A DNA stretch of 64,000 bases from contig PUQB01000733.1 of NCBI GenBank assembly GCA_003024785.1, positions 45,121 through 109,120 of the forward strand, given 5' to 3'. The position numbers and the translations under genes were made by a program. Numbering within the stretch: position 1 is the first letter of the stretch; each line of letters begins with the position of its first letter. This stretch comes from Selaginella tamariscina. Lineage: Eukaryota; Streptophyta; Lycopodiopsida; Selaginellales; Selaginellaceae. Below are positions 1 through 64,000 of this stretch, in pieces. The notes under the pieces are model-generated. The model was not told where the DNA came from. It did no database searches and worked only from the letters and a program-made list of their open reading frames with translations.

Positions 1-2130
1 CACACATTTGGTCCTCTTGGTGGTGAAAGTCTTCTCATGAGTGCGAAAGCTAGTCATACTTGTGCTTGTTTAACTCCAATTTTGCCTCCTATAAAATTGT
101 AACCTCCTTAGTTGTCAAGTTTGTTCCTTTATGCATAAGCCACACATTGGACAACCTCTATTTGAATGATCCCCATATAGGGACATTTATAACAAGTAGA
201 AGGACGTGGGCAAAACCATATCATTTAGCACACATGTTTAATGTTTCTCAAGGAATGTCTTATGCCAAAGAATCATGGTGCCGAAACATGTTGCAATATC
301 TAATCAAGTGCCTGCAAAGAGTCCCTCCCTCTTCTATATTACCCAAACACTTCATCTAGCTTAACTTTCTGATCTTTTGTATAGCCAGTTCATTGAATGT
401 ACCTCTCTTTCACATATGTCTTGAAATCTAACTTCCTTTTTTTAGAATTTGGAATCACATGCTCTACATAGTGAATGTCATGGCAATGTGAGCAACATTC
501 ATCAATTTCTTTTGATTCAATTTAAGTCTTACACACTGTGCAGACACAAACATTAATTGATGAAGCAAACTCGGTGTTCCTCCTTATGGATGAGGTTGAT
601 AATAGTAATAGGTGATATAGACTTTCCCATTGATAAATTCTATCGAACTCTATCAATGAGCATGTTCTTAGAAGGTTTTGATCCTTCATACCTATCTTCT
701 AATGCTTCCTTCACCTTGGCACTCTGCAAGAGAACGTATGTAAGATCTAGCATCATGGCCTCCAATAATGGGACACACTTCATTAGTTGTGACCTCCTCG
801 CTCTTGCATGAACCACCTTCAAGTTGTTTATGGTTTGTAGTATTATGTGATTTTCACATTTTAATTTTTATTTGTTTGTGTTTTTGGAACAAGGGTTCAT
901 TTTAAACTTTAAAATCAATGTGAACATTCAACATACCTTCTTTTATTAACTTGCATATGTCCATCATGAATATGTGGTACTCATACTTAATCCACCATGC
1001 CAATGATGCCTTTAAAGTGGAAATGTTTGATGCTCGACCATCATTTAAGCATTGCAAGCCTCTCCACCTTCTCTACTACATCATGTAGATTCCATGCCCC
1101 GACAAGAATATTCAATTGAGGAGGTGACACTTTATTAGTCAAAGAAATATTCTTTCACTATTCAGATATAGGTCTATAAGTGTAACAAGTGACGATCTTG
1201 TTTTTAATCCTATATCCCAAATGAGGTCACCCTATCTTGTACGTCACTCTAGCACAAACTGCATAAGTCAACATTCTTCAGTTGTAATGAAAACATGTAA
1301 TTTTTATGTTCAAGTTAACATGGAATAGTATAGCAAGTTATCTTATCATAATTCTTGGTAATGATCGAAAGTATCTACAAAATGATGCAATGTAATCAAA
1401 GTGGATTCGTTGCCAAAATTCCAAAGGCTTGTAACAAAAGCATCACTAGCATAGATTCTTGGAGAAGGTGATAAATAAATGAAAATGAAAAGAAATAACT
1501 AAACAATATTCTTAATCATGTGTTAATATAATCAACCTCATTCACGATAGACATAATATGTTGTTGCAAGTTTTAAACCGATAACTTTAGTTGTTTGCAC
1601 AACTCAAGGATCGTAGCAATTATAATGAATGTCACCATGAAACCTTGTGCTGCTAACTACATGAAAATGAAATGGAGGGCCTCATCAAATTTTTTCGAAT
1701 TAAAATGCAATATGCTATTGTTCAATGTAGATGTCACATGGTCTAAGTCTATGGGGAGGTTAAAGATCACTAAATTGAAACCAAACTCACCTGCCTTTTC
1801 TTGGAATGGTGTCTGTGAATATGTGGTGTGGCACTCATCAAAGAGGACCCTTAACCTATTGTATGCCTCCTATTGCTCCACTCCTTTGTCAAATAATGAC
1901 CTACACATTTCTTTAATGTTGCATATGGCCAAGTCATATCTTACACGATTGGATGCAAACACTGGGATGTATAACATAAGGTTGTCCTTAATGTTAATGG
2001 TTCCAACAGTTGGAAACCTCCTAGAGCAACGGCAGCAATAGTGAAGGAGGAGCTACCACTCTTGTTGATGTACTGGTTCCCTTTGCACGAGTGGAAATTT
2101 AGTAAATAGCACTTCTTTGCTAGAGAACCC
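1..2130. other. Gene-poor lead-in of duplication copy 1
   Basis: No gene can be supported here. Short open frames occur on both strands and are partly conserved in the second copy (13292-15360), for example a minus-strand stretch around 640-822 that reappears near 13750-13900. Both copies contain stops and shifts, so this is probably old decayed coding or transposon sequence whose family I do not recognise. Confidence 0.4.
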
Positions 2131-2581
2131 AAGATTCTATAACCTCTTTGGGCTGTTCTTTGTTATTCACCAATAACACAGGTCTTAAACCCTTTGTCCA
2201 AGTGTCCCCTATTGGTTTTCATTTTCAACATTCATATTTTAATCCCACCGCCTCTCTCTCTCTCACTCACACACACATGCACACTCTCGAAACTATCATT
2301 TCCATTTAGAAGATATTTTAAATTTAAACTAAGACTATATGTTAAAACGTAAGTTGGTCACAAACTGTTGGTGTAACATGTGTATATAATATACTTTGGT
2401 AAAGCTGATCGTGCAGAGTTGGAAAATATTCTCTCTATATCATGTATGTGTATGCTTCTTCTTGTGTATATGTTAATGTTTGGAATCATACGTACACATA
2501 TATAACGGTCTATAATCTTTATGAATATAAACACAGTATATATATTGAACAAGGTAAGGATAACGGGTAGCAACCCACATA

Positions 2582-2797
2582 TTACATATCAGCAGTATAT
2601 GCACAGTCCCCTTTCAAAAATTTGGCAAACCACTTGGCAGACTCCTTGGGCTGTCTTTCAAGATCACCCGTCTTATTAACATAATATAGACCGTAGTTGC
2701 CCAGGTATCCAGCAAACCATTCCCATCCATCGTATAAAGACCATACAAAGTAGCCCTCCACATTCACTCCATCCCTGTAGGAATGAAATATTCTCTC

Positions 2798-2869
<72 letters not shown>

Positions 2870-5237
2870 AACATTTACCTCATTGCTGCTAAAAGGCTGG
2901 ACAAGTAACCCTGGTAGAATCCTAATCGTATGGTATCATTGGTCGTTACTCCCTGGATTAAACCCATTCCTGTTTAAATGTTCAAGTTCATCTAGCATGC
3001 AAATATACCTCTGCATGTGCGTGTGCGTGTGTTCATGCTTGGGTTGTCTCTCAGATACACGCAAGCATAAACATGACGATTTACCTCTCTCGTTCACTCA
3101 CACACACAAGTATGGTATGTTGTAATGTGTGTGTGTGTGTTTGTCCTTACCATTCTCTAGTACTATAATTGGGGATTGTTATACTGCTCTTTGATGTACT
3201 TCATAAGCTTCCCGAATCCCCAAGGAACTTCACTGAATCCCCAAACTGAACCTTCCTGTATCAACAAAGACGTTTGTGTAAGTGTGTGTGCATGTATGTT
3301 TATATGATATAATTAACAAAACAGCTTGCTCACAGATTTCCCAATACGAACGCCATCCTTTGTATCTGAAAGTTGAAATAATGTATTATTACTCTACTGT
3401 GTATACATACATATATCATACATGTATTTAATACCTGACGTGGCAACTCCTACATCAGGTAGTATAGAAAAAACCTGGGTGTTATGATCCACACCATTGT
3501 CCGGAAGGGAATCAGCTACATAAGAAGATGAGTAATGATTGATTCCAACAAAATCCGTCGAGTTAATCAACATTAAACTCTCCTCCTTCGTGAACTTCGG
3601 TAGCCTCTCCTTTACAGTGTCACGCATTATGCTTGGATAATCACCATATATAGTGGGATTCATAATCCTATAAATATTTTAAGAAAAATACACGCATGCA
3701 TAACATATGTGTGTTAATATAATGAATATATACCATCCAAGTTGAAAATCACGAGCCTTGTTTGCTGCTTGTATATCTGCTGTTCCGTTTGAATATGGCT
3801 CGAACCATTGTGAGAAAATCGCCATGCCGATAACCCCCCTTGTCTTGCCTATTTAAACCTTTTGTTAACTCTCTCTCTCTCTCTTTCTCACACACACACA
3901 CACAACAGACCAAATGTATGTGATATTACACCGCCTCACACACACCTCAGACCCCATAAACATACTGGACGTTCTCATTCCAGTTTTTATAGTTGGAGGT
4001 ATGAATAGAAGCTCTGTCGACTTTGCATAAGTACGTGCACACACACGCACACCTACCTGGAAGTTTTCTCTATATACTTTTGCAGCTGCAGCGTGTGCTA
4101 GTAAAAGGTTGTGCACAGCAATATAAGGTTCGGTGCTCGAGTTCCCTTGCGAGCAACCAAGTGTCTGTGAGCATCTCCCAGGAGCAATTAGACCAAGTCC
4201 GTACCCAAACGTAGCCATTATATTTGGCTCGTTGATTGTTATCCAATGCTTTACCCTGTCTCCGAACGCTGAAAAACATGTCTCTGCAAACTTGGCATAT
4301 ATCGGACTGAAAAATACAAATAATTAATTATTAGTTAATATATAGAGTTATTTCAACTTACATCATATCCCGGTTGAGCCAAGCACCTAGAGAGTCCTCT
4401 AGCTCTTGTGCATGATCCCAATGGTATATTGTCACGTAAGGCTTAATTCCTGTTCAGTAATTATATATATATGGACACACACACACATATAATATATTAC
4501 CTTCTGCTACCAATTCATCAATAAGAGCATTGTAGTAAGCAATGCCTTCCGGATTCACTTGGGATCCCCCATCTATATAATTAGCTTTTAGTATAATCTG
4601 TATGTCCATTGTGTGTGTGTGTGTGTATGTCTATAACAAGTACTTGGGAATATTCGAGTCCAAGAGATCGAGAAATGGTATGCGTCCATCCCCAAGTTTT
4701 TTATGAGTCCAGGTATCTCCTGTTCAAGGTTTTCCTCTGTTACTTGTAATATATACATATATTATTACTCTGTGGCACGCACGCAACACACACCTTGTAT
4801 CTATGATAACCATCTACAGCAACATCTCCATTGGTGTCATCAAGAATTCGACCTGTTAAAATAAATAAGAAAAAACCAAGAAGAGAACTGAGAATATACC
4901 TTGAATATGGGAAAATGTATCCCAAATGCTGGGTGTCCTACCTCCTTCGGATATTGCGCCTTCATCTGTAAACAAAACACATTTAAAAAGTAAGTTATAT
5001 TTAAAAAAAAAATATGATTAATACTTGTATATACATACATACAGTATTATCACACACACACACACGCACACACACCTGATAAGCCGCCGAACCTGCTCCG
5101 AAAACAAACCCTGGTGGGAAGTCGCATTTGCTGCAGGCAGTAACATTACATTTGTGATCATTATTAGCATGTACAAGAAGCAAATAAATGGTGCAAATGC
5201 ATAAGAATTGTATGAAAATATGTACCATTTTGTACAT
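2582..5237 (-). pseudogene. GH1 beta-glucosidase, duplication copy 1, two frameshifts
   Basis: A plant family-1 beta-glucosidase hydrolyses beta-glucosides and is normally secreted or vacuolar. Thirteen exons can be traced from 5237 to the stop at 2582 (5237-5076, 4965-4900, 4852-4794, 4734-4644, 4572-4501, 4449-4362, 4306-4053, 3848-3734, 3667-3435, 3365-3334, 3255-3151, 2969-2879, 2774-2582). Visible hallmarks are a signal peptide ([20 protein letters not shown]), [32 protein letters not shown], the acid/base motif TINEP in exon 7, WFEPYS, and the C-terminal [18 protein letters not shown]. Two single-base losses break it: in exon 2 (near 4964, one T fewer than copy 2) and in exon 11 (near 3171, a C5 run reduced to C4), the latter removing the frame just before the nucleophile ENG motif. 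Exon 7 also lacks nine bases after GRCSQT. A spliced-looking segment at 5325-5403 may be a 5' noncoding exon. The breaks could be pseudogene decay or sequencing errors. Confidence 0.85.
2796..2864. repeat. (CT)n(CA)n microsatellite in a beta-glucosidase intron
   Basis: A compound CT then CA dinucleotide run fills most of the last intron of the beta-glucosidase copy. The same intron in copy 2 (about 16105-16140) is much shorter, so this tract varies in length between the duplicates. Confidence 0.9.
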
Positions 5238-7457
5238 ATTTTTTTTAGACACTATGGACTGATTTTTGTTTTCCACCCAATTAAAAGCAAGGGAATATAA
5301 CACGTGTCATTAAAAGTGACAAGAGAAATCACCATCTGCTACCCACTGCACTGTCGTATTTTGAGATGTGCCAAAAGGAATTTCCGGATATTCTTTCTGT
5401 TCCTACATAATAATCGAATAAATCATTTATTAATTTATTCATAAATATTACTGCAAGGTTAATTCTGTATGCAATCTAGATAATGAAAATAAATTTTAGT
5501 ATTTAAAATTTAAATTTAAATAATTATATTTTAATTTATCTTTAATTTGAGATATATCCGTTCATAATAAAAAAATCTTTTTATATCTTTATAAGTATAT
5601 CCTGATATTAAGACTTTTAAACAACTAAAGTGTGCAAGTTTTGATTAAGTAATAGTTTTATTATAATCAATCAAATATTTATATAATCATATTAAATAAT
5701 ATTTATATTCAAGTTTTATAATTTTAATCAATACTCATTTTAGGGAAAATTTCCCAAATGACCTTACAATTTTACATATTTTCACAATTGATCATTTATT
5801 TATTCTTAATCAAATTAATGAACTAAAAAAGTATCAAACCGGTTTAAATATTATTATAAATAATAAATAAGCAATTAAATAGAAATTAATCTGATTCATT
5901 ACTTTAAATTAAATTAATAAATTATAATGAATATCCCATACATTAAATAAATCTAAAGAAAACATTATGTTTAAATATAATTTAAATCATATGTTTAAAT
6001 AATAAAACACACTAAATTTAAAGAATATTAACAAAATATTAATATCAAAACTATAAATAATTTAGAAATCTATATAAAATTTATGTTAGAAACTCTACTT
6101 GTTACATGATTATATTTATATTGATAATTAAGAATATTTTTTTTTTTAAATAACCTTCAAATTTTACAACAGCTTCATAAATTATGGACTTCAAACTGTT
6201 TTCAGTAATTAACTGTAATTCAATAATATATATTAATTATGTGCTGAGAGTTGGAGGACATGTAACGTTTAAATACACGCTGATGCAAGGAATTACACTC
6301 CAATTTTAAACACACGCATGAAAAGTCTTAAAAATGTAATTAAGAAATACACATGTCTTTAAAGGGGGGGGCGGCGTGTCCCTAAATAGCAATTGCATGT
6401 AAACCTATACGAGGGTCCACAGGAGGTTGAATTCGTCTTTACTTGTGTATTATTGTTTAGTACTTTGTTGACATAGCTGAGAAATGTCAAGCAGCATACA
6501 CCTGGATCATTTAGAGTGATACTTGTCGTCTCCTACACAGTGTATGTGTTATAAACTTTGTGCATTCTTGTATAGCAGTTGAAGTTGATCCAGCAGCATA
6601 CAAATGTATACTATATTGAAATGATTTACTACATGCTGCAATGCCATCTCAGCTTTTGGTCCTGCATGTATAAGGTATAGAGCTAACCCTAATTCTAACC
6701 CTTCATTAGGTAGTACAAAAGTTAAATGTATAGAGGGGTAATGTACGCACTGTTTTACGAAGGTAAGTTCACCAAACTCCATTTATATGTTAACGGTCCC
6801 ACCTAGATTAAAAAACAGCCTCACATTATTATCATGTTTATTCTTGAAAAAATGGTCAGAGAATTGATAGACTTATAAGGGTTATTGTTACTTTTAAATT
6901 ACTGTATTAATTTTTTTAGGTTAATCTGTATAGTTTAATTATTCATTCATATTGTTGAAGCTTGAATAGACATGGATGAAAGGAATGTGTAACAAGCATA
7001 AATGAGATACACACATTTTTTTATGCATTGAAAATAGTATGCATACAAGAAAAAAACCATAACGTTTTAATTGTAATAGAGATATATAACGTAAATACAT
7101 TATATTATATTAACTGGTATGATGTCACAGAAGCTTCGAAAATTGCTAGCTCTTCACTGTTCAACTATATCCTCGTCTACTTTATAATATCTCTCTCACA
7201 CACGCACACACACATTAGCGTAATATACTAACGTGATGTATATAACGTTTCTTGTAGATATAATAAGTTTAAAACTTTAAAATTCAATGAACGCATTAAT
7301 ATAAAAATACATTATTTTAAAACTGCATACATGAACCCTACTTGCTGTTTTCAATAAATCAAATCAAAACTGAACAATACATATAATTTGTTGAAAGGTT
7401 TTCTTTTTCTCAAAATTTTATTTTAATATTGCATTTAATTTTTAATTATTTATAATT
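5238..7457. other. AT-rich spacer between beta-glucosidase and fibrillin remnants
   Basis: The spacer is strongly AT-rich with no supportable gene. About 850 bp in the middle (roughly 5600-6930) is absent from copy 2. A G8 run occurs near 6364. Sequence from about 6935 onward again matches copy 2 (from about 19300). Confidence 0.6.
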
Positions 7458-7939
7458 TCATTTTGAAACTCTGTTACAACGCACCCATAATGCAACCCCA
7501 CCACCTCTGCCTTTACCAACAACAATCTCTTCGTCTGCGTAAAACCAAATAAAACACGGGTCCTTTTTATTAGGCTCGCGTTCTTGTTCTTCCTTTTTGC
7601 TTATGTTGAAATTAAATGGACCAAGCGAACCAAATTTGATACTTACTGTGTCGGAAACGAAGAAAAGCTTGTTCTTCGACCACGAAAACCACCCAATGGT
7701 CCTAAATACACCCCATTCTGTATGCTCCTTGCCTGTACCAAGTATATATGTATATAATATACATATATACATAAATGAATTTAACTTTGTAAATATCGAA
7801 TGATAAGCAACTAATGTATTGTTTATCACAGTAAAAAAAAAAATCATAATTAATGAGACATATTACATATTATGTAAAGAAAATTTGATGTACTTACAGC
7901 TGCATTATATTGTTGCACAGCGGTCAAGGGGAAGTAAGG
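7458..7939 (-). pseudogene. Truncated fibrillin/PAP pseudogene (duplication copy 1)
   Basis: This is the 3' part of the plastid-lipid-associated (fibrillin) gene that is complete at 19685-21458. The last exon (about 7458-7738) still encodes FSWSKNKLFF, SLGPFNFN and the FIWFYADEEIVVGKGRGGG block. It has lost 19 bases after the GPLG motif of the intact copy, which shifts the frame. Part of the preceding exon survives at about 7897-7939, and then homology ends abruptly, so the first two exons and the transit peptide are gone. The duplication breakpoint therefore lies inside this gene. Confidence 0.85.
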
Positions 7940-9100
7940 GTGGTGTTACATGTGGGTCGGATCCGAAAAAAATTCAGGATTCAGACCCAATTTCACCATG
8001 TTACATGTAAAAAGTATCTTGAATAAGTGTCCGGGTCCGGAATTATATTCAGAACCCAACAGGTTCCGAATAAATTTCAAATGCCCCAAACAATCACGTG
8101 GCAACTGAGCTCCCATTTTTGTGTCAAAACATTCTAAGTTGTGAATGTCGGGAGAAGAAATGTCGGAAGTGGATATGGAGGGCTTTGTTGATGCGACGAT
8201 GCCTCCCCTTCAAGGAATTCATCATCAACAGGTGGTAAGAAGGGTAGATTGCAGCTGTGCAAGAGTTATATGACAAGGCAAGGGGAAAACCTAGACTGAA
8301 GAGGAACTCACCATTCGTCTTTGCAAAGAGGGAAGATGATAACAATATCAAGGTGGGGGAGCTAGAGAGAAGCTGTGCTATTGGATTATGTGCTCATATA
8401 TATGTACTATCTCAGGACACTTGTATGGGGTCACGATTTACATTAAAGTTGTAGATTGTATAAACTACAATTACAGATGATAAGTATGGTTGAGCCAAAT
8501 GCAGAAGTCTCCAAGCAAACAGATAGGTTGTTTGTGGCTCTTGAGCTCATTTGGAAAAGCAAGCTCTATCAACTATAAGTGTATATTTGTATTGATGTAA
8601 AACTATTACAAAAAGTCTATACTATTTCAATAAAATAAAAATTATTTTGCTTAATGCAGTATATTAATGTAAGCATATCATATTAGTTATGATAATCATC
8701 TTTGTTTCTTTATTTCCAGCGGAAATCTCGTAGTGAGGGGTTTTCATTTATGCGTCCTCCTTGCTGTTGGATCAACGCTCAGGTATATGTAGTTATAAAG
8801 TTGTATGTATATATAGAGGAGATGTGCTATTGATTAGCCTTGAGCAAGCTGAACCATCTATGGACAAGAAGAAGTTATCGGCACCTTTGCTGGCTTATGG
8901 GGGAATCATTGTTTATGTGGCAACTAATGAGGTGGAATATGTGTAATAAGAATAACACGTGGAAAAGTATAAATGAAAGCAAATGCAGACATGATGCTCA
9001 CAAATGCCAAACCACAAATGCAGGGTCAAGGAAAATCTCAAGGTTTTGTCTTCAATCTACACTCAATTGAAGCTATGTGAACATATGAACAAGTGCCTCA
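7940..9100. other. Unassigned sequence right of the duplication breakpoint
   Basis: No complete gene is supported. A short plus-strand frame near 8257-8400 (ELYDKARGKPRLKRN and FVFAKREDDNN) could be an upstream exon of the decayed gene that follows, but I cannot link them by a consistent frame. Confidence 0.35.
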
Positions 9101-10700
9101 ATTTAATGAGGCTTCAAGCAATTTGCACTGGTACCTTTAACAACATATAGAATACTCATTTTAAGGATGTGGAGATTGTAAAACACTCTAACTTTTCCAA
9201 GTGTGACACTTGTACATCATTGAAGACTGTAGAGGCTTGTGCAAAAACCTTGGTAGAGATCACTGCCATTTAAAAGAAGTTGAGGCCCACATGATTGCAC
9301 AACAAACTTGCCAGTCTCAATACTATGCACATCATATGCTTTCTGTGTCACGCCCATCAAATACCTATGCTTGATCCATGACAGATGGATCATTCAAGAC
9401 CAGCATTCCAAAGCTCGTTGCAACACTAAAGTGCTTTAAAATATCATGAAACTTCTGATTTAATTGACAGGTGTGCTAACACATGGACACGATTGTGAGT
9501 CAGATGGACACTTTTCACTTCCACATTGGTCTAACGACTCCAATTTCACTATTGGGTCGTTGCCATGTGTTTCAGAAACCTTGAAGCCCACTCATAAACA
9601 AGTCCTATCAGTGATCTCAAAGTGAAGAAACAACACTTTCAACATTACATAATGCTATGAACACTTGAGGCTACTTGGGAATATGAGAGGCATTGTCAGT
9701 AGCCTGCACAAAAAGATGGCCCTGTTGAGAGTTCTGGTTCAGTGGAGAGATCTAGCTTAAATAGTGTACATGTGTCCTCAATATTAAATAAGTGTCCTCG
9801 TCATTTGCTTTTACAAATGGATAATTATGCAGGCAAGAACAAAAGTAGGTAAATCATTTTACTTAAGGGTTTCTCAAGCTCATACTTACTTTTATTTTCT
9901 AGATATGTGCTAGCATACTTGTCAATGCTTGTTGCCAAAGGTGTGTTTGAGACAATCACGCTCAGTTTTCTTATGGTTGGTCACACTCATGAAGATATTG
10001 ATGCATTCTTTAGCAAGGTTCAACTCTACAAAAAGGACAAGTGCATTTACCGATAATGAATCTTTTTGAAAACTGCATCTCCAAAAAAAGTTGTGCTTTA
10101 CTTGTGACTAAGGTGCCAGACTTCAAAAAATTTCTCGAGTATATAAAAGAGGGGAGTGATTCTTTAGTTGGTCACTTGTGCTGCTACAATTCTTTTTCTT
10201 CATATGAGATGGTATACTTATTATGCAGTACAAGTTATGACCATCAGAGCATGAATGGTTACCGAAAGAGGGCTTAATGCTCTTCAAAAGTGGAGAGGAT
10301 GGAAAGCCACTTCTCCCAGAAGGACAACCAAACCCTATTCCATTGAGTGCCTAGCTCAAGGAACAAGAGGTTATTATTGATAGCATCAAAAAATATGTGG
10401 CATGGGTTCAAAAATCGATGTCAAAGAATTCTGATAAGGCAACTGGTTATTCAAAATTATATAAGCATGTGGTTGACTATTGAGAGACTGTTGTTCGAGA
10501 GTTAAAAGGCCTACTGTCACAAGTACAGAATTGCAACACCCTTTTTGGCTTAAAACAAGGTGGCGAGAGAAGATTAAAATAACATCACTGAGCACAAACA
10601 ACATAGAAGCCAGTAGTGATGTGGAAGTGCAAACCACACACTTTGTTGAACAAAGGAAACTAAAGCATACTTTGATTACTGTAAGGATCTTCAAAAACTA
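9100..10700 (+). pseudogene. Decayed transposon-type gene of the VGHTHEDID (DUF7869-like) family
   Basis: Plus-strand fragments in several frames match a widespread uncharacterised family. In order they are: VEAHMIAQQ with a following AHHMLSVSRPS (about 9280-9360), a remnant of the HDKMDHSKTSIPKL block (about 9375-9420), QMDNYAGKNKSR (about 9815-9850), then after an apparent GT-AG intron (about 9851-9900) YVLAYLSMLVAKG and FLMVGHTHEDIDAFFSKV (about 9901-10025), then TKVPDFKKF, IKEGSDSLVGH, EWLPKEGLMLFKSGEDGKPL and KYVAW. Numerous stops and shifts show it is dead. Proteins of this family are often found in mobile or multicopy loci of plants and algae. Naming the family DUF7869 is from memory of the motif and not checked. 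No function can be assigned. Confidence 0.6.
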
Positions 10701-13291
10701 ATGATGGTTCTCATTACTCCAGATGTGTATATAATCAGCTTATTTGAATGGGTTAAATTATCAAACACACCTGAAGTAATCACATAAAATAGTATGGTTA
10801 AGGTTGTTGGTTTAAACCACAAAAAAAGCGACACGAGAAGGAAAGTGAAATATATAATGCCTGGAAAAAACATGGTCTCTCAATCAAAAAGACCCAACAT
10901 GTTTTATAAATGTAAAATCCATTGATATGGGTGGATATCAAGAAGCGTTAATAAAGTCATGATTAACAAAACTACAAGAGAATGTATGTTTTCTGAAGTT
11001 TAAAGCAACTACAAAATTATAAAATATCGTATATTTAATATTCATAATTATTATAAACTCTTTAATAATAGTACCAAAGTTTACTTAACTATATAAATTT
11101 ATAAAACGATATTGGAAGATTGACTATATTATTATAGGATTTTGTATATTATATATATATTATTACTATAAATTTTTAATTAATAATGTTATATTTAAAT
11201 ATTAATATTTTAATAATAACATCAATATTTATATAATGTACCTCTTATGCTCTTCTTTAATTGTTATATTAGGCCCATACAATCTTAAATATATAATATA
11301 TTAATACCTTCTACTTTTATAATGTTATTAATTTTTGTTCAATGAATACTATAATTTATTAAAGGGTTCGATTACAAAATAGAATATTCTAAAGAAATAT
11401 TCTGTTTTCAAATACATATATTCTAATATTAAAAAGCTAATTAAATAGCTAAAATTGCTAATTATTATAAAATGGGATTATAATCATGCCCATTTTAGTT
11501 ACAACTTGCATACTTTTTAAAGATTGAATTTTGTTAACAACTTGCACTTTATATCGTTGAACCATGTGTGTGTTATTATGAAAAAGCTTCTCCTTTTTTG
11601 AGACCACCATCTCTAACAAATAAGAATGAACACTACCTTATCTATTTATTTTTAAATGAATTTTCATGTGTTATATGTAGGTACTTAGCTAAAAACCAAG
11701 TAAATTTACTTTTAACAATGCAATAATTCTATAAATACTGTAAGTAATGTAAGATTTACTAAAAAAACATAATGGAATACTTCCTTTGTGAGAAAGCACT
11801 TCAAAACTAATGTTCAAATTATTAATAAGGAAATGGATGCGAAATTTTTTGCTTGTCCACTAGAGCACCCTAAAAAAACAATGAGTATTTACTAAGTGAG
11901 TAAGTGAATATAGAAAATATTAAGAAATAAAAGTGTGTTATCGTTATGATACCATGTTAATATTAATATGCCCAACATCTAATTACAACCAGCCACCATA
12001 ATTCTTGTAAATACATGATATATATCATCAGCCATTCAACCTAAGCATTTACACCTAAAGCCTTGTTAATTATGACTTCTTTTGAGTTGCCTTATATCTT
12101 ATTTACTTAGAAAGAGAAACTCTAACCATAATAAACCTCCTTTGGCCCATGTACCTATTCTACCCCTCTAAGTAGTCTAGAATGCCTTATAGTATAGAGT
12201 TACATTAGGGTTTGCCTAAACCCTCAATATCGTATATTATGATGTGATACTTGCTAATACACAATATAGTTTTAATCTTGACAATCATGACAATTTAAAA
12301 AGATGAAATGTTAGTAATGAGGGTATATTTTGGGGAATCTGAGGGTTTTATTTTATGGAGTGTGGAATTCATGCAATTTTTCAATCTCTTTCACCATGTG
12401 CAATTCTCAAATTTTTGAAAATTAAAGGTTTCATTTTGTAAGTGCATGTATAACATATGTTCATGAGCATGTTTACCTATAAAATATGATAAGCTAACAT
12501 AGGGTTTGACATATTGAATTTACATCCAACCAGTTGGCATATCATTTGCTACGTGGATTTGAAATATAGCATTTGGCATTCAATGACAATTCATAGGGTG
12601 TTGGCAAAAAGAAGGCTTCATACAAGAGGCTTGCAAAATATCTATGTTTATTCTCAATTATTCCCAAAATATCCTTGAATATTCCATAAGATGAGGTCTC
12701 AAACTGAATAATAAAATGCATTACATGTATGTCGGTTTGGTTTAAAAATGTTGATCTAAGTTATAAATAACATGAAAAGATGAACCTATAGTCACATAAT
12801 CCTATCAATGCTGCCATCCATCATGAAAAAGACATGTTCAATGAGTTAGATCTACTATATACATGTTAAATTGTTTAGGTGTCAATAATTGGAGGTGCAT
12901 AGTTCCTTTGACAAGCATAGCAAGCCATAAACCTCAATGTCGCTAAGAACATGCTGTTGGAGAAAGTATGTAATGTCTGAGTTTAGTCCAAAAATGATAA
13001 ACAAATTACATATGCAAACAAGGACTCTAGCTCTTCGCCTTTTGAAAGCTTGTGCAAGTGCAGAATGGAAACCTAAAAATGGTTATCATTGTTTGGTTAA
13101 TGAAGGAGACAATAAATGATTCATGCCTTCAACATTACCCCACTTCCATACCCCAATAATATGTTCTTTAAACTTTTTGGTTTGGTTGTAGTTCTTGGGT
13201 GTTCTAATAGAACATCCATTATAACTTGGCACCTTAGTAGCCCCCACTCCTTTAGGTGGCAACGGAGTCTTCTCCATGAGTGTGGCATTTG
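10701..13291. other. AT-rich spacer between the duplicated blocks
   Basis: Low-complexity AT-rich DNA with scattered short frames only. I see no RNA gene, no conserved protein motif and no clear repeat boundary. The second duplication block begins near its right end. Confidence 0.5.
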
Positions 13292-15674
13292 GCCACACAT
13301 TTGGTCCTCCAGTGGTGATGAAGTCTTCTCCTTGAGTGCGGAAGTTGGTCATACTTGTGCTTGTTCAACTCCCTCTAGATTAAATTTTGCTTCTTATAAA
13401 ATTGTAACCTCCTTAGTTGTCAAGTTTTATTCCTTTATGCACAAGCCACAAATTGGACAACCTCTGTTTGAACAATCCCCGTAAAGGGACATTTATAACA
13501 AGTAGAAGGACATGGCAAAACCATATCATCTGGTGCACATGCTCAACGTTTCTTAAGGAACGTCTTGTGCCAAAGAATCATGATGCTAAAACATGCTGCA
13601 ATATCCAATCAAGTGCCCGCAAAGAGTCCCTCCCTCTTCTATATTGCCCAAACACTGCATTTTGCTCAACTTTCTAATCTTCTGTATAGCCAGTTCGTTA
13701 GATGTACTTCTCTTTCGCATATGTCTTGAAATATGAGAGTCTTCCTTCTAGAAATTCGGCACTATTTCCTTCACTTTGGCACTCTGCAAGAAGACGTATG
13801 TAAATTTAGTATATGGCTCCAAAAATGAAACACACTTCATTAATTGTGACCTCCTTGCTCTTACGTGAACCACCTTTGAGTTATTTGTGGTTGGAATATT
13901 CAACATACCTTCCTTTATCATCTTGCATATGTCCATCATGAATATGTGGTACTCATGCTTGATCCACCATGCCAACAATATCTTTAAAGTGGGAATGTTT
14001 GATGCTTGACCATCCCAAAAATATCAAGCATTACAAGCCTCTCCACCTTCTCTACTACATTGCATAGATTCCATGCCCCAACAAGAATATTCAATCAAGG
14101 AGAAGAATATTTTGTGGTTGACACTTCATTAGTCAAAAAAATTTCTTTCACTATTATAAATTAATACATTATATACATTATACAAGAAATATGCACATCT
14201 TCATTGAAACAAAACACTTAGTTACATGTTACTCTTCTTCTTCAAAATTGTAATAATTCTTGATCTGTTGCTCTGTTGCTCATGCAATGGCTGCTAAGGC
14301 AATATCTGCATGAGTTGCTTTTCGGCAGCTACCTGAGTTGCTATTTCTACCTTCTCAACACATCGTCGTTGATATAGACTTGACGTCCTATGCTATTCTA
14401 GCATTAACCTCAAAAGATTTCTTCATTCCCAAAACATTTTTACCTGTAACAAGTGACAATCTTGTCCCTAATCCTATATCCCAAATGAGGTCACCCTATC
14501 TTATACATAGCTCGATCACAACTACATAACCCGGACACTCTTAAGTTATAATAAAAGCATATAGTGTTTAAGTTCAAGTTAGCATGGAATATTTATAGCA
14601 AGTTATCTTACCATAATTCTTGGTAAAGGTCGGAAGTATTTACAAAGATGGTGTAACGTAATAAAAAGTGGATTCATTGTTGCCAAAATTCCAAAGGCTT
14701 GTAACAAAAGCATCACTAGCATAGATTCTTAGAAAAGGTGATAAATAATGAAAATGAAAAGATAGAACTAAATAATATCTTCATTATGTGTTAATATAAC
14801 CAACCTCATCCACAATAGACATAATATGTTGTTGCAACCAATAACTTCAGTCACCTACACAACTCTAGGATCATAGCGATTGTAACGAACACCACCATGA
14901 AACCTTGTGCTGCTAACTACATGCCGACAAAATGGAGGGCCTCATCAAATCTTTTCGAATTGAATTGTCCAATGTAGATGTCACATGATCTTGGGTCCGT
15001 GGGGAGGTTAAAGATCACTAAATTAAAGTTGAACTCACTTACTTTTTCTTACAATGGTGTTTGTGAATCTGCTGTGTGACGCTTGTTAATGATGCCTCAT
15101 GTTGCTCCACTCATCAAATTATGACCTAAACATCTCCTCAATGTTGCATACGGCCAAGTTATATCTCTCACGACTGGATGACAATACTAGGATGTATAAC
15201 ATAAGGTTGTCCTTAATGTCAATGGTCTCGATAGGTGGAATAACCTCCTAGAGCAATGATGGCAATGGTGAAGGAGGCAATCCCAAAGAGCTACCAGCTC
15301 TTGTTAATATACTGGTTCCCTTTGCATGAGTGAAAATCTAGTAAATAGCACTTCTCTGCTGGAGAACCCGAGATTCTATAACCTCTTTGGGCTGTTCTTT
15401 GTTATTCACTAAGAACAAAGGTCTTAAACCCTTTGTCCAAGTGTCCCCTATTGATTTTCATTTTCAACATCCATATTTTAATCCCGCCGCCTATTTATCT
15501 ATCTCTCTCTCTCACACAAACACACTACACACACACACACACACGAAACTATTATTTCCATTTAGAAGATATTTTTTAAACTTAAACTAATTTAAGACTA
15601 TATGTTAAAACGTAAGTTGGTCACAACTGTTGGTGTAACGTGTGCTTTGGTAAAGCTGACCGTGCAGAGTTGGA

Positions 15675-15719
<45 letters not shown>

Positions 15720-15900
15720 TATATAATATAATATATCATGTATGTGTATGCATCTTCTTGTGTATATATGTTAATGTTTGGAATCATACGTACAACATAT
15801 ATAACGGTCTATAATCTTTATGAATATAAACACAGTATATATATTGAACAAGGTAGAATGATATTAAATCAGGTAAGGATAACGGGTAGCAACCCATATA

Positions 15901-17133
15901 TTACATATCCGCAGTATATGCACAGTCCCGTTTCAAAAATTTGGCAAACCACTTGGCAGACTCCTTGGGCTGTCTTTCAAGATCACCCGTCTTAATTGAC
16001 ATAAGACCGTAGTTGCCCAGGTATCCAGCAAACCATTCCATCCATCGTATAAAGACCATACAAAGTAGCCCTCCACATTCACTCCATCCCTGTAGGAATG
16101 AAATATTCTCTCTCTCTCTCACACCACACACACACACGTGCAACAATTACCTCATTGCTGCTAAAAGGCTGGACAAGTAACCCTGGTAGAATCCTGATCG
16201 TCTGGTATCATTGGTCGTTACTCCCTGGCTTAAACCCATTCCTGTTTAAATGTTCAAGTTCATCTAGCATGCAAATATACCTCTGCATGTGCGTGTGCGT
16301 GTGTTCATGCTTGGGTTGTCTCTCAGATACACGCAAGCATAAACATGACGATTTACCTCTCTCTTTCACTCACACACACAAGTATGGTATGTTGTAGTGT
16401 GTGTGTGTTTGTCCTTACCATTCTCTAGTACTATAATTGGGGGATTGTTATACTGCTCTTTGATGTACTTCATAAGCTTCCCGAATCCCCAAGGAACTTC
16501 ATTGAATCCCCAAACTGAACCTTCCTGTATCAACAAAGACGTTTGTGTAAGTGTGTGTGCATGTATGTTATGATATAATTAACAAAACAACTTGCTCACA
16601 GATTTCCCAATACGAACGCCATCCTTTGTATCTGAAAGTTGAAATGATGTATTATTACTAATATACCTGTGTATATACATGTATTTAATACCTGACATGG
16701 CAACTCCTACATCAGGTAGTATAGAAAAAACCTGGGTGTTATGATCCACACCATTGTCCGGAAGGGAATCAGCTACATAAGAAGATGAGTAATGATTGAT
16801 TCCAATAAATCCGTCGAGTTAATCAACATTAAACTCTCCTCCTTCGTGAACTTCGGTAGCCTCGCCTTTACAATGTCACGCATTATGCTTGGATAATCAC
16901 CATACATAGTGGGATTCATAATCCTATAAATAATTATAAAAATACAATAACACGTATATATATATGCATAGCATATGTGTGTTAATATAATGAATATATA
17001 CCATCCAAGTTGAAATCACGAGCCTTGTTTGCTGCTTGTATATCTGCTGTTCCGTTTGAATATGGCTCGAACCATTGTGATAAAATCGCCATGCCGATAA
17101 CCCCGCTTGTCTTGCCTATTTAAACCTTTTGTT

Positions 17134-17200
<67 letters not shown>

Positions 17201-18472
17201 CAAATGTATGTGATATTACACCGCCTCACACACACCTCAGACCCATAAACATACTGGACGTTCTCATTCCAGTTTTTATAGTTGGAGGTATGAATAGAAG
17301 CTCTGTCGACTTTGCATAAGTACGTGCACACACACGCACACCTACCTGGAAGTTTTCTCTATATATTTTTGCAGCTGCAGCGTGTGCTAGTAAAAGGTTG
17401 TGCACAGCAATATAAGGTTCGGTTCGAGTTCCCTTGCGAGCAACCAATTGAGAAAGGTGTCTGTGGCATCTCCCAGGAGCAATTAGACCAAGTCCGTACC
17501 CAAACGTACCCATTATATTGGCTCGTTGATTGTTATCCATGCTTTACCCTGTCTCCGAATGCTGAAAAACATGTCTCTGCAAACTTGGCATATATCGGAC
17601 TGAAAAATACAAATAATTAATTACTAGTTAATATATAGAGTTATTTCAACTTACATCATATCCCGATTGAGCCAAGCACCTAGAGAATCCTCTAGCTCTT
17701 GTGCATGATCCCAATGGTATATTGTCACGTAAGGCTTAACTCCTGTTCAGTGATTATATATAATATGGAGACACACACAAATATAATATATTACCTTCTG
17801 CTACTAATTCATCAATAAGAGCATTGTAGTAAGCAATGCCTTCCGGATTCACTTGGGATCCCCCATCTATATAATTAGCTTTCAGTATAATCTGTATGTC
17901 CATTGTGTGTGTGTATGTCTATAACAAGTACTTGGGAATATTCGAGTCCAAGAGATCGAGAATGGTATGCGTCCATCCCCAAGTTTTTTATGTGTCCAGG
18001 TATCTCCTGTTCAAGGTTTTCCTCTGTTACTTGTAATATATCAAACACACACACACACACACACACACACCTTGTATCTATGTATCCATCTACAGCAACA
18101 TCTCCAGTGGTGCCATCACGAATTCGACCTGTTAAAGTAAATAAGAAAAACCAAGAAGAGAACTGAGAATATACCTTGAATATGGGAAAACGTATCCCAA
18201 ATGCTGGGTGTCCTACCTCCTTGGGATATTGCACCTTCAATCTGTAAACAAAACAGATTTATATGATTAATATGTGCATGTATAATATATATACACACAC
18301 GCACACACACCTGATAAGCCGCCGAACCTGCTCCGAAAACAAACCCTGGTGGGAAGTCGCATTTGCTGCAGGCAGTACCATTACATTTGTGATCATTATT
18401 AGCATATACAAGAACCAAATAAATGGTGCAAATGCATAAGAATTGTATGAGAATATGCACCATTTTGCACAT
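15901..18472 (-). pseudogene. GH1 beta-glucosidase, duplication copy 2, multiple frameshifts
   Basis: This is the same 13-exon GH1 gene as in copy 1, encoding a secreted beta-glucosidase (signal peptide from 18472 or 18463, then [15 protein letters not shown]). Exon 2 is intact here ([20 protein letters not shown]) and exon 11 keeps the C5 run, giving [12 protein letters not shown] with the nucleophile glutamate. Other exons are broken by single-base losses relative to copy 1: exon 3 (near 18090), exon 7 (two, near 17514 and 17537), exon 9 (near 16805) and exon 13 (near 16040, GGG to GG). In exon 7 two further losses compensate each other, so about 14 residues between GRC and TEPY are read in a wrong frame. 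Copy 2 is therefore more damaged than copy 1, although each copy is intact where the other is broken. It is probably a pseudogene, though an unpolished assembly could give the same pattern. Confidence 0.85.
17132..17198. repeat. (CT)n(CA)n microsatellite
   Basis: A compound CT/CA tract in the intron before the exon encoding GVIGMAILSQWFEP. It is longer than its counterpart in copy 1 near 3868-3904. Confidence 0.9.
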
Positions 18473-19684
18473 ATCTTCACAAAGGACCGAAGGAAACAAA
18501 CACTACGGACTGATTCTTGTTTTCTACCCATTTAAAAGCAGGGGAATATGATACGTGTCATTAAAAGTGACAAGAGAAATCACCATCTGCTACTCCAAAA
18601 GAATCTCCGGATATTCGTTCTGTGCCTACATAATTAATAATTAAATGAATTATTTATTAGTTTATTCATAAATATTACTGCAAGGTTAATTCTGTAAACT
18701 TTTGTTTATGCAAATCTACATGATGAAAATAAATTTTAGTATTTAAAATTAAAATTATATTTTAATTTATCTTGAAAATAAAACTATCAATATTCGGTTT
18801 TTATCTCATAATAGAAATCTTTTTAACATTTAAACAACTAAAGTATGCAAGTTTTAATTAAATATTAATAAAAACTTTACTTCTTACATGATATGTATTT
18901 ATATTGATTTTTTTTTATTTTTTTTTGAAATTTAAGGGTCAGCCAAGCTTATTTAAATTTTCTATTCTTTATTATTCTAATATTAATAAAACTTAATTTT
19001 CCTATGATACAAAAATTATAATTAAATTTGGTATTAACTAAACTTTACGTGTTTCAATTTTAAGTATAAGTGTAAAATTAATCTTTTAAAAAGAGCTTTA
19101 ACTTTGATCCTTTTCTTAATCACTTCTTAAATTCTTTTCAAACCGTTGAATATGAATTCAATCTACAAGACCTAGAATTAACGATTGGGATGTGAAATAT
19201 TTTAAAGAAAAGCTAAAACGTATTAAGAAAGATTTAAGATATTTAATTATTATGATATGAAAAAAAAACCTTAATAACAGTTGCAACTAAACTATCATAT
19301 AGTTCAATTATTCATTCATATTGTTGAAGCTTGAATAGACATGGATGAAAGGAATGTGTAGCCATAACGTTTTAATTGTAATAGAGATATATAACGTAAA
19401 TACATTATATTATATTAACTGGTATGCTGTCACAGAAGCTTCGAAAATTGCTAGTAATATCTCTCACTCACACGCACACACATTAGCGTAATATATTAAC
19501 GTGATGTATTCGATTCATATAACGTTTCTTGTAGATATATTAAGTTTAAAACTTTAAAATTCAATAGATATAAAAATACGTTATTTTAAAACTGCATACA
19601 CGAGCGCCCTACTTGCTGCTTTTCATTAAATGAAATAAAAAATGAACAATATTTTATTTAATTAATTTCTAATTATTTATAATT
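18473..19684. other. AT-rich spacer between fibrillin and beta-glucosidase
   Basis: No gene is supported. The stretch at about 18580-18630 parallels the possible 5' noncoding exon upstream of copy 1, but it is shortened. The rest is AT-rich with CA runs near 19460-19490. Confidence 0.5.
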
Positions 19685-19987
19685 TCATTTTGAAACTCTG
19701 CTACAACGCACCCATAGTGCAACCCCGCCACCTCTGCCTTTACCAACTACAATCTCTTCGTCTGCGTAAAACCAAATAAAAAACGGGTCCTTTTTATTAG
19801 GCTCCCGTTCTTGTTCTTCCTTTTTGCTTATGTTGAAATTAAATGGACCAAGCGAACCAAATTTGATACTTACTGTGTCGAAAACGAAGAAAAGCTTGTT
19901 TTTCGACCACGAAAACCTCCCCTTAAACTCCAGAGCACCCAATGGTCCTAAATACACCCCATTCTGTATGCTCCTTGCCTGTACCAA

Positions 19988-20065
<78 letters not shown>

Positions 20066-21458
20066 TATATATAATATATGTCATATATATGTACATAAAT
20101 GAATTTAACTTTGTAAATATTGATTATTTATGAATGAATGAGCCCAATAATAAATAACTAATGTATTGTTTTATCACAGTAAAAAAAATTCATAAATAAT
20201 GAGACATATTACATATTATGTAAAGAAAATTTGATGTACTTACAGCTGCATTATATTGTTGCACAGCGGTCAAGGGGAAGTAAGTGCCACCACCAGAGCC
20301 ACCTTTCAGAGCTTCTCTCACCTAATAACAAATATATATTGTTTAATAATTAACAATTAACATTAATATATCAAAAAAGTAGAATCTAAAACCCATGACA
20401 TTTTATTTACTATTTTAATTTATCTTTTATATATAAAATAATGCACGTAGATGTTTTTTAATATTTCAGCCAAATATATCTGTGGTCGAAAGTACCGAAT
20501 GAATATAAGTTTCTTAATGAATAAACGTTTGATAACTTTGTTTAACTAATTTACCACTTTAGCACCGGCAGTGAAGATTAACATCCAGGACCTTGGTGAT
20601 CCATTGCCTCCAATTGTCTCTAGGAAATTCGACGGATCGATTCGAGCCTTTTCAAGGGATCGGATGGCTGCAAATACCTGTTCAACTGGGACCTTCTTAC
20701 TCTTGGCTGCTGCTTTTAATGTTAACACACTCTCCTCAACCTCCGTATCCTTAGTTCCAGGTGATGAAGCTTTTCATAAAAAAAATAAATTTAATTATAC
20801 ATTTATAGTATAGATTTAAAAATTTAAACGTATTTAAGCAAAAATTATATACATGGTTATACATTATACTGAACTTTTGTATATACATATTTATCTTATT
20901 TACATATATACCACCCTTGACAGTATACATATATACCCCCTAAGCTTCATTTTTAAACTTTATTATATTTTGATTTTTAAGTTATAACAACTATACTTTA
21001 GAGAGATATATGTTTAATGACTATGTTTTGGAGTCATAACAAATTAACTGATATTCTTAAAACACATATTAGATCATTTATATGTAAATTTAAAGCCTAC
21101 AGGACAGATTTCTAACAAACTTAAAAATTAACATTGTAATTAACAATTGGTATAGCTAAAGTATTATTTTTATATAGATAGAACTATATTAAATAAATAA
21201 CTAATTAATTAATTTTCTGGAATTTATGATCATTATGTATAGTTTAAAATAACTCTTATATATAATATATATAGAAATACCTGAATTTTCTTCTGTGATA
21301 ACTCTTGGGAAATTCAATTTAGAACGAAGACTTGGATATTTGAATTGAACACTTGTTGAGAAAGAAGACTGTCTGTACACACTCACTCTATGTAATTTGT
21401 CCACTGGAAATGAAGAGGAAGAAGTTGAAGCAGCCGCCATGATACTGCATGCCTCCAT
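19685..21458 (-). CDS. Plastid-lipid-associated protein (fibrillin/PAP family)
   Basis: Fibrillins are plastid lipid-binding proteins of thylakoids and plastoglobules. Four exons join in phase with canonical sites (21458-21281, 20769-20555, 20321-20244, 19978-19685), giving 254 residues from the methionine of MEACSIMAAAS. A second in-frame start lies at 21440. Residues 1-60 are serine-rich and basic, as in a chloroplast transit peptide. The second exon carries KKVPVEQVFAAIRSLEKA and SWMLIFTAG, the third GGTYFPLTAVQQYNAA, and the last GVYLGPLGALEFKGRFSW, SLGPFNFNIS and FFIWFYADEEIVVGKGRGGG. This pattern resembles the small fibrillin subgroup that includes Arabidopsis FBN6, but that assignment is from memory. 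The gene is fully open, unlike its neighbours, and its partial duplicate is at 7458-7939. Confidence 0.8.
19989..20082. repeat. (TA)n microsatellite
   Basis: A nearly pure TA tract within the last fibrillin intron. The counterpart in copy 1 (about 7742-7768) is short, so the tract has expanded in copy 2. Confidence 0.95.
20822..21280. other. AT-rich first intron of the fibrillin gene
   Basis: Intronic sequence between exon 1 (ending at 21281) and exon 2 (starting at 20769). Nothing else is recognisable in it. Confidence 0.6.
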
Positions 21459-21521
21459 ATTTGAAGATAAGGAAATTGCTATTTTACATTGATGTGTTTT
21501 ACTTATGTTAAACATGAACAT

Positions 21522-22069
21522 AATTATAAGATGATATATAAGAACACATATTAAAAAATAACATATTTCTTATTTACATAAATTAATTAATAATATTTTA
21601 ATTAATTTGTAAATTCATGATATTTAACTCTAAGACACAACCAATTAAAAACACACACACATAGTTACTTGAGAAATTATGCAATTTATTAAAATTTACT
21701 AATTGCTATAATTTACATACATTCGATTAATTACTACGTAAAGTTAAGACTTAATCTCAATTTTACACCGAAGTATAAATATACATATTGTATTAATCAT
21801 ATTAATATTATAAATATGAACTGTGACAACACAGATTATATATGCAAATTTTGATTCATTTTATTATGTAAATAAGCACGCACAGGATATGGAGAAAGAA
21901 CAGTAGCCAGCTCCAGTCTTCTTGTCGCACTGGAAACCCGCTAAGCTGTACAAGAAAAAAGAAGATAAAAAATAATAAAATAGATATAAAATAAGGAAAA
22001 CCCCCACAAATCATCCTCAAAACTGTTTAGTACTTGGTCCATATTCTTCTCCCAACTATATATATCCCC
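21522..22069. other. Intergenic, AT-rich
   Basis: Spacer upstream of the fibrillin gene and downstream of the EXO70 gene. It should hold the fibrillin promoter, but I see no distinct motif. Confidence 0.5.
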
Positions 22070-24553
22070 TTAACCACTAGAAAATGACCATCTTCTGTTC
22101 ATAGAGGTAGAAGCTCCCTCGAACAGATCGTTCACCAGCCTCTCCAGATCTTCAACTGTGTACTTCAGGTACCTCTCGGAATGTCTTATCCCTTCCAAAT
22201 AGTCCCTATATCTTCCCAGAAACGAGCGATAACCAGGTAACAGGAACCCGGTTATACGCATACGTAGCTCGTTCCTCAGTTTTAGATCCGGGACAACCCA
22301 GCTTGACTGTGTCCTGTGTATCTCCTCAATAGCACTGTTAAAATTCTTAAACCTCTCCTTAAGCACCTCCTTCGAGACGCTATACCCCGGTCCACGTATC
22401 CCTTCATCTCTCAAGTAGTTAAAAATCTGCGGCCAGGCCTGCCTCTGGTAGTTAACTGACTGCAACCTCACATCCGAGCTCTCTTTCCTCAGCCAGGACT
22501 CACCGATCACCTCCCCCATCTCGGAAGACTGAGCCTTCTGTACCACATACAGTATGTTGTTCATCAAAAAAATGAACTTCAAGGCTTCGTCTCTGTATAA
22601 TCTGGAGTTCTCGTTTATGTTATTGAGTAATGCATCGAGAACTAGCATAACCTTCTTATGAAAGACTGTCTTCTGCCTGGGGTTATCGTCTCCTCAACCT
22701 CTGTCACACCGTTCATGTTGGAGGATTCCTCTTCATCGGAGTATATCTCCTCTAGTGTGTCCAGATACTCAGATAACAGTCCGAGGTAGTTCATGACGTA
22801 CCTCGTGAGAGGATGTATAGCCCCGCATGCAACTGCGTTCTTCAATGTATCGTTTTGGATGGCAGTGCGAAGATCCATGAATGTACGCTTCACGACCGAG
22901 CCCAGCATGTCCAGGACTTCATGTGTCTCTATGCGTACACATTCTGATTCGTCGCCCACGAACACACGGTCTATCTCTGGGACGAGCTCCTTGAGTGTCT
23001 CGTACATGTCTAGGAGTCTGAAGATGCGTTCCGGGAGACAGGAAGGGCAACTGCTTTGAATGTTCCCAGGACTCGGATTGCCATGTCGTTGGCCATCTCT
23101 GCGAAGCACCGGTCGCTGTCGTCAATGCTGCATTTGATGCGCGTTAGAGTGTGTGTGCATGTGCGTGTGCGAGAGAGAGAGAAGCATGTATATATACATG
23201 CATAGAGACAGTATACACACAAATATACATAGATACACACCACACAACAGAGGTACATGTCTGTCCCAGTATGCAACATAACATTATGATTAAAAAATAA
23301 AAATAAAAATAAAAACTATGTTATTTAATTATTACCGTTCTTAATAAGAAGTATGTTCTTACCTTGCTGCGAAGACCTCGTCGCATAGAAACCTCTCGCT
23401 GGCAAACATAAACCTCATGGCTATCTTCATCCCCTTGACGAACTTCTTCACGCTCTGCTCGAGGTTATCATAACACATCTTCTGTATTTCCTCTACCGTA
23501 GACTTCGTATCCACCCCGAGATGAAACATACCGTCTTCAAGCAAACTCTTCCTGCCGCTCAGATATCCCTGTATACATTCTTGTCCTCTACCCATAGCTA
23601 TCATTCTCTGTGCAATATCCGACAAGTCCGAGACAATTGCAGGCTGTAATAAGTCAACGGTATATGTCTGTTCACGTATCTGCTGCTGTTCTGCTGGATT
23701 TGTTTGATTCCCATTTTGTTCCTCCAGAGACTGTACAGAATCCAAATATTACTCGAATATTGGCATATATAACAAATATATATTAAAGATCAGCTAAAAG
23801 TGTAGCATAAGTTACATTCAATATAAATTAAACTACCAATTGAACCATGTAAAGCACTAACACACTTTTGTTGTATAGACACATGTGATTACGTTCACTT
23901 TAGATTCAACTACCAATTGAAAATGATGAAACCTGATATAATGACACAATGATTCCAAATGCGTTACGCACGCACGTAGTCCCACAAAAGCATGAGAATA
24001 GAGGTACAAGATAACTATGTGTGTGTGGGTGTGTGTGCAATAAATTAGAAAAACAATAAGTATCGTAATACACCAGGATAATCATGCACTGCATAATATA
24101 TACCTGACTATATGCCAAGATAAGCATTTGCATAATAGCATAAAACACCCAGATGTGTGTGTATACACGTACATACCTCCTCGGAGGCATCCGCATTCGA
24201 ACTGAAGGACTGTGTCGAGAACCCATCAGGGAGCCACTCTTTGTTAACAAGTTCAGAATGGGTAGTAACAAGGTACACAAACTCTGCATTAAGCCTGGAA
24301 GCAGCAACCTGGAGGCTCTTTCTGGCACGAGCGGCCAAATCCGACGAGCCAGACACTGCAATCTCCTGCAGCCTGTCGACCGCTGCCAAATAAGCAGCGG
24401 CCTCGGAGGAGAGACCTCACAGATCATCTGCTGATTTTCCTCACTGCTGCACTTCCATCTGTAGATTAAATCCTCGATCTCTTCAATGGGAGGATCTGGT
24501 TCATGGCTAGAATTTATAGACAGTCCCGCGAATCCCAAGTCGAATTCAGCCAT
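22070..24553 (-). CDS. EXO70 exocyst subunit, three frame breaks
   Basis: EXO70 tethers secretory vesicles to the plasma membrane as part of the octameric exocyst. Three exons are visible: 24553-24177, 23730-23363 and 23127-22070. The N-terminus has MAEFDLGFAG, then EAAAYLAAVDRLQEI and LNAEFVYLVTTHSELV. The middle has IVSDLSDIAQRMI, FASERFLCDEVFAAS and DRCFAEMA. The C-terminal EXO70 domain has ERIFRLLDMYETLKELVPEI, HPLTRYVMNYL, FLMNNILYVVQKAQ, RESEL-like linkers and a final LERLVNDLFEG. Joining these blocks needs one extra base at three points: near 24410 (CTCTCCTCCG), near 23036 (CCC before GGAACG) and near 22682 (CCCC before AGGCAG). At least two are C-runs. The domain order and intron phases are otherwise normal, so this is either a young pseudogene or an intact gene with base losses in the assembly. 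Few-exon EXO70 genes are typical of the plant-expanded paralogues. Confidence 0.85.
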
Positions 24554-25462
24554 TTAGATCGATCTAAGTACCTGTTTCCTGTACGAATCTATAGATAGGG
24601 TAATGAATTACCTGCGGTGTGGCGATGGCTGTGGCATTCTTTCTTCTTCCTCTTCCTCTCTCAGAAGAGCCCTAACCCTAAGATATGAATAATGCCACTC
24701 GGAACGTGAGCGTCATTCGTCAGAACAGGCTGCCCCCTTGAACACGCACAAGGTTTTGCTTGTGTATCATTTTTAAAACACGTCTATATTAAACCTATTT
24801 ATTTAATCCATCGTAATATATATTTAAAAATCTCTTACTTGTTTAAAATTAAAATTGTTTGTATATTATTATAACAAGCGTGTATTTATACGAGAGTGAG
24901 ATGTGTGTGTATACGTTTTAGAGCCACGGAAGATTCTCTTTCTAGAAAGTCGAGGTTTTCTTCTTAGTCATTTGACGGTCAAGATTGATCGTTTGACGGT
25001 CAAGATTGGTAATACACGCTCACACACGGTATACATCTATATACTAGGAATACAAAAATTCTATTAAATTACGTATTACTTAATATTTATCATTACTTAA
25101 TTCTATATTATCAAATTCTAATTTAAATTTGTAAATTCTGTAATTTTAATTTTTTTAAAGTATTATATAATGAATTCTGAATTATATTAACCAGCAGCTT
25201 AGAAATATAGATAATTCGTAGATGTATATAGTTGTAAACCTAAACATGTATATACATATAAAGTATAAAATTGTAAGTTTTGATATTATTTATTTCATTT
25301 TTCTAATTTAAAAGAAAAATGTGTAATATAATATTTTATTTTAAAATAGATTAAAACTTAATGTAGGGCGTTTCTAATTAAGGTAAAGTGTGTGTGTGAG
25401 TCAATTCACATGCTCATATATAGAAAAATTAATATTATAATTATTTTGCTATATTTCATTAT
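24554..25462. other. Intergenic between EXO70 and the Ty3 element
   Basis: AT-rich DNA with the EXO70 promoter region at its left (a CT-rich leader near 24650). A short direct repeat around the motif GTTTGACGGTCAAGATTG occurs near 24970-25005. No gene is supported. Confidence 0.5.
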
Positions 25463-25665
25463 GAAAGAGCAGATATATATTCAAAAATGTCAGATATATT
25501 CAGCTACAAAAACCCTGCTTATATACAAGAGACCTCCTGCCACGTGGCACACATGCGACACGTGGCGCACACATGGGCCAGATCACCACCCATGTGTCAC
25601 TATACGCATGTGTGTATATACACATGCGTATATACATTACGTTACATAATATACAGTATCTTACA
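25463..25665 (-). repeat. 3' LTR of the Ty3 element
   Basis: Shares with 30161-30362 the blocks around AGCTACAAAAACCCTGCTTA, ACATGCGACACGTGGC and ACATAATATACAGTATC. The ends read TG..CA in element orientation. Confidence 0.93.
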
Positions 25666-25677
25666 TTATCCCCCTCT
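25666..25677 (-). promoter_or_regulatory. Polypurine tract of the Ty3 element
   Basis: AGAGGGGGATAA in element orientation lies directly against the 3' LTR, the expected place for the plus-strand primer of reverse transcription. Confidence 0.7.
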
Positions 25678-25679
25678 GC

Positions 25680-27203
25680 GGTTGTGTAGATGGTGATGGA
25701 TCTGATGGTCCTGGATCCGTGTGAGTTGGGCCATCTAAGGTATGACCGAATGTAGTCAACGAGTCTCGAACAACAAACCGTTTCATTCGAACTACGTGAA
25801 CTATCTCAACCTCATGAGATCCCACCAACTGTACCTGATACACCTGAGGACCAACCTTTCGGAGAACTCGGTAGGGACCAAGCCACTTATGTAATAAACC
25901 AGTTGCAAGCCCAGGTGCAGTTAGCTTGGGAAAACGTACCAGTACTAAGTCACCGTCAGCATAGTCTGGTGGAATTTGATGTCGTGCATTGTAAGAAGAT
26001 TGTGTATTTGAGCTCGACCAAGATGTTCAGCAGACTCTGCACGCAGAAGAGGTAAGACAGCATCCAAATGTCGAGCCCACATTTTCGCATCCTCGGCACG
26101 TGGCAGATTCGATGATAATCCCAATTCACTAGGCAACTTAGGATCATATCCATACAATGCCTTGAATGGAGAGATACCAATCGAACTCTGAATGCCTGTT
26201 ACATAAGCAAATCTCAAGCATCGCAAATACCAATCCCAGTCAGTGTGATTGAAGTTCACATACTTCGAGATCATACCCTTGAAGGTCCGATTCAATCGCT
26301 CCACCAAACCATCAGTTTGTGGATGATATGGAGAGGCAAATGAGTGTTTTACCCCTAACCTCTCACACAACACTCGGAATACCTCTGCAATGAAAGCGGG
26401 GCCATTATCTGATAACATCCGCTCTGGACAAGAATGCTGCAAAACCACATTATCGAACAAAAACAAAGCTGTTGACAGGGCAGTTGCATCCGGAAGAGCA
26501 CCAACCTCCACCCAACGAGTTAAATAATCAGATACGACAATGATGTACTGGTTACCTTGAGAAGAACGTGGAAAAGGTCCCATTAAATCCACTGCAATTA
26601 ACTCAAAAGGGCGAGAGACGTTGATGGATTCTAACACCCCATGGCCCGAGTCGTAGAGGAATTCCGAGTTTGACAAATGGGACAACTTGAATATACCTGA
26701 TCACATCACCACGCATGCTAGGCCAATAAAAGGATCTGCGGAGCTTCTCCAACACTCGTTGGTGACCAAGATGACCTCCAACAATAGGCGAATCATGATA
26801 TGCTCGAAGAAGGTGTGGAACATATGTAGAGGGCACAGCCAACGCCATCTGTCTCTGGATTTGTCCCAATAAAAACAATAAACCATCCTGAAGTCGAAAC
26901 TGAGCATGATATTGTCGAAACCGGTTCGGAAGAAGGACTTGCAAACGCATCCCGTAATTGCCTCGTCCACGGTTCACGTTTTTGGGCATCCTGCCACTGT
27001 TCCAAGGATGGTAAGTCGGCATCGAATACCTGAGGGGCTTGTATCAAACCGAATGCTGCAGCGACTGCATGAGCAGGCAAAGTGGAATCAGAAAGGGGTG
27101 CTCGAGAAAGTGCATCCGCATCCACCATTGTTCGCCCAGGCCTGTGCACCACCTTAAAGTTATATACTTGGAGACGTAATGCCCATCTGGCTACACGACC
27201 CAC
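25680..27203 (-). CDS. Ty3 integrase and C-terminal tail
   Basis: The region has the HHCC-type N-terminus (HDSPIVGGHLGHQRV and FYWPSMRGD), then a catalytic core with the DDE residues in AVDLMGP, LSDNGPAF and GLVERLNRTFKG, and the GISPFKALYGYDP block, open from 26685 to 25945. A frame change near 26690 separates the zinc part from the core. Another near 25945 separates the core from the tail (GPYRVLRKVGPQVYQVQLVG and HVVRMKRF), which shows no chromodomain. Integrase inserts the cDNA copy into the chromosome. Confidence 0.88.
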
Positions 27204-29003
27204 TAATTCTTCCGTTTTAGCAAGGAAGTGACAGCAGCATGATCACACTCCAAAAGTGTTTCACTCCCATGTAAGTAGGCATGAAGTCGTTCAAAACCCC
27301 AAACAGCAGCAAGGCATTCTTTTTCAGTAGTGGAATAATTCCGCTCAGCCGCGTGAGTACTCGACTAATGTAAGCCACCGGGTGTCGAATTGAAGAATCC
27401 ACAGCATCAGTTTGCATCAATACACACCAATACCAACATCTGAGGCATCTACTCGTAAAATGAACGGACGAGTAAAATCTGGGTATTGAAGCAATGGTGG
27501 AGTTGTCAGGAACTCTTTTAACTGGTCAAATGCCTGCTGACACCTGCGAGTCCACCTGAAAGATACCTGTGGACGAACTAACTCCCGAAGAGGGGCAGTT
27601 CGATCAGTGAGATGATCGATGAATCGACCCAAGTACTGCACCGTGCCCAAGAAACGCTGGACTTCCTGTACTGTACGGGACGAGGGAACTCTCGAACAGC
27701 TCGCAACTTCATTGGATCCACCTGTAAACCCTCTCGAGATATACGGTAACCCAAGTAAGTGGTGTCGGTCCGAACCAAACACACACTTTTCAAGTTTCAA
27801 CTTCAGGCCAACTTCTCGAAATCGATCAAGAACGCGCCGTACATCACGAATGTGATCCTCCCAAGAACCAGACCCATGAATGAGCACATCGTCGATAAAA
27901 TCGGCAGTGATATCAGGCATATCAAAGAAGCTCATCCATCATGCGTTGAAAGGTGGCAGGAGCTGAAGTCAATCCAAAAGGCATGACCAAAAACTCGTAA
28001 AGACCAAATGGTGTCCGGAAGGCCGTTTTTGGAATATCCTCCTCAGCCATAGGAACCTGCCAATATCCTGATGCCAAATCCAACTTAGTAAACCATCGAC
28101 TCTGACCCAAACGATCTAATAGATCGGCAGAGTTCGGAAGTGGATAGACATCTTTGATGGTAACATCGTTAAGAGGTCGGTAATCCACACAAAATCGGAG
28201 AGATCCATCAGGCTTGGGAACCAAATGAGGTTCACATGCCCATGGACTCCGTGATGGACGACACACTCTTACCAATCATATGTAACAGCTGTTCGCATGG
28301 CTGATAACTCCTTTGGTGACCTGCGTCGAACCGGGACTTTGAAAGGCTTTGCATTGCCGGTGGGTATACAGTGTCGAGTCTTCACACGTGCACCTTGGGA
28401 CAGATCAAATTTGAACAAACTTGCATACTGCTTAAGTTGTTCGATGCAGTGTGCTCGACACTCAGGTGACGGATCCGGCATTTGAACCTGTTGAGATGAA
28501 CACCACCCCAAGACCGGAATCAAAGGAGCTGTATGCGTGATACAAACAGCAACAAGCTTCTCTGGACGTAAAGGAACAGACTGCAGAGACACAGACTCCA
28601 AGCGTAATACAGGAGGAGAGAGTGAAAAATCACATGTACCTTTCGACTGCTTTAACCAATCACATCCCAGAATGATGTCAAAGACCTGGGAAGGGACAAC
28701 CCTAAGAGACCCAGAGGGAAACTTACATTTGGCACCCAAACCAGCGTAGTCAAAGTGGTGTACTGTGATACTGCACGAGACTGCCCATTACCATATAAAA
28801 TGTGCAAGACCTTATCTGCACGTCTTAAGGGTAATGAGCACCGATGCGCTAGAGAAAGTTATGGAAGACATACTGGATCCTGTATCCACAAGCACTGTGA
28901 CTGAAAGATCATTCACTCGTGCAGAAAATGTGAAAACTGGATGATCTGGTGGAACTTGCAAACCTTGATATGCATAGCGGAAAAATGGAGGTGAAGTCTC
29001 CAT
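27204..29003 (-). CDS. Ty3 protease, reverse transcriptase and RNase H
   Basis: The protease is recognisable from [14 protein letters not shown] (about 28870-28910), with LGCDWLKQ downstream. Reverse transcriptase follows with [51 protein letters not shown] and the active-site FIDDVLIH (27880-27910). RNase H-like sequence follows ([21 protein letters not shown]). Several single-frame changes, for example near 28270, 27925 and 27420, interrupt the polyprotein. Confidence 0.88.
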
Positions 29004-29032
29004 CGCACGGGATCCCTCCGTCGCCCGTACGA

Positions 29033-30108
29033 TTAGTTTTCCGCAACAGATCCACCTGCAAGAGAGGCTTCGTCATCTGGAAGCTCATCATTCAGACATA
29101 ATGGCCGCCACAGGCACACCATCCGGAACATATGGTCGCCAGCCTGGATGTGGTGGACGCCAATCAGGATACACATCGCATGCCCGCCAAGTATGTCCAG
29201 CGCCCAACAGGCCCAACAATGAACTTGATTGGGTCGACCTGCATTGTTCCGATTCCTCCTGTCACGAATCCGTGGATTTTGACCACCACGGGCAGGGAAC
29301 TTGAGTAGGTGCAAGACATTTCGGGAGGAGGTCACAGGTGGGCCCCGAGTCGACCACCAAAAGGCTTGCCGTGCGGGCACATATGCAGCAGCATCAACCT
29401 CCATTGGATCAGCACGCTGAACAAGAGGAGCAGGTAACCCAAGGGGAACACGGCCCTCACCAGGCACCAACTCAAAACGTTGAGCTAGTGCAAAAGCTTC
29501 CTCCAATGTGGTAGGACGAAGAGCCCGAACGAATCGAACAAGTTCGGGTCGCATAGTTGGCCATAACATACCGAGCTTAATGGGCTCAGGCATGTTAGGA
29601 TATGCACGCCGAACTAAATCCCCGAACCTAATACTGAACCGCATAACAGACTCACCAGGATGTTGTCGTATCGCATGCAGTTGTTGGAAAGCATCATCTG
29701 AATCCTCAACTTTGCCAAACGTACGTTTGAGGCATTCCGTTAACCGATTACTATTGGCTTGAATCTCCGCAGCCAATCCATTATACCACTTGAGCGCAGG
29801 CCTTCCAAACATGTAGGGAATTCTCTGAGAGCACGGGCCTCATCCCAACCATGGTAACGAACAATGACTTGGAAATGATCAAACCAGTGGTATACATCAT
29901 CTCCCGGATCACCACAAAAAGATCGGGGTCGAACCCTCGGATTTGTGGCCTGTGAAGAAGATGAAGGAGTACTAGAAGCAGATCCCCCGGCATGAGGCTC
30001 AGACGGGGAAGAGGAGGACGGACCCTCAACAAAGCGCTCCAACAACTTAGTTTGTGCATCAATAGCAGTAGCAATAATGCTAAAAGCCGTCTCCATGTTC
30101 ATTGTCAT
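29033..30108 (-). CDS. Ty3 gag
   Basis: Two overlapping frames carry a capsid-type sequence: RSFCGDPGDDVYHWFDHFQV and then ALKWYNGLAAEIQ, LRPTTLEEAFALAQRFELV and PMEVDAA. A degenerate zinc knuckle (CWAC..GGHAMC) lies near the C-terminus at about 29160-29215. A frame change near 29800 separates the halves. Gag packages the retrotransposon RNA. Confidence 0.82.
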
Positions 30109-30160
30109 GGAAACAAGAAAAGGAAAAGGCGGAAGAAAGGAATACCCAACTTCTCCACAA

Positions 30161-30362
30161 TGAAAGAGCGATATATATTCAAAATGTCAGTCAGATTATT
30201 AGCTACAAAAACCCTGCTTATATACAGGAGACCTCCTACATGTGGCACACATGCGACACGTGGCACTGACACATGGCAGCAGATCACCACCCATGTGTCA
30301 CTATGCATGTGTGTATATACACATGTTATATACATTACGTTACATAATATACAGTATCTACA
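30161..30362 (-). repeat. 5' LTR of the Ty3 element
   Basis: Partner of 25463-25665. In element orientation it runs from TGTAGATACTG to CGCTCTTTCA and is followed by the gag leader. I could not match the leader to a standard primer-binding site. Confidence 0.93.
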
Positions 30363-33300
30363 ATTTTATTTAAATTTAATAACATATAAAAGTTATGACT
30401 GATTTACAATCGTATTTTTAGTTCTTAAATTTATGCTTTGTTTCTTTTTATATTGTTCATGTTAATTGGAAGTTTAAATTAAAATGCAATTAAATTTTTC
30501 CATAACAAAAAACATTTTATATTCATAACATTAAGGCAAAAATGATATATAAATACCATATTTTTTTAATTTTAGATAAACTTAGAATTAGTGACATAAC
30601 ATATTATTACATTTTTATAAATTAATTAACTAAATAATTATTTATTTAAGGGTTTGTAATATAATTTTCAAAAGTCATTTATATAATACATTAACCCCTT
30701 TATTATTTTAAAATATTCAAAAATATGTATTACTTATATATATTTATCCAATTAACTATAAATTTAATTTTGTATTTAATTAATTCATAAGTAAACATAT
30801 ATTGACAAGAATTATTTCATTAATTTTAAAATAAATGGCTATAATTAAATACAATTCTATATTAATAATTGTTAAAACATTATATGACATTTTTTGAAAT
30901 AAACTGTCCCTTAGATAATTATATTTATACTATTCAAAATTTTAAATGGTAATGTTGAAATAAAATTACTTGTATTTGAATGCTTATATTTTAATCTTAT
31001 AAATATAAAATTTCATTGAGGATAAAAATGTATATTTTTAAAATTGAAGGGTTATATATATAATTAATATGCACACTATATATTTAAATAGAACTTAAAT
31101 GGTTTTAATAATATTAATTCATATGTGAAATAATTAAATTATTATTTTTTAATTATACATGCTTACACACATTTTGTATATTGATATATACTTTGTAATT
31201 CATAACATAATTATAAATTTATGATTAGGTAAAAACCATGCGATGGCATAGCCACGTGCATTTTGTGATGGGCTTAGCATATGAACACTAAATATACATT
31301 GGAGTGCACATACTTATATACATATTGTCTTCGTTAGACACAATTTCAGCCACTCTATATAGGTTTATACATAATATATAGTTTCTCTTTATAACTAGTA
31401 CACATGCCCACTTTTAATGGGCTTATTTATTTGATAATAATTTATTAATTAATAAATTTTTAACCAACTAACCTTGTGAGTTTATTAAACCTTTATTTTA
31501 GTTGTTATACTTCACCTAATAAGTTTATCTCTAATTTGAATTTATATATAGCATTAACTTGTAATAGGAATTTAAAAATAAATTCCTAGGTTTACTTAGG
31601 ATTAATTATTTAATGATTCTTAACTTAATTATTATTTTTAATATGGTGAATTTATTTTTGAGTTGATCCTAAATCTAATTAATCCTTAATCTAATAAATT
31701 TATCTCAAATTCATTCTTAAGTTAAAACCTTAATCTAATTATTATCCTTAGTAAGTTTATTCTTGAGTTTACCCTTATCCTTAATCTAATGTAAGCTTGA
31801 GCCTTAACTTGATTATCATATGCATTGGTTAACACCTTTAACCTAATTATTATTTTAATTTAATAAGTTTATTTTTAAATTAAACTCTTAGTTTACTCAT
31901 GCATGGGCTTAACTATTCAACAACCCTTTAACATTTATCCTTATCATCCAACACTCTTATGAAGATTTATATACCTTTAACTCAATTGTTGTCATTAACA
32001 TGATGAGTTTATCCTTAAGTTTGACTGTTAATGTAGTTATTATTCTTAATATAATGAGTTATTTTTAAGTTGAACCTTTAACCTAATTATTATTTTTAAC
32101 CACCTAGTGAGTTTAACTCATCTCAACTTCCTAAGTTAATATAATTGTCATATTTGAATTTAAAATAACTACCGAATAGAATTTCAAATAACCAAGACAT
32201 TTATGACCATTGAATAAACTTATTATATAAGATTAGTACACATGCCCCCTATTGGTGAATTAATTATTTAATAATAATTTATAAATTAATAAATCTTTAA
32301 CCCACTGGTTATCCTAATTTGTTAATCTAATTATTATTATTAATTTGATGAATTTATCTTAAGTTAAGGCACTTAACCCAATTGTTAGCAAGTTTATTCT
32401 TAAGTTCTTATATTATTTAATAACTCTTAATTTAATTATTATCCTTAACTTAATACCTAAGTTTAACAATCTTTATTATGAATTTATTCATAAGTTAAAC
32501 CCTTAATACAGTTGTTATACTTAAGGTAACCATTAGTTAGGGTAGGATATTAACTATCCAATGGAGTAGATAAATGGGGCGTCCATGACACACAGAACAC
32601 ATATATAAACTTATTGTTATCCTTAACTTTGTGAGTCCTTTTAACCCAGTGTTATCTTAACTTATTGATCATTCATATTTAAACTTAATTATTTAATTAC
32701 ATATAACTCAATTGTTATTCTTAATTTAACTTAGTTACTTAGTGAATTTTCAAACCATTCCTTTAACCTCAATTGTTATCTTTCTTAACCTAGTGAGTTT
32801 ATTTTTAAATTTGATCTTTAATTTATTTAACCAAGTGAATTTTAAGATAACCATGATAGAATTTAGTATAGCATTAGATGAAAATTAGAATAATCATAGG
32901 ATGACATATAATAATTTATTTAACCAAGTGAATTTTAAGATAACCATGATAGAATTTAGTATACCATTAGATGAAAATTAGAATAATCATAGGATGACAT
33001 ATAAACATAAGCATACACGCACACACACAATAAACTTATTATATGAGATATACACATTTACACATAACATATAATTTCTCTTTAATAATTGGTCTTTGGT
33101 GTGCAGCAAACATCCATCTAGTTGTTAGATGGAAACTCCACCTGTAATTGTTTCTCTATCTTCCTCTTCCTCTACAATCACATGTTATAAAGCATGTACC
33201 TACTACCAGTCTCCAGCTGCTCTTGTTCTAATATAACAGTCCGTATAAATAGTATTAAAAATATTTATTACACAAGAACATATATGGATATACACATTCA

Positions 33301-34151
33301 TAGAGATATTTGAGATATTCAAATATTATGTATTATTTAATACGCATTGTAAAGTTTGTAAATACATATTTTTAGTTAAGTTTGTGTCATTTTAAGCTAT
33401 TAGGTCTGCTAGAGACATTAATAGAAAAGATTAAATCTTATTTTAATTTAATAAGTTTAAAAATACTCATTAATGAATAGGGCAATTAATTATAACATAT
33501 GCAATATTTAATAATCATAGCATTTGCACACTGTAAATAATAAAAAATTAAACAATATATAATAAAGACTATAGCATATATACATGCAATATCTGTTAAT
33601 CTTTGCAAATTAAGTATGTGATATATATATATATATATAGACACACACATAAAGAATTTAAATGTGTTTTCTTAGAAGCCCTGAACAATATATTAATTTA
33701 TATCGATAAATGTATGATTACTCATAAATAACACTTTTAAACTTTAATATATAGCTATATAATAATATAAACAAGTATGTAGAATTTATATTCATAATAT
33801 AAATGTGAAGCCAAGCTTATTTAAATTAAAATAAAGATTCAATCTTAACTATTGCCTGACTTTTTAAAATATATTAATTTACTAAAAGTTAGTATATATT
33901 TTATAGCAATCGATAAAATTTCATTAATTCATCCAAAATATAACCAATGCAAAATATATATTAATTCATTTAAAATATTTAAAATATTTATTAATTATTA
34001 AAAGGTTTTTATTATATTACAAGTTATATTATATTTTTGAGTTAAACGAAATGCACAAAATTTTGTATACTCTGTTTTGTAGGGTTGGAACGAACGGCTT
34101 AGATTAACCCGATAGTGTAAACGGTAATGCGATTAGGGTTCTTCAGATGAA
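30363..34151. other. Long AT-rich spacer with degenerate repeats
   Basis: No gene is supported over 3.8 kb. From about 31470 to 32870 the sequence repeats loosely around phrases such as CTTAACCTAATTATTATT and AGTTTATTCTTAAGTT, as in a decayed tandem array. The right end holds the promoter of the SANT gene. Confidence 0.6.
32821..33003. repeat. 93-bp tandem duplication
   Basis: The segment 32821-32913 is repeated almost exactly at 32914-33003 (key phrases CCAAGTGAATTTTAAG and AATCATAGGATGACATATA). Only one or two differences are seen, so the duplication is recent. Confidence 0.92.
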
Positions 34152-35662
34152 ATGGCGAGGAAGAGCAGGAGCTCCGAAGATGGATGGACCAAGGAGCAGG
34201 AGGCCAAGCTGCGCCAGGCGCATCTTCTCGTCAGAGCCACGCCCAATTTCTGGCGCGACATCGCCAAGCTCGTAAGTCCTCGCAAATCCCCTCAAATCCC
34301 CTTAGATCCCATTCAATCTAATTCTGCTAACATCGCCAAACTCATAAGTCCCAAGACTAAATCTCTCGCCGCTAAATGTAGACAAGAAGATCTTCATATT
34401 CTTTAGAAAATCTCCAAACCCTATAATCTGATTAAGCAATTTTTTCATGTGTGTGGATGCATACATTTAACATATAAACATATATATATTGCTATTGAGA
34501 AATGTAGGTACCAGGGAAGACAGCAAACGAGTGCTTCAACAAGTTCTATGCAGCACATCCAACACCTCCGGCAGTAGCTCGTACACCCAAAGACCACGGC
34601 TAACAACTTCACCGATCAAATCGTTGGGGAAGTTACTTTCACCCACCAGCTTGTTAAAGCAGAAAAAGACCACAAAACCGGTACGCTTTTATACCCACGC
34701 ACACACACACACACAATTAGCTGATTTTGTACTGAATATATAAGGTAAGAGCAAGAGCTCGATCGTGAAGTCGCACAAGACCGTCCGGGAAATATTGAGA
34801 AAGCAACAGATTGCTGATCTGGGCTATGAAGAGGACGCATTTGCTGCACTTGAATCGTCTGATGTTCCTTGTGGGGTGACAAACTTACTTCGTCTTCGAG
34901 TCCCAAGCCTAAGAGAAGGAAAGTTAATGTGAAGCCATGTTCTTCCAAGGTAAGATATTTGTGTGGTGTGTGATACGAACTATACTCCAGATGTATGGAT
35001 GCCCCGACAAACACAGCTGTACACATAATCAGTCACACGCACGCACGCACACACACACATATACACACCACAAATGTAATATGTTTCTCTGCTACACTTT
35101 GTAGGCAAGCTCATCCAGTTCAAAGCCGAGTCCATCGCTTATGGACAGTCCGGAGGTTCTCAAGAAGCACTATATAGGCGGGAGGAAGCACGACAGGTAC
35201 CTTGATTTGCTTGTACGGAGGAACAAATTGCCGTCAGCAAAGAAAAACGCAAGGAAAGCTGAGGCGTAAGTCCTTTTGTGTGTGTGTGTGTGCAGACGAG
35301 CAGAGAGTAGCTTACAACTTACTGAAGTCCAAGCTTAAGTTGTTTTTTATGTAACATAGGCATACACATGTATACAGGGGATGCATGCACTATATGTAGA
35401 TGCATATGTATGCTGTTGCATATCTACAGATTTCTACTATGTATATGTACATGCATATATAATAAAACATGTACACCGCACAACTAGCATGTAAGTACAC
35501 AGGTCAAAGACGAGGCTGGGATCAACTAGTGATTTATCAGCTGCAAAGTGTGCAGTGATTGCTAGTGCCAGGGATGTTCTCGAGCAGGCAGCATCCTCTG
35601 TACACAATGAAGACGAAGATCAACTATTCAGTGAGACAGACAGCGAGTCAGATAGTATTTAG
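34152..35662 (+). CDS. SANT/Myb-domain nuclear protein, two frame breaks
   Basis: This is a plant-specific SANT protein, presumably chromatin-associated. Five exons are seen (34152-34271, 34508-34680, 34745-34949, 35105-35265, 35503-35662). Exon 1 encodes WTKEQEAKLRQAHLLVRATP and FWRDIAKLV, continuing as VPGKTANECFNKFYAAHPTPP, a SANT-like helix set. Then come a basic stretch with SPIKSLGKLLSPTSL, KTVREILRKQQIADLGYEED, a nuclear signal (PKPKRRKV), SPEVLKKHYIGGRKHDRYLD and an acidic end (DQLFSETDSESDSI). One base is missing near 34592 (ACACCC before AAAG) and another near 34885. The architecture matches a conserved but poorly characterised plant family that I recall from other genomes, and no symbol is safe. 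Confidence 0.75.
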
Positions 35663-35695
35663 AGGTACACATACATATACACAAATCTATATATG

Positions 35696-35726
<31 letters not shown>

Positions 35727-36141
35727 TCACTCACGCACACGCACACTCACACAGCACATTTCTTTTTAGTACTAACTCAATAGTATTGGGGTGTTTGTAG
35801 AGATGCACACTTAAAGCACTTCACTCTTGAGAATTTGGATTAAAAATCATTATTTGTATATTCCTGAATAACCTGAGAGATGTTTACCATTAATCCTTTG
35901 AAATTAATCCTTGGTTAAGAATGGTTATGTTGTCTGGTATGTACACAAACGAACCCCGTAAGTGTGTTCAGTATTACTTAACATGAACCTGTAATTAATA
36001 AAAAAATTAATTTTTTTTATATACTATATATATAAGGTTAAATAACAGTTTTATGCAGTCTTGAAAACTTGAATATAATAGAAACAATATGGTTCGATTC
36101 ACTGCTGCTGATACATCTTTACTGAGTACATAGACACATTG
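35663..36141. other. Intergenic
   Basis: Contains a CT/CA microsatellite (35697-35755) and otherwise AT-rich sequence leading into the PPR gene. Confidence 0.5.
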
Positions 36142-37760
36142 ATGGGACAAAGGTACCTAGTTCGTAGCCTAAGACGCTTATCAAGCAAGAATGACGAGGG
36201 ACTGGACAACTTAGACAGGTTTGCGGTGCTTATAAGAGAGTGCGGGAATACACACGAGTACTCAAGAGGTAAGCAAATACACCGGAAGATAGTGGAAGAA
36301 GACCTCTTTGGGAGATACTTAGGCAATCTTCTCATTGAGATGTATGGCAAGTGCGGTCACATAGACGAGGCTAAGTCAGTATTTGATAAGATAATGTGTA
36401 AGAATGTGTTTACATGGAACCTGTTGGCCGGTGCATATGTAGAGAATGCTAAGTACATGGAACAATACACCTCTACAGGTGCATGTGTGCGGAAGGAGCA
36501 CGAGCTGATAGCATCACCATCTTAGCTGTTATTGCATCTTGTTTCGAGGAGAAGCTCGCTGCAGGGTTCCTTCCGAGCTTATATGGGACACACATACTTG
36601 AACACACTCTCATTCGGAACTCTATTATAACAATGTATGGCAGGCTTGGAAACATAACTCTTGCAAAGGCGACTTTCGATGATATGCCTGACACGAGGAC
36701 AAGCTGTACATGGAATGCGCTGCTTACTGCATATGCCCGGAATGGATTGGGCCTTGAATGTGTGATTCTCTATAGAAGAATGCTCTCGGAGGGTGTAAAA
36801 TGCGATACGTACACTTGTCTGGGTGTTCTCGGCGGTGTTACGAAGACGAATGACGTGGAATCCATCCAGTTGTTGATATCTGAGAGTGAATGTGTCACTC
36901 TAATGAATGCACTCATTGGTGCATACGGACGATGTGGAGAATCTCACAAGGCAAGATCCATCTTCGATTCCCTCACCGTGAAGAACGTAGTGACGTGGAC
37001 TGTGATGATATCAGCATATGCCCAGAACGGGCATCTTGTGGAGGCCCTGGAGCTAATCAAACGCATGGAAGAGGTACCTGACGTGGTAACCATTGTCACC
37101 ATACTGGACGTGTGTGGTGCTCTAGCTGATCTTGAATACGGAAGGAGTGTACACGACATTGCCGCGAAGAAGGAGCTCGACGTGTGTACCGCGGTTGGGA
37201 ACGTGCTGGTAGATATGTATGGGAGATGCGGGGCGGTACAAGAGGCGTACAGTGCGTTCCGAAAGGTAACCTTGAGAGACGTGCAGTCTTGGAGTTTACT
37301 GATTGCGGCATATGCCCAAACAGGACGCGCTCTGGAAGTTGTCGACTTGTTCATGGAGATGCAAATGAAGGGTTTATACCAAGTGAGGTAACAATGACTG
37401 GTGTTTTAGATGTGTGTAGTCATCTTGGTTTAGTGTGAAGCTCGTATGTATTTCGTTAGAATGCAAGACGAGTGCGGTATTATACCTTGTGTAGAACACT
37501 ATGGGTGTATGGTGGATACGTTAGGACGTTTGGGAAGGCTTGAGGAGGCCAATGAGATTGTAGAATGTATCGTAACGAGGCTGATGTAGTTATGTGGCAT
37601 ATTCTGCTGAGTGCTTGTAGAGTTCATGGTGATGTCGAGCGTGGGATATGGATCGCAGAAAATGTGCTTGGATTGGACGAGTTTGAGAGTGGTTCTTATG
37701 TGCTTGTATCAAATTCGATCATGTTTCTTTCTGAAGAACCTTGACATTTTGTAGCTAATG
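36142..37760 (+). pseudogene. Pentatricopeptide repeat (PPR) protein, at least four frame breaks
   Basis: PPR proteins bind organellar RNA and act in editing, splicing or stability. The sequence is an intronless run of about 35-residue repeats such as NLLIEMYGKCGHIDEAKSVF, NSIITMYGRLGNITLAKATF, NALIGAYGRCGESHKARSIF and NVLVDMYGRCGAVQEAYSAF. It continues into an E-type end (EHYGCMVDTLGRLGRLEEAN, then VVMWHILLSACRVHGDVERG). The frame changes near 36475, near 37370 (a GGG run), near 37433 (stop at LGLV) and near 37572. The middle frame is open for 300 residues. It is probably a pseudogene, or an intact PLS-type PPR gene with base losses. Confidence 0.88.
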
Positions 37761-38244
37761 ATTATGAGATATTAAAAGCAATGGGAAGCAATGCAGTAAC
37801 AGCCAAGTTATTGGCTTTCTTCACACCGATATTGCCCTGACCTGGATCCAAAACTCATACACCTCCCCTTGGGCATTACCCATAAGCAACATGCCATCAG
37901 TAACTGTCACCCATGTCTGCAATTGAACAAATCCCGATCATCCGCAAGGGTAAACGGACCCGATCATCCAACTATCATCTGGAACGTAGAACCGATTCTC
38001 CCTGGGACATATAACTCGTCCTTTTCTGTAACGAAACTGTCTCTGCCGCCCACAATCTCATCTTCATGTCAAGAAGTTGCGGATCCCCAGTCGCCTCAAA
38101 AAAGAGCTCACTAACAGAACGTTCAGTGCCATCATAGACACGAATAGCATATCCAGAAATGCTTATTTCAATTCAAGGCATCTGTTGTTATACGTTGGAA
38201 TATGCTTAGGTTTACTTAACTACGTTGGTGGGTGATGATGAATT
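37761..38244. other. Unassigned sequence, possible decayed minus-strand coding
   Basis: A minus-strand frame around 37900-38130 (VYDGTERSVSELFFEATGDP, then KMRLWAAETVSLQ) looks protein-like but is shifted and has no family I can name. Confidence 0.3.
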
Positions 38245-38847
38245 GTAACATGGCATCGGAGCCACGGCGGCAAGCAGACGGTAGACTCAAGCATTCAAAG
38301 GTAAATGCGGCTCAAGGGGAAGGCAAATCTTCCTCTTGTGCGGGTGCTGGGACAGCAATGGTAGCTGCAGTCAAACCCTTTGCTTTCCAAAACAAAGACT
38401 TTGCACTATGGAAGTGTTTCGTGTGGTTGTTGTACCATGGATTGTCCGTGGCAAGGATGTCGAGCCGGCGATCGAGAGCACAGTGGAGTCGATGAAGCTG
38501 CATATAGATTCAAGATGAGTACGCACGAGGCTGTATTTGTTGTTTTCTTAGTGCAAGTGTCCTGCTCAAGGCGAATATGAGTGAGGGTGCACAAAAGCTG
38601 TGGAGGTGGTTGGAAAACACCTATGGAAAGAAATAGGAGCTCATGGTCCTAAACATGCGGTGTCAGAAACAATGCAGAAACTACAGCTCTTAGGAGTTGG
38701 GGTCAATATTGATGGAATGTTTCTTCACGAGAACTTAAGTTTCAAGGAATCTTCACTTTGCCTAATCAACCAAGAAATTCTTTGTCAGGAATGTGGTGGA
38801 GGACATGAACTTCAATAAGCCATGCTCATTCGTGATGCTACTCTGGG
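38245..38847 (+). mobile_element. Ty1/copia remnant, left part (gag)
   Basis: Plus-strand fragments resemble the copia gag region: FAFQNKDFALWK near 38390 and KLWRWLENTYGK near 38594-38632, in changing frames. The sequence stops at a 12-bp motif (38836-38847) that recurs at 47829-47840, and the same type of element (zinc knuckle, then pol) continues after it. I read this as one copia copy split by the insertion at 38848-47828. No LTR was found. Confidence 0.55.
38836..38847. repeat. Target-site duplication, left
   Basis: TGCTACTCTGGG is repeated exactly at 47829-47840, close outside the inverted termini of the transposon. This is longer than the usual 8-11 bp of Mutator-like elements, but it is the only perfect repeat at the two borders. 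Confidence 0.65.
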
Positions 38848-38860
38848 TTTGACATTTCCT

Positions 38861-38990
38861 CGAGCGCAGTTTGCCGAGCGTACGGATTTCCGTCATACCG
38901 GAATATTCCATTCCGTACAGAATATTCGTTTTCATATAAAGAATATTCTGGTGGCCGGCGGGCGGGCAATCATGGCGGCACGGTAATGTG
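38861..38990. repeat. Left terminal/subterminal region of the transposon
   Basis: Starts with CGAGCGCAG and carries GGAATATTCC, CCGTACAGAATATTCG, AAGAATATTCTGG and a GC-rich block (GGCCGGCGGGCGGGC). The same elements occur inverted at the other end. Confidence 0.65.
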
Positions 38991-39150
38991 TCAAAGTTTC
39001 ACAAATTTGGGGGTTAATCTGACATATATATTTATATATTTATATTTATATTATTTTTTTTTTTTTAATATTTATATTTATAACTATAATTATATTTTAT
39101 ATAAATACCGCATCAAACTAAATAAAAATTACAATAAAAACATAACTCAA
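38991..39150. other. AT-rich 3' flank of the ParB-methyltransferase gene
   Basis: Non-coding AT-rich DNA with a T-run near 39053-39067. It probably holds the polyadenylation region of the minus-strand gene. Confidence 0.5.
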
Positions 39151-42100
39151 TCATGAAGACTCGTTTCCACCAGCCAGTGCCTCGTCGTTAATGAATGCAT
39201 TGTTACGGTGTCGTGAACGTTTCTCCAAAATCTGTCTGTCGTAAACTTCGAACTCTTCAACCATTTTCTTTGCCATCTGATTAGCGTAGTCTGGTAGAAC
39301 AATACTGAAAACATATTAAAGTTTAAAACCAAAGAAATGATAAAACAAATCTCACTCATCATCTGATGACTCGTATGATCTCTCTTCTGCTGACTCATCT
39401 GATGACTCGTCGTTGTGCTCCACGGACTTCTCCGTAACAACATCCTTGTCGTTTCGAGAAGGCGGATCCTGGTCTCCATCGTTGTCGCTAGCCAAAGGCA
39501 AATCCTGTGCTTCTGTTTCCATGGCCCTCTTCCACTCATCAAAAGGAGTAATCATGGAAACAACTTGATCATCCCCACCACCTTCAGCTGCTGTAACACT
39601 TGGAATGACCTTCCTGAAGACATCTCTGGCTGCTAAAACCAGATCCTTGTTGATGTCGATTCCATAACCATGTCTCCCTGTGTGAAAAGCTGCAAGAATA
39701 CTAGCACCGGTTCCCACTGTTAGATCCACAACAGTTCCACCAGGCTTTGTGAGCTTCTCCACTAGCATCGCAAACAACTTGGGAGATTTCGGGCCAATTG
39801 AAATCCTGAAAGTTACAATATTAGAACATGAGAAATAACAAACAACATTATACCATGGGAGCTGGAAATCTTCTGGCTCATCAAAAAGAAGAGTGTAGCG
39901 AGTGTCCAAGATCTCCTTGTTCTTGGCAACCTTAGAGTAGGGGGAACCAAAAATACACATGGCAATGATGCTTTCCTGAAAAAATAAACATTAAAAAATG
40001 ACATTCTCAAAAAGAAGAATTACCTTTCTAGAGAAACGGTATCCCCATGACTTTGTCGTGTGCACATAACTCATCTGCAGAAACTTTAGCTTGCAAGTTT
40101 CTGCAGTGTTCTTCAAAGCTAGAACATCATCCGGTAGCACAAACACTACCACATGGCCAGCTCTGTCTAATATCCCGAAAGCAAGGTTCACCAAGTTCTT
40201 CAGCAAAGCATCCGAGAACTTCGTGTATTGATCCACCATCCCGCCTGCCTCAGCAACGCATCCGGTAGGCGGGTCGATGACAACGAGATCAACAGCTCCC
40301 TGGATGCATTTTGGTGGAGGCTTCGCACCAAACACATGAATAGTCCAACTTGACTTGTGACTCACGATCCAATCCTCAAGCTCCTTCAATCCTGACGGAA
40401 AAGGCCTTCCGGCTTTGAAGTACTGGACTGCAAGGTTCTCTGAATCTGCATGAATGATTTCCCAGCTTCCATTTCCCTTCTCAGGCATCACCATCCTCAA
40501 CATATCATCTTCTTCCAATCCAGCCGAGATGAAGGATGGGGCTGAAGAAGAAGCTTGTCCCTTGCTGACCTTGCTCGCCGATCTAGCATACCTGATATCC
40601 ATCTTCACATGGAGCTTCCTTGCAGCATTGTCGTTCTTCCATAATAGCTCTCGCCGATCATCCTTGTGTATCTTATAGCTGGCCATCTCCCATTCGGGAC
40701 AGTCACCAGGAAGGAAATCCAGCCAGAAAGGACAGTGTTCCACTTCGTAATCACTGATATCACGTAACAACCGGCTCCACATGCTAGAATCCTTGGTAAC
40801 ATCCATCCACTCTTTGAAATCTTCAGGGAGTGCATCGTTCTTCCATTTTAAAAACCTGTAAAAATAGATAAAAATCTGTAAAGAAACAAAAAAAAAACTT
40901 GCCTGAATGCCATTCTTTTTGCAGATTTTTCCAGCTCAAATAGTCGAGGAGGTGGAATTGTCGCACCGAACTCCTTGTTCTCGAGCATGTTCTGGTACAT
41001 ATCCAACTTAATTTCATTGTGCATCTTCATATACCATGTCATGAACTCCTCTACATGCTCGACCAAAAGCTCTTTAGCTGCCTCCGCGACCTGGCACGAT
41101 AAAACGAATAAAAATGAAAAATATAAATATTAAATTACCTGGAACCAGTAAGTAAAGATGTGCAAAAACTTGATGAAGTCCTTGTCAGGCCAGCCGGTGA
41201 CACCTTCCTTCTTGTCTTTCTCCGTCATGTTCACCAGCTTCTCAAGAACGCCACGTTCTTGAATGTGCACAAGCTTTCCAAGGATATCAACCTTGACGTT
41301 GGAAGGAAGCTGGGACTTCGCGAGCATTTGAAGCTTCTCCAGAGTTATTTGCTTCGTTGATGGTTTGATAGTGATATCTGTGATCGCCTTGAACCAATCT
41401 TCACCGACCGCCGGATCAGCAATGGTGAGGAATTTGTTCATCCGAACTGTGAATGTCTTGTAAACGCTGGAGAGGATCTGAGATTCTGTCTGGTTTGGTT
41501 TTCTGTTCGCAAGTTTTGTAGCGATTTGTCGCTTCAGTTGATTCTGCAAAAGAAACCGAAAATCAAAAAACAGTCAAAAGAAGAAGAAAAGATTACCTCC
41601 CAAAAAATCTTCACCAATGTCGTCTTTGGATACTCGTACCAAACGTCTTCTTTTCTGTTCGATCTCCACACTTCCACAGCTTTTCTATCTTCCTCCGGCA
41701 TCCCGCGAAGAACATGATCGGTAGAAAGATCTGCAGACTTCACACAACAATTCCGTAAGAACTGCAAGGTGTGAATGATTGTTGTAGGAACCACACGAGC
41801 AGTTGCTCTGCAAAACAAAACAACATTTATTTAGTATTTAAATAATGAAACAAACAAGTCACTTACTCATTCAACCGATTGCAAGCAGCGATTAGTCTCT
41901 TCTCCTCTTGCACTGTGGATGCTATGAGTGTTGCACGTACACGCAAAGTCCATTTCAAACCTGGCTCTTCAGCAAGCAAAGTGTTCAAAGCAACCCGACG
42001 ATGATTCCCATCCCACACCAGAAACTTTGCATCTTTCAGAAATCGATACCATGCAGAAAATGCTGGCTTATGCAAATCCGCTTCAAACTCTCTATCGACC

Positions 42101-42783
42101 TGTGCTTCTGACTCATTCCAACTTCGGCGTTCGTCTGCACTCAGCTGTGGTCCGAAAGATAAGGTGAACACTGACGTCTCCTGGTAAAATCCTTCAGCTC
42201 TAATCCATCCAACAAGGTCTTTCACGCCGTCCTTAGTGACATTCCTCAAACGTTGGTGTGGGAGCAACCTGTGAACCGGGATACGCGGAGGCTCACCAAG
42301 CTCAACTGGAACGTAGTGGTCTCGTCCTTGTAGCGATGTGTCAATATCTGTGTCATACCGAATAACAAGATCCCGAAGAAGCTTGGATGGAGCCTCAAGT
42401 GTCAGCCGCTCCGGAATTGCATATGATTCGGCAACATCCTCAGGAGCATCCAGTTTCCTCTTCTTATTGAACATTTTACTACCAAGATCAATATCCGGTA
42501 CTTCCTCTGCATTACCGTGTTCTGCAGAGCTTCCTGCAATCTCCCTATTTCTAGGCATCCATTCACTCACCACAGTATGTTCATCAATGACTTGCGAACT
42601 ATCCACAGGTTCATTGTTCGTCGGCATCATCTCTTTGTGTTGCAGTTGTTGCTTGGCGCCTCGGCCTCCTTTCTTGCCACGAGGTTTTGGAGCCATATCT
42701 GCAAGAGCTTCTTGGACGATATGTTCTTGAAGTGTCAAAGTCTTGTATTTATCTCGTAGTCTCTTACTCTGCCTTTGTCTCAT
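39151..42783 (-). CDS. ParB-like domain fused to beta-class DNA methyltransferase
   Basis: Eight exons join in phase (42783-41867, 41807-41597, 41543-41139, 41090-40903, 40855-40024, 39975-39854, 39805-39356, 39304-39151), giving 1092 residues with no break. One intron is GC-AG (donor at 40902). A basic, lysine-rich N-terminus (KPRGKKGGRGAK) precedes a ParB-like domain at about 165-300 with RIPVHRLLPHQRL and the box FLVWDGNHRRVALNTL. A helical middle follows. The C-terminal third has the motif order of N4/N6-type methylases: motif IV as DLVVIDPPTG (about 768), then KSPKLFAMLVEKL with motif I TVVDLTVGTGASILAAFHTG and GYGIDINKDLVLAARDVF (about 900-950), then an acidic serine-rich tail. It probably modifies DNA in the nucleus. 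DPPT in place of DPPY/DPPW is unusual. It is divergent from the transposase, which suggests it serves the transposon. Confidence 0.85.
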
Positions 42784-43114
42784 TCTGCAATTACAACAAC
42801 TGATAAGTGTGTGTGTGTGAGTTGTTTTAATTTATGGACACACATTTACTATATATGTATACCTATCAATATATATAGACACACACGCACACACACACAT
42901 ATTTATACGTGTAATGTTGTTTGTGTGTGTGCTCACTATATAATGTTCCTTGTGTATGTGTGTAATGTTGATTATGTGTGTGTGTGTGCAATGTTGTTTG
43001 TGTTTTGTGATGTGTCTGTGTGAGAGAATATGGGTATATTCATATCTCTTCACATGTATATACAGACGAAAAAGCATCATCTCATATATACAAGTCTTAA
43101 ATTCATACTTATAC

Positions 43115-43157
<43 letters not shown>

Positions 43158-43270
43158 TCTTTTTAAGTATGTATTTAAATATATATATTTATATATACAC
43201 ACACACATGTATACAAGTCTAATGTTGTATAATCATACGTGTGTAAAATGTTATTTATGTGTGTGCGCAA

Positions 43271-43308
<38 letters not shown>

Positions 43309-44245
43309 TTTCCTGCCCGAATTGGGCAGGAATCCTGCCGCCAGATGGTGCGGCCGCCGCACCATCCAGGCGGCAGATTTCCTGCCCGAATTGGCAGGAA
43401 ATGTGTGTGTGTGTGTGTGTGTTTGCCGAAATCGGCAATAACTCATGCGTCGGAGGTGTGTGTGTGTGCACACGCGCGTGCGTTTGTGAATACAAAGAAA
43501 TCCTACTGAATTTGCACATACATTCACAGAAATTACTATACACATATATAAGATTTTACCTGTAGCCATGTCGCCGTGACGCTCACACTAGCCTCTTGTC
43601 GCCGCAAAAAAAAGAACAAAAGTGCCCTCTCTCAACAATGGAGAATGGAGAAGAAGAATGGGTAGTCCTGAACCTTTACCCTAAAATCTAACACTTAACC
43701 CTTTGACCCTTAACTATAAAACTGTGTTTAATTAAACCATACAACAGTATATATAATACTTACGATAAATAACATACTATATAAAAGGATACAAATACAA
43801 ACACATATTTAAGTAAAAATTTGTATGTTAAAAAAACATATTATTATATAATTAAATAAATATTCGTGTAAAAATATGTATTTATAATTGACAATTGGTA
43901 GCGGAGCAAGTATTAATCAACATCTACATTTGATAAAATACTGGATCAAATAACTATATAATTATAATAAATAAATTAACAGAATATAAACAAGTCATAA
44001 ATAAATATGTCAGATGAATGTAGATTAGACACACATTTATTTAAAAGACAATAAAGATTGCTCTATCTCTACGTGAAGTGCTATACTATATTAGCATCTA
44101 AGATCTATACGTTTCCTTGAATTAAATATTCGCCCACGTTGAGTCATGATTGTGAATTTTTGAAATGGTAATATCCGATATTTACCAAAAGATGATTAAG
44201 TAATGCTGTTGTTTTTCTGTCACGTTTGTGGTAACTGCTTGCAAA
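42784..44245. other. Divergent promoter region and 5' leader of the transposon genes
   Basis: This region holds the start regions of both transposon genes. A splice acceptor lies right before the methyltransferase start (TTGCAG then AATGAG) and a plausible donor lies after ATGGCTACAG at about 43561-43570, so a 5' intron of about 780 bp is likely. The interval carries CA/TG and TA microsatellites and a long GC-rich hairpin. No further gene is supported. Confidence 0.55.
43274..43424. repeat. Long GC-rich inverted repeat framed by CA and TG runs
   Basis: A (CA)n run leads into ATTTCCTGCCCGAATTGGGC and GCCGCCAGATGGTGCGGC. This is mirrored by CGCCGCACCATCCAGGCGGC and ATTTCCTGCCCGAATTGGCA, followed by (GT)n. 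The arms are about 48 bp with few mismatches, extended by the complementary microsatellites, and a nested near-palindrome lies in each arm. A short perfect palindrome (GCCGAAATCGGC) follows. It could extrude as a cruciform or form an RNA hairpin in the leader intron. Confidence 0.85.
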
Positions 44246-47200
44246 ATGGCCAGGATTGTTTACGGCAATTTGGATCACGATGTTCCTGTGATAGATGGTG
44301 TTGGAATCATTCTTACTAATCAGATTAGAACGTTCTTTGGCATTTTTGATTGGCAAAGTGTTCGTCTTTTTAAACTTCTTCATGGGCAATCTGCTTTACA
44401 GATCGAAATAAACGAGGACCAAGATGCTGGAGGGAAGGATAATCCAGGATATGTTTTGTTACCGGATGAAGGACCATTGTTTAAGCTTGTCGTTGCTTCT
44501 GACTCTGAATACTCAACGTTGAAGAACCTTTTCACTTCTAATACCTGCAAAAAGGGAAGAATTCTTATCGAGGGTTCCACGATCATTCATACAAATGAAT
44601 TGCCTATTGCGTATGATGGGGATGTCATTTTTGAGCTCCCTCCTTCCGAATACAAATACAAAGGAATGAATCGGAAAGAGGATGGACATACCTGGACAGC
44701 AGGAACGACCAGCAACTGGAATTTTCAAGCGAGGGTGTCCAGGAGCAAATGTGTTGGGAGCCTTTGCTGTATCAACCCGGACTGCCCTGCTTCTAAGGCA
44801 GGATTTCCGAACTGCACTAAATGGAAAGGATGTATTGTTTCCCCACCTTCAATCGACAAACTGGCAAAAGGATTGACATGTTTTTTCTGTAAAGAAAATC
44901 CATTGTGCCTTGAAGTTTGTCATGCTGTGGCGTTTTGCGTTTTCCCAGACGACATAACCAAGACTAGATTGTTTATCCACCAGGGAAAACATTCACATCC
45001 AGTGGGTGATGGTGTTTCTGCATCGAACAAAGAAGAAATGCATATGGCGGTCCAGAATGCAACAGAAAGAACTCCCAGAGCTAGTCCAAGAGTCATCGAA
45101 ATGGCAGCATGTAAAGATGCTATCTTTGGTTTTCTATTAGATAATTCTGAGCCTGGAAGTTGGGATAAGCTCATGGATCATTTGCAACCATTATCAAACA
45201 ATCGAAGGTACAATTAGAGTTTTACTTTGTGCTGAGCATTCTTTGATAATACCTTTGATGCAGAGTTCGTCAATGGGTAGCGTCCGCAAAGAGAACTGCT
45301 GCTGAAATGCCAGAGAATATTGATGGATTATTGGAGCTGAAACGAAGGTTGTCTATCCCATTCATCCACGTGATTCACTATCCTGGGATGAATTTCCGTG
45401 GTTCAGACGACCAGGCATTAGTTTTTAAGATGACGGTTTCAGGGCCAGGTTCTGGAATCGATTATGTAAGGATGTGCCAACCTCCTCTTGGCCCTTTGCA
45501 GAAGAGTTGGGTTCTACTTGATCACACACACCGTGTTGTTGATAAGTGGATCACTCTGGCATTGCATGTTTACGACCCAAAGTAAGATGTTATCTTTTTG
45601 TTGTTTGCTTAACTCTTTGATTATTTTATAGTGTGCGCCGATTATCCACCATTGCTTATGGTGACATGAAGAGACAAACGGCTGGAGCTGTGGAGAAGTT
45701 TTTTCGTGCTATGTTGGATGTCTGTTCCGAGAAGGGAATCTACAATGTGCAGTTCGCTGGGTTTATGTCCGATGAAGCAGGAGCGATCTGGCAAGCAATT
45801 AGGAATGTGTTCTTTAATGGCCAAGAAATTCCTGGACGTGAACGGAGCTGTATCTTTCACTATGAACAAGCCATACAACGTGTGACAAGGAAGTGGGTCC
45901 CTCTTGAACATCAACAACAACATCTTCAACTTTTGAGATCATGGCCAACAGCCACATCAACAACTGATCGTGAAGAAATTGAAAATAATCTTTTCCGCTT
46001 TTGGAATGAAAATGTGAAGGATGTTGGAGTTATGCAGACGTGGTTTTCATGGTGGGAAAGACAGAAGAATCATATTTCAAATGTTGTTCTTGAAAGCATG
46101 CCGGAGAATGCTGCAAGGGTTGTGCCCATGACAAACCAGTCGGAGTCTGTTCACGGAAGATGGAGGAGGGCTAGAGATTCAAAATACATTTCATTGTACC
46201 AAGCTACAATCCACGACCTGACTGAATCAGTGCGACAATGTGCTCTTGTGAAGGCTTTTAGAGATGGAAGGTATAGTGGTTCCGGGCCGACTTCAGAGGA
46301 GCTCTCAGCAAGGTTCGAGAGAAGAATGTCAAATGCTAACTCAACAACACCTACAGCAAAGGTTATCATCGACTTAGTTGAAGATGTTGCTCCATCAAGC
46401 ATGCAGGATACTGCTTTTGTGGCTGCCACGAATGTTGAACATCGCACTGTGCAAAGAAATATGGGGTCAGAGGCTGAACGATCCCACCGACCGGACATCT
46501 TCTATAGTGAACAGGTTATTCCAACACAGTGTAGACGGAAGCGACGATTGGATTTTCAACTTGCAGAAGAACATGAAGAATATGTTCTGGTTGAAGAACA
46601 AGATGTTACACCTGGACAATGGGCGATTAGAAGATGTGGTGAAAGAAGTTCTGTGAAATGTCTGGCAGGCTTTCCCTCTTCAGGAGGTCAGTGGAGTGCT
46701 TGTGACAAAAAGATCAGTCCTAGTGGTAATCGAGTGGCTGCTCCTTGTTTTTTTGGAAGGATCAGATACAATGACAAAGAAACTGGTGAAGAATGCTTTC
46801 GCTCACAAATGATGTATTTTTGTCCAACAAACATGCTTTGCAACAGACATCCAAGACCAACTATTGTTTCTCCGCCAGCTTCTACCTCGGTTTGGAAAGT
46901 TCAAGTGGGCACGAAGCTGATAGCAATGGAGATCAATGATCTGGCAAGATCAGGTTTTATGCTAGCTGGGCTTCCTTCAGCTCATGCAGGAGTGCCAGGT
47001 TTTTCAACACCTCATGTTCCTTCAGTTCCTGTTGGAGTCACTGGATTTTCAACACCCCCTGCACAATTTCGTGGACCTCCTGTTCCTGCAAGTGGTCGTG
47101 CAACAAGAACACCTTTAGGGATGTCTAAGAAACAACAGGTAAGTTTTGAAGCATGTTTGACGTTGGGAGCATATGTCGCAGAAGTTGACGTGGTTGATCC

Positions 47201-47465
47201 TCCAACATGCATTCGCTTCAGAGTATGTGACAACGACCATACATCTGCTTGGGTTGTCATTTGTAGCGCACCATCTTGTTCATGCTCGGAGTTCTGCAAT
47301 GGTCGTCAGTGGGTGCCTTGCAAACATATGTATTTTGTTTACAAGCGTGTACTGGGAGCTGATCCTCGAGTTGTCAAGCATTTGCAACGTCGTACACTTG
47401 CACCCCGTGAACTAAGTTCTTTATTGATGCTACCAAGGAACCTCCATCCTCCACCATCTATTTAG
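44246..47465 (+). CDS. MULE-like transposase with GCM/WRKY-like zinc domain and SWIM finger
   Basis: Three exons (44246-45207, 45264-45581, 45632-47465) join in phase to 1037 residues. The first ATG used encodes MARIVYGNLD. Residues about 169-255 form a cysteine-rich domain (SKCVGSLCCINPDCPA, NCTKWKGC, CFFCKENPLC, ending HQGKHSHPV) like the WRKY/GCM zinc fold that binds DNA. A DDE-type core follows: VLLDHTHRV (about 405), GFMSDEAGAIWQAI (about 474) with a downstream CIFHYEQAIQR, and NQSESVHGRWRRA (about 598). A proline-rich linker with repeated GVPGFSTP/GVTGFSTP precedes a C-terminal SWIM finger (CSCSEFCNGRQWVPCKHMYF). It is expected to cut and paste the 9-kb element. The gene is intact. Confidence 0.85.
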
Positions 47466-47629
47466 TGTGTTTGGTTTGTTTTCAAACAGCTTCGGTTTTA
47501 TATTTGTTATTTCAAACTTATAATTTTCAATATAAATTTTAATGGTAATTTTATGTTTAGCATATTTTTAAGTAATTTAACATATATTTTTTTAAATACA
47601 ACAAAAATATACTACCATATTTTGTATGC

Positions 47630-47812
47630 GGCCGCCGCACTAGAATATTCTAGAATATTCTTGAAAATTTTGGAAGGTCAATTGTGTGTACACTTGGCAG
47701 TACGAAAAATTTCCGTACAGAATATTCGAGGATATCTAGACGGAAATCGTACGGAACAACGGAATATTCAAGAATATTCGAAATCTAGGTCAAGCTCGTT
47801 GACCTGCGCTCG
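47630..47812. repeat. Right terminal/subterminal region of the transposon
   Basis: Read inward from 47812 it starts CGAGCGCAG and carries repeated GAATATTC, CCGTACGATTTCCGTC and a GC-rich GCGGCGGCCGC block, the mirror of the left end. The terminal match is short and the inner parts are diverged in order. Confidence 0.65.
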
Positions 47813-47828
47813 AATTTCGCCGTGCCCC

Positions 47829-47840
47829 TGCTACTCTGGG
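47829..47840. repeat. Target-site duplication, right
   Basis: Exact repeat of TGCTACTCTGGG at 38836-38847. Confidence 0.65.
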
Positions 47841-49970
47841 AGGTGGGGACGTGGAATGCAACATGGTGGTGCTTTGGACATGGTGGCATTGCACGTGGGA
47901 TGTAGACAATGGAGAACACATTGGAAATGGAGGAGCTAAAGGGTGTGGTCGAGAAAGGCAGATCAATCGTGATTAGTGCAAGCACTGTTGGATGCATGGG
48001 CATTGGGCACACAACTGCCCACAACTCATGGGAAATGGTAGAATATGCAAAACAAGGAAAGGTTAAAGAATGTTGAGAATTTCAATCATGGACGCACTTG
48101 GGTCCTCGATTCTGGTTATACTAATCTCGTGACAGTGATCCTTGTGACAATACTTGCATTGGAGGTTATTCTCACGTTAGAGAATGGCCGACAACTTACG
48201 TCCCTAAATTGCGTGGCAACTTAGTCAAAGTTTGTAACCGGGATGTTGTTGTTGTGTTTGACGAGATCCAAGTCACATTCTATTATAAGAAGACATGCAA
48301 CCTCCAAGGCAATTTGTACAAGGTTTCAACCATGAAATTGCACATGGTGTTGACGAACCTTTCAGTGATCTTTATTAACTATGACATTGCCGCCTGAGTT
48401 ATGTTCATTAGCGTGCTTTGGAAGAACTAATCAAGCATTGCATAATCAAAGGACTCCCTCTTATAGTTCTCTAACTTGACCATTTTGCGAATTGGGAAAC
48501 ATCCTAACTGGAACTTTGCCCTCCAAATGATGCAGCAAGTCCCCTCCTTGACCTTGTTCACTAGATTTATGCGGCAGGTTGACAGTCATTGTGGTAACTA
48601 CTATTTCTTCACGTTTATTAACGATTACAATAGAAAGACATATCTCTAGGTGCCTGAGGCCTTTTGTATCTACAAAGCTAGTGTCGAGAATTGTTTGGGT
48701 TAGACAATCAAAAGCATTTGCACTGATGGTTGACAAGAGTACATGAACAAGACCATGAGAGACCTTTGTCGTGCTGTAGGTAGTAGGCACCTACAACACG
48801 GTACACCTCTCAAAATGGAGTAGCAAAAGGGAAGAATCGAACCCTGGTGAGTGCTGCTTGTAGTCTACTATCAACGCGCACCTTGACAAGGCATATTGAC
48901 AAGAGGCAATTGCTACCACACTTCATGTCCAACTGTTGCCCTCAAGTAGAAGACACCAAACAACTTTGACTGGTAATAAACATGATGTTTCTTACTTTCG
49001 TGCATTTGGTTGTACAACATATGCACATGTTTTTGATCAACTCCAAAAGAAGCTCGATGGTTACACTAAAGATGACAAGTACAATATCAGCTTTGGGACC
49101 ACTTCATTACCAATTCATTATCGGCATCGATGTTGTCTTTCATCTCGACTAACCAACAACTACAAATGCATTTGACTTTGTCTGTGATGACATTCTCGTT
49201 CCTACTATCCTTTGACAACTCACTTAACCCTCATGTTGAACCACGTATTGAACCTCCTATTCCTACTCTTTCTGAGCCTCTATCACCACCATCGCCCCAA
49301 TCCAACCATCCCCTAACCATAACCCTACTCCTCCCAACCTCTTCTTTAACTTTGCGGCATGCTTGATCCTAGAAGGACCTAGACAATGCCTCTCAAAAAG
49401 TTATTAAAGACTACACCGACTTCTTGGATGAAGCTGAGTTTTGCATGTATGTGGATGACATGGTTCCTCTCACCTTTCATGATGCCACTATTGGTTCCGA
49501 TGCATCACAATGTACTATTGATGTACGTGACGAGATGGATTCTCTCATTGAAAATGGAACCTTCACTAAGTGTGCAACACCTCCTCACCAACGGCTCGTG
49601 GACTTCAAAATGGGGTATTCTGATGCACAGTTCAAAGCTTGACTTGTAGCAAAAGATTTCACTCAAGTTAATATGACTAGTGTTCGGACTCTTGCCCTTG
49701 CCCACGCTCGACGTTGACAAGTTCATCAAATGGACTTCAAGACTGCTTTTCTCCATGGTAACCTTTAAGAAGCGCATTCCCGATGCTTCTCTGGCTTTGG
49801 CAGTACATGGCATCTCAACAAAGCACTCTATAGCCTTAATTAAGCAAGCATCTCGTGTCTGGTACCAAGAATTTGATGATTCTCGAAGACTTTATCGATC
49901 AACTGTTGCCAAGAAAAACAACCATAGCCACAACTTCATGTATCCAGGCAAACCACCAACATAATCGAGA
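47841..49970 (+). mobile_element. Ty1/copia remnant, right part (gag end, protease, integrase, RT start)
   Basis: In order on the plus strand, in shifting frames: a zinc knuckle CKHCWMHGHWAHNCPQ (about 47978-48025), a protease-like WVLDSGYTNLVT (about 48099-48135), integrase-like EYMNKTMRDLC (about 48739-48771), DVSYFRAFGCTTYAHV (about 48983-49030), reverse transcriptase DEMDSLIENGTFTKC and LVAKDFTQVN, and QMDFKTAFLHGNL near 49727-49768. This is the copia order. The copy ends within reverse transcriptase and no LTR is visible. It continues the gag fragment at 38245-38847. Confidence 0.7.
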
Positions 49971-52900
49971 ACCACCAACACCATATTTCAAGCAGAGAAA
50001 ATCAAATACTTATGCATAAGCTCCTCCTCCTTCTTTCTCAAATAGTCCTTAGCTGCTTCTCCCGCATTCCTAAGTTAACCTTATATCTGCAATCCACAAA
50101 TCCAACGGCATAGGATGTCTTGTCTTTAATCTGTCCGTAGATCCAATTGCAGCGGATTAAGTTGCCTCTTCGTGAATATAAGTTTAAATGTTTTATAAAA
50201 TTTAAAAATAATATTTATATATTCTTATAAAATCATATATTATGTAATGTACTTACTTGTGGTCGTTTTAGAATATCATTAAATTATTATACCTTTTAAT
50301 AAATGTGAATAAATTAGACCAATGCAAAAATAGCAAACTTATTGTAAAATTGATTAAATCAAATCATTAACAACATATTTGTCATAGCATTAATTGTTTA
50401 AAATGTAAGTTTATAAATCTAGATTAATTTTAGTTTAATATTGGGATTTATATTTAAAGATGAAAATCTCATTGTAAATTTTGAATTTTAATTTCAAAGT
50501 CAATAATTTATAATAATAGTTATATATAGTAATCAAATTATATTATATTTAAAAATATACACAATGTGTAATGTGTATTTATGTATGTATATATATTAAT
50601 TAATATAATTATAACTCTTTATGTTTGAAATTGAGCTAAATTATAATCTAGTTAGTATATGTTAGTATATTTGCTTATATGGAACATTAAAAAGATTCTT
50701 AACCTTAGGCTTTGGTTTAACTATATAGAAGTTGTCCATGATTTATTTATTTTAAAATGAAAAATAATTTCTTTTGAATAATATAAAATTGTTAAAAAAA
50801 AAACAATTTTCAACTAATGATAATAATTTCATTTTAAATATAAGTTTTATATAATATACACATTTTAAGAGCAAGAACAATGTTAAGCCTTAAAACAAAT
50901 AAAAGAAAAAAAAAAAAGGAAATCAAATTTTAAATTATATTCATTTTTATCATCCCAATCTTGTTCTAGAGTCAAATCTTAATCAAGGGTTAATAATTCG
51001 AATCAAATTTAAGAAATTTAATTATTTATATAACATTTTAGTATAATTATATGTTAATAAGGTCATACATGACACCTATGTGGTTAGATATGTGATATGA
51101 ATCATCTATTTTTTATTTTTATATAAGGGTCTATCGTATAAATATTTTTTTCATGGTATAGTCCATTCTTTGAAGTGAAGTGAATTTATGAGTTGACAAA
51201 TTTAAGGTTTATCATGAACTTAATTAAAATTCTTAATCACAATTTAATTGGTTCCTCATGAACTCAATAGAGTTTATTATTAGTTAACAATGCATTATTT
51301 AATTACTTATTCATTCATAAATAAGGTAGAGTAGGAATGAGGGTTTTTGGGTTCATAACTAAGCTCATTACTCTTCTCCTGGTGCAGTGCTAATGTTTCG
51401 AACGTATTATATAATAAGTACCGAAAGAAAGATCATGTGACAATGTTACAAGATGTAAGTAGTGAGTTGGGCACCAAGGTTATAGTGCCATCACAGATAG
51501 GTTAGTAAGGATGGGTTCCTTGCGTGAATCAATGTTTTCATTAACTTTATACTGACTCATTTGACAGATTTAGAAAAAGGTTAACCCATCATGGTAGAGA
51601 TGTTAGTCATTTGTTAAAAAATAAAATACCAAAACAATTAAAGAACACAATGTAAACCAAAAGGAAAACAATTAAAAAAAAAGAGAACCAAAAGATTGTT
51701 CTTTAGATACGAAGAAAAATGATTTTTAAATAGTTTTAAAAATAATCAAAGTTATAAATTGCTTAAATAATTTATTATAATTAGTAAATGATCAAACAAC
51801 TATTAGTTCTTCTAATTCATTGTTTTAAAACATTTATTATAAAGTCATTATCTTAAAATCTTTATGAAGTTTCTAATAAAGATATTTATCATTAATAAAT
51901 CATTTTAATATGATTGTTATCTATCATTGTTAAAATTTTATAAGCATACTATCTTTCTCTTGTTAAACCAACTGAAACGGGTGAATTAATTATTATAAAA
52001 CAATTCATTTATCATACACATGAATAATGCATAATATATTTGACATTGCCCTCAATATCTCTTGTTATATTCAATTATGTAATGATAACTTTAACATTCT
52101 TTTGCCCTTTTAAATACCGACATCACATATAAGTAATACAACGTGTGTTAAAATGCAGCCTTTTTATTTATATTTGAGGTAGAGTGAAGATGTTTTCCAT
52201 AAAAATCAAATTCTCTTTAATACCAAATGTAAAAGTATTATTATCTCTCTTCATTGAAATCAATTAAAAAAAGATTGTTATGAGAGGTCCCTTGTACCTT
52301 ACACATGAATAATAATATAATCTATTTAATCTTGTTAATAAACTTTAGTTGGAGGATACCACTCTAAAATAATATAATAACTTGAGTCTCACATATGTAT
52401 GGATCTCAACCAATTTCTGGAGTGCTTTAAATATAATTTTGGGAAGGTTGAGAATTTAAATTATGCTTTTCAATAATTATATTTACTTTGTTAACAACTT
52501 GATGAGAGTTATACATTTTGATATGTAATTTAGAAATTATTTAACGTGTACACTCTAACATGTTATTCTCTCATATAGACTTTAGTTCATAATCACCATC
52601 CGCTGCTAGTTCATTATTTGGTGAGAGTTGGGGTTGAGGTAATTGTGTTTAAAAAAGCAATTCTTGAGGCAATTTAGTGGTCATCCAAACCATGCCCATT
52701 ATTAAGCTTGTTGGACTCCTAATGCATATGAAGGACTTGTAATATCTATTTCAATTGGCACTATTACTAAGGCTAAAATTATATCAATTACTAGTTGCTC
52801 CAATTGTTGTTGTGGTTGTTAATAAAGGCTTTGAAAATGATTTTGTAAACAATACCTCTAAAGGTATTGCTATAGGAACCCAATAATTGCACATGTAGTA

Positions 52901-53480
52901 AAGGGATCGTGTTAGTTTTTTCTAATTATATGCTTCCTTTTATGTTGATATAGGTTCTAGCATGTCATCACTTCATATACAAAGATACATACAAATAAAA
53001 GTTTGTAAATATATTTAATTATTGGACTTGGAGAGTTAAGTTTCATTATTCACACACGTATAAGCTTTTCTCTGTAATGTGTGCATTAAACATGTGGTTA
53101 TTATCAATATTCAAAAGTGGTTATTATTAATATATTCATTATATTGAAAAGCGGTGAGCAATAAAGAGCATACTTCCACCTATAATATTTATATGCACGT
53201 TGTAACTAAAGTGGGCATGATACGTGAAAATGGGAATATAAAATAAATTACTAATTAATACTTAAGTTTTAATTATTAATTAATCATTTAATTAATATGT
53301 AATTAAGCCTTAAATATTAATTAATTAATTAATTAATCCTTCAATAACCTTACTTAGTAAGGAATATTCCTAAAATATCTTAGAATATTCATATTATTCT
53401 AAAAATAGTTTACAATAATGAAGAAATACTATCAAACATAATTACAAATGAAATCATTTTCTTATCAACATGTTAATTTT
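49971..53480. other. AT-rich spacer
   Basis: No gene is supported over 3.5 kb. A small protein-like minus-strand fragment near 49990-50130 (NAGEAAKDYLRKKEEELMHK) may be a retro-copied piece of a host gene that I cannot name. A (TTAA)n-like stretch occurs near 53316-53336. Confidence 0.5.
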
Positions 53481-54644
53481 TTATAAATACTTTCTTTCTA
53501 TCATACAAAGAAATCTTTTCATTTTGTCTAAATCATCACTCTCCGGATTAATCAAATCATTTTGGTCAATATCTTGATGTTGTTGCCACCACTTAACACT
53601 CTCACGAATGCAATTGGGAGTTGCCATCCTTGTTAATACATAAGATGTGATAAGAGAAGGTCTGCATAAAGGCTCATCTAAAAACTGACGTTCCTTAAGA
53701 ATAATATTATAAAGCGCCCGGTTGCTATCCTTCATTTTATAAAATTCAATATCACGAGAAAGAAAAGCTTCAGGAAATGTATGATACGGTGGATACTGCT
53801 CACAAAAATTTTCGAGATTCTTCTTTCTGAGGCACGTATCCAAGTAGTTCACTAGCTCATCCATGATATCGGTATCAGAATATGGATCGAAAGTGATTGG
53901 ATGAATACAAGCAATGTTTTGGTTGAGCATAGCCTTCTGAGGAGAGTCGTCTACTACTAAGATGTGCGTTCTTCATTATCCTTAAGCGACTGATCTCCCC
54001 ATGAGTCCCAATTATTCTTTCATTCTTGAAGAAGTATGGCTTGCTTTCCTTTCTTATATTGTGAAATTCGAGAGGTTTATGACACATTCGCTGGTCAAAA
54101 ATCCAATCTTTACGAATCACCTCTTCTGCAACACTACAATGTTTCTTAAGTAAATTCAACAGCGGTGTTAAGTTATGAATCTGCATGCATGACCAAATCC
54201 CCACAAGCGCACCCATCTCCTTAAGCTTTTGAAAGAGACGATCCAACCCTGGACGAAAAATAATATCATATCGAAATTTACCATGACAAGGAATGAAATC
54301 TCCTTGTTTGATTTCTTTTTTCTATCCTCGGGCCTTTGTCGATGAAGCAGAACACCATTGACATCCAACAACACAATATGGCCATGAGTAACATGAGATA
54401 GCGTTGCCTCTTGAATACTTTGCAAATCACTTGTTTGCTCCCTTTCACATTTATCCGTTGCCACTATCTCGTTGCCTATCCCTTCATCATTTAATTGTAC
54501 ATCATCCTTACAAGATTCAGATATTGCATGCGCTGAAGAAATTGATTTCGGAACTGAAGCCAATAAAAATGATGATGAAGTGGCCCCCATGGTAACGATG
54601 TTTTGAGCTGCATTATTATCCATTTCCTGCATGAACTCTGTCAT
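53481..54644 (-). pseudogene. HAD/FCP1-like phosphatase, two frame breaks
   Basis: FCP1-like HAD proteins are Mg-dependent phosphatases. Visible motifs in order are motif I HIVLLDVNGVLLHR (about 54345-54385), then after an apparent intron IIFRPGLDRLFQKLKEMGAL and GIWSCMQIHNLTPLL, then NWDSWGDQSLKDNEERT, and the motif III segment ILVVDDSPQKAMLNQN with YLDTCLRKKNLENF near the end. The last three blocks lie in three different frames, so single bases are missing near 54020 and 53965. A further upstream exon (about 54715-54670, MDFQHCHE) is likely. It shares strand with the ParB-methyltransferase gene upstream. It may be a host gene, and its link to the mobile DNA is unknown. Confidence 0.6.
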
Positions 54645-54916
54645 TCTGACATGTGGCACAAGAAATTGTCGCCAAACCCCTCTCTTACCTCATGGCAATG
54701 CTGAAAATCCATGTTCTCAATTATTTCATTACATCTGCAAAATGATAATTAGCTGACCTTAAAATTATCAAGGTATATTATTTACCTTGTTAATGTGTGA
54801 CCCATGTTTGAACTAAAAGCTTCATTAATCCTTGAGAATTTATTTTCTGTACAAATATAAAAGAAATATACAAAAATGCCTTATGTTACACTCATTTACA
54901 ACTATTCATCACTCTA

Positions 54917-57900
54917 TCAATTCATTATCAATTCTTCTTCGCTATTACCTTCTGAGTGAGGCGAAGAAGGTCTAAGCCGCTTGTGAGATGGTTCAAGATC
55001 TTCTGCATCTTCTATTGATGTTTCCATGGGTCCTGGAGTGTGCGAATGTTCTGTACTCCTCGAGATAACTTCCGGTCTAATATCTGATTGAAGTTCGTTC
55101 TCAGACTCCGAGATTGAACCAGATTCACCTTCAGAGCTATCGCACTTATCTGGAGGGAACTTTCTCAAATACGCCTTTATGGATCGTTGGGGTACTCAGT
55201 TGAGACCCAATCTATCCACTTGTTCAGGTCCTCAACCATGGTCTTATCCTTTTCAACGGCAAACACACATGTATGCCGAAGGTAACACTCCTTCAAGACG
55301 GACCCCCTAGTGCAGTAGTCAAAAACCCACGCATCACTGTGAGGACCCCTGATCAAGTTGACGATGCTCCGTGCCGCTTGACTTGTAATGTTTGGATAAC
55401 GTACATTGCCGAATACGTCACTCATACCTATCGGTGTATCGGATGGAGGTTCAGGGCCGTTGGAGTGCAAACAGATGCCTGGCCAGTCATTTGGAAGCTT
55501 GAAATTGTTTGGCGCATTCCTAACAACCAAGTGAACAACGGTATCAATGCACTTGGGATTAGCATCGTTCATATAAAATCCTGTCCAACGATGTCTATTC
55601 TTCTTGGCGAAGGCGAAGGCAAAAGTATCGGTGACATGAGCAAGAATCAAGAAATAAATACCTGAAAAAGTAGGTATCAGTGAAGAGCGCAAGCATGAAT
55701 TCAATAATAAATACCTTCTATGTATATGCTTGCACGGCTAAGTTTCTCCACCAGATCCTCTAGTGCCCTATCTGTCGAAAGATTTTTTGACACCCGCCGA
55801 TCCATCACGAACAATTGAAACGGTTTCCTACAAGCAGTGATGTTACCCCATAAAGTCTCCGAATCTAACAACAAACATCTGTAGGGCTTGTCGTGATTCG
55901 TAGCATCCTCCTTTATAAGGTTCAATTCGGTTCTCCGCTGCTGAAGGACTGCCATAAGAGAAGGCGTCATCCCAATGTTCTCCTTTTTGGCGTTGGCGTG
56001 CAATAGATTCTTGCCAGATCTTCCGATTGGTTCACCCATTCGACAAGCATATCATCGTTCGTCACATGCAAATATTTGCTGACCTCTTCATATGTTGAAG
56101 TCGAGGTCCAACCCAGTTTGTGGCAGTGTATTCCCAACCACTCCTTGAAATGCCTGACCGTCTTCAACTCCATTGCCTTGAGATGAAAAGGAGAGGTTGG
56201 GCTGCTGTTATTAATTTGTAGTTTGCCATCGATCACCAAATCAGCCAAGACTTCCATCTCCTCCATCGTTGTTCCATTTAAAGGCTTCAACCATGTGAGC
56301 TTGAAATCGTTGTCTACATCCTTTGTAGATTGAACAGACTTAGCCTTCGGCGTCTTACTGGGTTTCTTTGCAGACTTTTCTGAGGGCTCCCCTTCACTTG
56401 TCTGCTTCTTCTTCAGTGTTCCTTTTGAAAAGGATTCCATAATCCCCAACCATTTGGCAAAGATCCTATCTTCGGGGCAAGAAATCAACATCATCAGAAA
56501 GGATGTTTCCTTCCCGCCCACCTGGGCAAAATCAACTGCTGCAATTTCTTCAACTCTCTGAGGAAAAAGACAGATTAATATACCGGCGAGATAAATCCCG
56601 CCCAAACAATTTGCTTACCCGGTATTCCGCAGATTGTGTATTCCCTGCGGTAGCTCTTTGTGGTCGCTGAAGAGATTCCCACACGGCTCGCGTGTGTTTA
56701 AACTTCTCCCATATTTTGCTGTTGTAGTGGTTGGTGTCGGCAGCGTCCCATTCCGCCGATAACTTATGGTACTGCTCGATTGTGAGATTCGGCTTAGCTA
56801 AAAACGCCGATCTTTTTGTCAGCTTCTCACGGGTATGCTCGGAAAGTTTTGTTGCCATCGTTCCTTTGTTGTGTTCTCGAGAAGTCGTTGGGCTGCCGTT
56901 ATTGTGTGCTGGCCACTAATGATGTAGTACTTGATAGATTTTTATTCTCCGTCTGAATCTTCATGAGTTGTTCTGGTGTTGTGATCCAGACTTTGTCAGC
57001 CCTTCCTTCTTTCATAGTATGGACAAAACAGCATTATGTGGAACGGTATAAGAATTGTCGTCCTTCATCTTCTCCATGAGCTCAGCTACACGTTCCTGGT
57101 TGAGTGGCCTGTAATTGAAGTTTGGGTTGACGCTGCAATATTTAACCCTAAAGGATAAATCTTATCATCCAACATCATTTCCTTGTGACTTATTGCAGCA
57201 TGAGATGCCACAGGTGCAGCTGACAAAACGATTGATGATTTTCTTTTGCGATCCGAATCAACATGTGTGATCCCCGACTGCAGCTGTTCTAGTGTTCTCG
57301 GTACACTCTTCCAGCTCCCAAAGCTCCTAAGCAAATTGAACGTGATCTGTAGAGAACCTGAGACCGAGCCACCCTCTCAATCTCCATTATGATGTCGCTG
57401 TGTTCTTCTTCAATGTGAAGAGGGAAGATTGCTCCACTTGCTGATTTTCTGTATTGTGAAGCAATATCTCCTGACAATACACCTACTCGATGAGTCTGAA
57501 GATTTTCGAAGTAGACATCCAGATGGATCCCCTCCATAGATGGGCTTTCGTTGAGTTGAAGAAGAACTCCAAGGTCAACATCATTAGTGAACACGTGAAC
57601 GTCATTATCCACAAGTCGACAAAACCACCCGAAATTAATGTTGTAACTGACGACCTCTGGATCCGAGAACGTGACATTGGATGGAACAAGGCATATGTGT
57701 CGAGCATCGTCCAATCTGGGTTCGCAGCCTGCTTTCGGGTGCTTGACTAGCGAATCTACTTTCCATTGTTTTGCTTGTCCATGAGATGTGACAGAGGTTA
57801 ATTTGACAGCAGCCATGGTTGCTCCAATGCGCTTCCCATTTATCTTAAAATATGGCCAAGTTGATTCCAGAATCCCCCTGCCATCTCTTCTCCTGCTCTT

Positions 57901-58011
57901 GTCTTTAATGTCACCTCAATTCCACATCTGAATACAAAAATGATTAGTTCAAGTATCCGAGTATAACAGATTTTATTTTAATTCTTACCCAGAATTTGAC
58001 GACGACTCCAT
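54917..58011 (-). pseudogene. Second ParB-like/methyltransferase-like gene, several frame breaks
   Basis: This is a distant relative in architecture of the gene at 39151-42783. From MESSSNSGCGIEVTLKTRAG (58011) it runs through IRG-poor N-terminal sequence (YFKINGKRIGATMAAVKLTS, then FENLQTHRVGVLSGDIASQY). Next is a ParB-like part: NYRPLNQERVAELMEKMKDD (about 57085-57135), VWITTPEQLMKIQ and YYIISGQHTITAAQRLLENT (about 56890-56945). A lysine-rich linker follows. The methylase-like end has PFQLFVMDRRVSK at the motif IV place and DAWVFDYCTRGSVLKECYLR with FAVEKDKTMV at the motif I place. Both catalytic motifs are degenerate (DRR for DPP, TRG for GSG). A serine/acidic tail ends at 54917. At least five single-base frame breaks occur, several in C or G runs (near 57876, 56840, 56000, 55190). 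Inactive enzyme or pseudogene. Confidence 0.65.
56558..56618 (-). other. 61-bp intron containing one palindrome unit
   Basis: Canonical GT-AG intron between SAEYR and RVEEIAAVD of the second ParB-methyltransferase gene. Its centre (56585-56602) is GGCGAGATAAATCCCGCC, two mismatches from the arrayed palindrome, so an array-type unit makes up much of the intron. Confidence 0.75.
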
Positions 58012-58157
58012 ACTAATGACTCGATCTCCTTGTTTGATCAAATCGTCCTTCTGCAAAATAATACACTATAAATATAAATTATATAAAAACGCACACACAC
58101 TTGTATAAACCCGAATATACAAAAATAATACACAGAGAGAAGTAGACGTAATTAACT

Positions 58158-58241
58158 GTCCGAAGCTCACATTTGTGTTAGTGCAAAAGAAAGATAACAT
58201 TTCGTTTTAGAACCACCACAAATGTGAGCTCTGGACAGTTT
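58158..58241. repeat. Hairpin upstream of the second ParB-methyltransferase gene
   Basis: AACTGTCCGAAGCTCACATT TGTG is mirrored by CACAAATGTGAGCTCTGGAC AGTT about 40 bases further on. The arms are about 24 bp with one bulge. It resembles a small foldback element or a structured leader. Confidence 0.75.
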
Positions 58242-58354
58242 TACATAGATTCCTAGCTTTTACTCGAAATATTATGATAAGATGATAAAAGTAAATAAAA
58301 TGAGATATGCAACTTATATATACTAATACACATATATATTCACATGGAAGGTGC

Positions 58355-59907
58355 GGCGGGATTAATCTCGCCACCCCTTCAATGCCTCCTGAAAGAGTGG
58401 GCGGGATTAATCTCGCCACCTTTCTGGAGGCCTTGAACGGGAGTGCGGAATTAATCTTGCCACCCTTCTCGGTTCAGAGAGAACTGGGCAGGATTTATTT
58501 CTCACACCCCTTCAGTGACTCCAGAAAGGGGGCGGGATTAATCTCGCCCACCATGTAAGTGATGGTTAAATGAATTTCCCCACCCTTCCCAATTCTCTCC
58601 ATTGGTATGTTGAAAACCTTCTACGTCTCAGACAGAAACGTTTGGGATTGGTCCGACTCACCAATGGAGAAAAAAAGGAAGGGTGGCGGGATTCATTCCT
58701 CCAACAGGCATTGAAGACTCGGCGGGATTAATCCCGCCGCCCAGGGCCTTCACTCGGTCCCTATGCGGCGGGATTAATCCCGCCGGACGCCAATTCCCTG
58801 CGCGGAATCGGGCGGGATTAATCCCGCCGCCTAGGCACTTCAGGCAGGCCAATGGCGGCGGGATAAATCCCGCCCGATTCCGCAGGGCATGCGTACGCGG
58901 ATTAATCCCGCCCCAGGCCCTTCACTCGGCCTTAGTCGGCGGGATTAATCCCGCCGAACGCCAATGCCCTGTGCGAAATCTTGCGGGATTAATCCCGCCG
59001 CCTAGGCCCTTCAGGAGGCCAATGGCGGCGGGATAAATCCCGCCCGATTCCGCGCAGGGCATGCGTACGCGGCGGGATTAATCCCGCCCACCATGTAAGG
59101 GATGGTGAAATTAATCCCACCACCCTTCTCAGTTCCCTCCATTGGTATTTTGTAAACCTTCTCCGTCTCAGACAGAGTTAGTCGGGATTGATTCAACATA
59201 CCAATGGAGGAAAAAAAGAAGGGTGGCGGGATTAATCCCGCCACCGGGTAATGAAGGTTCGGAGAGACTAATCCCGCCCCTCTCGTAAATCATGCGCTCA
59301 CACATATATATTGGCTGCGGCATTTTGAACAGGGATGGGTGGGGGCGGGATTAATCCCGCCGCTTATATCCTGCGGAAGTGCCTGAGCGGCGGGATTAAT
59401 CCCGCCGCCCTCCGCGAAGGGCATGAGCGTGGGGCCGGATTAATCCCGCCGTTCATGTCCTGCGTGAATTCCCTGGGCGGCGGGATTAATCCCGCCGCCT
59501 TACGCGCAGGACATGTCATGCAGGCTCTTCGGTTAGCCTTCCGTGCAGGATCTTTCATGCAGGCTCTTCGGTTAGCCTCATGAGCGGCGGGATTAATCCC
59601 GCCGCCCATCCCCTGTAAATGCCCTGCGCGGAATCCGGCGGGATTAATCCCGCCCATTAGGGCCTTCACACAGGCCATTGCCGAGATAAATCCCGCCGCA
59701 TTCCGCGCAGGGCATGGGTGAGCGGCGGGATTAATCCCGCCGCCGAGGCCCCTCACGCAGGCCATGGGCGGCGGGATTAATCCCGCCGCTCTTCGGTTTG
59801 TCGTAGAGCGGCGGGATTAATCCCGCCGCCCATAGCCTGCGTGAAGGGCCTCGGCGGCGGGATTAATCCCCCGCCGAGGCATACCTATAGCCGGGATTAA
59901 TCCCGCC
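58355..59907. repeat. Array of 18-bp palindrome, ~44-bp period (cluster 1)
   Basis: The perfect palindrome GGCGGGATTAATCCCGCC and close variants recur about 30 times. Unit starts include 58355, 58400, 58444, 58487, 58531, 58721, 58767, 58811, 58857, 58938, 58981, 59027, 59071, 59225, 59344, 59389, 59433, 59479, 59586, 59637, 59724, 59770, 59810 and 59856. Most steps are 40-46 bp. Spacers are themselves similar and alternate between an AGGCCCTTCA-type and a CCGCGCAGGGCATG-type sequence, often in inverted relation. A longer unit of about 540 bp (58531 to 59071) includes a palindrome-free segment with a CTCCATTGGT/ACCAATGGAG stem. A direct repeat ATGCAGGCTCTTCGGTTAGC occurs at about 59518 and 59559. 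The leftmost units are more degenerate. No coding function is supported. Confidence 0.95.
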
Positions 59908-59929
59908 GCTCGAGGGCTTAGCGTGTGTG

Positions 59930-59983
59930 CGAGAGATAAAATTAATAAATAAAAAATTATACAGATAAACACACATATATATA

Positions 59984-60030
<47 letters not shown>

Positions 60031-60668
60031 ATAGGAGTGTACGTGTGTGTGCAAGAGATAGATAAATAAATAAAATTATACAGTACTGGTACACATAATA
60101 TATGTGTGTACATAGGTATATATATGTGTGTATATGTATATCGTGTGTATGCGTGTGAGCGAAACAAATAAAATCATACAGATAAACAAACACACACACA
60201 CATATATATACACAGGAGTGTGCGTGTGTGTGCGAAAGATAAAACTAATAAATAAATAAAATTATACAGATAAACACACACATATATAGTGTGTATATAG
60301 ATATATAATCCATAGAGAAAGAGAGAGAGTCTGTGAATATATATATATATAAACTAGTGTTGTATGTATGTATATATGTATATAGGTATATATATATGTG
60401 TATATGTATATTGTGTGTATGCGTGTGTGAGCGAAACAAATAAAATCATACAGATAAACAAACACACACACACACACATATACATACACAGGAGTGTGCG
60501 TGTGTGTGCGAGAGATAAAACTAATAAATAAATAAAATTATACAGATAAACACACACATATATATATGTGTGTATATAGATATATAACCCATATGAATAT
60601 ATAAGCATATATATAAACTAGTGTTGTATACTATTTGTTAATATGCATTGATTATATATTATATATAT

Positions 60669-60704
<36 letters not shown>

Positions 60705-60990
60705 GCAGTGTGCGTGTGTGTGGGAGAGATAGATCAATAAAAAAAAATTTACAGATACTGGTACACATAATATATGTATGTATATATGTATATAGGTATA
60801 TATATATGTGTATATGTATATCGTGTGTATGCGTGTGTGAGCGAAACAAATAAAATCATACAGATAAACAAACACACACACACACATATACATACACAGG
60901 AGTGTGCGTGTGTGTGCGAGAGATAAAACTAATAAATAAATTTATACGCACACTCCTATACATATATACATACATACACACACACACACA
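59930..60990. repeat. Microsatellite-rich tandem repeat (TG/CA, TA)
   Basis: Units containing GAGCGAAACAAATAAAATCA and TACAGATAAACAAACACACA recur near 60156, 60428 and 60839. A second phrase, GCGAGAGATAAAACTAATAA, recurs near 60230, 60507 and 60916. Spacing varies from about 270 to 410 bp because TA and TG runs differ in length. Its long open frames are repeat artefacts. Confidence 0.85.
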
Positions 60991-60999
60991 TCTCACCTG

Positions 61000-61372
61000 T
61001 GTGCACAGCCGCCGCCGATTTCACAGCCGCCGCCTCTTGAAACCCTAAGAATATACCTAAACCCTAAAGGAATTAAATATATATATTAACCCTAATAGAA
61101 TATTCCTTCTGAGAATATACTTAAACCCTAAAAAGAATAAAATATAGATTCGCCCTAAACGAATATTCTTTCATTATATTATTAGCGCGTGCGTGTGCGT
61201 GGGTGTATCACATACACCCCAAAAATATAAATCATGCAGGGATTTAACATGTGTGTGTCCATGAGAGTGTTAAAGTTTCATGTGTATCAATACATACATA
61301 CACATTGCATATATTAATACACATATATATACATACACGTGTATACACACAGACATACATACATATTACATG
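61000..61372. other. Spacer with GAATATTC and CCCTAAA motifs
   Basis: Contains CCGCCGCC near 61011, several CCCTAAA single units and GAATATTC motifs. No gene is supported. Confidence 0.4.
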
Positions 61373-61950
61373 GGTTTAGGGTTTAGGGTTTAGGGTTTTG
61401 GATTTAGGATGGATCATGCATGGTGTGTATGTATGAGAGAAGAGAGAGTGTTGAAAAATTATTTTTGTACACATTGCATATATTAGTACACATATACTTA
61501 CACATATTATACACAGATATACATACATAGTATATGAGAGAAGAGAGACAGTACATATTATGGATCATGCATGGTGTGTATTATACACACAGACATACAT
61601 ACATATTAGTACATAATATTAGAGAGACCGAGTACATATTATAGATCATGCATGGTGTGTATGTTTGAGAGAAGAGAGACAGTACATATTAACATGGATC
61701 ATGCATGGTGTGTATGTATGAGAGAAGACAGAAAGTACACATATATACATACAGAGTACACATATATACATGCACACGTGTATACACACAGACATACATA
61801 CATATTACATGAGTAAATTCATTGTGTTACATATTAGGGTTTAGGGTTTAGGGTTTAGGATGGATCATGCATGGTGTGAAGAGAGTGTTGAAAAATTATT
61901 TTTGTACACACATGTATACACAGGGTTTAGGGTTTAGGGTTTAGGGTTTG
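61373..61950. repeat. Interstitial telomere-type repeats with ATGGATCATGCATGGTGTGT repeats
   Basis: Short TTTAGGG runs of about four units occur at 61373-61399, 61835-61859 and 61922-61949. Between them the phrase GATCATGCATGGTGTG recurs near 61412, 61564, 61644, 61693 and 61863, giving an irregular tandem array. TTTAGGG is the common plant telomere repeat, and the orientation is constant. Confidence 0.9.
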
Positions 61951-62206
61951 CTCCCAACAAGCTTAATATAAATATTACACATGTAAATTCAATGTGTTAC
62001 ATACACACAGATTGAGTACATATATCATACATGCGTTGAACATGATGTTTTCAATAAAGACAACATATTTCTTCAGTTTGGTTTAGGGTTGTGCATGTGT
62101 GTGCATATGTGTTTTTGTAAGTTCTTGTAATGCGTGTGTAAATTTATGATTGTGTTTATATATGTGTGCAAAACAAACATCGAATAATTAAGAAAATAAT
62201 ATTAAT

Positions 62207-62616
62207 AACACACTATGAACATATTTTAAATTATACATAATAATATATGATTTTATCTAATATATAGCCATATATAGTTTTAATAATATATATTAATTTA
62301 ATATTGATAAAAAGGTTTAACATTGAAATATTCTTGAAATAATAAGAAATTAATTGAGAAAATCCCATTAATATATACAAATGTAAATTAAGTACTCAAA
62401 TAATTAACTAAATTAATTATCATAATCATGTTTAATATTGGAATATTCTTGGAATAATAAGAAAATAATAAAGAATATCCCATTAATATAAAGAAGATTA
62501 ATTACTCAAGTAATTAAGGAAATGATATTAATATAATATTATTAAACTATATATGACTATATATTAGATAAAATGATGTATTATTATGTATAATTTAAAA
62601 TATGTTCATAGTGTGT
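62207..62616. repeat. AT-rich inverted repeat with direct sub-repeats
   Basis: The sequence from ACACACTATGAACATATTTT (62207 on) for about 85 bp is the reverse complement of 62528-62616. A third partial arm lies near 62872-62920. A direct repeat around GAAATTAATTGAGAAAATCC occurs near 62346 and 62671, with related GAATATTCTT phrases between. This looks like diverged foldback or transposon ends, and no protein is encoded. Confidence 0.75.
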
Positions 62617-62919
62617 ATTAATTTAATATTGATAATAAGGTTTAACACATGAATATTCTTGAAATAATAACAAATTAATTGAGAAAATCCCATTAATATA
62701 TACAAATGTAGAATAATTACTGCAATAATTAAGAACAAGACTAATTTAATTATGATAATCAGGTTTAATATTAGAATATTCTTCAAATATTAATAAAATA
62801 TTAAAGAATATCCCATTGATACTAGGAAATGAAAACTAAATACTCGAGTAATTAAGAAAATAATAATAATAAACAGACTATGAATATATTTTAAATGATA
62901 CATAATAATATATCAATTT

Positions 62920-63540
62920 ATTTATTGTATAAGTATATTTTATATATATATATAATATAAATATACTTGAATACTAAGAATGTAGAATATAGTCTAAAAT
63001 TTCGTAATATTAAACAGCTTGAATCACTTGAATAACATTAAATGCAATTTTAAAATACTCATTGGAACTGGAGAGTATATATGTCAGAGTGTCGGATATT
63101 TGTGTCAACTCATCTTAAATTTTATTTTCTGTTCTTTTTAAAAATTTGAATTTCTGACATATGTATTGTCGGTCTGACATGTAAATTTGAAAATGCATTT
63201 AATTTCCCACTCAAATTCAGATCTGGTTCTTTCTCCGGCAAGGGTTTCTTCATTTCTGTATTTTTCACTCTTTAGATCTTCTTTTTCTTCATAGTGATCA
63301 TCTCAGGAGCGAGATTAAATTGGGTGCTATTCTTTATAGGAAAGCACGGCGCCTTCAGTGCTGTTTACAAGTAAGTATTATAAACAAATTTAAAAATACT
63401 TATAAAGATTCACTCTCTTACATTCTCTCTTAAAATTACAATTTAGGGGTTTAGGAATGCATTAGGATTATAATATATTCCGTTAGGGATTTATCCCGTT
63501 TAAATATCCTTTTAACTTAATATTCTAGGTTAACCGGGGC
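62920..63540. other. Spacer left of palindrome cluster 2
   Basis: AT-rich, then a CT-rich leader near 63220-63300. A frame reading IGKHGAFSAVYK at about 63337-63372, followed by a GTAAGTA donor-like site, hints at a first exon of a kinase-like gene, but nothing downstream confirms it before the repeats begin. Confidence 0.3.
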
Positions 63541-64000
63541 GGCGGATTAATCCGGCCATTTCTTTTTCGCCTCTTCGAAGAGGTGGCGGGATTAATCCCG
63601 CCACCATCTCTCGGGCAATGCTTCTCCGCCACTGAAAAAGAGTGGCGGATTAATCCCGCCGATAACCTTCTCAACTGATGAAGAGTTACCAGAATTTATT
63701 AGAAAGAGTTGTCGGCGGGATTAATCCCGCCAACCATTTTAGGAGGCAGGGAAGGGGTGGCGGGATTAATCTCGCCACATCCCTGTTTTAAGGATTTGGG
63801 GACAGGATTTATCCCGAGATCTCTTTGAAATCATAGTTTTGGAGAGAGTTATGTGCGGGTTTAATCCCGCCACCCATTCCCCGTCGTAAGAATTGTGGCG
63901 GGATTAATCCCGCCTTGGACTCCCTCCGACAAGGAAGAGCGCGGGATTATCTAATCCCGCCACTCCCCCGTGGAGGAAGAGGGCGGATTAATCCCGCCCG
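63541..64000. repeat. Array of the same palindrome (cluster 2, runs past the window end)
   Basis: About ten units of GGCGGGATTAATCCCGCC or variants start near 63541, 63585, 63644, 63714, 63759, 63801, 63853, 63897, 63940 and 63982, mostly 42-45 bp apart. Spacers differ from cluster 1 (GGAAGAG- and CTTCTC-rich), so the core and the period are conserved while the spacers are not. Confidence 0.93.

Follow-up and report, generated by a model that had tools for sequence, protein, structure and literature searches.

Genes for ParB-like proteins fused to DNA methylases have already been published on algal transposons. One of these is Sola1-1_Ec32 from the brown alga Ectocarpus, a 21.5-kb Sola1 element that encodes a 1104-aa protein with ParB-like and N4/N6-methylase parts, and the same report also cites ParB-methylase transposons in green and red algae (PMC12477816). 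The same domain fusion has been described in phages (PMC12704722). Retrotransposons of Symbiodinium and charophytes encode a cytosine methylase (PMC5890265), and thus resemble the locus described here in joining a transposon to a DNA-methylase gene but differ in being retrotransposons and in the C5 class of their enzyme.

We analyzed a window of 64,000 nt from the lycophyte Selaginella tamariscina (assembly GCA_003024785.1, contig PUQB01000733.1, positions 45,121 to 109,120 of the forward strand). The nine-kb transposon proposed for this window in an initial annotation is present, with corrected edges, and its features are collected in Table 1. Among plant elements of the Mutator clan, VANDAL transposons encode the anti-silencing accessory protein VANC, which recognises its own repeats; unlike the Selaginella fusion protein, VANC is not known to act as a methylase or to contain a ParB-like region. 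In architecture, Sola1-1_Ec32 resembles the Selaginella element, since each encodes, on the strand opposite the transposase, an accessory protein near 1,100 aa in length (1104 in Ectocarpus, 1092 in Selaginella). They differ in that the brown-algal element is a 21.5-kb Sola1 transposon and the land-plant one a 9-kb member of the Mutator/IS256 clan that has many-copy relatives, a changed motif IV and spacer palindromes. Our open-access literature searches did not find a Mutator-clan land-plant setting, motif IV loss or spacer arrays for such genes.

Table 1. Features of the Selaginella element, numbered by position in the window.
Feature	Position	Strand	Description
Complete element	38845..47828		8,984 bp; starts GGG, ends CCCC; delimited by the ends common to aligned copies
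Target-site duplication TGCTACTCT, left	38836..38844		9 bp
Target-site duplication TGCTACTCT, right	47829..47837		9 bp
Left end	38845..38950		GGG; TCGAGCGCAG at 38860-38869; three GAATATTC
Right end	47640..47828		Inverted TCGAGCGCAG at 47804-47813; five GAATATTC; 20-bp palindrome at 47642-47661
ParB-like/methylase fusion gene (predicted)	39151..42783	−	8 exons, 1,092 aa; splice model, PF01555, phrog_67
Motif I (cofactor binding), VVDLTVGTGAS	39700..39732	−	From residue 917
Motif IV, VIDPPTG	40261..40281	−	D768-T771; canonical DPPY absent
ParB/DndB-type box, DGNHRR	41995..42012	−	Residues 258-263
CA/TA microsatellite tract	42807..43320		Length differs among copies
Four inverted repeats in spacer between genes	43325..43438
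Mutator/IS256-clan transposase gene (predicted)	44246..47465	+	3 exons, 1,037 aa; splice model, IS256 profile

The edges of the element were placed by comparison with its relatives. A genome search, in which the best 17 of 248 candidates were scored, recovered no fewer than 17 copies that share their ends. In all 17 the left end falls within one base of the GGG at 38845, and in 16 the right end lies no more than one base from the CCCC at 47828, the copy called L020 being without a right end. The 12-bp direct repeat reported previously, TGCTACTCTGGG, is indeed exact at both flanks (38836-38847 and 47829-47840) and absent elsewhere in the window (0.01 occurrences expected). However, because the common ends of the copies sit there, the GGG that closes the left repeat is the element's own, the GGG found on the right being a chance match, and a 12-bp target duplication was rejected in favor of 9 bp. 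This length fits Mutator-like elements, whose target-site duplications span 8 to 11 bp and are typically 9 bp. Eight or nine of the nine positions agree in 15 of the 17 copies, in seven of these only when one end is shifted by up to 3 nt.

The element is bounded by terminal inverted repeats that are short and imperfect, as indicated by the local alignment score of the 130-bp ends, which is 32, compared with a maximum of 30 over 2000 shuffles; the outermost positions match in register at 13 of 25 by hand count. The end motifs noted previously stand in part. TCGAGCGCAG is inverted between the ends and has no other occurrence in the window, and GAATATTC is enriched (22 in the window versus 1.9 expected, with eight of the 22 within the two ends), whereas CCGTAC is at background across the window (10 versus 9.1 expected), though the ends hold four of the 10.

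The window family is a very young 9-kb DNA transposon family, whose copies differ from the window copy by 0 to 21 substitutions per ~8.1 kb when gap-adjacent mismatches are not counted. Two copies (L014 and L016) have their flanks in common and look like a single insertion on two contigs, and therefore the 17 copies represent 16 sites. Copy numbers are lower bounds because only the best candidates of each genome search were scored (17 of 248, 42 of 2332 and 150 of 739). The common termini, 9-bp duplications and near-identical copies, all directly observed, together with an IS256-profile match of the transposase, bear out the view of the initial annotation that this is a recently mobile Mutator-like element. 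The result that it named as refuting this view, the lack of any second copy with these termini, was not obtained. Its placement inside a copia element fared less well. The left flank matches copia gag (PF14223, E 4e-4) under the curated cut-off, and the three pieces of right flank that were tried gave no meaningful Pfam match, which leaves the zinc knuckle and pol assigned there unsupported.

Both divergent genes are intact in the window copy, as had been claimed, being open after splicing of GT-AG introns plus one GC-AG intron. Residues 448-611 of the predicted transposase match the NCBIfam IS256 profile (E 2e-6, 27 bits, against 150 bits for the naming cut-off of that model), and this match places the protein in the Mutator/IS256 clan. 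A Pfam search returned no MULE match at E ≤ 1 (LST1 alone, 0.16), and a PDB sequence search gave nothing useful. MULE and IS256 elements are recognized by 9-bp duplications, a G-rich start, a DDE domain that carries CxxH after its second D and before its E, and a SWIM C-terminus. By eye, we take D407, D474 and E598 to be the candidate catalytic residues, and CxxH at 500-503 and cysteines from residue 976 to be the presumptive equivalents of the other two motifs. The Selaginella element resembles them in its duplications, in its G-rich start and in the IS256 match of its transposase, as well as in its candidate DDE and CxxH residues and SWIM-like C-terminus, and differs in its short, imperfect inverted ends, the lack of a Pfam MULE match at that threshold and its methylase cargo.

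The second gene encodes the ParB-like/methylase fusion that had been proposed, as judged by matches to PF01555 (E 3.8e-8, 34 bits, above the cut-off of 26.7), to phrog_67 at residues 640-1023 (E 7.6e-11) and of a profile built from three families. The domain fusion is that of the phage proteins in phrog_67, although the Selaginella gene is intron-rich and eukaryotic and its motif IV reads otherwise. Motif IV (residue 768) precedes motif I (917), which is the order of beta-class DNA amino-methyltransferases, and a motif I cofactor site is recognized by both PF01555 and the three-family profile. In contrast, the (D/N/S)PP(Y/F/W) form of motif IV found in active enzymes is absent from all families read, its place being taken by DPPT in 15 of 17 window-family copies and by DLPN in both other families (L029, L030, L033, L034 and L035; unreadable in L031 and L032). 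The three-family profile matches MboIIA (1.8e-6) and CcrM (7.6e-5) via motif I, and the aligned stretch that sets DPPT/DLPN under DPPY alone scores below zero (−0.5 and −2.6 bits), so that this placement was made by order, by spacing and by the residues on either side. The motif IV aromatic residue in this methylase class holds the flipped base. Because DPPY is replaced, ordinary adenine or N4-cytosine methylation by the fusion protein is doubtful, and the statement that the transposon encodes its own DNA methylase does not hold as worded.

The host genome holds more such loci: a PF01555 profile search of it yielded 739 candidates, the best 150 of which were scored and all of which exceeded the cut-off. 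The same divergent layout is directly seen at loci of two other families, whose methylases are 20-36% and transposases 33-49% identical. A 9/9 target duplication was found for the L029 family, picked from a scan of ~1.2 million position pairs in which chance would produce a few 9/9 matches; it ranked third by script score and was chosen because adjacent ends match too (17 of 24 positions, hand count).

The methylase reading frame is open in 11 of the 17 window-family copies and broken in six, where the frame-breaking small indels may be assembly errors. These broken frames and the IS256 match of 27 versus 150 bits are counted against the explanation we favor below. Of the 63 sites at which copies differ (L016 left out), 46 show C>T/G>A, the change that host cytosine methylation usually leaves behind, and the escape from silencing suggested previously is not visible in the copies examined. 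These data bear on whether the protein, despite its unusual motif IV, could still methylate adenine or N4-cytosine and mark its element for post-replication excision or silencing resistance. All three families retain motif I together with the aspartate and second proline of motif IV, most window-family frames are open, and the Ectocarpus authors propose self-modification for a similar protein (PMC12477816). With a T or N in the aromatic position throughout and a difference spectrum as host cytosine methylation predicts, we consider such self-methylation unlikely.

The ParB-like part is recognized by its GNHR box, which we presume to belong to the ParB superfamily. Matches to DndB fall under the cut-off (PF14072, E 0.0055; TIGR03233, 0.079), no match to the Pfam ParB family appears at E ≤ 1, a PDB profile search with this part found no relevant match, and a single-sequence fold of the ParB exon reached a pLDDT of 39. 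Searches of limited reach through phages, plasmids, viral contigs, prokaryote contigs and a protein database returned no relatives of the fusion protein, and an Rfam search gave no match.

Inverted repeats are concentrated in the spacer between the two genes, at 3.4 per kb versus 0.55 and 0 in the genes of the window element, 9.1 versus 0.9 and 0 in L029, and 1.8 versus 0.3 in L030, where only two repeats meet the criteria. The L029 family, which is commoner than the window family, has the same gene pair around a palindrome array, wherein a 22-bp palindrome (1,092 exact genome copies; control, 0) recurs about every 39 bp and the array lies 3.15-3.16 kb from the PF01555 match on six of the nine contigs listed. 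The spacer repeats are candidates for a ParB-type binding array. Should the protein load on them as a clamp that bridges or retains the element in replication or transposition, like ParB at parS, its methylase domain would be structural only. The many L029 palindromes at ~39-bp intervals and the GNHR box are consistent with this idea, but the ParB assignment is at motif level and the window-family repeats are few and imperfect, and we consider it improbable.

Another palindrome array, with GGCGGGATTAATCCCGCC, occupies window positions 58355-59907 at 11 palindromes per kb, and its palindrome is commoner still than that of L029. It adjoins a gene (57816-53484) that was rejected as a further methylase, the family profiles giving best E-values of 0.049 (ParB part) and 0.67 (methylase part). 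Because this neighbor lacks detectable methylase or ParB similarity, palindrome arrays are not specific to the gene pair. This array, like the broken methylase frames, would suit a fusion gene that hitchhikes without benefit beside ordinary minisatellites. Yet the gene keeps the same divergent position in three families whose versions of this protein are as little as 24-29% identical, and we regard a mere passenger as improbable.

The explanation that we favor, tentatively and from sequence comparisons, is an autonomous, recently active Mutator/IS256-clan transposon with a ParB-like accessory protein that regulates its own element and whose methylase domain is mainly a pseudo-enzyme. The transposase would bind the GAATATTC-rich ends and move the element, and the ParB-like part of the accessory protein would recognize the inverted repeats between the two genes, near the promoters of both. 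From this position the protein could set how its own element is expressed or packaged in chromatin. S-adenosylmethionine binding has most likely been retained by the methylase domain, which, without the motif IV aromatic residue, would mainly sense DNA or cofactor rather than methylate bases. A bolder and distinctly unlikely version is a selfish partition-like system, wherein a ParB-type clamp joined to a catalytically dead, cofactor-reading methylase would load on family-specific parS-like arrays in the spacer, protein and palindrome would have changed together in each family, and each element would recognize, count or shield none but its own copies.

Transposon-encoded ParB-methylases were previously known from a few algal elements, with no function assigned. 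A land-plant genome now provides several families, including a young one in which open copies occur. These families lend themselves naturally to comparison, since all keep the cofactor motif but not the catalytic one, and their spacers offer candidate binding sites of defined sequence. Therefore, whether such proteins are methylases or pseudo-enzymes, and whether they recognize their own elements, are questions directly testable in vitro.

A single 8,984-bp DNA transposon carries the divergent fusion and transposase genes, and a search of the same genome (300.7 Mb, 1,391 contigs; best 17 of 248 candidates scored) found identical first and last bases in at least 17 copies, three of them split into two pieces. 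We compared the window copy with 16 further copies and their flanks. At the nominal ends, direct repeats are 9/9 in seven of the 17 copies and 8/9 in one; shifting an end by up to 3 nt adds seven more (six 9/9, one 8/9). With such shifts, no target-type direct repeat accompanies L020, which lacks the right end, or L021. The 12-bp repeat proposed in the initial annotation must be shortened, since its extra three bases, GGG, are the element start and the duplication is TGCTACTCT. Shared end motifs are indeed present: GGG and TCGAGCGCAG are common to both outermost 25 bases, in register (13 of 25 positions match by hand count), and several GAATATTC motifs lie at each end. Two copies, L014 and L016 (contigs C484 and C521), share identical flanks and an identical insertion, and this pair appears to reflect haplotypes or duplicate contigs of the assembly.

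Features of the window
Feature	Position	Strand	Remarks
Transposon	38845-47828		
Fusion gene	39151-42783	-	1,092 aa, eight exons, introns of 47-59 nt
Transposase gene	44246-47465	+	1,037 aa, three exons
Right end of transposon	47466-47828		substitution hot spot, mostly C>T/G>A across copies
Decayed methylase and transposase pieces	168-2025; 12997-15247	-	related to the L029 group; both kinds on one strand
Duplicated segments at the decayed pieces	1181-5654; 14445-18867		85% identical; hold glucosidase-like frames
Apparent LTR retrotransposon	25461-30359		200-bp repeats, 89% identical, enclosing integrase- and gag-like frames named by eye
Gene-like frames	57816-53484	-	adjoin a GGCGGGATTAATCCCGCC array
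GGCGGGATTAATCCCGCC arrays	58355-59907; 63585-63998		~45 bp spacing
TTTAGGG telomere-type tracts	61375-61395; 61926-61946		short, internal

Excluding a microsatellite, the other 16 copies differ from the window copy by 0 to 21 substitutions per ~8.1 kb, a count that ignores mismatches beside gaps. More diverged, decayed members also exist (L026 and L027, ~95-96% identical). The many near-identical copies, common ends and 9-bp duplications uphold the proposal of a recently mobile Mutator-like element, and the family is real, young and of the Mutator clan. Of the 17 copies, 11 retain an open methylase frame, one of these with 21 nt deleted in frame; 11 retain an open transposase frame, and five retain both. 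Frames are broken mainly by small indels, part of which may be assembly errors; one copy is missing 155 nt. With L016 left out, substitutions affect 63 distinct sites in the remaining 16 copies. The change is C>T or G>A at 46 of them, and 17 of the 63 are clustered in 366 bp on the right side of the transposase, out of 8,112 bp compared (binomial p = 1.8e-9). Over all 17 copies, such changes account for 52 of 71 events, in CG (21), CHG (15) and CHH (16) contexts. This pattern suggests that host cytosine methylation has left its mark, chiefly at one end.

Residues 448-611 of the transposase match the NCBIfam IS256 transposase profile (E = 2e-6), below the curated naming cut-off, and Pfam gave no informative match to this protein or to the pieces of L029, a locus of another family. 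By eye, we take D407, D474, C500-x2-H503, E598 and SWIM-like cysteines from residue 976 to be candidate Mutator motifs.

The initial annotation had also assigned a ParB-methylase cargo, and the search results support a ParB-like/methylase fusion. The C-terminal half of the fusion protein is, as judged from its sequence, a beta-class DNA methylase domain: PF01555 matches over its cut-off, phrog_67 matches with E = 7.6e-11, and among 72 solved chains (E <= 1) a three-family profile matches MboIIA, CcrM, DpnA and RsrI via the motif I half. The N-terminal part is termed ParB-like because it has a DGNHR box, because DndB models match it below threshold and because a ParB-methylase architecture is already known; no Pfam ParB model matches the region, which makes this name the less secure of the two.

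Several families of the host genome bear this fusion, the window family being one of them. A PF01555 search of the genome gave 739 candidates, and all 150 scored exceeded the cut-off, most with nearly one score and one open-frame length (106 aa). L029, one representative of this common group, has the same divergent gene pair as the window element; identity in the main tblastn stretches is 21-32% for the methylase pieces and 37-49% for those of the transposase. L029 probably spans 7,333 bp between copies of a 9-bp duplication, CAAAGTATG, with ends that match each other and subterminal DNA rich in GAATATTC. L030, 5.5 kb of another group, contains the methylase gene and, facing the other way, the start of a transposase (~130 residues, 33% identical). 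Of five short methylase stretches, which are five of the list's top six, L031, L032, L033 and L035 group with L030 and L034 with L029. The fusion protein as query matched 98 listed genomic stretches, 54-100% identical (best 42 of 2,332 candidates scored).

The spacers between the divergent genes are rich in inverted repeats (arms >=7, loop <=9, G/C >=4 per arm). Their density per kb is 3.4 in the spacer of the window element (genes 0.55 and 0), 9.1 in that of L029 (genes 0.9 and 0) and 1.8 in that of L030 (genes 0.3). Those of L029 are mostly CCCAGTCGGCATGCCGACTGGG copies spaced ~39 bp apart immediately upstream of the methylase gene. The genome holds 1,092 copies of this sequence (reversed control, 0), and in six of nine listed contigs (C10, C58, C69, C72, C90 and C112) its array lies 3.15-3.16 kb from a PF01555 match. 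Of the other three, C1 and C13 have no match in the PF01555 list and C132 has only one, 28 kb from the array. A paired change distinguishes the two repeats found in L030, GTGCCGAC-N7-GTCGGCAC and GTGCCGTC-N7-GACGGCAC. The 18-bp palindrome GGCGGGATTAATCCCGCC has 27,128 exact genome copies (control, 0), and the listed part of C1 shows several pairs of such arrays, with 3.4-3.8 kb between the two; perhaps these arrays represent another abundant mobile element. Searches with five pieces of the adjoining gene-like frames produced no Pfam match above the cut-off (the best had E = 0.082), and profile comparison gave no relation to the fusion protein. The location of GGCGGGATTAATCCCGCC arrays beside a gene that could not be related to the fusion protein counts against array specificity for the gene pair.

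The idea of a ParB-methylase gene on a transposon is already published for algal elements, among them Sola1-1_Ec32 of Ectocarpus (PMC12477816). Searches of an open-access library turned up no such gene in a Mutator-clan element or a vascular plant, and this silence is weak evidence that such reports are absent.

Motif I of the methylase is retained as GSGTGS, or as VGTGAS in the window family. Motif IV reads DPPT in 15 of 17 window-family copies, and in L018 and L020 the frame is broken upstream of it. It reads DLPN in L029, L034, L030, L033 and L035, whose stretches could be read in frame, unlike those of L031 and L032; decayed relatives within the window have NLPI and NLPT. The alignments set the DPPT/DLPN stretch against the DPPY of MboIIA and CcrM, but this part scores below zero when taken alone; its placement therefore depends on the order of the motifs, their spacing and the residues around them. 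In beta-class methylases the flipped base is stacked against the aromatic residue of motif IV; loss of this residue therefore counts against normal catalysis. METTL14, a pseudo-enzyme with EPPL, would be a parallel case to the DPPT and DLPN proteins. Among the surprises, the most testable is the retention of a gene for a methylase of catalytically disabled appearance, beside palindromes that differ between families.
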